Origin: Capitulum mitella
Lineage: Eukaryota; Arthropoda; Thecostraca; Pollicipedomorpha; Pollicipedidae
Direction: 5' to 3'
Length of the DNA: 64,000 nt
Assembly: GCA_030062745.1 (NCBI GenBank)
Contig: CP099848.1
Span: 711,501-775,500 of the forward strand
The position numbers and the translations under genes were made by a program. The notes beneath the pieces are model-generated. The model worked only from the letters and a program-made list of their open reading frames with translations, did not search any database and was not told the DNA's origin. Below, piece after piece: positions 1 to 64,000 of the stretch; the first letter of the stretch is position 1; each line of letters begins with the position of its first letter.

Positions 1-3000
1 ATGCGTGCAATTGTGTGGTTTGTAGCACACTGTACTCCAAGTTCCTGTAAAATAATCTACTCGACTGGAATCCCTGGCCATACCATGTTGCTTTATATAC
101 CATGACTCCAGACTGATGATTATCACATTAAATGTGGATTGTCTAAAGCGGCCAAATAAACAAATAGGTAAATAAATAGATAAATTAATAAATTAGTAGA
201 CATGTTAAGGTGGGACATTTCCTTCATTACCAACTGGCATGGATGTAATTATCGGGTGGTGGGGACGGGCGACATTCCTCCCTTTTCGTCCGTGGTGCTG
301 CCGCCCTTTCTAATGCCACAGGAAAAAGGTTTGATAGAAAAATAAAAATAAAACATATCTTCAACCCGATTCCCAATACCAACAGAATCCAAGGAGGTTT
401 TCTTCTTTCCTTTTCTGCCGCGGAAGGGCCTTCTTTAATTTTTAACAGCCATCAGCCTCCAGACACCCCTCCTTATACATTAATCAACCATTCCTCGTGG
501 ACACGGCACCCCTTACAGGTAATCGCCCTCGTATAGGCCAGATAACTGAAATTCCTGGCACCCCATGCAGGCCAGGCGCTCCCTCTTCTGGTACAGATGA
601 GACACCTCTAAATTATTTGGCTCCGCTTACAGACCAGACACGTCTAAGACACAGTCGCCACCTTCAGGCCAGTCGCCCCCGAACAGATCAGGCGCCCCTT
701 GGGGTCTCGGCGCCATTTGCAAGCGAGGCGCCCCCTACACATCAAGCCCCCTCATGTATATGGCGCCCCCATCCACGGACCAGATGTCTGTAAGGGACAC
801 CTTACAGACCAGACACGTCTACGATGCAGGCGCCCCTTTCAGGCCCGACGCCCCCGTACAGATTAAGTGCCCTTCCTGTATTTGGTGCCCCATCTGTCGA
901 TCAAGCGCTCGTACGGGGCTCGTACAAGTACCCAATCAAGAAATGCATTGATATATCCTTTGAATCCTTAAATATGTGATCAGACTACCAATTTCATTCT
1001 TCTGGATGGCGCCCCTGGAGATCGGCACCCACCCCTTGGAGGTTGGCGTCCCTGGACGAATGGTCCCCCAACTTTTCGTTGTGCTCCTATACCCATGCCA
1101 ATCAGGGGCGATGTGAAATGCGAAGCACCGGCGCGGTCAGATGGGACCCACCCCCCTTAGGCCCGCATTTTTTGTGATATTATGGCATATTGTCTTCCCA
1201 GCGGCACTTTTAGCCTGATTTCAGGTTACACTGAGCTCCGCCTCCCCCCGCTAAGAAAATCCTGGCTGCGCCCCTGACGCGAAGTAATGCCTAACCTAAC
1301 CCTTAGAAAACCAAACGCCGGTGTTCGAACTGCTCTTTTCTGTGTTTAATGTCCATGTTTTATTCTTCACTAGGTATCGTTACCTGGTAAAATATGAAAC
1401 CTATTTGAATGTAAGGCGTGTGGTTGTGGACATGATTTGTGTCTTTGCTGCCACCTAGTGTTGAAATATAGCACTTTAAGTTTAACGCCGGGCCAGGATT
1501 TATAAGCAGCACTATGCATAAGCCTTTCCAGGTTCTAGGTTTATGGGGGTTTGTAACATATCGGAGTCTAGGAAGTGCAGCAAGCAATATACAGACAGTT
1601 CTGGCGGAAAGCGCTTCTAGCCTCGAATTAACAATCCTCCCCTCGTTATTACATAGTGGACTCGTCCAAAGGGGCGGCTGCTCGTGATTCCGGCGCGACG
1701 CCGACAGTTGGTGCGCATCTGGCATTTCTGTGTGGTGCGCCGCGCCGGTCGAAACTCGTGCACGCCCTGCCCTGATCAATTGCTGGGCCCACGCCCACTT
1801 CGACCGGGCCACCGAGGTCTGTGGATTTCCGCTTCAGGTACTGTTCGTTTGTTTTGTCGTTCGGCATGTACTGTGCCGCGATTACATATTCGAAGACGTT
1901 TTCTTCAAATGTCATTGTTAGTGGCATAGCTTTTGTAGTGACTGACGGGCTGGTGTCGACAATATTTAGGTTAAGAGCAAGTATTCCCGTATCACATAGG
2001 TGTTTGTCCACTTTGCCTTTTGGAAGATTTCTTCTGGTATCCCAGAAGTGACCAGTTGAATTTGTGTGGCAAGCTGATGTACTGTTTCAGAGTTAAGCCA
2101 CATGCTGACAATTTGGTTTGTATTACTGCTATCCACTGAGATAATGTAGTATACACCAAACATTATTCTCACGGAATTCTTAAACTTTAAGTGGTAATTG
2201 TGGCATGGCCTTACAGCAATGCCATAAAGAACTGGTAATGCTAGGGCATCAGTGTTACAAGTATTGGTGCTTTAATGTGGTGCCATTAGTCAGTAAATAT
2301 TCTACTCACTACTTCTAATATTGTCACTAAGCATCTTGTGTGTGGCATCAGTGTTTTACATTTTGGCAGTCCATATTTTTAAGCAGTTTAACATTTGGAG
2401 CACATGTTTTGCCACTGACCACATTGAACTGTGTGGTGTGCAGTGTACACTGATTTTGTGGAGTGATGTAGTTTTTCCATGGTTATATAGCTTTTTCTTC
2501 ATGGGTCTCATGGTATGCATAAAGTCATTTTGATGAATGGCAGTTCTGGGGATAGTATAGGTTAGAGTTGCCTTGGTATATTTCATTATGGTTTGTTCAG
2601 AACTGTTAGTAAAAGGCCCTGGTCAGTGAGCAGTTCAGGAATGAATTAGTTGTGCTGTCATATATTATTTAAAACTACTTTTTCAGGGCTTTAGATGCAA
2701 TTTATTCATCCTAAATAAAGAAAATTTGGTGTGATACATCAAGTATATACAATTTCAAAGCCATCAAAAGGCCTATGTTGCTGAAAACTTACACAGTACT
2801 TGTGACTCTAACTTTTTGTTTTGTATGATGTAAGTAATATATATGCAGTTGCCATTTTTGATAGCTTTTAGTGCATAGCATGTGAGCAAGAGTACAGGGA
2901 TAAAACTGTTTCTCATAACCATTAACTCAAGGATTTTCTAATATTTCCAAGGCCCTTTTTCCAGCCTAGCCCCTTCTGATGCCACCCCTGTCCAGATGAA

Positions 3001-3363
3001 TGCTATTTCCACACCACCCAGTCAGATTCCACTCCCCATCAGCCATCCTAGCATCGGTTGGCAGCTCTGATGCTTGCCACAGTGTGCATGGTAGCTGGAT
3101 GTTAGCATCCAAGCCTGAAGCCAGGGTACTGAGACCATCAGCTGGTGAGGGGTCAGGGATGGGTTGGGCCCAACTCCCTCTAAATGTGACTTTGGCAGCA
3201 AAGTTGTCGTTAGTGCTTGATTAAATGTTTGCGCCGTCAGACCGTAGTCTACATGCACGGATGGTTACGCACACATGAGGACGTGGCGAAGCGTATTCTT
3301 ATTGGATGGTAGAGGGTCGTAATAGTCAAGAAGTTGTGAACGTGGGCGTTCTACTACGTTTTC
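1..3363. other. Non-coding stretch, no gene recognised
   Basis: No open frame here shows recognisable protein similarity or a convincing splice-bounded coding signature. Base composition is mixed, with an A/T-rich simple repeat of the aaataaat type near 150-200 and a degenerate C/G-rich repeat zone around 500-1090. From about 1300 to 3300 it is ordinary AT-leaning sequence. It could be intergenic or the 5' intron of the + strand gene. Confidence 0.5.
628..875. repeat. Degenerate tandem duplication, about 175 bp period
   Basis: The string cttacagaccagacacgtct occurs at about 628 and again at about 803. Similar text follows both copies (cttcaggcc..cgcccccg.acagat). Within each copy there is a looser reiteration of ggcgcccc followed by tacagatca-like text. 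The small ORFs reported here are a by-product of this C-rich repeat. Confidence 0.55.
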
Positions 3364-3416
3364 GCCCGTAGTTCAGAACGTTCAATATGCGGCCGTATTG
3401 AACGTTCTGCACGGGC
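3364..3416. repeat. Inverted repeat (hairpin)
   Basis: Perfect arms cagaacgttcaata (3374-3387) and tattgaacgttctg (3396-3409) flank an 8-nt loop tgcggccg. Less perfect pairing extends outwards (gcccgt with acgggc). It could be a cruciform or a transposon end; no partner element was identified. Confidence 0.8.
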
Positions 3417-6400
3417 AGCGGGATTCCACTTTACCACCTCCGCCCAAGTAAGTCTCGCGGCCGGGTGTCTGTGTAAGCTCAATGTTTACATGTGTTTGGC
3501 GATTGGACACCCCTCCCCCTTATAACGTCACCAGTTAGTGAGGTCGGACGGAGCCGGAGACGGTCGGCCTGTTAGCCAGACGCCCGTCGTGCGATGTTCC
3601 CATGTTTCAGACCGCGTGTCGGTCGAGCTGGGGCCTTGGTTTATCTGCTGGTGTTGCTCAGGGTTAGTCACGCTTCTGACTGCTGTGGCGTCGTTTTTTT
3701 ATTCCATTCCGTTATATTCAGATATTAACGCGATGAGCTTTCCCCTGGTTTTGTGCGTCGTCGCCACGTGATGGTTCCCGTGGACTTCCGTCACTCGTTG
3801 ACCTCGTCGCTCTGTTTTGCACCAGAAAGGGTCAGGCACCGCTGAGGCCTTAGATCGCAGACTAGACTTGTTAAAGGCCTCACGGGCTTTCTGCATCCCG
3901 GTAGAACTCTCTGCTCCTACCACCTCTCACGCAGCTCTCGAGCCGTAAGACTGCGCGCGCGGCGCCCGTCTTCGCGCGGCCGCAGACCGCCTCCGGAGGC
4001 TGACGGACGGTGCTTACGTTCGCCGGGTGTTTGCGCGCCGTTTTTGCCGCCGGCCGCCGAGCGGCGCCGGCCGGGCCTTGTTGTTGCGACGGCCGCAAGC
4101 CCGGCCGCCGGCCTGATCGCCGGCCGTTCGTCAGCTGTCGGGGCGGCGTGAGGGCGCCATCGCTCTCCCGGCCGGCCTGGGGCCCGTCGTCGCAGGACGA
4201 CGGCGGCTGGGCTCAGGCGGCCTGGGAGCCCCGCGGAGTAGGACATGGGGCGTGGAGTGTGGAGACCGGGGCGGAGGCATGGTGCGCAGAAGTGCCTTTG
4301 AGCGGCGTCGGCGTGGAGCTGGTGTTTGCTGGTCATGTCCCGGACAACACCTGTGTGGTGTCGTTGGCATTCAGCTGTTGCTGAAGAGGCCTGCTAAATG
4401 CGACTGCTGAAGTGCTGAAGAGAAATTGCGTCTCGAATAGCCTCTAAAGCCCTGAAATAGTAATTGGCTGTCGATTCCTTGTTATGGATTACGGAACATT
4501 TATCCCGGCTGTCCCATGCGCTGCAAGACGACGTCGTGATGCACTGAAATAAGAACACGGCTATCGAGTCCATGATAGTCGTTTCCGTCCAACATCAGCT
4601 GCCGTGTGGAGGGCGGACCCACGGCCGATCCTCCGCCAGGAAGCTGCCTCGTAGAACCCACTGCCGGGCTCCGGAGGCGGGCTGTTCTCCGCCGGGTAGC
4701 TGCCTTGTAGCCCACTGCTGGGCTCCGGAGGCGGACTGCGGCCTGTCCGGACACCAACCGGCACTGTTTGGGAAACATTGCTTCACGCTGTCCGTGAGGG
4801 CTGGATTCCTGTACAGAGCTCTGTCCAGACAGTAGATTTCACCGGAATTTTCGGAGAATGCTGGATTTGGCCCGACACGCAGTTGGAGTTTTTTGGGGCT
4901 TCAGTGATAGGATCGTAATCGTGAACACTGACATTTTCTGGTCAGCTTTTAGCCGCCTCTCCGATGGGGACCTCGCCCACCACCCGAGACTGGTGCACGG
5001 TCCCTGCGGCTCTTTGCAGAGTCAACACTGGCGGCTCGGTCACGTTCTGTGCAAGCGTTGGCCGTCATCGTCTGTTGACGGATCCACTGTCAAGCCCGGC
5101 CAAACACGACCATTACGTTTATTGAACACGCAGCATTAGAGTCTGGCGCGCTAGAGGGGTATCTTCGTTTAGGTTACAGTTGCGAATACCGTCCCGTGTT
5201 TATCGCGTAATGAACACAAACACGAGATGGCGGAGGCGGCCCAGGGGGCTTTGGCGTCCTACGGAAAGGGGTTCGGGGCGCTGGTGCTCTGCGACGTGGA
5301 TGAATGACGCAGTTTCAGCTTCGTGATAAATCGTCTCCGTTTCGGGACTGATACGGGGCGGACGTGGTGAATAACAAACAAGCGTCTGTGCAAATGAGCC
5401 GTGCCTGTTTGGCGTTTTTGCCACGGTTATCGGATGTCTAACACTGCGACGAGGCCGTTTCTTCACAGCGCAGATGCGGACGCTGTTGTCAGTGCAGTTT
5501 ATGCTTGAAAGAGCTTTAATTTCCCCTGTCTCGTTCACGTTTTCCGCGCACGGACGAATTGCAGAATGGCGTGAACGGGAGTCCGACACGAGTGACTGGA
5601 ACTGAGCAGATCCCAAAAACTCTGGCTCGCCACGTGAAGTTTGTGTGGCGAACTTTGTGAGTTTCACGGCGTTCAGCCGTGCAGTCGGCGCCTGAGTTTG
5701 GGGCATGTGCAGTCGGAGAGATAAGTCGAGAAGTGCCGAAGGCTGGCACCAAGCGTGTTAATCAGCCATCCTGCGCTTTTTTGGTTGCGTGAGTTGGTCT
5801 CTAGCGGCGCTGTAACAGGATGATCTCATTAGCGTGGCAGCCTGTCGTGTCCTTTTTATCACAGTCGCTGTGAACGTGACAGTCAAAGAGGGACTCGCCA
5901 CCGCCCACGGTGAACCAGGTGAACCCATCGTCACACCGTTTATCGCTTTTCCGTTGGTGAGCTCGCTTTGCAGCGTTTTGTGGGTGAGCGTGGCCGCAAA
6001 AATTGATTAGTGACGATCATCTAGAACATGGAATCCCTGTGACAATATTCCAGCCTGTGCCCGAACGGTTCACTTGGAGCCGCACCCCGTGTCCTGTCGC
6101 CGGGGTCGGTGGCATGCTGTCGATAGCTTTTTGAGTAACGGTAGTTTCCAAATCCAGGAATGCCGTGAAAGGTCACCCATGTTGTCTTTGGGACAGTGTC
6201 GCTCATTCTAGTACTTAAGCGACCATAAAGTGGCCATAAAATATGCTCGGATATTGGGGATGTCGTGCACTGCCAAGCGGTCGACACGTCAGTTGGCCGT
6301 TTTATGTCCATGCGGTACGCCATTTGTGATGCATATGTCATTGGTAATGTCCACACGAAATGTACTAAATGTCAGGTTATGGGCAGTGTTTGTTGCTGTA

Positions 6401-7010
6401 TCAGACGACTTATCCGCATCTCAGGTAGGCGAAATCAGCGTATTGCTTTTGATGAATTTGAATGCTTCGTTTTAAGGCAGGCATCTTTCACTTGCCTGTA
6501 TACAGATGATGCTAATACAAATCACTGAAGACGTCTTTGGGCCGTCATATGTCTTTGGCCTACTTCATAATTAGCTCACGGTGTGTCTGACAAATCTAAA
6601 TAAACACCCTGCGGATTTACGCGTTCTGGGAGGCCTCGTTATGCTGACACACGTCACCCGACCTCGCCCTGCCGGCTGGGGCGCGCCGCACAAAAGAAAA
6701 ATATTCATTTCCTCTAGCGTTGAATGGCTCTTTTTGACCGTCCAGCATGTCGAGCTGGGTAGATTTCCACAGTGATCGAGTTTCCGGTGTGAGTTGTGTG
6801 TGAAGAGTCCGGTTCAGATTTGTTTTGAGGGCCTGCGTGTGGTGGCCGCTGCCGCAGCTGTTCGCGATATATCTGCGCTGTTGGCGGCGGCAGGCCGAGC
6901 GCCGCGAGACGCACCAGTCGCCGGGCAGAGCGGCCCCCCGTGCCGGCACTCTGCCCCGTGCTGCTCACCGCTCAGCCGCGGGACAGTCGGACAGCTCCGG
7001 GTCAGGTGTC
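3417..7010. other. Non-coding stretch with GC-rich island at about 4.0-4.3 kb
   Basis: Contains a CpG-dense segment (about 3950-4300) and a second smaller one near 4600-4760. Several frames stay open in both strands only because the sequence is GC-rich, and none reads as a known domain. About 4860-6840 is ordinary sequence without a supported gene. Confidence 0.45.
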
Positions 7011-7233
7011 CTGAGCTCAGTCAGTGCCGGCTCAGATACCCTGGGCTCAGTCAGTGCCGGCTCAGATGTCCTGGGCTCAGTCAGTGCCGGCTCAGATACC
7101 CTGGGCTCAGTCAGTGCCGGCTGAGATGTCCTGGGCTCAGTCAGTGCCGGCTCAGGTGTCCTGGGCTCAGTCAGTGCCGGCTCAGATACCCTGGGCTCAG
7201 TCAGTGCCGGCTCAGGTGTCCTGGGCTCAGTTT
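7011..7233. repeat. 30-bp minisatellite, about 7 copies
   Basis: Tandem units of cagtcagtgccggctcagat plus ten bases (accctgggct or a gtcctgggct variant) repeat about seven times. The units alternate between an ATACC and a GTGTCC/ATGTCC version. All three + frames are open through it because 30 is a multiple of three, so the apparent repetitive proteins here are artefacts of the array. Confidence 0.9.
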
Positions 7234-8775
7234 TCAGAGTTGTTTTCCTCAGTTCGCTATTCTTAAATGGTGCTCAGATGCCTTGGCTTTCCATGCTGGT
7301 TGCTGAAAGATTCGTGGTTTATTAGACTGTTTGTAATTAAGTAATATTTTTTGGGCATTGCTGCCCGTTTACTTTAAGAGCGGTACATGTCGGCGAATAC
7401 GGGATTTGTATTGCATATAACCCGTGCGTTATGTTTCTAGTGGAACCCTCAAAAGACTCATGTAAAGCCATGAACTGTCATTTGCACAAAATCCAGTCGT
7501 CGTTCATGTGCGCTAATGTTTGCCTGGTTGACTTTCATTTCCTGGTCGGTGCGTATCGCTGCGTTAACTCTGTGTAGAAGAGGCGTGCAACAGCAGTTAC
7601 CGGATCTGTTGGAAGAAAGAATTCAACCAGCTTGGCTCTTTCAGATGCCCTGAGGCATATGGTCGCTAAAAGTAGACAATTTGCATGATTTCCCGGATTT
7701 TTAGAACACGACGCAACACGATCATTCTTTTGTGTTAACTATGGCCGTATGTTGGACGCAGTGCTGGTTGACGAGCCCTTTGCTTTTGTTTTGATTCCGA
7801 AGTGCCTTTCAGCACCATGGGCGGCCCGCGCGCATGCCTGGCTTGGTGACAGACACTGAACAGACGACGGGAATCCCGCCCGACTCAACACAGACCCGGG
7901 CTCCCAGCCGCTGTGGTGAGGGTTCCGTGTCTATTTCCTGCCGGGTCGAGCGGTGGCGGAGCTGGCCAGCTCGAGTACAAAGAACCTACCAGAGTACAGG
8001 GCCATTGGAAAAACGTCCGACCTCCGTGAACTGTTTTCCGTCAGGTTTGCCAGCACTGTGCTCCATCCGGCCCATGTCGCGTGCTGAAGGGGCTGGTGTT
8101 GAGCACATCGCAGGGCCCGGGTGGAGCGTAGTGCTGGAGAACCCCTGACTGGAAACAGTTCATCATGGGCGTAGCCGGAACGCATCCCACCTGCCCGTCC
8201 TGGGCTCGTCATCGTTACATAAGCCCCATGTTTATATCAGCAAAGGCAATGAACGGACCCAGTTGTGGCCATCTGTTCTTGAGAACGTTTCGTCATCGCT
8301 TCCTGAAGCTGAACGCTGCCAAATCGAGTAATGCGCATGTCTGGAGGCATTCACCTGCTGTTCCGTTCAGTGACTGGGACCTGTCCAAATGCGCAGACCG
8401 ATACCACCGGACTCCCTTCTTCGACCAAACGATCATTGAACACTGGACGTTTTTGGCCACATTGTGCGTTGTGGAGGTTCGGACCATCCATCGTGCCCCC
8501 GCTCCTCGCGCAGGACTGCCTGGCCCTCGCCCCGGGCGGCCCCCGCTGTGGCCTCTGTCGCGATGCGCTGCGCCGTCCGGTTCCGGCCGGTCAGACCCAA
8601 TATCGACGTGTCGGCAAACAGGCTGCGACCGGTTGGCGGCGGCGGGATGGCCCTGTTGTCACTGGCGTATTGTCGACACCGCCGGCCGGACGGGGAGACG
8701 GGCAGTGGAGTCGGCGCCGCGCCGGTCGCCGGTCGCCGCGCCGGATTGCAGAAGGAGGTCGACGGTGTTTATGCA
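7234..8775. other. Non-coding stretch with GC-rich segment at 8.49-8.76 kb
   Basis: No supported gene. The GC-rich segment at 8490-8760 has high GC3 in a + frame and in a - frame, so coding direction cannot be decided by eye. No consensus splice pair clearly bounds it. Confidence 0.4.
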
Positions 8776-8850
8776 ATTATGCATTATGGTTTACGCCGCT
8801 GCAGAATTACTGAGCAGTAATTCTGCAGCGGCGTAAACCAGAATGCATAC
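8776..8850. repeat. Long near-perfect palindrome (26-bp perfect arms)
   Basis: Arms 8787-8812 and 8815-8840 are perfect reverse complements of 26 nt separated by only 2 nt. Beyond them tatgcatt/aatgcata pairing continues with one mismatch to about 8776 and 8850. A hairpin of this length and near-zero loop is unlikely by chance. Confidence 0.92.
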
Positions 8851-8861
8851 CATGGCAATCA

Positions 8862-8887
8862 CCAATTTGCTAGCGCTAGCAAATTGG
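8862..8887. repeat. Perfect 26-bp palindrome
   Basis: ccaatttgctagc followed directly by its reverse complement gctagcaaattgg, with no spacer. It lies only 12 bp after the larger palindrome at 8776-8850, so the two form a pair of adjacent foldbacks. Confidence 0.93.
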
Positions 8888-10199
8888 CGACTGTGTCGTG
8901 TCACACTGTTTCCGTACTGGCTTGTATGGTGGCGCTTTATGTGGATCGTTGACGTGGTACCAGCGTATGTGGAAGGGGGCCTAGCAGATGGTGCAGGACT
9001 AGCATGAGACCTATGCGACCAGGGAACTATAGGTATCGTTAAACACTCGTTATTACAATGAAGTCAGGCTGGCTGAAGGTGGGCTTCTGGTCAAAAGGTC
9101 CTCATTATGCTTGGTCATCAGCCAGTACCACCTCATCTTCGGCACGCCATATGTAGCCAGCCTTCGAAGCTCTTTGCCTTCAAGGGATTGTTGTTGGACG
9201 TGGGGGCCACATTCTCTGGAGAGGAGTTTGGGCGGTGGAAGCTCGAAAACCATTGGTTAGGTCTCTGGCGTCAGGATTTGCTTGCAATTAATGTTAACAT
9301 ATGACATTTAAGGGGCATTGCTATGTGGTTAGGACGGCAGAGTTTACGAAGAGCGTTTGCGGTTTTTACGGAGAGCGTAGGTCAAGAAGATGAGAAGTAC
9401 ATTTCGGGATATTGGTCATCATGTGTAGAACCTCTTTGTCTGTTGCTTCTGGCGTTATTCCTTCTGTTTATTTTTGTCAGTCATTCTGAAATCAGCATTC
9501 GCCGTTTATTGCCTCCAGCCTCACTCTTACGATGCTTGCAGTCCTATGGGCACAATGGACGTAGAGAGCACTTGGTTATGGTTTGGCCTTGGGTGCTTTG
9601 GCTGGCGAGCACAGGCTGTTTCGTCGTACGTGCCACTGCAGGCTGCGACGCTGCAAGCTGCCTGAGAGCCTGCTCCAAACAATGAAGTTTTCGGTTTCGT
9701 ACTGCAAGCTTATTAGGACTCCAGCTTTTATGAGTGCCCATTTATCATGTGCTTGCTGTTTCGCCCAGTCTGACCATGGCTGTTGAATGCTTGAGGCATA
9801 TAAATGTGGACCGGTTCCTTTTTAGATGTTTGTTTGTTTTCTTTTATTAATACTGACAGACAACATTGTTGAAGACGTTTTTGCTTGATGTATTGCACCG
9901 AAGTGAAACGGCAGCTTTTCGCAAACTGCATTTTTAGACTGCATTTGGCAGTCGTACAAAAATATGTGGCAACCATTGGTTTCATCGTGATAACGACAGT
10001 ATGGCGTCACTACACGAAATAACCACGCCGACCGTTTCCTTTAAAACAATTCAAAAGGCATCAAAACATGGCTACAGTCACTTTCCGCGTTAAGTGTAAC
10101 TTGTATTTGTCGCCTAACAACTCGACGCATTTTTTTTACTTTTTTTTTCGTCACGTGTTTTCCCTCTCCATTGGGCAGTCCGGACCTTCTCAACTCTCC
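8888..10199. other. Non-coding stretch, nothing recognised
   Basis: AT-leaning sequence with short uninformative ORFs in all frames. No domain, RNA gene or repeat was identified. Confidence 0.45.
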
Positions 10200-11040
10200 T
10201 CCGCCCACGGCGCTCACCTCTGCTCCGCCGAGGGCGCGCCGGATACCGGCTCGTGCGCCGTCTGCCGCCTGCGCAGACGGCCGCCGGCGGCGGCCGGGTG
10301 TAAACGCCGCGCGTGTGGGGTATATTTAGTCGCCGCCAGCGGCGGCGGCCGCCCATGACACACGATTTACCCGCGGCGCCGAGCCGGCCGGCCGCCCTGT
10401 TTTGACACGGCCGCCGGCGGCGCGGCCCGGTGACGTCACGGGGCGCCGGCCGGGGCGCCGGCGGCCGCCGGTGGCGCCCCGGCCGGCGCTGGAGCGGCGC
10501 CCGAACAAATAAACAGCCGGCCGATCGGAGCAAGGTCGGATCAGTGCCATCGGGCCCGGCTGACCGGGCCGCGCCGCCCCGGGCGGGCGGGGCCGCCCGC
10601 CGCCGCCGGCAGTCAGAGGGCGACGCCCCGGCGGTCGGAGCTGAGCGGCGGCCGCCACTCGGAGATCACCAGGCGCCGGCCGAGCTGTCTGAGCGGGCGT
10701 CTGTGCGCGGGAGGAGGTGTCGGAGACGCTCCCTGTGGGCGGGAGGAGGCGTGTGAGGGGAGTGAGGTGTTGGCCCTGTCGGTCGTGGGCCCGTTCGCCC
10801 TGCGCTCGGTGCCGCCGCCAGTCGGCCGTGCAGCTCCCGGCGGGGAGCAGTGTGCGTTCGTGACCCGGTCCCCGGCGTCGCCTCAGTCCCCGGCGCGTCA
10901 CGGGCAGTCTCGGACAAGCGAACACTCTGGGCCGTGTTGCGGTCGGTGCCGTCCTGCGCCCTCGAGGCCCCGTGGCTCGCGGCTCCACTCCAGGCAGGCC
11001 GACCTGCCGTCGCCGCGCCGTGCGGGACCGTAGAGTAGCG
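10200..11040. promoter_or_regulatory. CpG-rich island, possible promoter region
   Basis: About 840 bp of very GC- and CpG-rich sequence with many gccggc/cggccg strings. A TATA-like tatattta lies at 10321 and a perfect CRE-type palindrome tgacgtca at 10431. The position fits a promoter for the + strand gene whose coding exons begin further right. That link is inference; the region could equally be a GC-rich UTR or a promoter of a different transcript. Long ORFs in both strands are compositional. Confidence 0.35.
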
Positions 11041-13309
11041 GCGACAGCGTGCTGCCTGGTCGCTGCCCTCGCGCTCTGAATCCATGCCCACTGAGTGAGT
11101 ACCGCACAGACGGAGACCATATGGCACCGTCAGCTGCGCTGCATATCTAATGTCCAGTGACAGTGAATAATCGATTCGAGTTTCATTGTAAGAGCAGTTC
11201 CTTTCAAATCATGGGTGTCCAAATGACTCGGCTCCGGTTTGCCTTCAAACGCCAACTCGTCACCTCGACCAGTTATCGGAGGAAATGCTGGAAGGCATTT
11301 TCGGCCTGTTAACATTCATTGTGCGGCTGGTATTCTTAAAGGGTATATTCAGCTTTAAAAATGATTTGAACTGGAATGTAGTCTGTGCTTTTGAGCCCAG
11401 CTGAAGCCTGTAGTCTTGAGGCCAGTCTATAATTAACATTACGCCTCAAAACTCGACGATTACGGAGGTTCCAAGCGATATCATGAATATCACCCGGTTT
11501 TTCGTGTGCCCTATTCAGTGTCTCTAAATTCATTTTGCACTGGGTGTCAATATGTATTAAAAAGTAAAAATGTAAATATTTCGGGGACGATGGCAAATTG
11601 AAAGGTTGCCATCGGCCACAATGTTCAGAAATGTATTTTTGGTTAGGTGCGCAGATGTAAACATTGCCAAAGGAAGTGAAAATCTTGGCGAGAATGATGC
11701 ATTACGATTGAATGCTTCACTGTGAAGACGCAGCATCAGGATCTGGGCACATGCAATTCGATGCCGAAATGATGCTCTGATGTAATTATTTCCGCAATTG
11801 GGACATATCTGTTTTCGTAGACAGGTGTCATTTTCCGTACAAAATTGCAAATTTGGTCACACTGGTCCTATTCGGCCGTGTGACTGTTGACAGCTGTTGA
11901 GTGACATGGTGGCCGGGATGTACGTTACTGCTTACATGAACATTATTGTTGTAATAAGGTAAGATATAATTTGCTTTAAGCACATAATATCCCCCCCAAA
12001 GAAATACGGAAAACAGATTCTTCTATATTCCGGCCACTGGTTTTCCTCAGGAATCCCTTAGGAATACCCGAATTATGGAAGACGTTACATCCGGACATCA
12101 TTTTGGCAGCAAATTGCTTGCGTCCAAATCCTGATATACAACAGGATTCACTCCCAGTCCTAATCTCCACCTTTAGGATTTTGACAGCCTTTTGCAATTC
12201 TTATACCTTATATAGCAGACAGAAATAAATTTTGGAATATTGCGGCCTTTGGCAGCCTTTATTTTCGCCACAACCACTAAACCTACTCACACCATTCGGT
12301 GTTTTATTACATTTTGACACCCAATGCAAAATAGATTCGGCCACAATATTGAGTGACGTCACGAGACGGCGCAGGCCATTGAATGCGTGCGTTCATTTCC
12401 CTACATAAACTCGTCTTGCGTCATATGACTAACGAATATACGTTTTAATTGATTACATTCTCTGAAGCTTCTGGGAAATGTTCAGAACAAATAAACATTG
12501 AAACATTATCAGCAACAGTTTTCAGACCGACCATATCCATTCATGAAAGGCGTCTGAATGAAGCACTCCCTTTAAGGATGTGCAGTTTCGTTGGTATTCT
12601 TAAACATTTGTTTTTTTTCCTTGGTATTCTAAAATAGTCTGTACGTTTGGCATTCCCAAACCATGTGGTAGATATTCTTCATAAGACTTCTTTTTTCTAA
12701 CGTTCATCGTCTATGGAGACGTACTATCTGGCACGTCTTCTTCATGTGTTGGACACGCAGTGGCACGTGTAGAGACGCTGGCGCTAAGGCCAATTGGTCC
12801 TGCACCGCTGACGTCACGATTCCCTGGCTGCTGGCTGCCGATGATTTGTTCAACGAGGTGCTCCCTGATCGGGCAAATTCGCATGACATCAGACCGTTCC
12901 GTGGAAGTCGCCCCTCCGAGCCGGCCTTTCGGCTGTGAGGCCTCGTTCCAGGGCGTACCGAGCCGTGGCTGTTCGGCCGGCACCTGTTGCCTCGTGACCC
13001 CCCCCCCCCACCTCCCAGTGTGCCGACGCTGGGCGCCATTCAGCGACGGTTGGCCGGGGCCCAAATCGAGTCGACGCCGGCCGCCGCCTCCGCCGTGGTC
13101 CGTGACAGCGTGGCTCCAGGCTGACGCCGCCGGAAGAGGCCTCAGGCGCTTCGGTCTGATGTGGCCGCCTCGCTCAGACACTCGTTTCGTTGTCGGCCGT
13201 TCTGAACTCGGACACGCACCACACGGCGTCGTCGCCGGCCGCGAGCGTTGTATCTGCGTAATCTGTGTCGGTGAGCACGTGTCTGACCGTGCCTACGCGG
13301 TCTTCCCAG
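11041..13309. other. Non-coding stretch; GC-rich from about 12.75 kb
   Basis: About 11040-12700 is ordinary sequence with nothing recognised. About 12750-13300 is GC-rich and open in several frames on both strands. A C-tract followed by acctcccag near 13000-13018 looks like a 3' splice site, but the frame and donor of an exon starting there could not be settled. Confidence 0.4.
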
Positions 13310-13492
13310 GCCGGAGGAGGCTCCGAAGGCGAGCTCGCGGGTTCGCGTCACCTACTACGAGAGTCGGCGGCCGCTGTCGGTGTCGGCGTCGGACGCGTCG
13401 GACGCGTCGGAACGGCGGCCGGCCGCGGCGCCGGCGCACACCCGAGTCACCGCCACCGCCGGCGAGATGCCCACCACGTACATCGTGTCCAG
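13310..13492 (+). CDS. Probable internal exon of + strand CaaX-protein gene
   Basis: A 3' splice site (gcggtcttcccag) ends at 13309 and a 5' splice site (tccag/gtgagagc) follows 13492. The enclosed frame is open, with nearly every third base G or C. It reads ..VRVTYYESRRPLSVSA.. early and ends GEMPTTYIVS plus a split codon (AG/). It leaves phase 2 and starts with one base of a split codon. The peptide is rich in Ser, Ala and Arg, as in a disordered segment; no domain is recognised. Assignment to the same gene as 20283-20685 is inferred from strand, composition and phase. Confidence 0.5.
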
Positions 13493-15848
13493 GTGAGAGC
13501 CGACGCGGCGGGAGGCCTGGCGGCGACTCGGTTCTTGGTGCCCGTTCCCCGTCTGCGTTGTCGTTTTCGCCTACGGAGTTGAGAGTTCGCCTTGAGCGTT
13601 TGGGGCATTTGCAGTGGGTGTTTTGTAATGTTTATCAGTGTGTTTTGTCCCATGTGGTTTGTTCGCGCAGCTGTCTTGTAACAGTGAGAGATGGCATAAT
13701 GGGAACAGCAGTACTTAGTACCGACGGATGCGTGTCCATTGTTCAGTGCACCTGTGTGTACATCTCCGTTGACAAAGGAACGAAATTCGGTCTAGCGCAG
13801 TTGTACCCGTTCCTGGCCGAGGCCATTGTTTGGCTGGAAAAGCCACGACGTTGATCCAGGTAGCCAAACATCCGGGACTTCTAACAGTGCTATGGGGATC
13901 TGTGGACGCGACACGAGATTTGTCTCTCTGGTTTAGCTCACAGTTTCGCCAGAACTCGCCGGTTTATCCAACAAGTGGTTCGGACTGGTACCACCGACCG
14001 TCGTCACCGGTCTGGGGGACCCCTTCCCCTCCCGCGCTATCAGCGCTGATAACCCCCTGTTCGTGATGGCGTGGCGGCTGTTCGATCCCTGCTGATCCTG
14101 CTAGCGGACGGAGATCGACGGGACTCGGAACGGATGATTGGTGCTGCTGTCTTAGGCGTTCGATCCTGTCCCTGTCGAGCCGAGTGGGGCCGAACCGAAC
14201 CGAACGGACGGGAAATGAGACCAGATGAGATGAAGGAACAGATGGCGTGATAGAGCACGTGTGCGGTGAACGGGTTCGCAGACCCTGCTGGGTGCGAACG
14301 GAGGGCAGGTGGCGGTCCTCGGCCCGCCCGGCAGCAGGCGGACGACGGTCCAGTCGTCGGTCTCAGCGCGGCGCCGTCCACCCGCCGGGCCGCCCCCGCC
14401 CGTCCCAGCGGCGCGTCGGCCACGACAAAGGACGCGGCTCTGACCGAGGCGTTTGGGGCGCAGCTTCAAGGCCGCCGTATTGATTGGAGTGGAGCGCGGC
14501 CGCGGCGGACGGCTGCTCTCGGCCGGCCGGCGCGGCGCGTACTGCGGAGGTGGCGGCCGCTCGCCGATCTGACGGCGCTCCATCTTACGACGCGCCAGCT
14601 CCGGACCGGGGGTTTTACCGTTCGGAGCCGATGACTGGGGCTCATTTAACTCTGCGTCGCTGGCGGATTTGTGATTCATGCTGGCGTTTGCGGCGGAAGT
14701 GAGCTGGGCTTAGGCGTTGCTGCGAAGAAGGGCTGCCGATCGATTTTATGCGCATGCGTAGCGCGTAAACAACAGGTGACACGCGTCTGTCGCGTTACGT
14801 CGGTTGCATGCGTCACCCGGCGTTGACCTTGTGAAGGTCGTCCGGTGTCGTGCGACTCAACGAAATGGTGGTTTGTTTTTCATTGATATTGGTGGCCTGC
14901 TTGTTCGATTGACGCCAATGTTGAATCAGGGTGTGACGTCTAAAGCAGCCCTCGTAACCAGACCTGTGGAAAATAAACGATCATTTTCCCAACTGGGAGT
15001 CCCACGTACGCATGAACCTACGTTTCCCATTAAAGCACAGTATGTATACCTGCTGGAGGTGAAAATTTTCCTTTTTGGTACGTTAAACTCAACCAGCCTT
15101 TGTACGACTTCAACATACATTGTCGCTCTCTCCACATCCGCTAACGGGGAATGTAGCTTGCTGAAGTCTTTTTTCGTGACGACAGAAGTTATGAAAAGCA
15201 TGAAGTACCACTCGTACTCTTTTGGCACGTTCATCCCACGGGGCCATGGTCAAATCTCATAACGGATATCCTTTAAGATGTTCGTTGGCACGATTCGTTT
15301 GCGCTAGCGCCAACAGTCGCCATGTTATTTCCTGGCCAGCGGTCGTTTAACGCGAAATATCGGACAGCAGGATTCTTTGTATCAGGCTGCTTCTGGTCTC
15401 GCCCTGCGCTCGTAAAGAGCGCCAGTGCTGCCATTGTGCCGGGGTCCAGGTTGGGGAAGATTGAGCGAGCCATTAGCGGGCCTGACAGCAGAGCCGGCCG
15501 GTCGGATTGTGTCCCTTTTGACTCACGCCGTTATTGAGCCCTGAGGAAATCACGAGACGCGTTGGTTCGCACGGCGAGCGTACCGTCTCGATTAGGGATG
15601 TACCTCTACTGGGAAAATGTCATCGTGAGGTGGGGGGGGGGGGCTGGCGATCGACTTGCCCGTTGTCTGATGGCGATGAAGGCGATCGCCCGGTTGTCCC
15701 TGCGGCCACGCGTCCGTCGGGGAGATTCGAATGTGGTCATCTGTCAGCTGTAAGACTGATGTGGCTGCGGTTTTCACCGGCAGTGGCGCGATTCGGTCAG
15801 CGTCTGGTTGGACCCTGTGTAAACAGATGAGCTCATCGGCATTCAGAG
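13493..15848. other. Probable intron with a GC-rich island at 14.28-14.64 kb
   Basis: The island is open in a + frame (containing ATTKDAALTEAFGAQLQG) and in two - frames with similar GC3. It may hold a coding exon, but strand and limits cannot be decided by eye. A G-tract lies at 15632-15643. The remainder shows nothing. Confidence 0.4.
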
Positions 15849-15926
15849 GGCGACGCGGGTCACCGTCGTCCCGTCCGGGTCGCCCCGCTCTGGCTACGCT
15901 GGACGGCTCTCTGTTGAATTACGACG
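15849..15926 (+). CDS. Candidate small exon of the + strand gene
   Basis: Flanked by a plausible acceptor (ggcattcagag) and a donor (acgacg/gtggat). One leading base plus 25 codons plus two bases matches the phase 2 ends at 13492 and the one-base start at 20283. The frame reads ATRVTVVPSGSPRSGYAGRL, high in G/C third positions. The acceptor is a CAGAG repeat, so the true start may be 15847, which would break the phase. Evidence is only composition and phase. Confidence 0.35.
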
Positions 15927-18130
15927 GTGGATCGTTATCGGTGACCCTGGGAGATGGTGCTTTGCATGAGAGCGGGGAGCGTTACGTGGCTGCCTGATGA
16001 CTGGTGCCTAAACAGAAACGGAACTTGTGGCCTGTGTTGTTGCAGACATCACTGGCCTAATCTCTTGGTGAGGTTTGCTGTCGGTCATTATCGAATGCTA
16101 ATTGTAATTTGTCGCTTAGAGTGAGTCGTATGGTGGCTGTGCGCTTGCCTGTTAGACGACGAAACGCCCATTGAGGGAAAGGGTGATTTTGAAGAGTATT
16201 TCATAAATCTGAAGATGAAATCGGTACGGAAGGGAACGCGCCAGGGAACAAAGCGTCTAGGGAGTCCTGATATTAGGAAATATCGTCGGAATCGTTCCTG
16301 GTGCACCGGTGTTATATACGCCATGAACGTAGCAGGCCGTGGGCAGGCATGGCAGGAGACCTTCCGACTTCGGAAATTTTGATCTGAGCCTTGATGATGT
16401 GACAGTTTTAATAAGGTGTTTGTGGAAAGACAAAATAAAAAGTGTTTGATAAAAGAAAAACATTTAGTGTATTCCTGGAACAAACGGAATATCTTGTAGG
16501 ATTACGTCCGGGTCATGATGACGGCTGCAGCGTAAAGTAGCCCTGTTCACAACGCACAAAGTTGGATACCTATGTAACCACTTGGTCGTTTTTCTAGGTC
16601 CTGCTGAGTTGTCCCCAGATATGACTTTATAATTTGAAACAAATTAGAGTGTAACGTAAGGTACCAAAAAGCGGGATTTTGAAAAGATGTATTGGAAAAT
16701 ATTGTATCAGCCAAATCTTGCAAGATTTTTGGTTGCCTCTAACTACTGTACATTATTCCAACGATACCAGTTGGCGGTGATGATTCTTTGCCTAGGTTAG
16801 AGGCGCAAATTATTGGCAGCTTGGCGTTCGTAATGAATACAAACTTTTGCCAGGTTTTGCTAAAAACATCATTCGAATAAACTAACCCCATCACAGCCGC
16901 AGGCTAAGATGCTTGAAATACGTTTCGTGTCCCTGATTGCGCTCACCGTAGCATCTTTCGGCATTGCAATTTTATCATGTAAGGGAAGTTTCCCTTCGGA
17001 ATCAGCAGTCCCTTATGTCCGTTGGTTGAACGTTATGTTTGCGCTTTTGTGGCGTTTTTGTTACCGCATATTCACCGCCTCGTTGAGAGGTTAGTTTGAC
17101 GAATAGGAGGTAGGTAGTTGTAATTTACGTTATTTGTAGCCAGTTACTGACGGTAATCTTTACTTAGTGTACTGGCCTCTACGTGCCAGGGTTTTCGGAA
17201 AGATTCTACCCTGGCAGATTTTCCACTGTTTCCACCGTAATGGATAGGAATATTTTAGTCACCTGAGTGACAAAGTATAAATTGGGCCGATCTGACAACC
17301 TTCGGCGAGGGTGGCCAGGGGAGTTACGCAGAGACTGGAATATTCAAAGTTTGCTGGCAAAGTGGATGTAAAGGAAGTTTTCGATTGTAGTCGTGCTGGG
17401 GACCTAAGTTTATTCATAACATGACCATTTACCACGTGCAGTTGTCAAAATCAAATGCTTTAGTGCATTTATCCATTTCTCCCTACGTCATTCCTGATAT
17501 CGCGTCTGTGACTTTTGTAGGTGACAAAATGCGAGTTGTGTGTTTTGAACAGGGCTAGTTTTTTAGGACGCTGCTGTTTTAGAACGTAATGAAATCCGCT
17601 ATGCTGGACCAAAGACGTAGGCCATAGGGCCATTAAATGCGTGTACGTACATGTCTCACCTTATTATTCAGACTACTGGCCATATCGCAGTGCCACCAGA
17701 GACGCCGTTTCGTTTCCGTGCGGTGCCGGCACGGGGCGGCCCCCTGCTGGCGCGCGCACAGGTGGCCGAGCATTGATTGGCCGGCGGGGGCGGCGGTGGT
17801 GGCGGTGCGCGGCTGCCGGCCGCAGGAACCGCGCCCTTTCTGGCCCAGTGTCGGACCGGCGGACGGGCCGTGCGTGGGCCGGGGGTCGTCTGGTCCGGTG
17901 TCGGATCGGGGACCGGCAGGTGTGGGCTGAGGACCGGCACTGTGTGGACCGACAGGTGTCGGATCGGGCCCGGCAGTGTTTGGGCCGGGGACCCGGCTGG
18001 TCCGCTGTCGGACCGGCGGACGGCCGGGTGTGACGCTTCTGGTCCGCTGTCGGACCGGCGGACGGCCGGGTGTGACGCTTGGTCCGTTGTGTGGCCCGAG
18101 GAGCGGCGGGCCGTGGTCTCGCCCCGTTAG
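15927..18130. other. Probable intron; GC-rich from about 17.7 kb
   Basis: About 16.0-17.6 kb is AT-leaning and shows no gene or RNA. From about 17690 the sequence becomes GC-rich with imperfect reiterations of gtcggaccggcgga. Confidence 0.4.
17998..18081. repeat. Two tandem copies of a 42-bp unit
   Basis: The unit tggtccgctgtcggaccggc plus 22 more bases is present at 17998-18039 and 18040-18081 with little change. Looser relatives of the gtcggacc core lie upstream (about 17850-17960). The 42-bp period is the same as in the coding repeats of the polycystin gene, but the unit sequence is unrelated. Confidence 0.85.
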
Positions 18131-18306
18131 CCGGGACCGTGCGTCGGGCCGCGGCAGACGCCGCCGCCGGCGGTGAGAGCGGCGCTCGCGGCCGCCGCGA
18201 CCGTCAGGGCCAAGGCCGCCGGCAGGAGACGCGGCCGCCTGCCGTCGGTGATGACGATGGAGGCGCCGCTGCGGGCGCGCTTCATGGCGCCGATCGAGAC
18301 GAGACG
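18131..18306 (+). CDS. Candidate exon of the + strand gene
   Basis: Open frame after acceptor ctcgccccgttag, ending at donor gagacgagacg/gtgcgt. Third positions are G or C in more than 90 percent of codons through VRAKAAGRRRGRLPSV and MEAPLRARFMAPIETR. It ends in phase 2 (CG/), which fits the single leading C of the terminal exon at 20283. The 5' limit is unsure: another AG lies at 18156-18157 and a phase-compatible one at 18176-18177. No domain recognised; Ala- and Arg-rich. Confidence 0.4.
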
Positions 18307-20282
18307 GTGCGTCGGCAGACGGCTGGTTGTACGTTGTCGGGTGTCAGTTGGAGACCCATGGTTTTCGTTAGTCTCTTAGGGACCAGATGGACTTTCGATA
18401 ATGATTTTAAAACGTGTTTTTATGTCGCTCCGAAATTTACCATTTGCAGTGGTTAGTTTCCAAGATACCAAAACATTTGTTTCACGATTCGGCCAGTTCC
18501 GTACCACCACATACTTCACGGTCATGTCGTCAGTGTGTAGATCGCCTAGCATCCGCAGCATGCCTGACCAGCATGTTCCTAACGGGGCCCGCCATCTAGA
18601 CATTCGCTTCCGTGCCGGATTCTCTTCTTCCGGCCACTGCCGGACGGAGGCGCGGCGCGGCGTGGGAACGTTTCCCACGTCGTTCCCACGCGCCCGGATG
18701 GAGCGCGGGACCGCTACAGTGGGCAGTCCGCTGCCCGGCGCGTGCCGGCCGGGTGAGGGCACGCGCTGGCTGCTGGTCGGCCGTTCCGGCTGGGTGGAAC
18801 GTCCGTAGTGCAGACCGGGTACAGCGTAGGTGTGCACAGGCCATAGGGCCCTGTCTGCCGGTGGCCGGCCGTCAGGTGCTGACAGCGTGCTGACAGTGGT
18901 GGACGGGGCTGGCCATGCCGGACAGGGCCTGGCCTGACTTCAGGCAAGTCTGCTGTCTGCTCCGAAGGCCGGTTCCGCAGCGTTTTTTTTTTTTTTAGTT
19001 CCCTCTGGCTGATTTTACGTGTGGAAGCGTGGAAGGCAGCCGGGCGTTTTTACACGGTTGTTCGTTTGTTTTGTTCGGGGGGGGGGGAGCCGCACGCAAA
19101 CGACCTGGTATCCTCCGTTGGCTGGATTTTGCCGATACGTCACCTGTGGATACGTCACCAGCATTCCATTCAGTTGGACGCATTGAATCGGCGAAGTCAT
19201 CCAGCGTTTTTGGAGAGTTCTCCTGCCGGTCCGTTATCGTGTTCTCTCTGTGGGTTCGCCTCACTTGCCCTGGGCCTCCTACGTTCAGCTGCGGGATTGA
19301 TCTCAATCGTTGTCGTTCGTCTTTCCATCGTATACCTGGGCCCTGAGCATCTCCAACGTCTCTGAGCGCCCCGCGCTGTCCGAATATCTCAGAGTGTGAT
19401 CTCCAAGGAGGTCCGAAGTGGCCCCTGAGTGACCCCTGAGCACATCCTACATTTCTGAGCATTCCGAGCTCTGAATGTCCCCAAGTAGCACCCGAGTGTG
19501 CTCAGGGGTTGGCGCGTCCTGATTCCTCCTACCCGCCTAAGCGCCCTGGGCTCTCTGAAGGTCATCTGGCGTGACCCCTGAGCGGGCGGGGTCAGCGAGC
19601 GGCCGTGTTGGGGTTGGCGCCGAAGCCGGCCGCTGAGTACGGCTCCAGCTGGCGGCTCGGTCGGGCGGTGACGTGAGCTGGCTGCTGCTTAACTCGGGGC
19701 TGCCAGCCCGCCCCCGTCCGCCGCCTCCGCCGGGTGACGACGACACCCCGGTGACGGGGAGCGGCTGGCAGAGAACGTCCTTAGACCGTGACAGAGTGTG
19801 GCGCCCGCAGGGAAAGCAGTACATGGCCGGGATGACTTGTTCCGTCGTCGTCGTCCGCTCGTGTTCTGGTTGTTACGGTGTAACCATGATTGACCTGCCG
19901 GTTTTGTTGGATGAAGCCTCAAACTACCTGTGTTTCCTGTGTGGTGGTTCACGGCCTTCAGTGACCCAGGTGGCGTTTCACCCCTCTGTAAGATTGCACG
20001 CTTCTCCAGCAACCCAGATGACCTCACACCTGCCTGCAGGAAGGTGCATCCCCGCCAACCCAGGCCACGCTTTACCCCTCTCTGTAAGATGACACTTCCC
20101 CGTCAAGATTTTTCACCTCTAGGCTGATGCTTTCCCGCGAACCCAGGTGACCCTTCAACTCTATATGCGTGTAGGATGGCAGTCTCCTCACTGGTCTATA
20201 ACCCGTGTCCTCCGTGGGATGGCACCGCCCGCCAGTGACCCCTGCCGGCCCCGGCTGACCCGTGCCATCTGGCTGTTCGCAG
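18307..20282. other. Probable intron with C/T-rich degenerate repeats
   Basis: Holds a T-tract (18983-18995) and a G-tract near 19079. There is loosely repeated text about 19360-19510 (ctgagcacatcc, ctgagtgaccc) and 19960-20160 (cccctctgtaagat repeated). A short open stretch before 19670 ending APKPAAEYGSSWRLGRA could be coding, but its splice phase does not fit the neighbouring exons. Confidence 0.4.
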
Positions 20283-20685
20283 CGTGGACGCCGGCTGGGA
20301 GAACCCGTTCCGGCCGGGCGGCGAGCTGAGCAAGGAGGCCGACCAGATCGTGCGCGCCATCCAGTCGGGCCGGCCTCTCGACGCCAGCCTGGACGAGCCG
20401 GACGCGGCGGCGGCCGCCGGCAACGGCCACGCCAGCCCGCCGGCCAACGGCCAGCCCGCCGGCGAGCCGGTCCAGGTGGCCGCGTCGGCCGGCGCGCAGA
20501 CGACGGCCGCGCCGCCGGCGCCGCGGCCGGCCGGCTCGCCGCCGCCGCCGGCCACCCTGCTGGCCACCCAGCAGCCCGGCACCGTCGAGGTGCAGCACTC
20601 GGTCGTCCAGCCGGAGGGCGCCGCCCAGGTGGAGCGCGTCGCGCTCAAGAAGAAGCCCCGCGGCCGCTGCTGCGTCGTGCAATAG
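20283..20685 (+). CDS. Terminal exon of a protein with a C-terminal CaaX prenylation box
   Basis: Acceptor ggctgttcgcag precedes 20283, and a TAG stop lies at 20683-20685. The frame begins VDAGWENPFRPGGELSKEAD, a well-ordered acidic/aromatic segment. It passes through a Pro/Ala/Gln-rich linker and ends with a basic patch KKKPRGR and CCVVQ. A C-terminal CaaX with Gln at the last position is normally farnesylated. The extra adjacent Cys could be palmitoylated, as in other peripheral membrane proteins with CCxxX ends. The protein is therefore inferred to sit on the inner face of a membrane. I cannot name the family. GC3 is extremely high. It starts with one base of a split codon, fitting phase-2 donors upstream. 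Confidence 0.75.
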
Positions 20686-23107
20686 TGCCGGGGCGGCGCG
20701 TGGTCGCGCGGCTGCGGTGACCGTGCTGCGCGCGGGCGCTCGGCGGGCGCGGGCCCGCGCGGACTCGCCGGTGGCGGCCGGCCGCCGCGTCGCTGGCTTT
20801 GGCGAAGGTCAGGCGGACGGGAGGCGGCGAGCGCAGAGGCGGCGTGTGCTCCGACCCTGGGCGATGCCCTCTGTGCAGTTGCCGCCGGCAACAGGCACAG
20901 ACGGGCCGCGCTCAGCACCGTTTGTGTCGCAATTCCCCGACGCGTCGCCGCCAGCATGGCAACTTATGCTTCCGGTACCGCTCGCTGGGCGGTGCTGCTG
21001 GTCGTCGGAAATGCAGTGGCCGCGCTCGTACGCTGATGTGAATCACTGAGAGCTAGAGCCAGCCGACACGTACAGCTTTAGCTTCGGACTTAAGATCTGG
21101 AAGCCTCACGGAGAGAGGTAATAGTGGTCGATGGCGTTTTATGTCGGAAAGTGACGGTGATTTCCTTTTCACAAGCTTCGGCAGCGGTTGCGTCGGTCTG
21201 AACGTGCATGCTGCTTGGGCAAAGTGTCGCCCGTTGCGTGTCGTACAGATAGCTATTTTGTGTAACAGTTTATTGTTGTCGTCACGCGTGGAAGTGGAAC
21301 GCAGCTGTGCTGCGGCCTGCGCTGTATTGCCCCATGACGGTTTATAGTTTCACCAGATACTCCCTCAGCGACGCTCTCTAGTTTCACGTTAAGTTTCGCG
21401 CCGGCCGGCCGCTGAGTGGAGCCAGCGCTCTCGCTCCCCGAAATCGGCGCTCCGGCCGGCCTGACTCCGCAGCAAAGCCGTCAGAAGTCCCTGCCCGTCG
21501 TCGGGCGTCCGTCAGGGAGCCTTGAATCGGTCACAGAGCTCGTCTTGGACGTGCGGCGGCCGCCGCGGCCCTGCGCCGTGGGGCGGCCGCCGGCCGTCTG
21601 CGCTGTGTTTTGTCGCGCGGGGCTTTTGTGTTGCTGTGCAGTGGGACGCCGGTCGGCAGAGGCTGGAGACGGCGCGCGCTGGATGTTTTAGGTTATCGAC
21701 TGGTGGACGGGCGCCGGTCCGCGCGCTGGCTGCTCTTGTCCGCGCTCCGAAATATATGAGCCAGATATTTATTATTTAGCTGGTTTGCACGATTCCCCAC
21801 TGCACGATCGGGGCGGGTTATGTGCCGACTGATGCTGAACAACAATAGTGCTGGAATGCATTGTGGAACATGCGCAGCGTATTCACGAATGGTAGGTACG
21901 GACACGCGAGTTTTTTTTACTCATGCCTTTTCAACCGGTCTCCGTACAAGTTTTCATTGGATGCCACCAGCGCGGTGGTGCAAAGGACACAAATCACTAG
22001 GCCAGAAAGCAAACATTTTTTGCGTTTAATATCCGTTTGAATGGAATGGCTGCATTTCCAAGATTCAGAAAACAGCCGGCGAAAGACCTAGACTTTTTTC
22101 CAAGGTGTTCAAAGTACACCTCATAGGCGAACACCTATGTCTCCCGAACACCATTTTAAATTTATTACTCCACCATCAACCGACAGCCGTGCGCTATTAT
22201 CGACGTTTTGCAACTAGGACCGACGAAGAATGGTAAGAACAACGGAGGAATTGTGAGGGTGAGGAGAGATGAGGGAAGGGCGAAGTAGGCAGAGAGAGAA
22301 ATAATAGCAGAATTTTTCCCCTTGGTTTTTCATCAACATCCGTTCAGCTAAGAAGCGGTCATCCTTGGACCTTCGCTACATTGCATTTTAGGCGGTTTTA
22401 CGCTGCGTTTGCGGAGAACACAGACGCTGCTTGGATTACGGCGTACCATATATCTCACACACGGAGGTCTCTCCATCGAACCGTCGGCCATCTCCGACAG
22501 ACATGATAAACTCTGCTGGAACTCTCAGTATATTTTAGGTGTGATCAACAGCGAAAACATTCAAGGCAATTCAACCACAGCAGTGGTAACCCGTTAGGCA
22601 CTTGTGGGTCAGATAAAGAACGGATCTGGAGTCAAACAGTTAACAGATAACGTGATTAGATCGTGTGTATCACACTGCCGCACAATGGGGCCTGCCATTT
22701 TTTTTTTTTTTTGCTTTCATTGCTTTGTTTTCTACACCTACAAAACTCAACGGCGAAAACTAGTGCCGTACCACTTTCTGTCGCTAGCTGGACATCGGCG
22801 TCAGGCCAGGCGACAGAAAGCCAGCACGGCTTGCACTGCAAAACTCTACGAGGCATTGGATGTTCGATTTCACTCGAGTATCGACCGCAACCGAACCTGC
22901 CAATGCCGCAGAGATTCACGCAGTGCAATCCAAACAACAGGTCCATTTCGAGCGGGGTCAGCAGCGTGGATCAAGGGTCATCCATTTCAAGGCCAAGTTC
23001 GGTCGCGAGGTCATCTGGGTTATCTGGTCATCAGCGTTGCGTTCATCCATTGGTGCCTCGCCCCCTGGGGCACGGGTGCCCGTTGAAGGCCAATGGCGTC
23101 GCGGGGC
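20686..23107. other. Intergenic region between two convergent genes
   Basis: The first 300 bases are GC-rich and are probably the 3' UTR of the + strand gene. Another GC-rich patch lies at 21400-21730. No protein is recognised. A T-tract lies at about 22699-22712. The nearest hexamer reading AATAAA on the - strand is at 22161-22166, about 0.9 kb past the stop codon of the polycystin gene, so the polyadenylation site is unassigned. Confidence 0.5.
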
Positions 23108-23399
23108 CTAGTGGGGTCGGGCCCGGGGCGCCAGCCAGATGTCTCGCAGCAGCCCGATGGAGCGGGCGCTCAGGCCGCTGAGGGCGCTGCTCGGGGCAGC
23201 CTGCGAGCTGGAGGCGCTCTCGGCGACAGAGGCAGCGGGGGCGTCCTGCGAGCTGTCAGCTGACGTGGCGGCGGCGGCGGCGGCGGCGGGGGTGTCCTGG
23301 ACGTCGTCCGCTGATGGGGCGGCGGAGGCGGTGGCGGCGTTCTCGGAGGTGGCCTCGGCAGGTGGCTCGGACTCAGCTGGCTCCTCAGTATCAGAGACG
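23108..23399 (-). CDS. PKD1-like exon 35: C-terminus
   Basis: Acceptor cactgtccggttcgccag; the TAG stop on the - strand is at 23108-23110. It reads VSDTEEPAESEPPAEATSEN, an Ala-run section with GCC repeats, then SGLSARSIGLLRDIWLAPRA near the end. High GC3 and a good acceptor support it, and the one-base lead restores Ser at the junction. The + strand ORF here is a shadow of the GCC/GGC repeats. The last 25 residues may form a helix. Confidence 0.82.
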
Positions 23400-26300
23400 C
23401 TGGCGAACCGGACAGTGGATCGTCAGAACGACGTACGAAGCGTCTTCGTGCTCGGATGTCAACCGAATATGATTTTATCTGAAGTGATTTTACGAAACCT
23501 TATTACATGGAACTTTTTGCAGTGAATGGATCGTTTTGGCCCATTTGGATATCGTGAAACAGCACACCATGGAACTGGTAAATCTCTTGTCGCATTTCGA
23601 AACATTCTCTGGGAAACTAATACGAAGGCATCTATAATTCTGAGGCCGCATTTTTCACCTAACCTTCCTATTGATCCTCTCAGTTTAATAAATCTCATGA
23701 TTGCTATGCAATCCGATTGGCATTTTCAGTCACCATGCAAACAAAGCACAGAAAGGAAGAGATCTGCCACACGACATATGGCAACCTGCTTCATCATAAT
23801 GCCGTCACAGGGGTCGTGGCTGATAACGAGCGAGAGACTATTTATCTTTTGGTTCACAGCGTTACCTCACGAGGTCCCATTTTCCGATTTGATAAATGTT
23901 TGTACGGTAATTCACGGACTGCCCTGTTTTAATAGTTGCGGCAATACTCTGGTCCGAGAGTGCCCTAACCAAACATTTATCTGCTTGAATCCCTGTTGGT
24001 CTGAATGGTTGATCACTGTAGAATGCCATCCAGTCACTCGCTGTACAGGCCTTTCGCCAGGCGCCTGTGTCGCCGTTTAGTGCTCTGGGCGCTCCTGTTG
24101 GCACTCCCATGAACGTACCTTGCTTTTCCGGTAGCAACAATGTATTGCTCAAACCTCCCACCTTAACCTCAACGCTCTAAAATGATCGATACCGGTCGGA
24201 AGAGTTCTGACCAAACCAAACCAAAAGCCCAGGGCCCGTCCCGAGCCGGTATGACGATATCACGCCAATCATACGAACGGCATGGCCATTCGCAGAGTAG
24301 AATACAGCACTCGACTCCATCGGTTACTGCTTTGAAATGATGGGCACGTGTTTTCTGTTCGTTCTCGTTAGGTGGTGGCCTGTACTGGAATCCCGTGACA
24401 GCGCTTGAACATAGTTACGATGTAGCTAAAAAATTCCAGGTGTTGCCGCCATTATACCTGTGAGCAGTCTGCTCAGTATCTGACGCAGTGTGCGAGGCTC
24501 CTTCGCCCGAATTCAAGTCCCCATCCTCGGTCTCGGGCACGTCGTAGGTGGCAGCATCAGGTACATCGGGTGGCAGGAAAGATGGCGCTGTGGTCCTCTG
24601 GTCAGTCCCGTCCGGCTGAGGCGATGGCGCCACCTTGGCGCTGCGCGCGCTGAGCCAGGCGCTGGGCTCCGGGCTCGAGTTCCGCGTGGCCTGCTCCGTC
24701 TCCGAGGGCTCCTCAGGGCTGGGCTGGGTGGGGTCGAGCCCCTCTCTCGGAGTTCGGCGCATACCCAGCATGTCCTGCAGGGGAGCCGACAATTGGATCA
24801 CATTGGATGGACTACGGAGGAACGAATCATCCGTGTTTTAATCACAGAATTACAAAGTGCCCGATTCTGAGACATGAAATTAGATGAATGTATGGAACTT
24901 GGATTCGTATGTTTACTTCATTTTCGTAGGGCGTGACTACTGTTCGTTGTTTATATTGTTGGCCATATTCGAAGCTACACCCGAAATGCATTATGCACAT
25001 TATATCCCTTCACAGGTCCCAGCACAATCAGCACATACCATTAGGTGAGATTATACTGTGTTTTTACCAGGGGCGAATGCCGAAAGCTACCGACGGAGGG
25101 GATAGCTCAATGAAAGCCTCTTCGAGGACATGGAGCCCGCTGGAGCGGTACTGTTGTCCATGCTCTTCCATTTTCGTGTAGTGCTGGACCCTTCGGGGAA
25201 ACGAACGGCTCCATCTGCCTCCATTTGGAACCGTCCATGGTCCCTTGGTTGGTACGAAACTTCTCGTCATTTGTGCATGGATTAGGGGCAAAGACTTACC
25301 ATCACGATGCCTTTGCAGAACTCCACCAGTTCGTACTGATTGCGGGCTTCCTTCAGCTCCTCCTTGACCCCGGTGAAGGTGTCGCCAAGGATTGCCAGGA
25401 ACATGTTCAGCACGATAAACGTCATGATGATGACGAACGCGAGGTAGAAGCAGACGCCGAAGCCGCCGTGCTGCTCGTACATGGTGTCGAAGTCGATGTC
25501 ACCTGCGCATGCCAGACGTCGGTGGGGATCGTTGCCATACCAGAGCTGAAGGACTTTCTACATGAGCTTCAGGAAACTGGTTTGGGATCGTCCCCCCACT
25601 TTTGCGGAATTTATCATAAGGAACAAATCATACGTTTAACTGTCTGCCATTCCACAGTCTTCTACCTTCCTGCGTTCTATACGCGTGTAGGTTTCTGTGG
25701 CATATGAAAAGGTCAGAGTATTCGGGGAATCATTTTCCCGAAGACTACGTAATCGTAAAATTTAAGAGATAAAACTCTAAAGGTGTCTTTGGATTAGTAT
25801 CACGGATGCTGAATTTCCTCGCATTTATAGTTTGCAGATACCAGGCGCATATACATTTTACATGCTACAGTGTCAAATCGTAAATCAAAGAATTTGTGTG
25901 GGATGCCGTTTTCAGCTTCAAAGCACAGAATCAGCAAGACAGTGAAAGCATATCAAATGAATACAGTTTCCCTACATCCGGCAACGCTTAACGGCGCGCA
26001 TATAGCTGACCCTTCGATGCCTTTCCCTTTTCAGATCAAGTGTAGCGACAAAGATCGAAAACGATCGACGAGGATGGGATTCGAACCCACGCGTGCAGAG
26101 CACATTGGATTAGCAGTCCAACGCCTTAACCACTCGGCCACCTCGTCACGTGGCGGCTGGGCGGTTACAAGTAGGGCCAAATGCTATCGATTAACATTCA
26201 CGGTAAACCCCGACGCAATGGCGACGCAACCGGAGGAGGGAAGGGGGTAGTTGAGGGAAGGATATAGGGAGAAAAACTTACCTTCCTTTACCAAGATAAC

Positions 26301-29300
26301 TGAACATCAATTCTATGGGAATGCATGACAAGACAGGGCCAGTACATGCCATTTGCCCTCGCGGGCCCTCCTACCTACTTAGAGCATGAAGTACCGCCAC
26401 TGCTCCGATCCTTGACAGGATTAACGAACAGCCTCTACAGTCGGAATTTTCCAGCATTTCAGAGGGCACAAAAAAGGTACCACGGACATGGAGAGATGTG
26501 CCCGTAATGCGTGGTCTTGCCAATGCAGCAACAATATTCACCCGTTTGGTAAAACTTGGGAAGAAATGGGCCCGAGGGCTACAAATGGGGTCACGTACCC
26601 GCCTCTCTTCCTCAAGTCATGAGCTGCATTGACAAAACGCATTTAAAGGTAATTTGTTGAAGCGATAATATAATATACTGTATCGTATTACCCCATTTCG
26701 CTAGTTTTTTCATAAGTCATACGACGAGACATTAATACTTTATGTATTGTATCTCCTTTACCCACTTTTTTGCCCGCTTTTTTTGCCCACCAGCATATGG
26801 CTGAAAGCTTTCCGAAAATTACTGGGGGGGGGGTCGGGTCCAAAAGGATTTCAGACCGTTTCTTTCCAAAGTCCTAATGTTAAAATCTCTGAATACTGGG
26901 TGGAAGCCAAAACCCCGTCAGTGCCCCCGAGATCGCCAACAATGCCCACCAAGTCATTTCAGGTCCCGACTAGGCCCATGCTCCTCTAAGGCCGCGCCTG
27001 AATACGTTCCTGATAGGTATCGGCAATATTGATAAATCCACATTTACAGGGACTTACATCGATGTCACGAACCAGCCTCCCTCGAACAAATATTCTGCTC
27101 GCAACGTTCGCGAGCATATTACAATTATGACTTACCCAACAAGTGAGTGCACAGGTTTTCGACGGTAAACATGAAGTTGCTGTAAAGGTTCATAGTTGTA
27201 CCGAAGGCTGAAATGAGAATTCATCAGTCAGCGTTTGAACGGAAGCTGCCCGTCCCAGAACCGGTTTAATATACTCCAAACGCTGCAACCAGTCATCGTG
27301 AAATGATACGCCCTAACATTCCAGTGACACGCAGTCCATAATCGATGTTTCTCTTGATACATTTTGGTGAATTTACTGCGGTAAGCTATACTTCTGGACA
27401 GTGTTCGGCTATATTTTGCCATCATATTCCTTCACGTCATGACTCTGATATGATTCACATCGGTCGAAATGGCCCCACACAATAATTAATGTATTGTATT
27501 GTATTTATGTAATGTATGTAATTGTAATAAATACATGCTCGTTTCTCCCTTAATCCGCGCACGACCGTCGGTCCGTTTCGAACATCGGCGACTGGGGGGG
27601 GGGCAGTTGGCTGCCCCCCCTCTAACTCACGAACGGTTGGTCGCACGATAATAATAAGCATACCGTTGGAAAGCTTGTGACGAGTAGAGCTCGAAACTGG
27701 TCTCATTTTTACTTTTAGATAATATGTAAGCCAATTTACACCCTATATATGTTTTCTCACAGCCGACTGCATGAGACCGAGAAATGGCCTGAATCTGAAG
27801 GGCCGTGACTAATAACGCATAGGTAAAGGCACCAGCGCACAAGTAAAAGTCCCTGATGCCGATACACGCCTAATTTCCTCAGATTTGTTCAATATATACG
27901 CCGAAACGTTGAGTTAAAGACACGGTAATTCCCCCGCCGGCTGTCGGTGTGCGCCGCTGCCGTGGGTGGTACCAAATTGAACGGAACTACTTTTAGCGTT
28001 CCTTTATTTTCACGAAAAGAGACGATCTATGTAAATTTTATTGATCTTTGCAGTTCTTGTGATGGTTTCTCATGCTTAAATTTTGGAAAAATCGATTAGT
28101 TGCCAATCTACAAAATTGACGGAGGTTTATTCGCGAGAGCATGTTTATTTACAAAATATGCTACTTTTTCAAACTTTTTGAGGTTCCTAGTATTACTTAC
28201 GTCTGTGCAAGCTAGTTCTGCCATTTTCTACCCATTCTGAGTAATTCATCGTCGATTTTGACGGTGGTACATTTTGGCTCGCAACAGTTGTTCGTGACCT
28301 GACCTCAGGTCATTGCCTGGAAGTCATTGATACTTTGCCCAATGACGATAACTAGATGTCTGCTTCACTCCACACTAAAAATGTTATGAAATATCCGTCG
28401 ATTTCTGAAAAAACGGCGACATGTCTAAAAAATGGGCTTGACCTTAGGTCAATGACCCGGAAAATTCCAAGAAATCTGAGATAGCAGATTTGCTGCATCT
28501 ATCACGATCACTAATCCCTGAAAGTATTATTGAGATGTCTTGTTTTGCGAAAAAGTTAGAGGGCGCTAAACTTTTTTTGACATAGGTCCGTTTGACCTGA
28601 CTTAGGTCAGGCACCGGACCTGACCTGAGGTCAAAATCTTGACACGAGATGTAAAATTGATGGGGAAAAAGGTACACAAAGTTTCGTGACACTGTGTTTG
28701 TTCGTTCTTCTCTCAATCCCAGAAAAACCTCAGTGGGTGGGGGGGGGGGCAGTCAACTGCCCCCCAGTCGGGGACGGGTTAAAAATCAGTGCAATATGTC
28801 TATGATATAATGGTCCATATGAGTGTATATTATCGACTTCTCTTCCAATGCATTGTAAACTAATGATCAAAACAGTATCATGTAATCATACATGATTCAG
28901 TTAGGACACCAAACACCACCCATTTTCAGCCAAAGATCTAGTGTCAAGTTTAAACGACCCGATGACAATGTTCCATTTCACCAATCCGTCGTGGCTCTTT
29001 TTTCACGTGCAGTTCTCAAAGTTTATCAAAATCCAACTAAAAAATGCCATAAAATGAGGCATTCCATTTTCGCCGCTATGAAAGTGCTCTATTCTGCACA
29101 AGAATTTCATCCGTACGTCAAGTCGGATGAAATTATTGTAATTTTATGTTATAAAATCTTCAAGGAAGAAATATTCTATATTATAAAATCCTCAGGGAAG
29201 ATTCCCATGATTTTTAGCGCGTGACATGCACGTGCACAGTATTCAGATACTAAGACAGGTGCCATTGGATGCCATTTTATCGATACTTCTCCTGGTAGAG

Positions 29301-32300
29301 TGGGTAGAGTGATACTATTGGTATTACGGGTACTACCGATATGGAAACCAGTGTAAGTAACCTTGGACAGAGCAGAGATTTCAACCATTCGGAAAACCAT
29401 TGCAATATTGCTTTTGTCTTGCATCTGTTGTCAAACAGTGTATGGGATTGGGTGCCATTCTACAGGTTGCATATTTTTTGCTGACTGTAATGTTAAGCAT
29501 TATTTGCTTCCTGTACACAATTCTTATTTACAAAACGTACAACCGGGAAGATGTCAAGGCAGTACTTCACAAAGACACCGTACTCAGGAGATGTCGAAAG
29601 CAGGCAGAACGCCTCAGGGCGAATTGACCTTCGTCAAATCACAGCCGTCGGAATGATTATATTCTCTTTCGCGGCCAGTCTCGGCGTATGTGTCATCCTC
29701 ATAGTGTATCTTCCTCCGAAGAACAGCGCAGTGGGAGGTGTGAAAACGGGACGAAAGATGTGTCCTGAGGAGCCGCCCGAACCACTGCCCGGACACCAGG
29801 TGAGGGACATGAAGAGCTTTGTTCGTTTCGGATGGCCAAAACAATACCGAGTGGAGTATCGCTGCCGCTGGTTGGTCAAAAAGAAAAGGGGCAGGCCTGA
29901 CATCAAGAAAAGGTATGCGATCGACTTCGCACTGGACGAAACCACCAGCGAGGTATCGCAATCTCATGTGTTGTCTTAACCTGGCTTCCCGCGGCCGTCT
30001 CGAGCTGTTCCTCTCATCGGCTCGCCTTAGAATGGAGCGACGGTAGAAGCCATACGAGCGTATGAATGTGAGCAATGAGCATGTACATCTATTATGTCCA
30101 CAACCACGCATCATAAGCGCAAGTCCTTACCAAGGAATGCGAACTGAGCAAATGCCAGGAAAGTGATGCAGAAGGTGACGGAGAAGTAGATGAGTTCCTT
30201 GGTAGAGCGCTTCAGTGTCAACGCCAGCATGGACATCTTGGCGTTGAAGCGCAGAAGGTGTAACACCTCCAGGATGGACGTAAAACAAACGAAGGCCACC
30301 AAGAAGACGAACGTCTCGTTCCACGCCGCCATGCGCTGCATGTTGATGAATTCGCCTGCAAGTACACATGTGTGTTTGTCATTGTTGTTGAAGCTTGGAA
30401 GTGGTTGTCAAGACTAGTGTTTTGCGCGGATGACCATGCCAGTTCATTTTCAGATGCCATAAAGTTATTCCATCTCAGCCATCGTGTGCTCTCACCTACT
30501 CTTGATGAACGTTTAAAAAAAACAGACAGGAAGACTGAAATACTATACGGGATGGCTATAAACCAGGAAAAAATCAGGATTGTCACAAACATCTTTTGTT
30601 TTGGAAGCCACGCAGGTTTAAAAATAATGTTTCAGTCTTGTCAGCTTTAGCACCTGGTTTTGACCGCATCCAAAACCAACAAACATTGTTTTCAGCTGTG
30701 AAAAGTCTGCTTCTTACCCTGTTTTTCAGCCAGATTTCCGAGGGCGACGTGGACATAAATGTTTTTCATAGCATACATCGCGATACTTGTTATCGCTAGA
30801 ATGATCTTGCAAAACTCAATGGTGTTCCAAAAATCCGAGAAGTACGCCATCCGTTGCTGAAACAGTGACACAAATCGCATGCTGTTTGTATTGTGAATTT
30901 GACGTTTGGTCTCTGGATATCCTCTGCAGGCATCCTCAGATTCTCTCTAGAAGATAATGAGCTTCCTAGAAAAACATCAGAGGACAGAGCACGCACAGTC
31001 AACGCCATTTCTGTAGCGAGACAAACCCACCTTGCGGAGCTTCTTGATCTCAGTGACGAAGAAGTAGATGATAAATAGGACGACGATGGCTTCGCAAGTC
31101 ATGATCCAGATGGCATCAGGGCCAACGTAACTGTGAGAAACATTTTTATAATGTTACTCATTAGTGTTTGTGTTTCGCAAAGAAAATCACCACAACCTTG
31201 CACCGATTGTTGTATATACACGCTCAGAACAATCAGAACTGCACAGACTGTAAAATTCTACCGTACAGGAACTTCCGAGCCTTCACGATAGCTCTGCAAC
31301 TACGACTGAACCAATGGTCTACACAAAAGCCACATGTGTCTTCTTACTTGTACAGCTGGAAGGTGGTGATGGTGTACGACGTGAAGGTGGAGCCAGAGTT
31401 GCTGAACTCGACGACTAGTGAGACCCGACTGAAGAGGTTCACGTAGATGTTGACCACGGTGAACTCGATGAAGATGGCTCTGGTATATTTGTCGACCCAG
31501 CTCTTCTCCTCCAGCTCGGAGAAGAGCTGCGAGGTCTGCTCGCTGGATCCCAGCAAGTCTATGTGATACCCGCCACCATTGTACGTACTGAGGAGGCCCC
31601 AGTGGGGAGCACCTGACGGAGAGGATGGCAGCGATCACGGCAATCCCATAACCAATGTCAGACAGCTAGGTTCGCAGACAGGCGTCTGTTAAAGAACGAT
31701 CTCCTTAGAAGCACTTGAGAAATCGGCATCGTGGCAGCGTAGCAGAAGACTCATGCCATTGAGCGGAAGCATTGTTGCAAAAGTACGCTATTAGATCTTT
31801 TCTGTATATTTACTGATCCCACGAAAAGCCATCCCACATGTGAATGGCTTTTTAATAAAGCACTATTAGTACTACTATTACACTCCCCCTTTTTCTTGCT
31901 TTTCACGTCCTCAGAAGTGACTTGTGACTCTTGCTCTTCCCGTCCGTTTTTATATCTGTCTTTTCAGGAATATTTGTTTTTCTTGACGGAAATGTTTTTG
32001 AGTGTTATCGTGCCAATATATCTAAAAAAAAGCTCGAGTCGGATGCCACCCCTTTACCCTCTAGGAAACCTTGGCGGGTGACGCAGCACCAATCTGACAA
32101 TATGGCGAGCACTGGCGACAGGCCATGTTACGAGATAGGCATGGATGGGACCCGATGTCAGTTTCACACTCACCAATACAATGGAAGAGGGGGATCCCTG
32201 GAATTTTTCGCACATTGACCCAAAACGACTGCTTCCTTCGCTCCAAAATTTGGCTTACTGAGTGCTGACCCTTTTCACAGATAGTTTGACAACTTGGGGT

Positions 32301-35300
32301 TGATAGGTTGATACGTCACTGACCTATGGCCTGTTCACATTAAGGCGAAGGTCATAATTGTAAAATGAGGTTACTGACCTTCTTGAGCGTTTATCCACTT
32401 CAGGAGGGGTCGCAATATAGTCGAATAATCTGATTTGCATACCAATTGTACTCTGAGTTCTTATGCATCGTCGAAAATTGTTTTGGGCTCCTTGAAAGCG
32501 TCCTATAGGTTACGTCTCATAGGATCCAACGAAAACCAAAGCCACCGACATAACCTCTTTTGAAGCCGCCTGTAAGGTCACACTGTGGCCGAAAAGAGTG
32601 AAACTGGATATCACTGTGTAGCTAAAAACCCAAACCTCACATTTCTTTTAGTTTTATTACTGTACCATGTCATGTTATTTGGAAATGACCGACGGTCGTA
32701 CCAACGAATCCTGTAATGTCGAATGTTGTCAAATAGCGAATACTGGCGACGTTGCCGGCTAGAAAGAACTGAGCTGGAGACACTGAGGCGATATTTTTAA
32801 TTCTGTTTGTCCGATCCGACAGATTGCAGTCATTGGGGTCGCGCTTGTTAGCATTATTGTTACAGGTTCTTGAGAGGAGAGTTTTGCACCGTCTTGCTGT
32901 TAAAGAAACCAGAAAGGCGCACAGGAAAATGGTGCTCACACTAAGAGACGTGCAGGCGGTAAGAAAGGTGCACACGACATGCACACTGCACATTTTTGGG
33001 TTACGTACCATCTAGATCCATCATGGATTTGTACACCCATGGCGATTTTATTTTATCGAGTTCTTCCTCAGAAGTGATGTTCAGAGGCACCCAGCTCTCA
33101 TTGTAAGCCCGTTTTTCTTCCTTCAGCCACGCGTATTCTATGTTGCACTCATCGTGGACCGCTCTGAGTTGCTTGGGAACTCTGCATTGATCTGCAGGCG
33201 GAGACGTCCAGATCATTAATTGTCTGACGATTGCTGAGGGCTTCAAATATAACAATATGAGGAGTGCGATGCGATGCGATATGATACAAGGAAAAATGAG
33301 TTTGTAATGTTAGGCTCATCATGATGTCACATTTCTCCGACTAGACCCAAATGATAAAACTCAACAGAAGTTTAGGTTCTCCGATCCCCTTTTTCAACGT
33401 ATCGCTAACACACCTACAATATTTCCCTGTACAGACGAGAGAACATTATGTCACCAAAGCTTTTAAAATGAAGACACTGCACTCACAGCATTTTTAGCCG
33501 AAGCATATAAAAAAACAATATAGACCCGGAATTCGTTTCAAAACCACCGTTAGCATAAGTAAACCTTGAGATCGCTAATGAAATGAATACATGCAATGCG
33601 CTAACCAAAGTCGGAGATGCGTGCCATTTGACCTAACGATTTATTCGCGATTAGTTTGTTCGAATTCGAACTACTGAACAGCTCGACCGAGACACTTCTG
33701 TTTAAGTTAAGCCTGGACTCTGGCTCAGCTCTGCCTGACTCGGATGGGTCACCGGCCTGGCTTGACTCAAGGTCACTGGCTCGGCTTGACCCGGACCTGG
33801 CGGACCTGGGCCGGACATTGACCTGGCTTGACCCGGACCTGGCGGACCCGGGCCGGGCACTGACCTGGCTTGACCCGGACCTGGCGGACTCGGGCCGGAC
33901 CCAGTCGCAAGGTCATCATGTCCGACATGAAGGGACGGTCGGCCGGCGGCGTCTGCTCGCCGTTGTACTGTTGATCCCAGAACACTGCGCTCAGGTAGGT
34001 CGCCCGCAGCCACCGGTAAAAATGGCGCGGCAGGCGAATCTGGCGCAAGAGGCAGCGTCAGAACATGTTCAGGCTAATGACTGGCGCCAGACTTTATGAC
34101 GAGATGACAAGAAGATGAGACTCTACCGAGGCAACAGGAAGAGACTTAAGACGTAGAGGCCTGAGGCCATGAGGGATGTGCGTCCCAACTCACAAGAACA
34201 TAGCGATGTGTGAGCAGACAGATTTGTGAGACATGACTGGCCCTATTTAATCCATCATTACAGAAAAAAGGTTTCAAAAGGCTAGTTGAAACAGAAAGAA
34301 AAGGCGTAGTTAAGGGATGAAGAGGAACGAGAAAAAAATGCAGCAAACACTCTTCTTGACAGTTTGACATGTTAACAAAAATACGTGGGGATAAACTTAC
34401 AGCGTCGTATTTGCTGTCAATCAGCATGTTTTTCAGGTTGTTGTTCACCAAGAAGGCATTCGGGTTTCTATTTTGCTGCGCCAGGAACAGTAGGAAAAGC
34501 AAAAACAGCATGTAAACACACATTTGCTTCATGAGCAGCAGCATTTCTTTTTCTTCCAAGCGTTTCTGTCGCGCTTTAGCCAGTGCCTCTTGGTCAATGG
34601 GAATAGCATCCAGCTTCTTGCGCCTCCCTGAAAACAAACGACGGATTGAATGAAAACTCCCCATGTACTTCATAAACCTTGTTTTCTGCCATTCCTTCAA
34701 AGTATCGACTAAACGCAAATCATTGACAAAGCGAGTGAATTACCAGGCTCAAATGAGAAAGTTTATATTCGATGGGCAAAAACTTAGTGCGATTTTCCAC
34801 ATCTGCGAATCTTGAGCCTCCGTCCAGTTCAAGACGTTGACAGGGATCTCTCTAACATAGACCTCAGTTTAATTTAACCACGGTGCTATCTGACATTGGT
34901 CTTGTTATATACAGATATATGTAATGAAGTGTATAATATGAACATATTGCATATGTCATATATGGTATATTGGTCTCGGTTGACTCGGCACTCTTTCGCG
35001 CCGGTCCCAGTTGACTCCAGTTGACCCTGGAGCTGTTCCAGCCGACACGGCACCCTCTGGAGCTGGTCCCAGCTGACCCGGCCCCGGGTCCCGGACTCAC
35101 CGGAGAGAGGCCTCTCGCCAGTCATCTCCTCGTCGTCGGCGGGCAGCGCGTTCTGCAGGGCGCTGTCGTCGTCCACCGCCTCCCTGTCCGGCTTTTTGCA
35201 GAGGATGCTGAAGACGAGCGCCACGCAGAACACCTTGGCCGGCTGGATGAAGCAAACGGACTGCACCACCGAGAGCAGCATGGCCTTCAGCCAGCTCAGG

Positions 35301-38300
35301 GACTTCTCCCGTCCCCACTGCAAGCTGAGCAAAACACCAAACACCGGATCAGTTCGGCTCGCCAGCCCAGTATATGGGACGGGAGAAAAATGCTCCGAAC
35401 TTTCCTAAGATATCTTTATGGCAAGACGTGCGATCGTGACTGCATTACAGTCATATAAAGACAACGACCCACGCAGTCCAGATATTTTCCCCTCAGCAGT
35501 CATTTGTCAGTGTAACACAAGTCAGTAGTCCTGACGACATTTACGAAAATGCGAACCCGCCTAGATTTTTTCGGTTAACTTTTCCATAACCACTAAAATA
35601 TCGCTGTTTCTCTAGGCGTCTATACGACGCTGCACGCTATCATCTCACAATGACAGTTCGCTCTCCGACTCTCAGCGGGGTGGGCTCACCTGTAGGAGAA
35701 CACCATGAAGGCAGAGGTGCCGGCGGCCGCCAGCACCAGCAGCCAGCCCACGTAGACGCACCAGTGCGGCAACGAGCGCTTCCGCTTCCCGGCCCGCGCC
35801 TGACCGAAGCTCTCGCGCACATGCTTCAGGTGCTCCTCGGCCTGGCGTTCAGCCGCGGTCCGCTTGGGCCGAGACATGCGGAAGATCTTGTCGATGATCA
35901 GCGACGGAGGCACCACGATCAACGAGCCCATCAGAGACACCTGGAGAAGTGGGCGGTGCTTGTCTCACTCCTTGACGAAGAGACAGACAGAATGTTCAAG
36001 GGTTTTCAGTTCACGCCAGGATGCGCTGAAGAGAGGCTTAACTGTTCACTGCGCATATATCTCTCGCGAAGAATCAAAGTTGCACTGCTCTTGATTTAAA
36101 GACCGATATAACACCTAAGAGCGGAGCATATTGACGGGACATTTTGTGACGTCTTTACTCATCATCAGTCTCGTTGCATCCAGAAGCCTGCGAATGAATA
36201 ATCTTACCCAGATCTGAAAAGTGGTGACTTTGAAGAACCCCAGGTCCAGGGTCTTGCTGGTGGCTGGCTCCGTCTTGTAGAACATGGCGTTGACGCACAT
36301 GGTGAGGAACAGGAGCGCCATCACCACGGAGAGACGCTGGACACGGGTGTAGTTGGATCTCTGGGGCCGCACGAAGATCGACACCCTGCGCAAGGCAGCT
36401 CAAGTCAGCTGCAGATCGTCGACGAAACACTGCTTCCGGACGAACCGTATTTGTAGCTGATCTGTTGTTTGATCACAAGTGTGTGTTTGGTAAGCAATGA
36501 AACGTAACTGTGGGACGAATTCATCTTGTATTACGAGGATTTTTTTCCATCATTCACAGTACAGATTCAATGTATCTCGAACGTATTTCCAGATTAAGGA
36601 ATGCAGCAGTTCTTTTACCGTGAGAATAGGCTTTATGTGCGTATTGAGAATAAAATCAATGTAACAAGGTTAGAAATATAATTGAAAGTGGCATACGTGT
36701 TGCTCTTAATGACTGTACCCCCGCCCAGACGTAATAGTACTAAAAAGAAAACATGTGACACTTCAACAATCAAACTCACCAAAGGTGACCATCGGTAAGG
36801 TTCTTTTTGGTAGTGCTGGAGAACAGCTGTGAGAAGGACGTTATTTCTTCATTCCCTGATCGTGGAATGATCCTTTCTATCATTCCGTCATCTTCATCTA
36901 CCGCCAGCCAACGCTCGCATACGAAGAACGATCTGAAAAGAGCATGTGTGTCCCTTTCAAGCAATGTTCCAGTTTCGGCAAACCCATTGGACACCATTAA
37001 CGGAAAACATTCTACACGCATGTGTTCATGTGTTTAGAGGCCTTTAAATTACTAGTTACATCCAGTGATGGTGGGATTGCCAAGTGCAAAATGTTGTATT
37101 TTGCCTGAAGCACGGGCTTCTCTTCACGGTAATTTAAGAACACGACAATGCATGCAGGCAATAAATCGAGCCGAACTCCGCCTTTCCTTGCCTTCCCGAC
37201 TGCCTAGGTGCACTGCCTTTACCACCATCGCAGAAATCTCCCAAATGAGTTGAAGATTTGAAATTTTGCATACCTCAGCGATGCTTTACAGGGCTTTCAC
37301 TCGTTTCGTAAAATTTGTCACAAAACTCGTCACAAACTACGCCAACAAGTCAAGCGAAACGAGCGTTCGGCGGCCTCATGCACCGCATCCGCTCCGCTTC
37401 GGAGGCCGGGCGCTGGCCACTCACACGACGTCGGTCTGCAGGTCCTTGACGACCACCTTGTCCAGGTACCAGCCGGCGTGTCGGCCGCCGCCCGAGTTGT
37501 CGTGCCAGATGCGCACGAAGTTCAGGTGGCCGAGCGGCCCCGGCGTCGTCATCAGGAAGTGGGCCACGGAGCCCCTGCTCAGCTCCTGCGGCACGTGGGG
37601 ACGGCGAGGTGAGCAGGGCTGGTCAAGCGACTGGCGAGAGGCGGGCTCGGCACCGCTGTCGCCCGCGCAAAACGAACTGGAGGAGAACGACGGAAATTGG
37701 ACCGCGGAGCACGCTTGTGTAGAGCGATAGAACCTCGCGGCAAGATCATAAATAGTAAAACAACTTTAAAACCGATATGCTCGAGGAGTCCACGATTTTT
37801 TCGACATATTTCGTCTTACATTTCTCGATATTTACGGATATTTCATCAGTCCGCGATTTTTTACACTGGCCATCCATCAGTCCAATAGTTTTACAGCATC
37901 GGAGCGTCAGCCATCAGCTCTGGTTAGCTTGCAAACCCATCACCAGGCGGGGCGCACCTTGGTCTTTCCATCGGTGAGGCGGCGCACCCCGGTGTCGTCG
38001 GCGTCCCCGCTGAGCACGAAGCTGACCCGTGACCTGGTGCCGGCCGAGCCGCGCATGCCCGTGAACACGGTCACCTGGTATAGGTAGCGCTCGTCGGCAG
38101 CGTTGTCGCTCAGTGGCCTGACGCCCCACTGGAGGCGGAAACTGTGGTTACCACCGGGAGGCAGGGAACACTGGCAACGGATCAGGATATGGCGCCGGCG
38201 ATGTCCAGGCAGTGCCGGTGGTGGTGGGTTCGCCAGAATGTCCCACAGTGGAAGCGTGTTTCCTCACTTTTTCTAACATTTACGTGATGAATCTTCATGC

Positions 38301-41300
38301 TTGGCCGCCTACGCACTATACACAAAGGTAGGAGGTAAACACCGAGTGGACCGAAATAAATCCGCAATGTCTCTGACAATGAAACAAATGTTTTGGATAC
38401 GCGGCAGAACTGTCCGTAATGGCGGTTTTTTTCCAGTAAGCGGTGGAAAGTTAATCATTTTATTTTTTAAGTCATCAAAAGATAAAGCTCATTACTCACG
38501 TATACTCCTAGAGCTTTATGAGCGTCAGAAAATATCCCACAAGCAAAACACTCATCCCTCTTTGTCCTGTTCTTCCGCAGAGCACATCCATATTTATTTA
38601 GGTTTAATTTGTTAGTTTCAGCAGCAGCATGGCATGCAGTTATCTTTTTTAACCTTTCCCATGCTAATCGCCATTAACATCTCCTCTAGTCGTCTGTGGA
38701 CCTAAGCGTCAGAGAGTAAGCTGAGCCGCCTAAAGACGCCCAAATTGATTAATAAACAACATGCTATGCAACAGGAAAAACATAAACAATGCTCATGCGT
38801 TCACCCTAAAATGAGGTATAAATATCAATGTTTGTTCCATAACGCAAACAATAAAAAAATCTTAAAAGGCGAATCAAGCGATTTTTCGCGCATTTCTTCT
38901 TCCAGCAGTCACCTTTTCCACATCCTGGCGATCTTTCCTGCGTGCCCACACGACGACCACCAGGTAGATGACGACGCAGCAGCAGATGAAGACGAGCACG
39001 GCGAAGTTGTCGCGCAGTTTGGCGTCCAGGTTGGAGTAGGCGGCGGCGAAGTCGATGGTGTTCGGAGGCACCACGAAGTCGCCGCCGAAAGACGTCAAGT
39101 GGTTGCACAAGCAGTGGACGAACTTGCTGTTGGAGAGTGGGCTGACCTGGTGGCAGATTGCAGACGTCAGCATAAAACGCATCACTGTTACTTCTCTGAA
39201 ATTTCTGACGAACGATGAAAGCTTGGCAAATGGTCCAATCAAAATGAACTGTTTTGCAACTGTCGCTATTATGAGGACAGGAATAGACAGGACAGCAGCG
39301 GAACAAGCTTTCTTGGCTTATGGCGCTGTACAGTAAAAGTTAATTAATTCAGTTTTTGTCCTCCTGTCCCTACACATTTTCGCTGTTTTGACGCATGCAG
39401 CTGCGGCCTGTTCCTGGGAACAAGTGCACACACCGTGTTGTGAAGCACCCGGACGATCCCATTTGTCCAGAGACCAGGAGTAGAAGTCTGTACCGACCTT
39501 GCAGCCGCGGGTCTCCCAGACCTCCAGCGTGTCGTTCCAGAAGTAGCACGCCGGCGTCACCATGGCCATCGAGTAGTTGCTGAGCTGGACGAACTCCCAG
39601 GGGCTGGGCGTGCTGCGCTTCTGGTAGTCGTACGGCCGGGTCGTCAGCTCCGGAACGTCGATCTCCGATTCGTTCACTAGGAGTCCAACAGCAGCGGTTA
39701 GGCGCAGACGGACGCGTCTTGACGTTCCGTTTTCTTGGGGGAACCGAGCGACACGACAGTGCACTAAACACGACGTAAATCGAATGAGTGGTCCAGGAAA
39801 TACAACTTCTCTGTCGTGGTTATCGACGCAAATAGCCATAAGTCTCTTCAATTTCCACTTCGTCTCTAGAATCACGAGTTCAGACTAACACTGCATCTCA
39901 TATGCTGACTGTGCAGTTAAAATATCACAGTCCTTAAATTCCAGGTCTACTTGAGCGAGTGTCACAGAAGATGGCGAGCAAAAACGAATATTCAGATACG
40001 CCGCCGCATCAGTTTCCACGTAGCCAGAAGACATCCGGCACCGACGTTACCTTGCTGTTTTACGACAAAACTCCATTGTCCAAGGCCCAACATCCGAATC
40101 GCCGCGTTACTGACGAGGATCGAGTGAGTCAGCTCATCGACCAGCTGTTCGTCCACCTTCGTCATCTCCTCAGATACTTTCTGGAAGTGAGTGGGTATAG
40201 GAGTTGAAAATTCAGTCGATGGTAATTCAAAGGCTTAACGCAATACCTAAATTTGGCGAATATTCGAATATGTACCTCATATTTCAGCAATGAAATATAA
40301 ATGTTTCATCCAAGTTGTTGCCCAGCATTGGAATGCTTCAGTTTTAAGGAATGAAAATTATGAAGCGTTAGAATGATCGTCATAATTATTGTGAAGATTA
40401 TGGTCCTTGTCAGGTGCTGTCACAGAGTAAATTTGAGGACGGCAATCACTGCTATCTAAACAGTTAACATTTAAATATCATCCATACGAAAGTCAGAGCA
40501 ATCAAAGAAAAAATCATTCGAATGTCAGCTGTACACGAAAATACTGAGCAGTGTTTATAGACCCATCCCCAAGCTCTGCGAGTTAATAGAGACAGAACGA
40601 CAACGAAAGCCGATATCAATAGTCAGGAAACAGCGTTCAACTTGTAGATGAAAAATATCTGTTGCCTGCTCTTTTCAGTCTCTTCTTGCTTAATGATACG
40701 GTTTTTATCACTTCATCTTTCTCATTCTGGTATGTTATTCGGAATAGATATGGTATGTTATGGTCTCAAGCGTAATGCAGTTACAATAATATGCAGAAAA
40801 TGGTACAAATAGTCAAAAATAATGCGAAAACGAAAACGACACTTCAGTACTGCAGGCATTAAGAAACATTCTGTTGCTATCATTTTATGCCCTGCGAAAA
40901 CGAACAGATACACGGTGTGAAGAGTAACCTGCACCTGCAACTTGAGCCGCTCAAATTTTTACCCTGAGCTCGAGTTTGCTGAGATACCACGTATCGTTCA
41001 GCGGTGGGTGGGGAATGTTGAACAGGAAGTCGTAGTCCGTGGGTGAGGCTTTTCTTCCCTTCGCCACCCAAATGTCGAATTTGGCGTCTTGGTCGGTGGC
41101 GCTGTCAGAAAGCATGTGTTAGATCCTTGAAAGCATTAAAACGGACCTAAGCTGACACTACAAGTCAGACATATACGCGTATGTGCATCGGGAAATTCAC
41201 GTGAATGCTAAAGCGTGGGGTGGTTAATTCTGGTCAAAATATCGGCACTGGATTTTATAAACAATTTTAGTAGTCCCTAACAAGGACTCTATCTTATCAG

Positions 41301-44300
41301 CCGCATTAATGTCATGAAGAGAAATGGATTCCGGCTTAGTGCAATATACACAATATAGGTACACAATGCGAGTATATACACGATATATATATATATAATA
41401 TATATACACAATATGCACATAATGTTCTGAAATGAAAATATTTCTTCCTCGGCGATTTAAATCATATGCATCTTGTGCGACGTCATACACAAGTGTTCAG
41501 TCATTCCAGTTAGGCAATCAAACACTCCCTGACGTGTATTTTTTCATGAATTTGAACTAAATAGGTTACTAGGGTGATGTTAAGGATCTGAGCCTGCGCT
41601 AATCAAAACATACTGCATAGACTCCGACCCTTAACCCCAATCGCGCAGTTGTAGGCAACGGTGAATTTGAGGCCAAAGTTTAAAGTGTCGTCGGGGGTAC
41701 AACACAACCGTGTGGTGGACAGACCTCCCACTGGCCAGTGCTGGCTGACCAGCGAGCCGAATATCGAGCGCCGGGGCGTCTGTCTCGCCAGGACGGGGAG
41801 ACTACCGTTCCGAGCTGCCGATCGCGATGCCAAATGGCTCACTTCAGCTGGAAGAGGATGCTGCTGTCGTTGCTGGTGACGTTGACGAAGTGGACCGTTT
41901 CGTAGCTGCTGTCGCCGTTGCTGTAGGGCTGAATGATGCGGCGACGTGGCCTGTTTCTCTCCGCCACATTCATTCGGACGCCGATTGGGTCCCTCAGGTC
42001 TTTGACCTGAGGTCAAAGGAGCTGGTCAGCTACTCAGCATGGCTCCGGACCACCGGAAAACAACTTCGATGAAAACTATCGACTATTTCGACAACTCAAA
42101 GGATCATGTAGTTACTGGGGCACTGGTATCACCGTGTCCGTAAAAACAGTAGAACTAAATGAAGACGATACGCTATCATCTTAGCTCGCAACTTACGCGT
42201 GGCCTCAATACTGAGGCGGCAGCAATAACGGTATTGACCCGGGTTACATTTATCCTGGCGCATTATGCTGACAGCTACGGTGCTCTATCAGGCCCAGTAT
42301 CAGTAGCCCATGCTTCGATTATTGGACGCCACAGCGCTGCACGGCCGGCTGAGAAGACCCCCTCGTGATTAAGGCGCTCTCGAAACGATTCGCTGCTTCC
42401 CCGAACCGCCAGCGCCGTCAGGGCTCCACGTTCCCTTACTGCGTGCAACCAAGAGTAGCTTAGGTATTCTGGTTGACTTTGATACCCATGTCCCCAGGTC
42501 GCTGACCTCTATCTCGTCGTTGTCGCCCTCGCTGAGCGTCAGGGACAGCACCGGGGTGGCGATGAACCTGGCAGAGTCGTCCCAGATGAACGGGTTGTCT
42601 TGTTGGGACATGGCCTGCCAAGAACGTTCACGGCGAGTCAACACGGTGTCGTTTGGGGGCAGAGTTGGCTCTCACAGCGGTACGCATTTGCGTCCACGAT
42701 ACTAATCAAACAGTCGCTCTGGTACTGTCTGTTGTTAATTCTGCTGTTGTTGATCAATAATGTTGTTGATTCAGCCATGAGCCATGATTTTACTCAAATA
42801 CTGAGACACATTTTGCTTTATATTCTTAGCACGAAATATTCACAGGTTTGTCCATTTTCTTAGATCTCATAAAATCTCCCATTAAGTGGCACTGATAACA
42901 ATCTAGGCCAAGTATAGCAGCGTAACCTGACGCAAAGAAGCCGTTGCCCAGGTCCTACACACACACCAGGAAATTTACCAAGTGCAGGAGGTATTAACCA
43001 GCGTGACATCCACTGACAAGCCAGAAATAGCGAAGGTGAATACTGAAGGTATGAATGAGGGAGCAGAATGTTGAATGAGCCACCATCGGCTTCATGTGTA
43101 GAAAATTGTTTTGAGACTTGGTGAGGCAAAGGTCGGCGCCGTCAGTCCCACTAACTCAGTTTCCGCCTCCCCCTCCCCCACCGTTACTTTGTGGCTGGAT
43201 TTCGACCACTTCATTTTCGGCTTTGATGAGAATGGCGTAAAAAAAACTTTTGTTCTTACACCAGTTACAGGTTTACACCATAGGACTTTGTAAAACAATC
43301 TTGAAGAGTGCAGCGAATAAACGGTACACACTGCACACCCTTCACGTTTTGCGCAGCGCAGAGGCGCAGGGACCGCTGGTCTTAATGCTGTTTTTTTTGA
43401 AAAAGCCCAAATTTTCGGCAACCTTCCCGCCGATGCAAGGAACGCACAGTGCGGCTGGCATACGTATGTTGTATCTTGTAGGCCAGCTCCTATGTTAAAA
43501 AAAAATTGTGGGAAACAACGATTTTATTTATTATCTACTGAGAGGTAACATGGCATGGTACTATTTAAATCGAAATTTGGTTGAGAGCTGACTGAGGCAG
43601 ATTCCTGTCGGCTGCATTGTACATTTGTACCATTGCTTTTGGCTAACAGGTGGTATGTGGGTATCCACCCCTAGTCAAAGTTAGCTCGAGAGGTGTATAG
43701 CTATTTCGGGGAATCGTTCAGCTTTTGGGACAAATACACACTGGAGGGCACTGGGCTGGAATGCTGTATGGTGACATTGTTCTATAATTTTTATATAATA
43801 AAATTATATAACATCTATAACTTGTATGCTTCTGCTGCTTACCTTGTTTTTAATTTCATACTTCATGATTTTGCGAGAAAATAAAATTTAGGGTGGGGAT
43901 GGTTTCATCCCACACCGCCATTATGGAAACACTCAATGTTAAAAGTTGGTGTGGTCTCCGCCATTTTGAAGTCGGCGCGGAGGAGACCCCACCCGCCCCA
44001 CCCGTGTTCGGCTACATTCCGGTACAACATGCAGCGATCCGGCTGCCTGCAGACCGGATCTGGCTGGTAAGCACCTTGATGTCGACGAATCCCGAGAAGG
44101 AAACGTTTCCGCCAAGCATTTCGCCGGCGCTGGACAGGCTGAAGGTGCCCATGTCCGACTCCACGGACTTGTTGTCCATGCTCTCGGGCAGACTGCGCTG
44201 GCAGACGAGGTTCATGCCCAGGGCGTGAACCGACACGGTCGGGGAACCCGGAGGCATCGACTTCAGTAAACTGCTCGCCAACACCTTGACGATGCTGACC

Positions 44301-44403
44301 ACCTGGCCATGAGATACGGAACATTCCGTCACTCTATGGTTGGCGTTAGTTATGCCGTAGTCAACCCGTGCTTTGAAAAATGTATATGTATACACACACA
44401 CAC

Positions 44404-44446
<43 letters not shown>

Positions 44447-47400
44447 TTCTATATATACATATAATGAATGGATTAAAATACCCCCGCATCTGGCACTGTA
44501 ATTACAATTTATCTAACAAGAACATCATTTTTTTTTTAGTGTCAGAAATTATGATAGATTCAATAATGGCATGAACGTTTTTCAGACGTTTGAAATCTCT
44601 AAAGCCGTATGCAGTAAAAAGATATGTGAAGAACCGATAAATTTGCATGGAACAAATCGGCAAGATAATGAGATAGCCTGTGTCTCACTTACCTGCCCAT
44701 AAATGCATGATTATTTGCCATAAGAAAAGAGCAGTAAACAACAATGGGTCCTCCAGCATGGCCACACTACACATTACCGTTTTCAGACCGACACTATGTT
44801 ACGCGATTCTCACGGTGCATTACAAGCTGAGTAAACAGCCCCAGACGCCGGGACCGACCTGGGTGGTGACCGCACGCCGCGCCTGCCGCTGCACGGGAGT
44901 CATCTGAGTCGCCAGCTCCGACTCGGTGGTGGTCGAGAGCGGCGACTCCGTGATGGACTCGGGCGTCTGGTGGAACGCCGCGAACGCCACGTTCCCGATG
45001 GCCGCAAGGATGCCTGCGGCGGCCACGGCACGGTCACACACCAAAGATCATCCGTCCAGTAGGTAATCCGACAACCAACGAAATCGTCATCAAACGTTAC
45101 CAGTTATCTGTTACGGGTAAACTGGTAGATAGGTACATCTGTAGATAGCAGCATGTAAACAAAAGTAGATATGGGAATTTGAGACAATGCAAAGAAAGAC
45201 AGGGGACGGAGATATTTCCAAAGCTGAGCTCATACATGAGCTGCTGTCGTCCCGAGAGACACATATCTTTTCACGGTTTCGACACCACTTTCACCGCACT
45301 TTTATGTCGGACGTCATCAGTAAGGTCCAGAGTCCTGTGGGTGGTCCGTACCGGTACAGGCGCTGATCACTTGGTCTCTGGAGGGCGTTTGACCAGATTC
45401 GCCCGCGGCAAAACTGTCCACCTTGCTGGCCATCTGGGTGGCGAACTGGAGCGTGCGATTCGTGGACTCTGCTGATACCTCGCTCGGCTCGGCCGTGGAC
45501 ACCTTTAGCGCCCTGCATAGACACAGGCCGTAAAGGTCAGAGAGCCCTGTATAGGCACAGCCCATGAAGACCAGAGAGCCCTGCACAAGCACAGGCCGCA
45601 ACAGCCAGCGGTCAGCTAGGTCTTTGGTCAGAGATCACAGTAATCTGCAGTTCACTGCCCTGACGTTCGTGGATCACATCCGGATATGACAAACGACTTA
45701 TTACGTGCGCTGGAATTTGATTTTGATTTTAATGAGAATTAAACTTACTTCAAATTTAAGATCGAAATGATCACGGACCAATTATTGGACACCATAGTTT
45801 TTTGGTCACAACCAAAAAAGTGAATAATAATAATATAAGGAAATCCCTTATATCCTTCAATTTGACTCCGATGTACCGAAGCTTTAAGAGGGATTAGACG
45901 GATAGGAATTGGAAAGACAGGAATAACTGAGTTCAGTTATTTCTGTCACTGCAGCTCGCTTGCCGTAAGCATCAATTTACCTACTACCAGACTGCAGACT
46001 GTTCCCAGTCATTTTCCCAAATAACTTTTCAACAAACTGGCCGACTGTTGCAAAATTTTACCAGTGTATGTTTAGAACCCTGACGTAACTGAAACCAGAA
46101 TCGGATTTTGAATGAATCCGAAATTCACTATTGATCTTACCATTAACTCCTTTAATTTCCCTCTCCCACTCCCATTTCTATTTCCAATGCCCTAGTTGAG
46201 ACGCTACTAACTTATCTTTAGCGGCCAGCGCTGCCAACCCAGCCGCTAGCATAGCTTCGGGAAAATAATTTATTGGAAAGTCACGCGGTTCTCTATGTTT
46301 ACCCCTTTCCTCGACACTTCATTAAGAAAACCTCTACGCAGGAAACCCCTTGTTACTAAGAAAAGCTACATTACCGTTCAATGATAAACATACTCAGTTG
46401 TGGCTCATTTTGTGTTTAAATGCAGCAGGAAATCATGTTTGGATTTCAGTTGTGGAGGTACGGTTCGGTAGTAGAAGTTGGAACATGAGTGACGTCAGTT
46501 CCGTGCGCGGTTAAGCATTTTGGTGCACATAAAAGTGGCTCAATTTGAAAACATGGCTGGCGTAATTGACGTGGAGTTTCGTTGAGCCATAAACAGGACT
46601 CCAGTCATCAAACCGCCGACGTATGCCCGTAAAACTTGTCAACGCATGCCCGATAAGCCGACGACAAATGGCTGGGTATTTTGCGTTTCGACGGGCCGGG
46701 TATTTTGCGTTTTGACGGAGGAAGAGGCCGCCGCCGTGGTGGTCGGCCGTCTCGGGTGGCGAGAACCACAGGGTGACCCACGCGGAGGCCGACTCGATCT
46801 GCTCCACGTTGTTGATGGGCGCCTTGACGATGGCGTTGATGAATTTGTCTCGGAGCTCAGTCCGGTGCTGGCGCTGGCTCTCTGTCGTTCCTTCGGGCGT
46901 TGAGCTGGACGTCGTGTTGGATGGCTCCTGCACAGGGGGACCAGACAGACCGTGATGGCAAAGTGCCAGTTTGTTTGTGAGCGTAGGGCGAATTTGCAAC
47001 ATTATTGTCGAGAACAAACCAAACAACGTATCGTTTTCCATTGTTCTGGTCCCGTGTTATTCTGATAGCTGTGTCGTGCGTTGACGCAAGGATTGCAGAC
47101 ATGGGGGACCAAGGTCACCTCGGGCGATGACCCAAACCAAGGGCACCTGGGGGGGAGGGGGGAGGGAGGACCTGGCATTTTGACAGAGGTCAGGATCGAG
47201 AGTGTTCGTGGGTTTTGTATTTGTGTTGCATGAAAATGTCAAGCCGCACTATGAGCATATGTTGCTGAGGGCGAAGAAAGCAGACAGAGCACCTCAGATT
47301 GAGAATGAACGGACAAAAATACAAATAAGAAGTCTTTGTTTAGTACACAATGCTCCAACACCATTCGGTAAGATGTTACCGCGCCGGAAAAACACTATTT

Positions 47401-50400
47401 GCTCCCAAAAACTGTAAAATTTGGAATGCTTTCCCATATATTAAAATACGTATGTTTTACCTCTGATCCCATTAGGGCTGCCGCACTTCTTGTTCCCCGC
47501 CCATTCACTGACCTCTGCCAGGCTCTCGTCGTCCTGTCCTGCCCCATCACTGACCTCTGCCAGGCTCTCGTCGTCCTGTCCTGCCCCATCACTGACCTCT
47601 GCCAGGCTGTCGTCCTCCTGTCCTGCCCCATCACTGACCTCTGCCAGGCTGTCGTCCTCCTGTCCTGCCCCATCACTGACCTCTGCCAGGCTGTCGTCCT
47701 CCTGTCCTGCCCCATCACTGACCTCTGCCAGACTGTCGTCCTCCTGTTCTGCCCCATCACTGACCTCAGTCGTGCTCTCTGCTGCCTCTGCCGCTTGTCC
47801 GTTCAGGATCTCTGCCATGTTGGTGATAAGCAGGTTGGCCTGCTGGGACTGGCCAGACGAGATGAGGTCGCCGACGTTGTCGCCGGTCTCCTCAATTAAC
47901 TCGGTGAGTTCCTCGTCGTTCAGTTCCACCTCGGCCACCTGCACATCGGATCTCACGTGAACCACGGGATAAGACTTTGTCGTCATGCCAAACCGGGCAC
48001 TGTTGCAAGAGGACAGGCAGAATTAAAAAAGAATGCAGTTACGCAAAATAAAAGAATGGGGATGCTGTGTAAACAAACCCGATGTCTTCACAGGATCAAT
48101 GTCCCACACATGCCGCAAAACAGCGTAAACGTTGAAAAGTTCGGAATCTTTAATAACCGAGACCGTAATAACTGGGACCGTGAGACCGTTTATGACTGGA
48201 AGAAGCGGGTATGTTCAGTCCTCCCCTTCCAGAATGATCCCAAGGAGGGCTTTCAACAGCATCCGAGCACACTAGCCACCCACTCCTCAGTCTGCCCCCC
48301 CCCTCTGTGCCCTTCCCCGCGGCGGCGGAGCGGCGGCCGGCCTCACCCGAACAGGGACGATCATCTCGACGAAGTCGCCGCGCGGCTGGCTGACGCGCAC
48401 GGCCAGGTGGCGGCTGAAGTCGCTGTGCGCGTCGCCGGCGCTGAGCGTGAGCTGCGGCCCGACCGGGTCCGGCCCGTGCGAGACGATCTGCCGCTCGTCG
48501 GCCGACACCAGCCAGGCGTTGTAGCTCAGGCCGTCGTCCGAGGCCGTCTCCGGGTTCAGCCAGCCGGCGCAGTGCACGGCGAACAGCGTGCTCAGCGCCG
48601 TACCTGCCGGCGGCGCGGAATACAGGCCAGGTCGGCCAGAGGCACGAGGAATGGTGTGGGTGGATCCAGTAGGAATGGTGTGGATGGATCCAGTAGGAAT
48701 GGCATGTGGACGGATCCAGTAGGAATGGTGTGGATGGGTTTAGTAGGAATGATGTGGGCGGATCCAGTAGTAATGGTGTGGGTGGGTCCAGTAGAAATGG
48801 TGTGGGTGGGTCCAGTGGGAACGGTGTGGGTGGGCCCAGTAAGAATAGTGTGGGTGGGTCCAGTAGTAATGGTGTGGGTGGGTCCAGTAGGAATGGTGTG
48901 GGTGGGTCCAGTTGGAACGGTATGGGTGGGTCCAGTAAGAATGGTGTGGGTGGGTCCAGTAGATGAAAAGCAGAAAGTGGCAACGGCACGGCGAACGGGT
49001 AGGGAAACAACGGGCATGACTTCGTGTCCTGAGCACATGGCGATTGCAAGAGAACAAGCAGGTCATGAAGCAGGGGAGGAAATAGAACAGAGAAGGGATT
49101 CCTCACGGCTGAGAACAAAACCCTTCAGGTGAAGATTTGGGACAAAAGGACTTGGTCTCCTGAGCCCCGAGCAGAAGTGGAGCAAAATCTAAGTCTAATG
49201 GAAAAAGGCGATCTTTAGAAAAGTGCTCCTCATCGTTATGAGCAGACATGTCGCACGGTTTCATTCGGCAACCGAATGCTTCACACGTACAGTTTTACAG
49301 CTGCCGTGGCACCAGCGCCGCAAGGCGTCCAGCTCTGATCCCAGCCCGGGCACACAGGGCAGCTCGCAGTCGGAGCGACCCGCGCGCCGGCGGACGGTCA
49401 GCGCCGCCGACTGACCTGACGGCGGCTGGACGGAGCAGTTGCCTCCGTACGGCGGCTGGCTGGTGGTCACCTCCAGCTCGGTGAAGGCGGTGGCCAGGCC
49501 AGGCGTCTCGCCCTTCAGCCTCAGCACGTACACCGTGTTGGGCAGCAGCGAGTGCGGCTTCAGCAGCAGACTCCTGCCATGCAGGCCTGGCGGCACGGGC
49601 GGCCGTCAGCGACCGCCGAAAGCGACGCACCTGACAGCGTCACGCAGCTGACAGCTCCACGCAGCTGACAGCCTCGTACAGCTGACAGCTTCACGCGCAG
49701 CTCGCAGAGGAACGCTGGCGTCACTGCTGAAGCGCAGCAGATGCGGCCAGCAGTGATCCTGGTCCATTCAAGCCCGCCTGGAGGAGATTAGTCATCAAAG
49801 AACGGAAGGCGTTGATAAGCATGAGGCCACTGTCTGATCCGTGTTTCTGTTGCTGGTGACGGCTGCCTAATGCTGTTAAAGTTTGTCGGTACAACTGTCG
49901 GGCCCAGCAAGGCCCAACCTCAAGAAAAACAGCCTGGAGCTGTGATGTAATCATGAGGTAATAAGACATTGTCCATTATGTTGGCGAAACGATTTTTTGT
50001 CGCCCTTGTTGCCTTTTAACATTTTCGTCGACATCGTATAACGTCATGTTCCATTTTACATTAAGGCCTTTATTTTCATCCACCTCATTTACTCACTGGC
50101 TTGTGAGCCATGAAAGAATGACAGCAGTAGTTAAGAATAGGCATTTTTTATTCCATTCCTTGCTTCCATGTAAGCATAAATGCCAAGCCCAGGCATTTTT
50201 TTTACGTTTTACCGTCAGCCACGCTCACCTAACTACCTACTGTTGTATCCCTGCCCGCTGTTCTGCTTGCGTCCCTACCCTGTTTTTACGAACCAATTGT
50301 TCAGCCTCCATCAGGCGTAAGCAGCTAGTCTTTATTTAAAGATTTTTTTTTTAATTTTTCGTGTGAGGAATGGCTGGCTCAAATCACACGTATATCAATA

Positions 50401-53400
50401 CGTAGGAGATATATGAATAAACACAAACATGTGTGTAAGTGCCTAGGACTAATTTGGACCTCCTAATGTTCGCGCTGTTCACCACACAAGATATCGTAAT
50501 AATCAGGAAAAATTCATGCTATGCCCATTATTCAGCAATGTTCATCTGATGCGCCATCTGCGACAATGTCTTCGATGTACGTCAATCACATCCACCGTCC
50601 ATCCAGCTACGCGAATTGACATGCTGTGCCGCAGTACATGTCGTCTGACGGCGCAGCCTACCTGGTCCTCATGTCCGCCGTCGTGGAAGCTGATGTCCGG
50701 TCAAAATGGCGAAAGGTAAGAATGGCGAATGCCTTTTGGCGAATGCCAGATGGCGAATGCTGAATGGCGACATGTAAAAATGGCGACTGGCCAAATGACA
50801 ATCGGCAAAATGGCGACATGTCAGAATAGCGACGTGTAAAAATGGCGACTGGCGAAATGGGGAAGGGCAAAATGGCGACATGTAAAAAAGGCCACATGCA
50901 AAGATGGTGAATGGCTAAATGGCAGACAAAAACACATACCATATGTGTACATATATGCATATAAATGTACGTACATATACAACCAGGTATGTTCTGAAAG
51001 CTCATTCTTGCTAATGCAATTCTGATTAGACAGCGAAATTAGTTGTTATTATTTTCTTCCTCGGGCTTCCTGTACTCCTTACAAATTTTCTCTACTTCTT
51101 CTCCACGAAAAAGTGCAGGCCTCCAAAACCATGCAGCGTTCCGTTGAATCCCATGAACATCACCAGGGAAACATTCAAGCACATTACACATCCACATGAC
51201 ATGTCTAGCCAACATAAGGCACACGTAGTGGAGTTCTTTCACTAGGTAAGCAGGACACCGACCTGGGGACAGCATGCCTTTGGATCACACCGGGGCCCGG
51301 CAAACTAGCCGACCATCTCATCCAGCTCCAGCTCCGTGGTTCCCGGACGTAACGTGCAAAAGCGGGAGAGAAAGAAAGAGGGGGGAGGGAGGGGACGGAC
51401 GGACGGACATTGTTGAGGATTTTCCATCCTCGCTACGTTTGTGTCACGTGACATTGGCCAACATCCATTGTTTTTTTTCCTTTTTTGGAAGGGGAAAATG
51501 ATAGGAGCTACCGATTGCCGTTCGGTTTTGTTTCTGGCCGCATTGCTAGATCCTCCTGAGATGACAAAAGGGGGATGTCGGAAGCAAGCATCAGACTACT
51601 CGTAACTACCCCATGGCCTGGCGATAAGATCAAACTCTTGGGTCCCGTGGCACCGGGTTCGGGTCCCGGAGGAGAACTATTATCAAGAGGCCAGCTTGTC
51701 AACGGACTTATAAGGTCTGACCTGGCACAAGGCGGCTGTACCCATTTCTCCATTTCTGGGCCGTTTCGCCGTTTATTCGTTTGACATTTTTACATGTATA
51801 CACGTAACCACCTGGCCGTTCGCCGTTGTGGCAGTCTCCTTTTTTACACGCCGCTATTTAGCCATTCGCCATTAAGGCTGTCGCCATTTTGGCATGTCGC
51901 CTTTTTTACACGTCGCCATTGGGCCATCCACCATTTAGCCTTTCGCCATTTTGGCTCGTCGCCTTCATCACATGTCGCCATTTGGCCATTTGCCATTTAG
52001 CAGTTCGCCATTCTGGCACGTCGCCATTTTTACAAGTCGCCATTTGGCCATTCGCCATTTGGCCGTTCGTAATTTTAGTACGTCGCCATTTTTACATGTC
52101 GTCATTCAGCGTTCGCAATCTAACATTCACCAAAAAGGCATTCGCCATTTTTACATTTCGTCATTTCACCCTAGTGCCGTCAGACTTCTGCGCCAGTTCT
52201 CCAATCTTCGAAGCTTTGCACAGCAAATACTATGCGTGACACGCTGGACTCTGTTCACTATCATCTCGCAATCCACTTAAAGTGCAGACAAATACAAAAC
52301 CAATATTATTAATGTCATATGCATCAGCAGAAGTATCAACGGCAAGATTAAGGCCCATCACATTGCTTTCCCATCTTCAAACAGGCGTCGGGCGTATGTA
52401 TAAAGCCCTGGGTGTCAGTATCCACCACCACGGCAAGTTCACAAACCTAACCCTAACAAATGTATTACCCAAACAACCCTGTCTGTTCCATCTCATGCAG
52501 ACTGAATGAATGAATCGTATGTGCCCTAATGCATCTGTTGGTGTATGACCCAACAGTACATGGCCCGCACGGCCTGACAACTGATAAGGTGTCGTTACCA
52601 TTGGCCTCAACGAATACACGTTGCGACCACTGTTCCAGACAAGTTCCATCATTTTCCAGTATGCCTACATTGCTTAAGATTAAAATCTACAAAATATGTC
52701 CACCAAATGCCACATATATATCAAATTCGGGTAGAAATATAACTAGCTCGTATCACATCAGATGTATTGTTTTTTCTAATCCTTCTGTTGGCCTCTCAAA
52801 CGCTTTTCGATGCACCTCAGTCTCATTTATCTTGCATCGTATGCTCCAGCAATGTCCATGACTCCAAGGTCAAAGATGCAGGCAGACTTTGGGCCACGCT
52901 TTGGGCATGGATCTTTATGTCTTTTGATGATTGTACGGTTTTGCGCAGGACATGTGTCATGTATGGCTTGTACCAATCGCAGTGTGAGTCAGTTTTTCCC
53001 CTAATGACATTTTATTGGCTTGAGGCATATTTAGTCAGTTTTTAAGTAATCCCGAGAGCGCAATAGTATGTCAGCATTGTGGGCAAACAAGTGATATGTT
53101 GAATTACGATGTGTTACGGATCCCAGACCTCACCTGTTTCGTCCGTGAGACTGTCAGTATCCGTGACCAGCAGCCTGTGGCCTGTGCTGTTGACGCGGTA
53201 GATGGTCCAGCTGAAGACGATGCCGCGCCGGCAGGTGGGACACTCCCCCAGAAGGGACAACTCTGCCACGGTCGTGACCAGCTTGCCGCAGTTGCTGATG
53301 CATCTGCGGGGCCAGAAGGGCATCAGCCCTCCGCAGTCATGCTGAAATACCCCCTAAGGAAACCCGAGAGATCCAGTGGTTTTGCGGTGTCGCACAGCAA

Positions 53401-56400
53401 AACCAGTGTCTTTTCCTAACCCTGGCATCCCCAGCAGACTGGTGGGCGGGAACAGATAATCTCGCTACGGCAGCTTGGCGCGACAGTTTATGTGAAAGCG
53501 GGCCAAGGCAAATCTGCCTCGTGGGCACAACGCTCACGTGATGTTGATGTCTGGCGGGTCTCCCTCGATGATCTGCACCGACTGGGTGGCACTGGCCGTC
53601 TTGGTGCCGGCAGTCACCAGTGCCACCAGGTGGATGGTGACGTTGTGTGGCGAAAAGTCTGAGCGCAGTTGCAGTACACCTGGCGAGACAACCAGGTTTA
53701 TCTGCGAGTGATCACGTCGGGTCTTACAAGGCGCCGGATCACAGCGCAATCGCAATAATCTGTTCTTGTCAGAAGCGATGAGAGTTTCTAAGCTTTTGGG
53801 GCTGAAAGACTGGAATGCGTCCGAGCAGGTAAAAAACCGGCAGCTAGCACACACTCAGAGGACTCTCCAGTCAGCATGTTACCAGGAATGAACTCGGGCA
53901 GTCGACTTATCCCTGTATTAGAATGTTCTGTTTTATAGTTCCTAAAGCCTCTGTTGTGCGTCTCCCCGTCCCTGATTGCGTCCCTTGAAACAGACACCCG
54001 CCACGATTTCCATCTCCTGACCGGTGTCGTTGGCGACGTCTAGCCTTCCCGGACCGGAGCCGAAGCAGCCGCCGGCGTCGTTGCGCTCGTCGATGTACTG
54101 GGGCTCGGTGGGCACGGCCACGAGCGGCGCCCGCTCGGTGGACGGCTCCGCCTCGCCCTCGCGGTAGCAGAGCCAGACGAACGTCCAGCCGGCGACGTCG
54201 GCCGGCGCGTCGGCGTCCGGGTCCGTCGACAGCGACGCGGCGTCGACGCGGAAGGGCCGCGCGAAGCCGACGGCGCGGCCGCGGCCGCCGGCCAGGCGCA
54301 GCTGCAGCGGCGTCGTGCGTACGAACAGGAACACGCTGGCTGACTGCCACACCTCGGGCACGGACGTCATCGTCACGGTCAGCGTCAGGTTGTAGCGCGC
54401 GCCGGCGGCAAGCGTGCCCGGCGCCAGGTAGGCGGAGGTGGTCGCGCCGCCGTCGGCGCCCTGCAGCGCCGGCAGCGTCACCGGCGTGTTCTGGTAGTCG
54501 ACGTCGCCGACGCGGGTGAGCAGCGAGGCGGACCAGACGAGCGTCGCCTGCGGCGAGGAGGGACAGTCGAGCGTGACGTCGCGGTCGATGACGACGGCCT
54601 CGGAGCGGCGGTGGACGCGCGGCTGGTCGACGGTGCGCCCCGCGCCGGCGATGCGCACCGTCGGGTACCGGCAAGGCCACGACGTGATCGACACCGTGCT
54701 CGCCGTCAGCGACTCGGCGATGGAGTTGAAGGCCACGGCCGTGGCGTAGAAGGCGCCGGTGCGCGGGTAGTCGTGCTGAACGACGGTCGGGTTGGTGACG
54801 GCCCGCGTCTGGCGGTCGTAGGCGACGCCGGCGCGCACCTGCGCCAGCAGGGCGTCGCAGGAGGCGGCCGAGCCGAGCAGTGCCGCCGCGCCGTCGCCGA
54901 ACTCGACCAGCAGGCACATGTCCGTGCCGAGCTGCTCGAACTCGAGCGACAGCGTCACCGACTCGTTCAGCCGGCGAGGCCCATCGTTCGAGAGCCGGCG
55001 CACGGCCGTCCGCTCAAGCAGCGACGCGTCCACGCTGGCGGTGGCCGACGACAGCGCGTTCGACGCCGTGCACGTGAAGGTGTGCGCGCCGGCGCCGGGC
55101 GGCCGCGACGTAAAGTGCGGCTCGCGCGAGGTGACCGCCGGGTCGCCGACGCGGCTGAACTCGAAGCTGACGTCCGAGCCGGACTGGAGCCGCGCCGAGA
55201 CGCGCACGTCGTGCGTGGCCGGGTACGTGCCGGCCGGCACGCGGTCGCTCTGGAACGTCTCGCCGGTGACGCGGTTCAGGCCGGAGAGGTGCAGCGTGAG
55301 CCCGGCGATGCGCTCCAGCACCGTCAGCCGAGCGGTGCGCGTCACCATGCCGAGCGGGTTCGAGGCCGTGAAGCGCAGCGTGAACACCCCGATCTGAGCG
55401 TGCGCGCGCGTCACCGTCTCCTCTTGCGTGGCGTTCTCCAGCAGGGCGAGGTCGCCGTCGCCGAAGCTGAGGATGAAGGTGAGGTCGGAGCCGCTGGCGA
55501 CGCGCATGATGTAGGTGACCGCCTCTGTCGCCAGCGTCGCCTCCGCGGACAGCGAGAGCGAGGCGTTCTCGATGGGCGCGACCAGACGAATCGAGCCGCT
55601 GAGCATCGTGAAGCTCAGGGAGTTGGAGCAGTTGGCCACGAAGTCAGTGTCGCCCGGCGTCATGGCTGACGTCTCCAGCGGAAGGACAACCCCCGACAGT
55701 TCCGTCACAACAGTGCGCTCCGTCGTGCCCTGCTCGGATCCAAAGCTCCACTCGCAAGACACGCCGACAAACGAGTCATCTTCGCTGATGATCCGAACGA
55801 CGGTACCCGTGAGGATGTTGACGTTCTCGCTTGTCACCAGGGAAAGCGCGCCGGAGATATTCCTCCTGACGACCACCACGTCAGGGACGACAACGGTCTT
55901 CTGGCTGATGGCGTTCGCGGCCGACACGGTGACGTTGAAGTCGCCCTCCTCCAGGAACACGTGACTGCGCTCGAGCTCGTGCAGCCCGTTCACGGTTCGC
56001 GTCGCGAGCGACGAGTTGCCGTCGCCCCAGTCGACCGTCATGTGGACGACGGAGAAGCCGTCCAGCTGCACGGTCAGGTTGACGGCGCCGCCCACCTCCA
56101 GCAGCGTGGGCGCGACGGCAGTCAGCACTTCGTCAATCGGCTGCTCGAACATCAGGACGGCGCTGACGGTGAAGTTGCTGACCTCGTTGCGGAGCACGGC
56201 GGTCGCCTCGTAGGTGTTGTTCTGGACCCGACTGAACGGATAGTGGTGGGAGAGGCCGAGGGCAGCGGGCACGGAGGGAGTGTTGATCACCTCGTGGAAC
56301 TCGGAAGAGCCGTCGCCGAAGTCCACTTCCACCCATATCGGCTGATACAGGTATTTATGACCTGTGCAAGGACATTGGCGTGTGAACTGAACACCAGCAG

Positions 56401-59400
56401 CGGAGGGTCTCCCGGCAAACCTAACGGTCAAATGGGGTAACATCCATTCCACAGAGATTTCGGAAACTGCTGGGTTTGGAAAAAAAAAACATTCCCAGTA
56501 GGACACCGAGCTTTTATGACATATTATGGCACATTAACAATTTCATATGGCAAGTCATTCAAGTTAAATTGATTGATTTTTTTTTTCTACCGAAAATGTT
56601 ATTAAGCACACCTAGGCGGAAACTCATTGCTTGAATCGTATTTTCACACGGAATGGCTGCCACGAAACGTAGGATGATTTGGTTCCCCTTCGTGGGGCAT
56701 GCTAAATGCACTAATCAAACGTTTCCCTGTACCAGAAACGCGTACTTATGCAGTAAAACTGCGAAAACGATCCAAGTGTTTTTTTCGTAACTGTTGTTTT
56801 GTCCATGAACATCCGCGCTCGATATGAAGTTCGCAGTGATAAAAGGGAAACAGCGGCTGCCCGTTACCTTCGAAGACCAGCGCGATGGCTGCGATGCTCT
56901 CCGGCAGGGCGACGGGTACGTCTGTCACCATCCGGATGCCAGAGAGAGCTCTCCGCACCGTGACAGAGACGTTTTTGGACAATGTCTCCACGCCGTCGCT
57001 GCATTCCACAAACGCTTCGACATCTCCTTCTTGCTGGAACGGTGAAAGTGGGATTAAAGATTTCATCTAGTAATTCTTAAAAATAAACAACGTCTTTCAA
57101 ATAGGTGTAATCGGAACCCATTCGTTGACAAAACATTACGACTGACGTCCTCCTCATGTCCAGAAAGACATTCCATTAAGGACTCAGGCGAACTTATGTC
57201 ATGTCCAAAAAGACATTCCATTAAGGACTCAGCGACGGATCAGGACAGAACTCACCTCAGCCGTGAAGACGTGCTCTCTGGACAAGCCGCCTCCTCCTAC
57301 GACCGTGAACGTGTCGTTGCTTCCGTCGCCCCAGGCCAGTGAGCAGAAAAGATTCGACGGCACCAGATTGCTGACGACCAGGGCGTGGGGATGGCCCACG
57401 GCTGCGAACGGCGACTGAAATCGGGCCGTGAAATCGATCAGCGAACTCGTTGTCGCGACAGAAGAAACTGTCGACAAGGTTTCCAGGGCTGTAGTGATCT
57501 CGTCCGTAACTTCTGAAGCTGTCGATGCTGTTGATGTCGCAGCGTCGGTTGCAGTAGAACCTATCGAAATTGTTCCAGATACATCTGTTAGGCCCTCAGT
57601 CGCTGCCGTAGAAGAACCAATGGTGATGACTGAGCCCGAGGATCCATCTGTCGCTGCGCTGGTGGTCAGAGTAGTCTGGCTTGATCCGAAGGACAGCGAA
57701 GTCGAACTTGTGGCGCCAGACGTGGATGTAAGCCCTGCTCCTGCGGTGGAGGTAGCGGGCGCAGTCCCTGTCCCTCCTGGGATAGCAGAACCTGTACTCG
57801 TTGGCTCCGTGCCCCCTGTCGAAGCGATCGTCTCCGTCGTGATGTCTGGCTCCGTTGTGTCGATGGTGGTAACTTCGACCACGACCGTAGATCCTGTTGC
57901 TTCATTTGTTTGTTCGGTTGGTACTGTCGGCTCCGTCGAAGCCACTGTGGAGACGTCAGGCGAAGAGACGTCTCCCGTCGTTATTGACGTGGCAACAGAC
58001 GTACCAGTTCCCAAAGTCAATGTTGATGAAATAATTCCATCAGTCGCATCAGTAAGCCCCGTGATGATCGACGTGAGAGAACCGCCAGAGGTGGATGACT
58101 GAGACTCCGTCGAAACAACTGCTCCTTCTGATGCCGTGCTTGCAATGGACGTCGACTGAGTTGACCCTGAGGACGCTGGAGCCGGGCTTGTCGTATCGGC
58201 TGTGGCCGTTTGGTCTGTTGCAGCAGCTGAAGTATCAGTGGTGGTGTCTAGCTCGCCGGGGCTTGCAGAGGCGACTGTCGTCAACTCTGCCTCTTCCGGC
58301 GTCGTGACCACCACTGTTGTCGTTTCCGGTTCTGTTGCGTCCACAGTGGTAACTTCGCTCGCTACTGCAGATACAGAAGTACCACTTATGACCCCGGTTG
58401 TTGCCGCTGATCCCAATGGAGTCAGGGTTGTTACGTCAGACGTGGTTACAGATCCCGTTGTTACTGATGTGGTCACAGAAGCACCACCGAGAGTCGATAT
58501 GGCCGAAGTAACGCCAGTAGTAGTGTCAAGAAGCCCCGTGGTGACTGAAGTGATAAAATCACCAGACGTAGAGGACTGAGGCTGCGTCGAAACAACAGCT
58601 TCTCCCGTCGGCGTAGCAGTAGAGGAAGTCGAGTGAATTGACGTTGAGGAGGCTGGAGTGGAACCTGCGGTAGCGGCTGCGGTCGTCACCTCTGTTGCCA
58701 CAGTCGGGGTATCAGTTGGGGTTCCGGCCTCACTTGGAACTGTAGAAGTGACGGTCGTCGACCCTGCCTCTTCCGGCGTTGTGACCACCACTGTTGTCGT
58801 TTCCGGTTCGGTTGTGTCCACAGTGGTCACTTCGCTCGCCGCTGCTGATGTCGACGTATCACTTGTGAACCCGGTTGTTGCCACTGATTCCGATGGAGCC
58901 AGGGTTGTTACCTCAGGCGTGGTTACAGATCCCGTTGTTACTGATGTGGCAAGAGAAGTACTACCACCCAGAGTCGTCATGGCTGAAGTAACCCCATCAG
59001 TCGCACCGGCAAGCCCTGTGGTGATTGAGCTTATAGAACCACCAGAGGTAGCAGACTGGGGCTCCGTCGAAACAACGGCCTCTTCTGTCGTCATAGCTGT
59101 GGAGGAAGTCGACTGGGTGGCAGCTGGAGACGCTGGAGTGGAACCTGTGGTAATGGCTGTGGTCGTCATCTCTGTCGCTACGGTTGAGGTATCAGCTGTG
59201 GTGCCTTCTTCGCCGGTGACTGTAGTGGCGACAGTCGTCAACTCTGCCTCTTCCGGCGTTGTGACCACCACTGTTGTCGTTTCCAGTTCTGTTGCGTCCA
59301 CAGTGGTAACTTCGCTCGCTGCTGCAGATGCAGAAGTACCACTTGTGAGCCCGGTTGTTGTCTCTGATTCCGGTGAAGCCACTGTTGTTATATCAGGCGT

Positions 59401-62400
59401 GGTCACAGATCTCGTGGAACGACTGATTTCGGTACTGACTGATGATCCTGAAGAAGCCCCCACCGTTGTTGGTGCCATCGTTGATGCGACGGCGCCCGTT
59501 GTTGCTGCCCCTGGTGGAGCCACAGTAGGGGTATCAGTCGTAACTGCAGGTCCCGCCGTCGGTACCACGGCACCCTGAGTCGTGACTCCTCCTCCTCCTC
59601 CCGTTGCTGCCTGGGAAGTAGCCTCACCGATGGTCGCCGTTTCCGTAGAAGGCACCGACGAAGTGCTCACTGCACCTCCCGATCCCGTAGAAGATGAAGA
59701 GGTAACCTGGTTAAGAATTTCCAGCCCTGTTGTCTCAGTGGACAGATCTTGAGTTGTAGCCACTGTTTCCGTGGGGTCGACTGCAGCTGTGACAGCCGCG
59801 CTCGAGCTTTGAGAGGCAGTCTCGCTCGGTCCCGCTACATGCTCGGTTGTACCAGCAGACCCTGTCTGTGTCGACGAAACTGCGGCAGCGGACTCGGTCG
59901 TTACATCCGACCCTGAAACACCGTCAGTCGTAACCTCAAGCGTAGTTTCTGGTAATGAGCTGCTGGCATCGACTGCAGCTTCACTAACGGTTTCACTTGT
60001 CAGCGCAGGTCCTGTTGTGATTGCGGTGGTGCTCTGACTAGAAGCAAGTTGCTCCGTTGTAGCTACAGTTGTGGCCTCACTTGTAACAACAGATCCCGTT
60101 GTAGATGCGGCAGTATTTGTAACTGCGGATCCTGTTGCAGCCGCAGTGGTGACCCCAGTCGTAGCTGCAGATCCTGCTGTAGGCACAGAGCTAACCCCAC
60201 TTGTAGCTATAGGTCCCGTTGTAGCTGTAGCAGTGACTTCACTTGTGATTAAAGGCCCTGTTGTAGGTTCAATGGTCACTTGAGGCCCTGTTGTACCTGC
60301 AGAAGTGATTTCATTTGTGACCACAGGTCCTGCTGTAGTAGTTACATCACTTGTAGGTACTGGCCCTGTGGAAGCCACCGTGGCGACCTCACTTGTGCCT
60401 GCAGATCCTGTTGTGTCTGCAGTGATGACTTCCGTAGTAACGACAGGCCCTGTTGTAACTGCAGCAGTGACTTCGCTGGTAACTACAGGTTCTGTTGTAG
60501 CCGCAATGGTGACTTCACTTGTAACTGCAGGTCCTGTCGTGGCTGCAGCACTGACCTCACTTGTTACTATGGGTCCTGCTGTAGGCACAGTGCTAACCCC
60601 ACTTGTAGCTATAGGTCCCGTTGTAGCTGTAGCAGTGACTTCATTCGTCACTACAGGCCCTGTCGTACCTGCAGAAGGGACTTCGCTTGTGACCATAGGT
60701 CCTCCCGTAGGCATAGTGGTGACTTCACTTGTAACTATAGGTCCTGCCGTAGGCACAGTGGTGACTTCATTTGTAGCTACTGGCCCTATGGTAGTTGCAG
60801 TGTTGACCTCACTTGTGCCTACAGGTCCTGTTGTAGCTACAGTGGTGACTTCACTGGTAACTACAGATCCTTCAGGTCCTGCTGTAGCTGCAGCAGTAGC
60901 TTCGCTTGTAACTGTAGGTTCCATTGTAGCTGTAACTGTGACATCACTTGTAACTGCTGGCCCTGTTGTATCTGCAGTGATGACCTCGTCTGTAGCTACT
61001 TGTCCTGTTGAAGCTGCAGTGGTGACCTCACTTGTAGCTACCGGCCCTGCTGTAGCTGCAGTGGTGACCTCACTTGTGGCCATAGGTCCTGTTGCGGCTG
61101 CAACAGCGACTTCACTTGTGACTGCAGGTCCTGTTGTACCTGTAGTGGTGACTTCACTTGTAGCTACTGACCCTGTTGTAGCTGCAGTGGTGACCTCACT
61201 TGTAACTACAGGTCCTGTTGTGTCTGCAGTGGTGACTTCACTGGTAGCTAAAGATCCTACTGTAACTGCAGCAGTGACTTCGGTAGAAATTACAGGCCCT
61301 GTTGTAGCTGCAGAAATGGCTTCGCTTGTAATTGTAGATTCCATTGTAGCTGCAGTGGTGACCCCACTTGTAGCTACAGATCCTACTGTAGGTACAGAGC
61401 TAACCCCACTTGTAGTTATAGGTCCCGATGTAGGTGTAACAGTGATTTCACTTGTGACTAAAGGCCCTGTTGTAAGCTCAGTAGTGACTTCATTTGTCAC
61501 TGCAAGTCCTGATGTGCCTGAAGTAGTGACTTCACTTGTGACTACAGGTTCTGCTGTAGTTACAGTACTGGCTTCACTTGAAGCCAGTGGTCCTGTGGTA
61601 GCTGCAGTGGTGGCTTCACTTGTGGCGACAGGTCCTGTTGTAGCTGTAACAGCGACTTCACTTGTGATTACAGGTCCTGTTGTGGTTGCAGCAGTGACCT
61701 CATTGGTAGCTATGGGTCCTGCTGCTGTTGCAGTGGTGTCTTCATTTGTGACTGCAGACCCTGTGGCTTCAGTAGTAACCTCACTTATTTCTGCAGGTCC
61801 TGTTGTAGCTGCAATAGTGACTTCACTTGTAACTGCAGGTCCTGTTCTAGCTGAAGTGGTGACCCCACTTGTAGCTACCGGTTCTGTTGTAGCTGTAGCG
61901 GTGACATCACTTGTGAATACAGATCCTGTCGCATCCAAGGTAGTGGTGTCACTTGTAACTACAGTTTCTGTTGTGACCGCGCCAGTGACTTCACTTGTGA
62001 TTTCAGGTTCTACTGTAGGCACAGTAGTGACCCTACTTGTAGATACAGGTCCCAATGTAGTTGCAGCGGTGACCCCACTTGTAGCCATAGGTCCTGTTGT
62101 AGCTGTAACAGCAACTCCACTTGTGACCACAGGCCCTGTTATAGTTGCAGCAGTGACCTCACTGGTGACTACAGGTCTTGTTGTAGTTGCAGTGATGACT
62201 TCACTTGTAACTGCAGGTCCTGTTGCAGCTTCACTTGCATCGGTAGGTTCTGTCGTACCTGCAGTAGTGACTGCACTTGTTACTGCAGATCCTGTTGTGG
62301 TTGCTGTGGTGACCTCATTTGCTGCTACAATTCCTGTTGTAGTTGCAGCAGTGGCCTCACTGGTAACTACAGGTCCTGTTGTAGCTGTAGTGGTGACTTC

Positions 62401-63384
62401 ACTTGTAACTGCAGGTCCTGTTGTGGTTGCTGTGGTGAGCTCACTTGCTGCTACAGGTCCTGTTGTAGTTGCAGCAGTGACCTCACTGGTGACTACAGGT
62501 CCTGTTGTAGTTGCAGTGATGACTTCACTTGTAACTGCAGGTCCTGTTGCAGCTTCATTGGTGGCCTCACTTGCATCGGTAGGTTCTGTCGTACCTGCAG
62601 TAGTGACTGCACTTGTTACTGCAGATCCTGTTGTGGTTGCTGTGGTGACCTCACTTGCTGCTACAGGTCCTGTTGTAGTTGCAGCAGTGACCTCACTGGT
62701 AACTACAGGTCCTGTTGTAGCTGTAGTAGTGACTTCATTTGTAACTGCAGGTCCTGTTGTGGTTGCTGTGGTGACCTCACTTGCTGCTACAGGTCCTGTT
62801 GTAGTTGCAGCAGTGACCTCACTGGTAACTACAGGTCCTTGTTGTAGCTGTAGTGGTGACTTCACTTGTAACTGCAGGTCCTGTTGTGGCTGCTGTTGTG
62901 ACCTCACTTGTTACTACAGGTCCTGTTGCAGCCGTGTTAGTAAACCCACTCGTGCCTAGAGGTCCAGTTGCACTTGCCGTGGTGATCTCATTTGTAGTCT
63001 CGGGGTCCGCTGCAGTTCCACTGGTGACTTCAGTCGTAACAAGCCCTGCTGTAGCCGCTGTGGTGCCCTCACTTGTATACGCAGGCCCTGTTGCCACTAC
63101 AGTGATAGCTTCGGATGTTGCAGTTCCTGTCGTACTAGCAGCGTATGCGTCAGTTGTTATTACAGGTTCTGTTGCAGCCGAAGGCGAACTGGTGACTCCA
63201 GGTTGCGAAGAATATGCAGCGGTAGCTCCGGTCGTAGTCAAGGCTGACGAAATTGCAATGTTGGTGAGGCCATCCGTAATTATTTCTGTTAAGCCAGCTG
63301 ACGAAGACAAGCTGGAAGTGGACGTCACAGTCGATATGTCTGATGAGGCCACCGTACTTGACTGGACCGTGGTTTTCAGTTCTC
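23108..63384 (-). CDS. PKD1-like: Polycystin-1-like receptor-channel gene (35 exons, 5' end outside window)
   Basis: Exons in transcript order run from 57256-63384 to 23108-23399 and are listed individually. Phases agree at all 34 junctions. The product has about 4,890 visible residues: Ser/Thr mucin-like stalk, PKD-like repeats, REJ, GAIN/GPS, TM1, PLAT, TM2-5, polycystin S1-TOP-S2-S6, and a cytoplasmic tail. This domain order is diagnostic of the polycystin-1/PKD1-like family: large membrane receptors that pair with PKD2-type channels, often in cilia. Nematode LOV-1 also has a Ser/Thr-rich extracellular region. The 5' exons (signal peptide, any lectin, LRR or WSC domains) must lie beyond 63.4 kb, since the first visible exon starts in mid-codon. 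Oddities: a probable 1-bp excess near 62839, tandem splice donors at two exons, and a PKD2-like pore. The exact orthologue is not determinable by eye. Confidence 0.95.
24458..24774 (-). CDS. PKD1-like exon 34: cytoplasmic tail
   Basis: Acceptor gtcggctcccctgcag, donor ctcacag/gtataa. It begins DMLGMRRTPREGLDPTQPSP and is rich in Pro, Glu, Ser and Thr, with EPSAWLSARSAKVAPSPQPD further on. No coiled coil is evident. The frame also runs 14 codons past the donor to a stop, so intron retention would give an alternative shorter C-terminus. Confidence 0.82.
24775..25299 (-). other. Intron 33 of PKD1-like gene
   Basis: A 525-bp intron between channel S6 and the tail exons. Nothing else recognised. 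Confidence 0.8.
25300..25502 (-). CDS. PKD1-like exon 33: filter exit and S6
   Basis: Acceptor tggcatgcgcag, donor gtgatg/gtaagt. It reads DIDFDTMYEQHGGFGVCFYL, then AFVIIMTFIVLNMFLAILGD and TFTGVKEELKEARNQYELVE. The F...F.....VLLNMFLAI..D... S6 signature is typical. This S6 carries no basic residue in its hydrophobic core, which resembles PKD2 rather than vertebrate PKD1. Confidence 0.96.
26066..26147 (-). tRNA. tRNA-Ser (anticodon GCT)
   Basis: On the - strand the sequence starts GACGAGGTGGCCGAGTGGTT (type A box) and ends with CCTCGTC plus G73. The 7-bp acceptor stem pairs perfectly. The anticodon arm TTGGACTGCTAATCCAA gives GCT, reading AGC/AGT. A long variable arm, typical of tRNA-Ser, precedes the B box GGTTCGAATCC. 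There is no intron in the tRNA. A TTTT Pol III terminator follows within about 10 nt. It lies inside a PKD1-like intron, in the same orientation as the host gene. Confidence 0.96.
26553..26650 (+). pseudogene. Possible PIF/Harbinger transposase fragment
   Basis: A short + frame reads GYKWGHVPASLPQVMSCIDK then THLK. Harbinger/PIF nucleases carry a conserved (F/L)PxVxGCIDGTHI segment containing the first catalytic Asp, and CIDKTH matches it closely. The frame is stopped just upstream (taa at 26550) and no other conserved block was found, so this is at most a decayed remnant. Confidence 0.3.
27136..27207 (-). CDS. PKD1-like exon 32: pore helix, 72 nt
   Basis: A very short exon found from its splice sites (acceptor aattctcatttcag, donor ttgttgg/gtaagt). 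It reads FGTTMNLYSNFMFTVENLCT then HLLG. The next exon continues D-IDFD. FGT..x.FS.f....... LLGDxDF is the polycystin pore helix plus selectivity filter. It is separated from exon 31 by a 2.9-kb intron and from exon 33 by a 1.6-kb intron; phases 1/1 fit exactly. Confidence 0.94.
27589..28770. mobile_element. Element with G/C hairpin terminal inverted repeats, 1.18 kb
   Basis: The left end CGACTGGGGGG...GGCAGTTGGCTGCCCCCC (27589-27620) matches the reverse complement of the right end (about 28739-28770). Each end can also fold on itself (ggggggcag with ctgcccccc). The interior is AT-rich without a long ORF and has several palindromic tgacct/aggtca copies at 28290-28640. It is interpreted as a non-autonomous transposon-like element in intron 31. 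No convincing target-site duplication is visible. Confidence 0.5.
28290..28640. repeat. Cluster of AGGTCA/TGACCT palindromes
   Basis: tgacctgacctcaggtca (about 28295), ttgaccttaggtcaatgacc (about 28439), ttgacctgacttaggtcagg (about 28591) and gacctgacctgaggtcaaaa (about 28619). These are everted or inverted arrangements of the nuclear-receptor half-site AGGTCA; they may equally be internal repeats of the surrounding element. Confidence 0.7.
30131..30355 (-). CDS. PKD1-like exon 31: S4 and S5
   Basis: Acceptor gtgtacttgcag, donor ccttg/gtaagg. It reads EFINMQRMAAWNETFVFLVA, then LEVLHLLRFNAKMSMLALTL (S4 and S4-S5 linker) and LIYFSVTFCITFLAFAQFAF (S5). LLRFNxxMxxL is a polycystin-1/2 hallmark. 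Confidence 0.96.
30718..30856 (-). CDS. PKD1-like exon 30: S3
   Basis: Acceptor tcactgtttcag, donor aacagg/gtaaga. It reads QRMAYFSDFWNTIEFCKIIL, then AITSIAMYAMKNIYV. YFxDxWNxxE preceding S3 is conserved in polycystins. Confidence 0.95.
31031..31130 (-). CDS. PKD1-like exon 29: S2
   Basis: Acceptor gtttctcacag, donor cgcaag/gtgggt. It reads YVGPDAIWIMTCEAIVVLFI then IYFFVTEIKKLRK: S2 plus the conserved exit EIKKL. Confidence 0.95.
31348..31612 (-). CDS. PKD1-like exon 28: TOP domain, YxGGGY motif
   Basis: Acceptor catcctctccgtcag, donor tacaa/gtaaga. It reads APHWGLLSTYNGGGYHIDLL, then WVDKYTRAIFIEFTVVNIYV and NLFSRVSLVVEFSNSGS. The YxGGGYxxxL and T/R-AxFxEFTxxNxxVNLF motifs are the strongest TOP-domain signatures of polycystins. 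Confidence 0.96.
31613..33008 (-). other. Intron 27 of PKD1-like gene
   Basis: A 1.4-kb intron of ordinary composition. No gene, RNA or repeat recognised. Confidence 0.75.
33009..33191 (-). CDS. PKD1-like exon 27: TOP domain
   Basis: Acceptor gtctccgcctgcag, donor tagatg/gtacgt. It reads QCRVPKQLRAVHDECNIEYA, then WVPLNITSEEELDKIKSPWV. The QLR....C.....Y......Y...W pattern matches the polycystin TOP domain. Confidence 0.94.
33192..33775 (-). other. Intron 26 of PKD1-like gene, AT-rich part
   Basis: Nothing recognised in this part. The remainder of the intron (33776-33864) is the 42-bp repeat that carries the alternative donor. Confidence 0.75.
33776..33907 (-). repeat. 42-bp repeat spanning the exon 26 donor
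   Basis: About three copies of a unit encoding VRQVRVKPGQCPAR on the - strand. One copy lies in the exon and the others run into the intron. Copies 1 and 2 keep a usable GT donor; in copy 3 the position reads gc, so the site is lost. The frame is open through all three. Confidence 0.9.
33865..34039 (-). CDS. PKD1-like exon 26: TOP domain, with duplicated donor
   Basis: Acceptor ctgcctcttgcgccag. It reads IRLPRHFYRWLRATYLSAVF, then WDQQYNGEQTPPADRPFMSD and LRLGPARVRQVRVKP. The FYxWL..TYL..vf....YNG and LRLGxxRxRQxRV motifs are the start of the polycystin extracellular TOP domain. The donor ccag/gtcagt at 33865 joins to DQCRVPKQLR of exon 27 in frame. A second copy (ccag/gtcaat) lies at 33823. 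Choosing the inner donor gives the canonical sequence. Confidence 0.92.
34401..34627 (-). CDS. PKD1-like exon 25: S1 of the channel core
   Basis: Acceptor cgtttgttttcag, donor gacgct/gtaagt. It reads KARQKRLEEKEMLLLMKQMC, then VYMLFLLFLLFLAQQNRNPN (S1) and FLVNNNLKNML. The basic pre-S1 helix and first channel helix are as in polycystins. Confidence 0.93.
35101..35324 (-). CDS. PKD1-like exon 24: TM5 and acidic loop
   Basis: Acceptor gtgttttgctcag, donor ctccg/gtgagt. It reads LQWGREKSLSWLKAMLLSVV, then FIQPAKVFCVALVFSIL (TM5) and an acidic cytoplasmic loop DDDSALQNALPADDEEM. The W...S...S.....P.KV motif is typical of the polycystin-1 TM5 region. Confidence 0.94.
35690..35940 (-). CDS. PKD1-like exon 23: TM3 and TM4
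   Basis: Acceptor cgcccacttctccag, donor ctacag/gtgagc. It reads SLMGSLIVVPPSLIIDKIFR (TM3), a charged loop with the likely helix ERQAEEHLKHVRESFGQARA, and HWCVYVGWLLVLAAAGTSAF (TM4). Phase 0 in, phase 2 out. Confidence 0.94.
36208..36385 (-). CDS. PKD1-like exon 22: post-PLAT linker and TM2
   Basis: Acceptor agctgccttgcgcag, donor atctgg/gtaaga. It reads WVSIFVRPQRSNYTRVQRLS across the junction, then SVVMALLFLTMCVNAMFYKT. The SxFxRPxRSxFTRVQR segment links PLAT to TM2 in polycystin-1 proteins. Confidence 0.95.
36780..36932 (-). CDS. PKD1-like exon 21: end of PLAT
   Basis: Acceptor catgctcttttcag, donor cctttg/gtgagt. It reads SFFVCERWLAVDEDDGMIER and ends FSSTTKKNLTDGHL. The F.C.RWLAV..DDG strand closes the PLAT domain. 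Confidence 0.94.
37425..37585 (-). CDS. PKD1-like exon 20: PLAT domain, second half
   Basis: Acceptor gtgccgcag, donor gacgtcgt/gtgagt. It reads ELSRGSVAHFLMTTPGPLGH, then LNFVRIWHDNSGGGRHAGWY and LDKVVVKDLQT. IWHDNSG and WYLxxVxVxDLQT are diagnostic PLAT motifs. Confidence 0.96.
37958..38128 (-). CDS. PKD1-like exon 19: PLAT domain, first half
   Basis: Acceptor cagtttccgcctccag, donor accaag/gtgcgc. It reads WGVRPLSDNAADERYLYQVT, then VFTGMRGSAGTRSRVSFVL. The Y.V.V.TG...AGT.S.V...L.G pattern defines the PLAT/LH2 beta-sandwich, which follows TM1 on the cytoplasmic side in polycystin-1 proteins and binds lipid and partner proteins. Confidence 0.95.
38913..39146 (-). CDS. PKD1-like exon 18: GPS cleavage site and TM1
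   Basis: Acceptor caatctgccaccag, donor gaaaag/gtgact. It reads VSPLSNSKFVHCLCNHLTSF. HLT is the consensus for GAIN autoproteolysis between Leu and Thr, so the receptor is expected to split into two non-covalently linked chains. The following FAVLVFICCCVVIYLVVVVW is TM1, followed by ARRKDRQDVEK, a near-invariant juxtamembrane stretch of polycystin-1 proteins. Phase 0 at both ends. Confidence 0.95.
39498..39676 (-). CDS. PKD1-like exon 17: start of GPS motif
   Basis: Acceptor ttggactcctag, donor tgcaag/gtcggt. It reads VQLSNYSMAMVTPACYFWND then TLEVWETRGCK. The CYFWN....W...GC element is the first half of the GPS box. The second half (HCLCNHLT) is in exon 18. Confidence 0.92.
40051..40180 (-). 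CDS. PKD1-like exon 16: GAIN domain
   Basis: Acceptor ccactcacttccag, donor cagcaag/gtaacg. It reads KVSEEMTKVDEQLVDELTHS then ILVSNAAIRMLGLGQWSFVV. No separate motif; placement rests on strong splice sites, phase and position between GAIN exons. Confidence 0.82.
40963..41101 (-). CDS. PKD1-like exon 15: GAIN beta-sandwich
   Basis: Acceptor ctttctgacag, donor ctcagg/gtaaaa. It reads ATDQDAKFDIWVAKGRKASP, then PTDYDFLFNIPHPPLNDTWY: the paired strands P..Y.f....P....W conserved in polycystin-1 N-terminal to the GPS. Confidence 0.88.
41383..41405. repeat. (AT)n microsatellite
   Basis: A short tatata run with one interruption in intron 14. Confidence 0.85.
41843..42006 (-). CDS. PKD1-like exon 14: GAIN beta-sandwich
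   Basis: The acceptor ctttgacctcag lies inside a perfect palindrome (42000-42018). The donor is ctgaa/gtgagc. It reads VKDLRDPIGVRMNVAERNRP, then YSNGDSSYETVHFVNVTSND. Phase 0 in, phase 2 out; the split codon joins FQL-N-ATDQD. Confidence 0.88.
42000..42018. repeat. 19-bp perfect palindrome over a splice acceptor
   Basis: ctttgacct g aggtcaaag. The AG of exon 14's acceptor lies at 42007-42008, inside it. It overlaps a second palindrome cctcaggtc ttt gacctgagg (41992-42012). Confidence 0.9.
42486..42614 (-). CDS. PKD1-like exon 13: GAIN beta-sandwich
   Basis: Acceptor cgttcttggcag, donor catgg/gtatca. It reads AMSQQDNPFIWDDSARFIAT then SLTLSEGDNDEIEVSDL. The NPF.W......V.S.V..L....G..I.V..L arrangement is typical of polycystin-1 GAIN domains. 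Confidence 0.85.
42615..44074 (-). other. Intron 12 of PKD1-like gene
   Basis: A 1.46-kb intron. An A-tract lies around 43498-43506. Nothing else recognised. Confidence 0.75.
44075..44302 (-). CDS. PKD1-like exon 12: GAIN domain
   Basis: Acceptor tatctcatggccag, donor atcaag/gtgctt. It reads VVSIVKVLASSLLKSMPPGS, then SVHALGMNLVCQRSLPESMD and GTFSLSSAGEML: the transition from helical to beta-sandwich GAIN subdomain. Phase 0 at both ends. Confidence 0.88.
44406..44445. repeat. (AT)n microsatellite
   Basis: About 20 uninterrupted AT units following a short (AC)n run (44390-44402). Located in intron 11; likely length-polymorphic. Confidence 0.95.
44859..45013 (-). CDS. PKD1-like exon 11: GAIN subdomain A
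   Basis: Acceptor ggccgccgcag, donor acccag/gtcggt. It reads ILAAIGNVAFAAFHQTPESI followed by a Ser/Thr-rich loop and RQARRAVTTQ. The ILxAIGNV helix matches the V/I-L-x-x-x-x-N-V motif of polycystin GAIN domains. Confidence 0.88.
45352..45512 (-). CDS. PKD1-like exon 10: GAIN subdomain A
   Basis: Acceptor gtgtctatgcag, donor gtaccg/gtacgg. It reads ALKVSTAEPSEVSAESTNRT then LQFATQMASKVDSFAAGESG: helices with the ExS..s...A pattern usual in the alpha-helical GAIN subdomain of polycystin-1 proteins. Confidence 0.88.
45513..46781 (-). other. Intron 9 of PKD1-like gene
   Basis: A 1.27-kb intron, AT-leaning. Nothing recognised. Confidence 0.75.
46782..46927 (-). CDS. PKD1-like exon 9: REJ-GAIN linker
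   Basis: Acceptor ctggtccccctgtgcag, donor gcctccgc/gtgggt. It starts EPSNTTSSSTPEGTTESQRQ, then the helix LRDKFINAIVKAPINNVEQI. Amphipathic helices of this kind form the N-terminal GAIN subdomain A. Phase 0 in, phase 2 out. The donor was chosen because it restores the helix into exon 10 (SAALKVS). Confidence 0.85.
46928..47512 (-). other. Intron 8 of PKD1-like gene
   Basis: The sequence between exon 9 and the tandem donors. A G-rich patch lies at 47149-47165. No other feature. Confidence 0.7.
47513..47764 (-). repeat. 42-bp coding-compatible minisatellite carrying 5' splice sites
   Basis: Six copies of a 42-bp unit directly abut exon 8. On the - strand each unit starts with gtcagtgatgg and ends with gcagag, so every unit boundary is a consensus 5' splice site. 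The three units nearest the exon carry CAGGAGGACGAC-type text and later ones vary (GAC GAC GAG). The frame stays open through all units and about 20 codons beyond. Confidence 0.93.
47765..47938 (-). CDS. PKD1-like exon 8 (shortest form), with seven tandem donors downstream
   Basis: Acceptor gatccgatgtgcag. It reads VAEVELNDEELTELIEETGD then a Gln/Ala-rich helix ending AAEAAESTTE: an acidic spacer between REJ and GAIN. The first donor (actgag/gtcagtga) is at 47765. Six further copies of gcagag/gtcagtga follow at 47723, 47681, 47639, 47597, 47555 and 47513. All lie in the same phase 0, so each longer form adds one 14-residue unit VSDGAGQEDDSLAE or variant. Which donor is used cannot be told from DNA. 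Confidence 0.85.
48347..48603 (-). CDS. PKD1-like exon 7: REJ module
   Basis: Acceptor cgcgccgccggcag, donor ttcgg/gtgagg. It reads TALSTLFAVHCAGWLNPET, then DDGLSYNAWLV and RGDFVEMIVPVR. The FxVxCxGWxD/NP..LxY pattern is a REJ hallmark following the GGxCxVxP of exon 6. GC3 is very high. Confidence 0.93.
48645..48965. repeat. 24-bp minisatellite, about 13 copies
   Basis: Units of ggtgtgggtgggtccagtag plus four bases (gaat, aaat and similar) run in tandem just upstream of exon 7's acceptor, in intron 6. All frames are open in both directions, giving long repetitive ORFs that are not genes. Confidence 0.93.
49416..49586 (-). CDS. PKD1-like exon 6: REJ module
   Basis: Acceptor gcccgtgccgccag, donor gtcag/gtcagt. 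It reads LHGRSLLLKPHSLLPNTVYV, then ELEVTTSQPPYGGNCSVQPP. The L-x-P-x-x-x-Y strand and PPxGGxCxVxP motif are among the best conserved parts of REJ modules. Confidence 0.93.
49587..53133 (-). other. Intron 5 of PKD1-like gene
   Basis: The largest internal intron (3.5 kb). It hosts the foldback-like element at about 50.69-52.19 kb. The rest holds T-tracts (about 50340-50360) and otherwise nothing recognised. Confidence 0.75.
50688..52192. mobile_element. Foldback-like element with opposed tandem arrays
   Basis: The left array (50688-50932) is made of short units such as aaaatggcgacatgt. The right array (about 51781-52192) is made of the same units in reverse complement (acatgtcgccattttt). The outermost parts also align in inverted orientation in the same order: atggcgaatgcctttt, then tggcgaatgc, then gctgaatggcgacatgtaaaa. 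The middle (50933-51780) is unique, with a gggagg/ggac simple repeat near 51378-51408 and no known ORF. This architecture, long terminal inverted repeats built from tandem subunits, is that of foldback (FB-type) transposons. Confidence 0.6.
53134..53303 (-). CDS. PKD1-like exon 5: REJ cysteine cluster
   Basis: Acceptor tctggccccgcag, donor acag/gtgagg. It starts CISNCGKLVTTVAELSLLGE then CPTCRRGIVFSWTIYRV. Four Cys in a CxxxC..CxxC arrangement and the following xFSWxxY are characteristic of REJ domains of polycystin-1 and sea urchin REJ proteins. Confidence 0.92.
53538..53679 (-). CDS. PKD1-like exon 4: REJ module
   Basis: Acceptor ggttgtctcgccag, donor atcac/gtgagc. It reads SDFSPHNVTIHLVALVTAG then ATQSVQIIEGDPPDINIT. 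The ending DPPDINIT followed by CISNC in the next exon matches the REJ pattern where paired cysteines start the second subdomain. Confidence 0.9.
53998..56469 (-). CDS. PKD1-like exon 3: PKD-like repeats and start of REJ module
   Basis: A single 2.47-kb exon of about 823 residues. At least six PKD-like units are visible by their WxxGDG signatures or degenerate forms: VDFGDGSSEF, VDWGDGNSSL, CEWSFGSEQGT, LSFGDGDLAL, FEFSRVGDPAV, VEFGDGAAAL. The last roughly 190 residues (from about 54560 downwards) start the REJ (receptor for egg jelly) module with CPSSPQATLVWSASL and strands rich in Leu/Thr/Val. The acceptor is a NAGNAG (cccagcag), so one Ala may be optional. Donor gtggcgg/gtgtct leaves phase 1. 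GC3 is high in the REJ part, unlike the stalk exon. Confidence 0.92.
56868..57033 (-). CDS. PKD1-like exon 2: end of first PKD repeat
   Basis: Acceptor cactttcaccgttccag, donor gaag/gtaacg. It begins QEGDVEAFVECSDGVETLSK and continues NVSVTV, the C-terminal strands of the PKD (Ig-like beta-sandwich) domain started in exon 1. The next segment, RALSGIRMVTDVPVALPESI, opens the following PKD-like unit. Phase 0 in, phase 1 out. Confidence 0.9.
57154..57232. repeat. 45-bp tandem duplication in intron 1
   Basis: tcatgtccagaaagacattc and the rest of a 45-bp unit recur at 57199 with few changes (second copy partial). It lies between the donor of the giant exon and exon 2. Confidence 0.92.
57256..63384 (-). 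CDS. PKD1-like exon 1 of window: giant Ser/Thr-rich mucin-like stalk
   Basis: Acceptor ttttcttgttccag precedes 63384; donor gctgag/gtgagt ends it at 57256. It encodes about 2,042 residues, almost all Thr, Ser, Val, Ala, Pro, Gly and Glu. About 60-63 kb is built of some 70 copies of a 14-residue (42-bp) unit of the TGPVVTSEVTTAAT type. About 57.6-59.5 kb holds three to four copies of a longer unit of about 160 residues (480 bp) containing PETTTVVVTTPEEA. The last roughly 50 residues start a PKD repeat (SLAWGDGSNDTFTVV). Such sequence is normally densely O-glycosylated and extended, holding the receptor head away from the membrane. The frame is broken once near 62839; one base too many also explains the exon length modulo three. 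Confidence 0.9.
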
Positions 63385-64000
63385 CTGGAACAAGAAAAGT
63401 ATTGTACTTTTGTACAGTGTTGCTCTTTAATCTAACTGAACAGCCAAGGTGATCGACAATAGTTATCAAATCAAGAATCTCCTTTGGTGTCCTTTAATGA
63501 AAAATCTACGTACCTAGTCGCGGCCACATCCGTTTGATATTGCCAGCCTGTCTGTGGCTGTGCTTTTTATACGATGTAATGCAATATCATTGCAGCTCAA
63601 GAAAGAAATAGGTACAGGACATTTGTGGGAATGCAGCAGAAAATATGCGTACCTATTTGCGCCATATTAGTTGTTTGTTACCGGTTTGAGTTTTGTTTCT
63701 ATAACCCTACTCAATGACTAGAAATTAAAAAAAAAATGTAGGGACGAGAGGGTTTAAACTGCGTCTTTCCATTCAAAGCCATAGACCTAGCGCTGAAACA
63801 GTTTGCTTTTGGTAAATCAACCTTTCACCGTGTGTCCCGCAGCCAAGGAGAAAGTTCTGGCACCGGATCGATTCTAAGAAAGATGCCGTAAAAGTGAGCG
63901 ATTAAGTCAGATGAGCTGAAACGAAGTTGGATAACAGGATTTTTCTACAGCGTTCTGAAACTGAAATACACCAAAAATGGCGCTTTATTTGTTTTTCATT
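63385..64000 (-). other. Intron upstream of the giant exon, no exon seen
   Basis: The first visible exon starts with two bases of a split codon, so coding exons must lie further 5', beyond the window edge. Small frames here have no supported acceptor-donor pair. Confidence 0.7.

Follow-up and report, generated by a model that had tools for sequence, protein, structure and literature searches.

In the human gene IFI6 (6-16, G1P3), a minisatellite of 26 copies of a 12-nt unit lies at the end of exon 2. Turri, Cuin and Porter (1995, NAR 23:1854) described the repeat as a splice-donor minisatellite, and two downstream repeat units are reported to act as donors, giving three mRNA species with different isoforms (PMC4526556). 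The prawn Rlec lectins (PMC7536079) carry variable repeats in the coding region, which lie inside exon 2 and whose number, between 1 and 9 (unit length 30 or 33 bp), is fixed by the gene. The VNTRs of ABCA7 and TERT are reported to affect splicing of the host gene and are placed in introns (PMC5954066 and PMC11830802), and the DDX3Y minisatellite lies in the promoter and transcript start (PMC3039753). Judged by titles and abstract openings, the literature matches listed hold no second case of repeat units that each bear a used donor.

Here we describe a 42-bp tandem array, array A, at the predicted end of one exon of a PKD1-like gene, found in a 64-kb window (the whole stretch of DNA that was analysed). 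Like the IFI6 minisatellite, array A lies across an exon end and its units bear a credible donor of the same phase; unlike it, the unit is 42 bp long with 14 acidic codons, the seven donors are identical, the host gene is PKD1-like, and use of several donors is predicted. Array A would resemble the Rlec repeats if it is coding and its copy number varies, but here splicing could also set the number of units; with the ABCA7 and TERT arrays, which are placed in introns, it would share a link to host-gene splicing. The first-pass annotation of this DNA had called a minisatellite whose unit boundary is a splice donor unusual, which is fair, but human IFI6 (PMC4526556) provides a precedent. The donor-supplying minisatellite is thus an arrangement of an already known kind (IFI6), and array A is a clean testable example rather than a new principle. 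As far as the literature matches listed go, array A is new in its host gene, in having a longer, acidic module and seven copies without a flaw, and in being accompanied by a decayed counterpart in the same gene.

The host gene was characterized by Pfam searches over 20 single minus-strand ORFs, seven of which, down to about 25.3 kb, bear a polycystin-family domain. These are PKD plus REJ (53945-56533), two further REJ pieces that fall below the Pfam cut-off, PLAT, the polycystin domain and two channel pieces; the E values were 2.2e-25 for PKD, 1.9e-06 for PLAT and 1.7e-12 for PKD_channel. On spliced stretches, REJ was matched over two junctions (1.3e-23), GPS over one (3.8e-11) and Polycystin_dom over two (1.8e-44), and the polycystin-domain stretch aligns to polycystin-2 at about 3e-30. 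The domains PKD, REJ, GPS, PLAT, polycystin domain and PKD channel lie on one strand in this order, as in the polycystin-1 family (PKD1, PKD1L, PKDREJ), and we infer that the gene is a PKD1-like member of that family, as had been proposed in the first-pass annotation, and comes from an animal. We know of no acidic repeat linker after REJ as a feature of the polycystin-1 family. No Pfam match to GAIN was found at E 0.1 in a 520-aa spliced stretch, for which exons from 41843 to 39676 are likely missing from the model, and the stretch from the array A exon on gave no match among solved structures at E 10.

For the gene model, a small gene finder based on dynamic programming was trained on those stretches of this gene that bear domains, and it predicted 27 exons. 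Exons 57296-57256, 41744-41725 and 45580-45352 were removed by hand, the start 33984 was replaced by 34039, and exons at 46927, 45512 and 33191 were added by hand, giving a final count of again 27. Phase and the pattern of the family guided the choice, made by eye, of a donor for the 46927 exon and of acceptor 45512. An exon near 34740-34401 was excluded, and the model probably lacks exons at about 41.8-39.7 kb and 30-25.5 kb.

Array A occupies 47500-47767 of the minus strand (TRF: 6.4 copies, 97% matches, 0% indels). The donor GAG/GTCAGTGA is present in seven identical copies, spaced by exactly 42 bp and all in phase 0, with last exonic bases at 47765, 47723, 47681, 47639, 47597, 47555 and 47513 (donors 1-7, minus strand; the GAG of donor 7, located by pattern search and scoring 4.93 bits by the gene matrix described below, is 47513-47515). 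An exact pattern search for GAGGTCAGTGA gave seven mismatch-free matches in the 64-kb window, all on the minus strand (47505-47515, 47547-47557, 47589-47599, 47631-47641, 47673-47683, 47715-47725 and 47757-47767). With at most one mismatch there are 10 matches in the window, three of them beyond the array at 32316, 42499 and 60548, while 100 dinucleotide shuffles gave 1.11 such matches on average and five at most. Because tandem duplication copies whatever the unit contains, the seven donor copies count as one event, not seven. By a generic donor matrix, an equally good donor is held by 5.1% of the 42-bp stretches on the minus strand (array included) and 3.3% on the plus strand; anywhere else in the window, a donor 9-mer scoring 3.4 bits or better recurs in identical form at most three times within 300 bp.

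Each unit consists of one GAG/GTCAGT donor and 14 acidic codons, which translate as VSDGA(G/E)Q(EDD/DDE)SLAE; the predicted acidic module peptide is VSDGAGQEDDSLAE. The 84 residues of the array contain 31 D/E and no K/R, and each module has a charge of about -5. The six full units are nearly alike: unit 1 differs by a Gly/Glu substitution and a synonymous change in a Ser codon, and Glu/Asp swaps are confined to units 5 and 6. The seven tandem donors with their exact 42-bp spacing, as first reported, were recovered at the same positions by the pattern search, TRF called a 42-bp array there, their common phase 0 was confirmed in the frame of the array A exon, and the description of the unit as one donor plus 14 acidic codons was upheld by translation. 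The stretch following donor 7 (47461-47512, minus strand), which ends in a phase-1 GAG/GTAAAA, may represent a further, decayed unit; unit-like sequence there diverges from 8 bases on, apparently with indels, and the score of 47445-47504 aligned to the unit, one of two flanks tested, was reached in 36 of 1000 shuffles. A candidate unit copy upstream of donor 1 was not supported, its score being attained by 253 of 1000 shuffles.

The exon in which array A begins most likely starts at 47938. Its core (47765-47938, minus strand) comprises 58 codons to the first donor and covers the end of the REJ region and a short linker, with a codon score of +30.0 bits in frame and -21.6 and -46.5 in the other two frames. 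The Pfam REJ match ends at residue 180 of the spliced protein and the exon core at residue 200, where array A begins, so the array straddles the end of the predicted exon. The core, of 174 nt, has the usual length for the gene; an exon extended through donor 7 would measure 426 nt and rank second longest of the 27 model exons. The next exon (46782-46927, minus strand; acceptor 46927, phase 0), added by hand, has a codon score of +20.8 bits in frame and -31.5 and -26.9 in the others, and both of its 146-base flanks have a negative codon score in all frames. The gene finder had skipped this exon, connecting donor 7 to acceptor 45580, and the donor of the exon is weak, with -1.3 bits in the generic and 0.79 in the gene matrix. 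Joining to 46927 or to 45580 alike requires a phase-0 donor, and the junctions of donors 1-7 to acceptor 46927 are stop-free and keep the frame in seven of seven cases. By the generic matrix, no phase-0 GT of the exon apart from the seven in the array exceeds 2 bits, so that at least one of the seven must be used if the exon model is right.

The GTCAGT site has 3.48 bits by the generic matrix, in which C at +3 counts as a defect and which, like the first acceptor matrix, consists of rough generic values. A gene matrix was built from the 26 other model donors, themselves predictions, and by this matrix the array donor has 4.93 bits and beats 18 of the 26. It is therefore plausible that the unit boundary is a donor credible for the PKD1-like gene. 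Of the 2018 GTs in the gene body, 27 equal or exceed the array donor by the gene matrix, and seven of these are the array's own; between 47938 and 46960, apart from the seven, only the GTs at 47938, 47146 and 47118 reach 1.5 bits (2.11 to 2.75). A small extra exon from acceptor 47146 was rejected on an in-frame stop, read by eye. By the generic matrix, the next-best donor after the seven is the phase-1 site 47460, GAG/GTAAAA (boundary between 47461 and 47460), with 2.61 bits, and by the gene matrix it has -1.4. It was rejected as the true exon end on its phase and a stop in the next exon; poor acceptors within the 46927 exon (-2.7 and -4.1 bits) could rescue its frame, as judged by eye.

C at +3 is present in 6 of the 26 other model donors, or 7 of 27 with the array donor (24634-57033, minus strand), a predicted share above what is usual for animals. 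In the gene body, counting the array, 42 of 125 AGGT tetramers have C as the next base, a higher share than among the donors (6 of 26). Therefore, C at +3 is not telling by itself, and donors of this type could have been picked by chance in the model. Three other +3 C donors, at 49416, 39498 and 33865, weigh more, because a domain match runs across each junction: the REJ match spans 49416 and the GPS match 39498, both by profile coverage only, and the polycystin domain match spans 33865 in the alignment viewed. Predicted RNA accessibility is 0.43 to 0.54 for all seven array donors over three span limits and 0.57 to 0.85 for the phase-1 site 47460; as the seven are alike, accessibility was discarded as a pointer to a favoured donor. 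The nine donor bases are identical across all seven copies, and nothing in the sequence prefers any one of them.

It had been stated that the reading frame is open throughout the array. This is true but weak as evidence, since four of the six frames of array A are open, and the open frame was rejected as proof of coding. Frame 0 scores +5.9 bits, and the other two frames -17.8 and -53.4. The common unit has a codon score of 1.2 bits over 14 codons, a level at or below which 10.7% of exon stretches fall and at or above which 2.4% of stop-free intron stretches fall (density ratio about 2.8), where the codon scores were trained on part of the exon comparison set and the intron stretches may include exon, because the model probably lacks some exons. 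Unit 1 scores 0.0 bits, for which the corresponding values are 7.5% of exon and 4.0% of intron stretches, with a ratio of 1.45. The codon usage of array A leans to coding, only mildly.

Two further repeats lie at splice sites of the same gene. Array B (33783-33900, minus strand; TRF, 42 bp, 2.8 copies) straddles the end of the exon that encodes the stretch RVRQVRVKP. Its first donor is CAG/GTCAGT with last exonic base 33865, the second copy reads GTCAAT and the third is lost; the gene matrix, to which the first donor itself contributed, gives 7.25 bits to the first and 2.80 to the second. Because two polycystin-2 alignments pass the first donor of array B without a gap, its later copies are most likely intron, and such an array need not be a length dial. 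Array C (45510-45598, minus strand; TRF) consists of 2.6 copies of a 34-bp unit and places three tandem acceptors ahead of another exon. When the donor is 46782 (phase 2), the third acceptor (45512) alone reads on, and both acceptors upstream of it run into stops; with a phase-0 donor, acceptor 45580, the first, reads on as well. Duplications at splice junctions of the gene are not enriched (2 of 54 junctions vs 248 of 6500 control positions), where the repeat arrays are among the controls and array C, being too diverged, does not count at the threshold used. As junctions are duplicated no more often than other positions, the arrays that span splice sites may only be a consequence of the gene being rich in repeats.

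Taken with these data, the first-pass annotation's proposal of a length dial, in which donor choice gives 0 to 6 acidic modules between REJ and GAIN, is only partly supported: the donors are plausible and seven of seven junctions are in frame, but array B is the main evidence against it, its homology favouring the first donor. The reading that we prefer, at about even confidence, is that a donor-bearing coding minisatellite closes one exon of the PKD1-like gene, each 42-bp unit contributing 14 acidic codons in frame and, at its boundary, an entire 5' splice site. The spliceosome would face seven equal donors and one phase-0 acceptor (46927), most likely using more than one, and the product would be a mixture of isoforms with 0 to 6 acidic modules in a linker whose start lies some 20 residues beyond the point where the REJ match ends. 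Plain competition among identical sites would suffice, and no regulation would be needed. We infer the use of several array sites, and any effect on the protein, from the DNA alone; our confidence in the preferred reading was lowered from slightly above even to even because the gene finder skipped the 46927 exon and the background of C at +3 is high. A more far-reaching version seems quite unlikely to us, namely that donor choice is regulated by tissue or stage and sets the length of the linker of a polycystin receptor between REJ and the autoproteolysis site, that copy-number changes in the population alter both protein and splicing, and that, as arrays A, B and C would show, the gene recruited tandem repeats to its splice sites several times independently.

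If only the first donor, 47765, were used, array A would be a minisatellite within the intron, made of copies of its opening sequence, with no module translated. The gapless polycystin-2 alignment over the first donor of array B, whose later donors are weakened or lost, points in this direction, as do the usual length of the 174-nt core beside the 426 nt of the extended exon and the lack of enrichment of duplications at junctions; but the donor copies of array A, unlike those of array B, are all undecayed, and the frame-0 codon usage of the common unit tops 97.6% of the stop-free intron stretches; we consider this unlikely. Conversely, only the last donor, 47513, might be used, in which case the array would be a fully exonic acidic coding repeat with six silent inner donors. 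This would fit the divergence of unit-like sequence 8 bases after donor 7, but decay of the outermost unit is usual at the edges of repeat arrays. The gene finder did pick donor 7, by about 6 bits of near-neutral codon score. Among competing donors, SRSF1 activates intron-proximal sites, which would favour donor 7, and hnRNP A1 intron-distal sites (PMC5585400). The six upstream sites are, however, identical and equally accessible in prediction, and exclusive use of the last donor appears improbable. It is also conceivable that the units are nascent introns, spliced out between copies, as AGGT is present in all seven sites and tandem duplication is a published route of intron gain, proposed for a potato gene (PMC4974935). 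However, the best acceptor inside the array has -1.18 bits, at or below the weakest of 26 others (-1.1), and the acceptors at unit boundaries have -1.33 to -2.75, as against 3.0 for 46927, which makes this extremely unlikely.

Under the preferred reading of a donor-bearing coding minisatellite, evenly spaced identical donors in one natural exon would allow a clean test of the rules by which the spliceosome selects between equivalent 5' splice sites, and donor choice could be read from the protein in 14-residue steps. If several donors are used, a change in repeat number would alter protein length and splice-site choice together. Array B, with its later donors decayed, offers a ready comparison within the same gene.

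Other repeats were noted in the neighbourhood. A long 42-bp repeat of about 60 copies (71% matches) with an open frame in the same direction lies upstream at 60402-62932, and a 480-bp repeat at 58037-59415. In addition, a tRNA gene (26066-26147, minus strand; Rfam, 67.2 bits) lies between exons of the PKD1-like model, on the same strand. Two 62-bp arrays (50720-50928 and 51814-52106) lie about 900 bp apart in a model intron, and by eye their units seem to be reverse-complementary.
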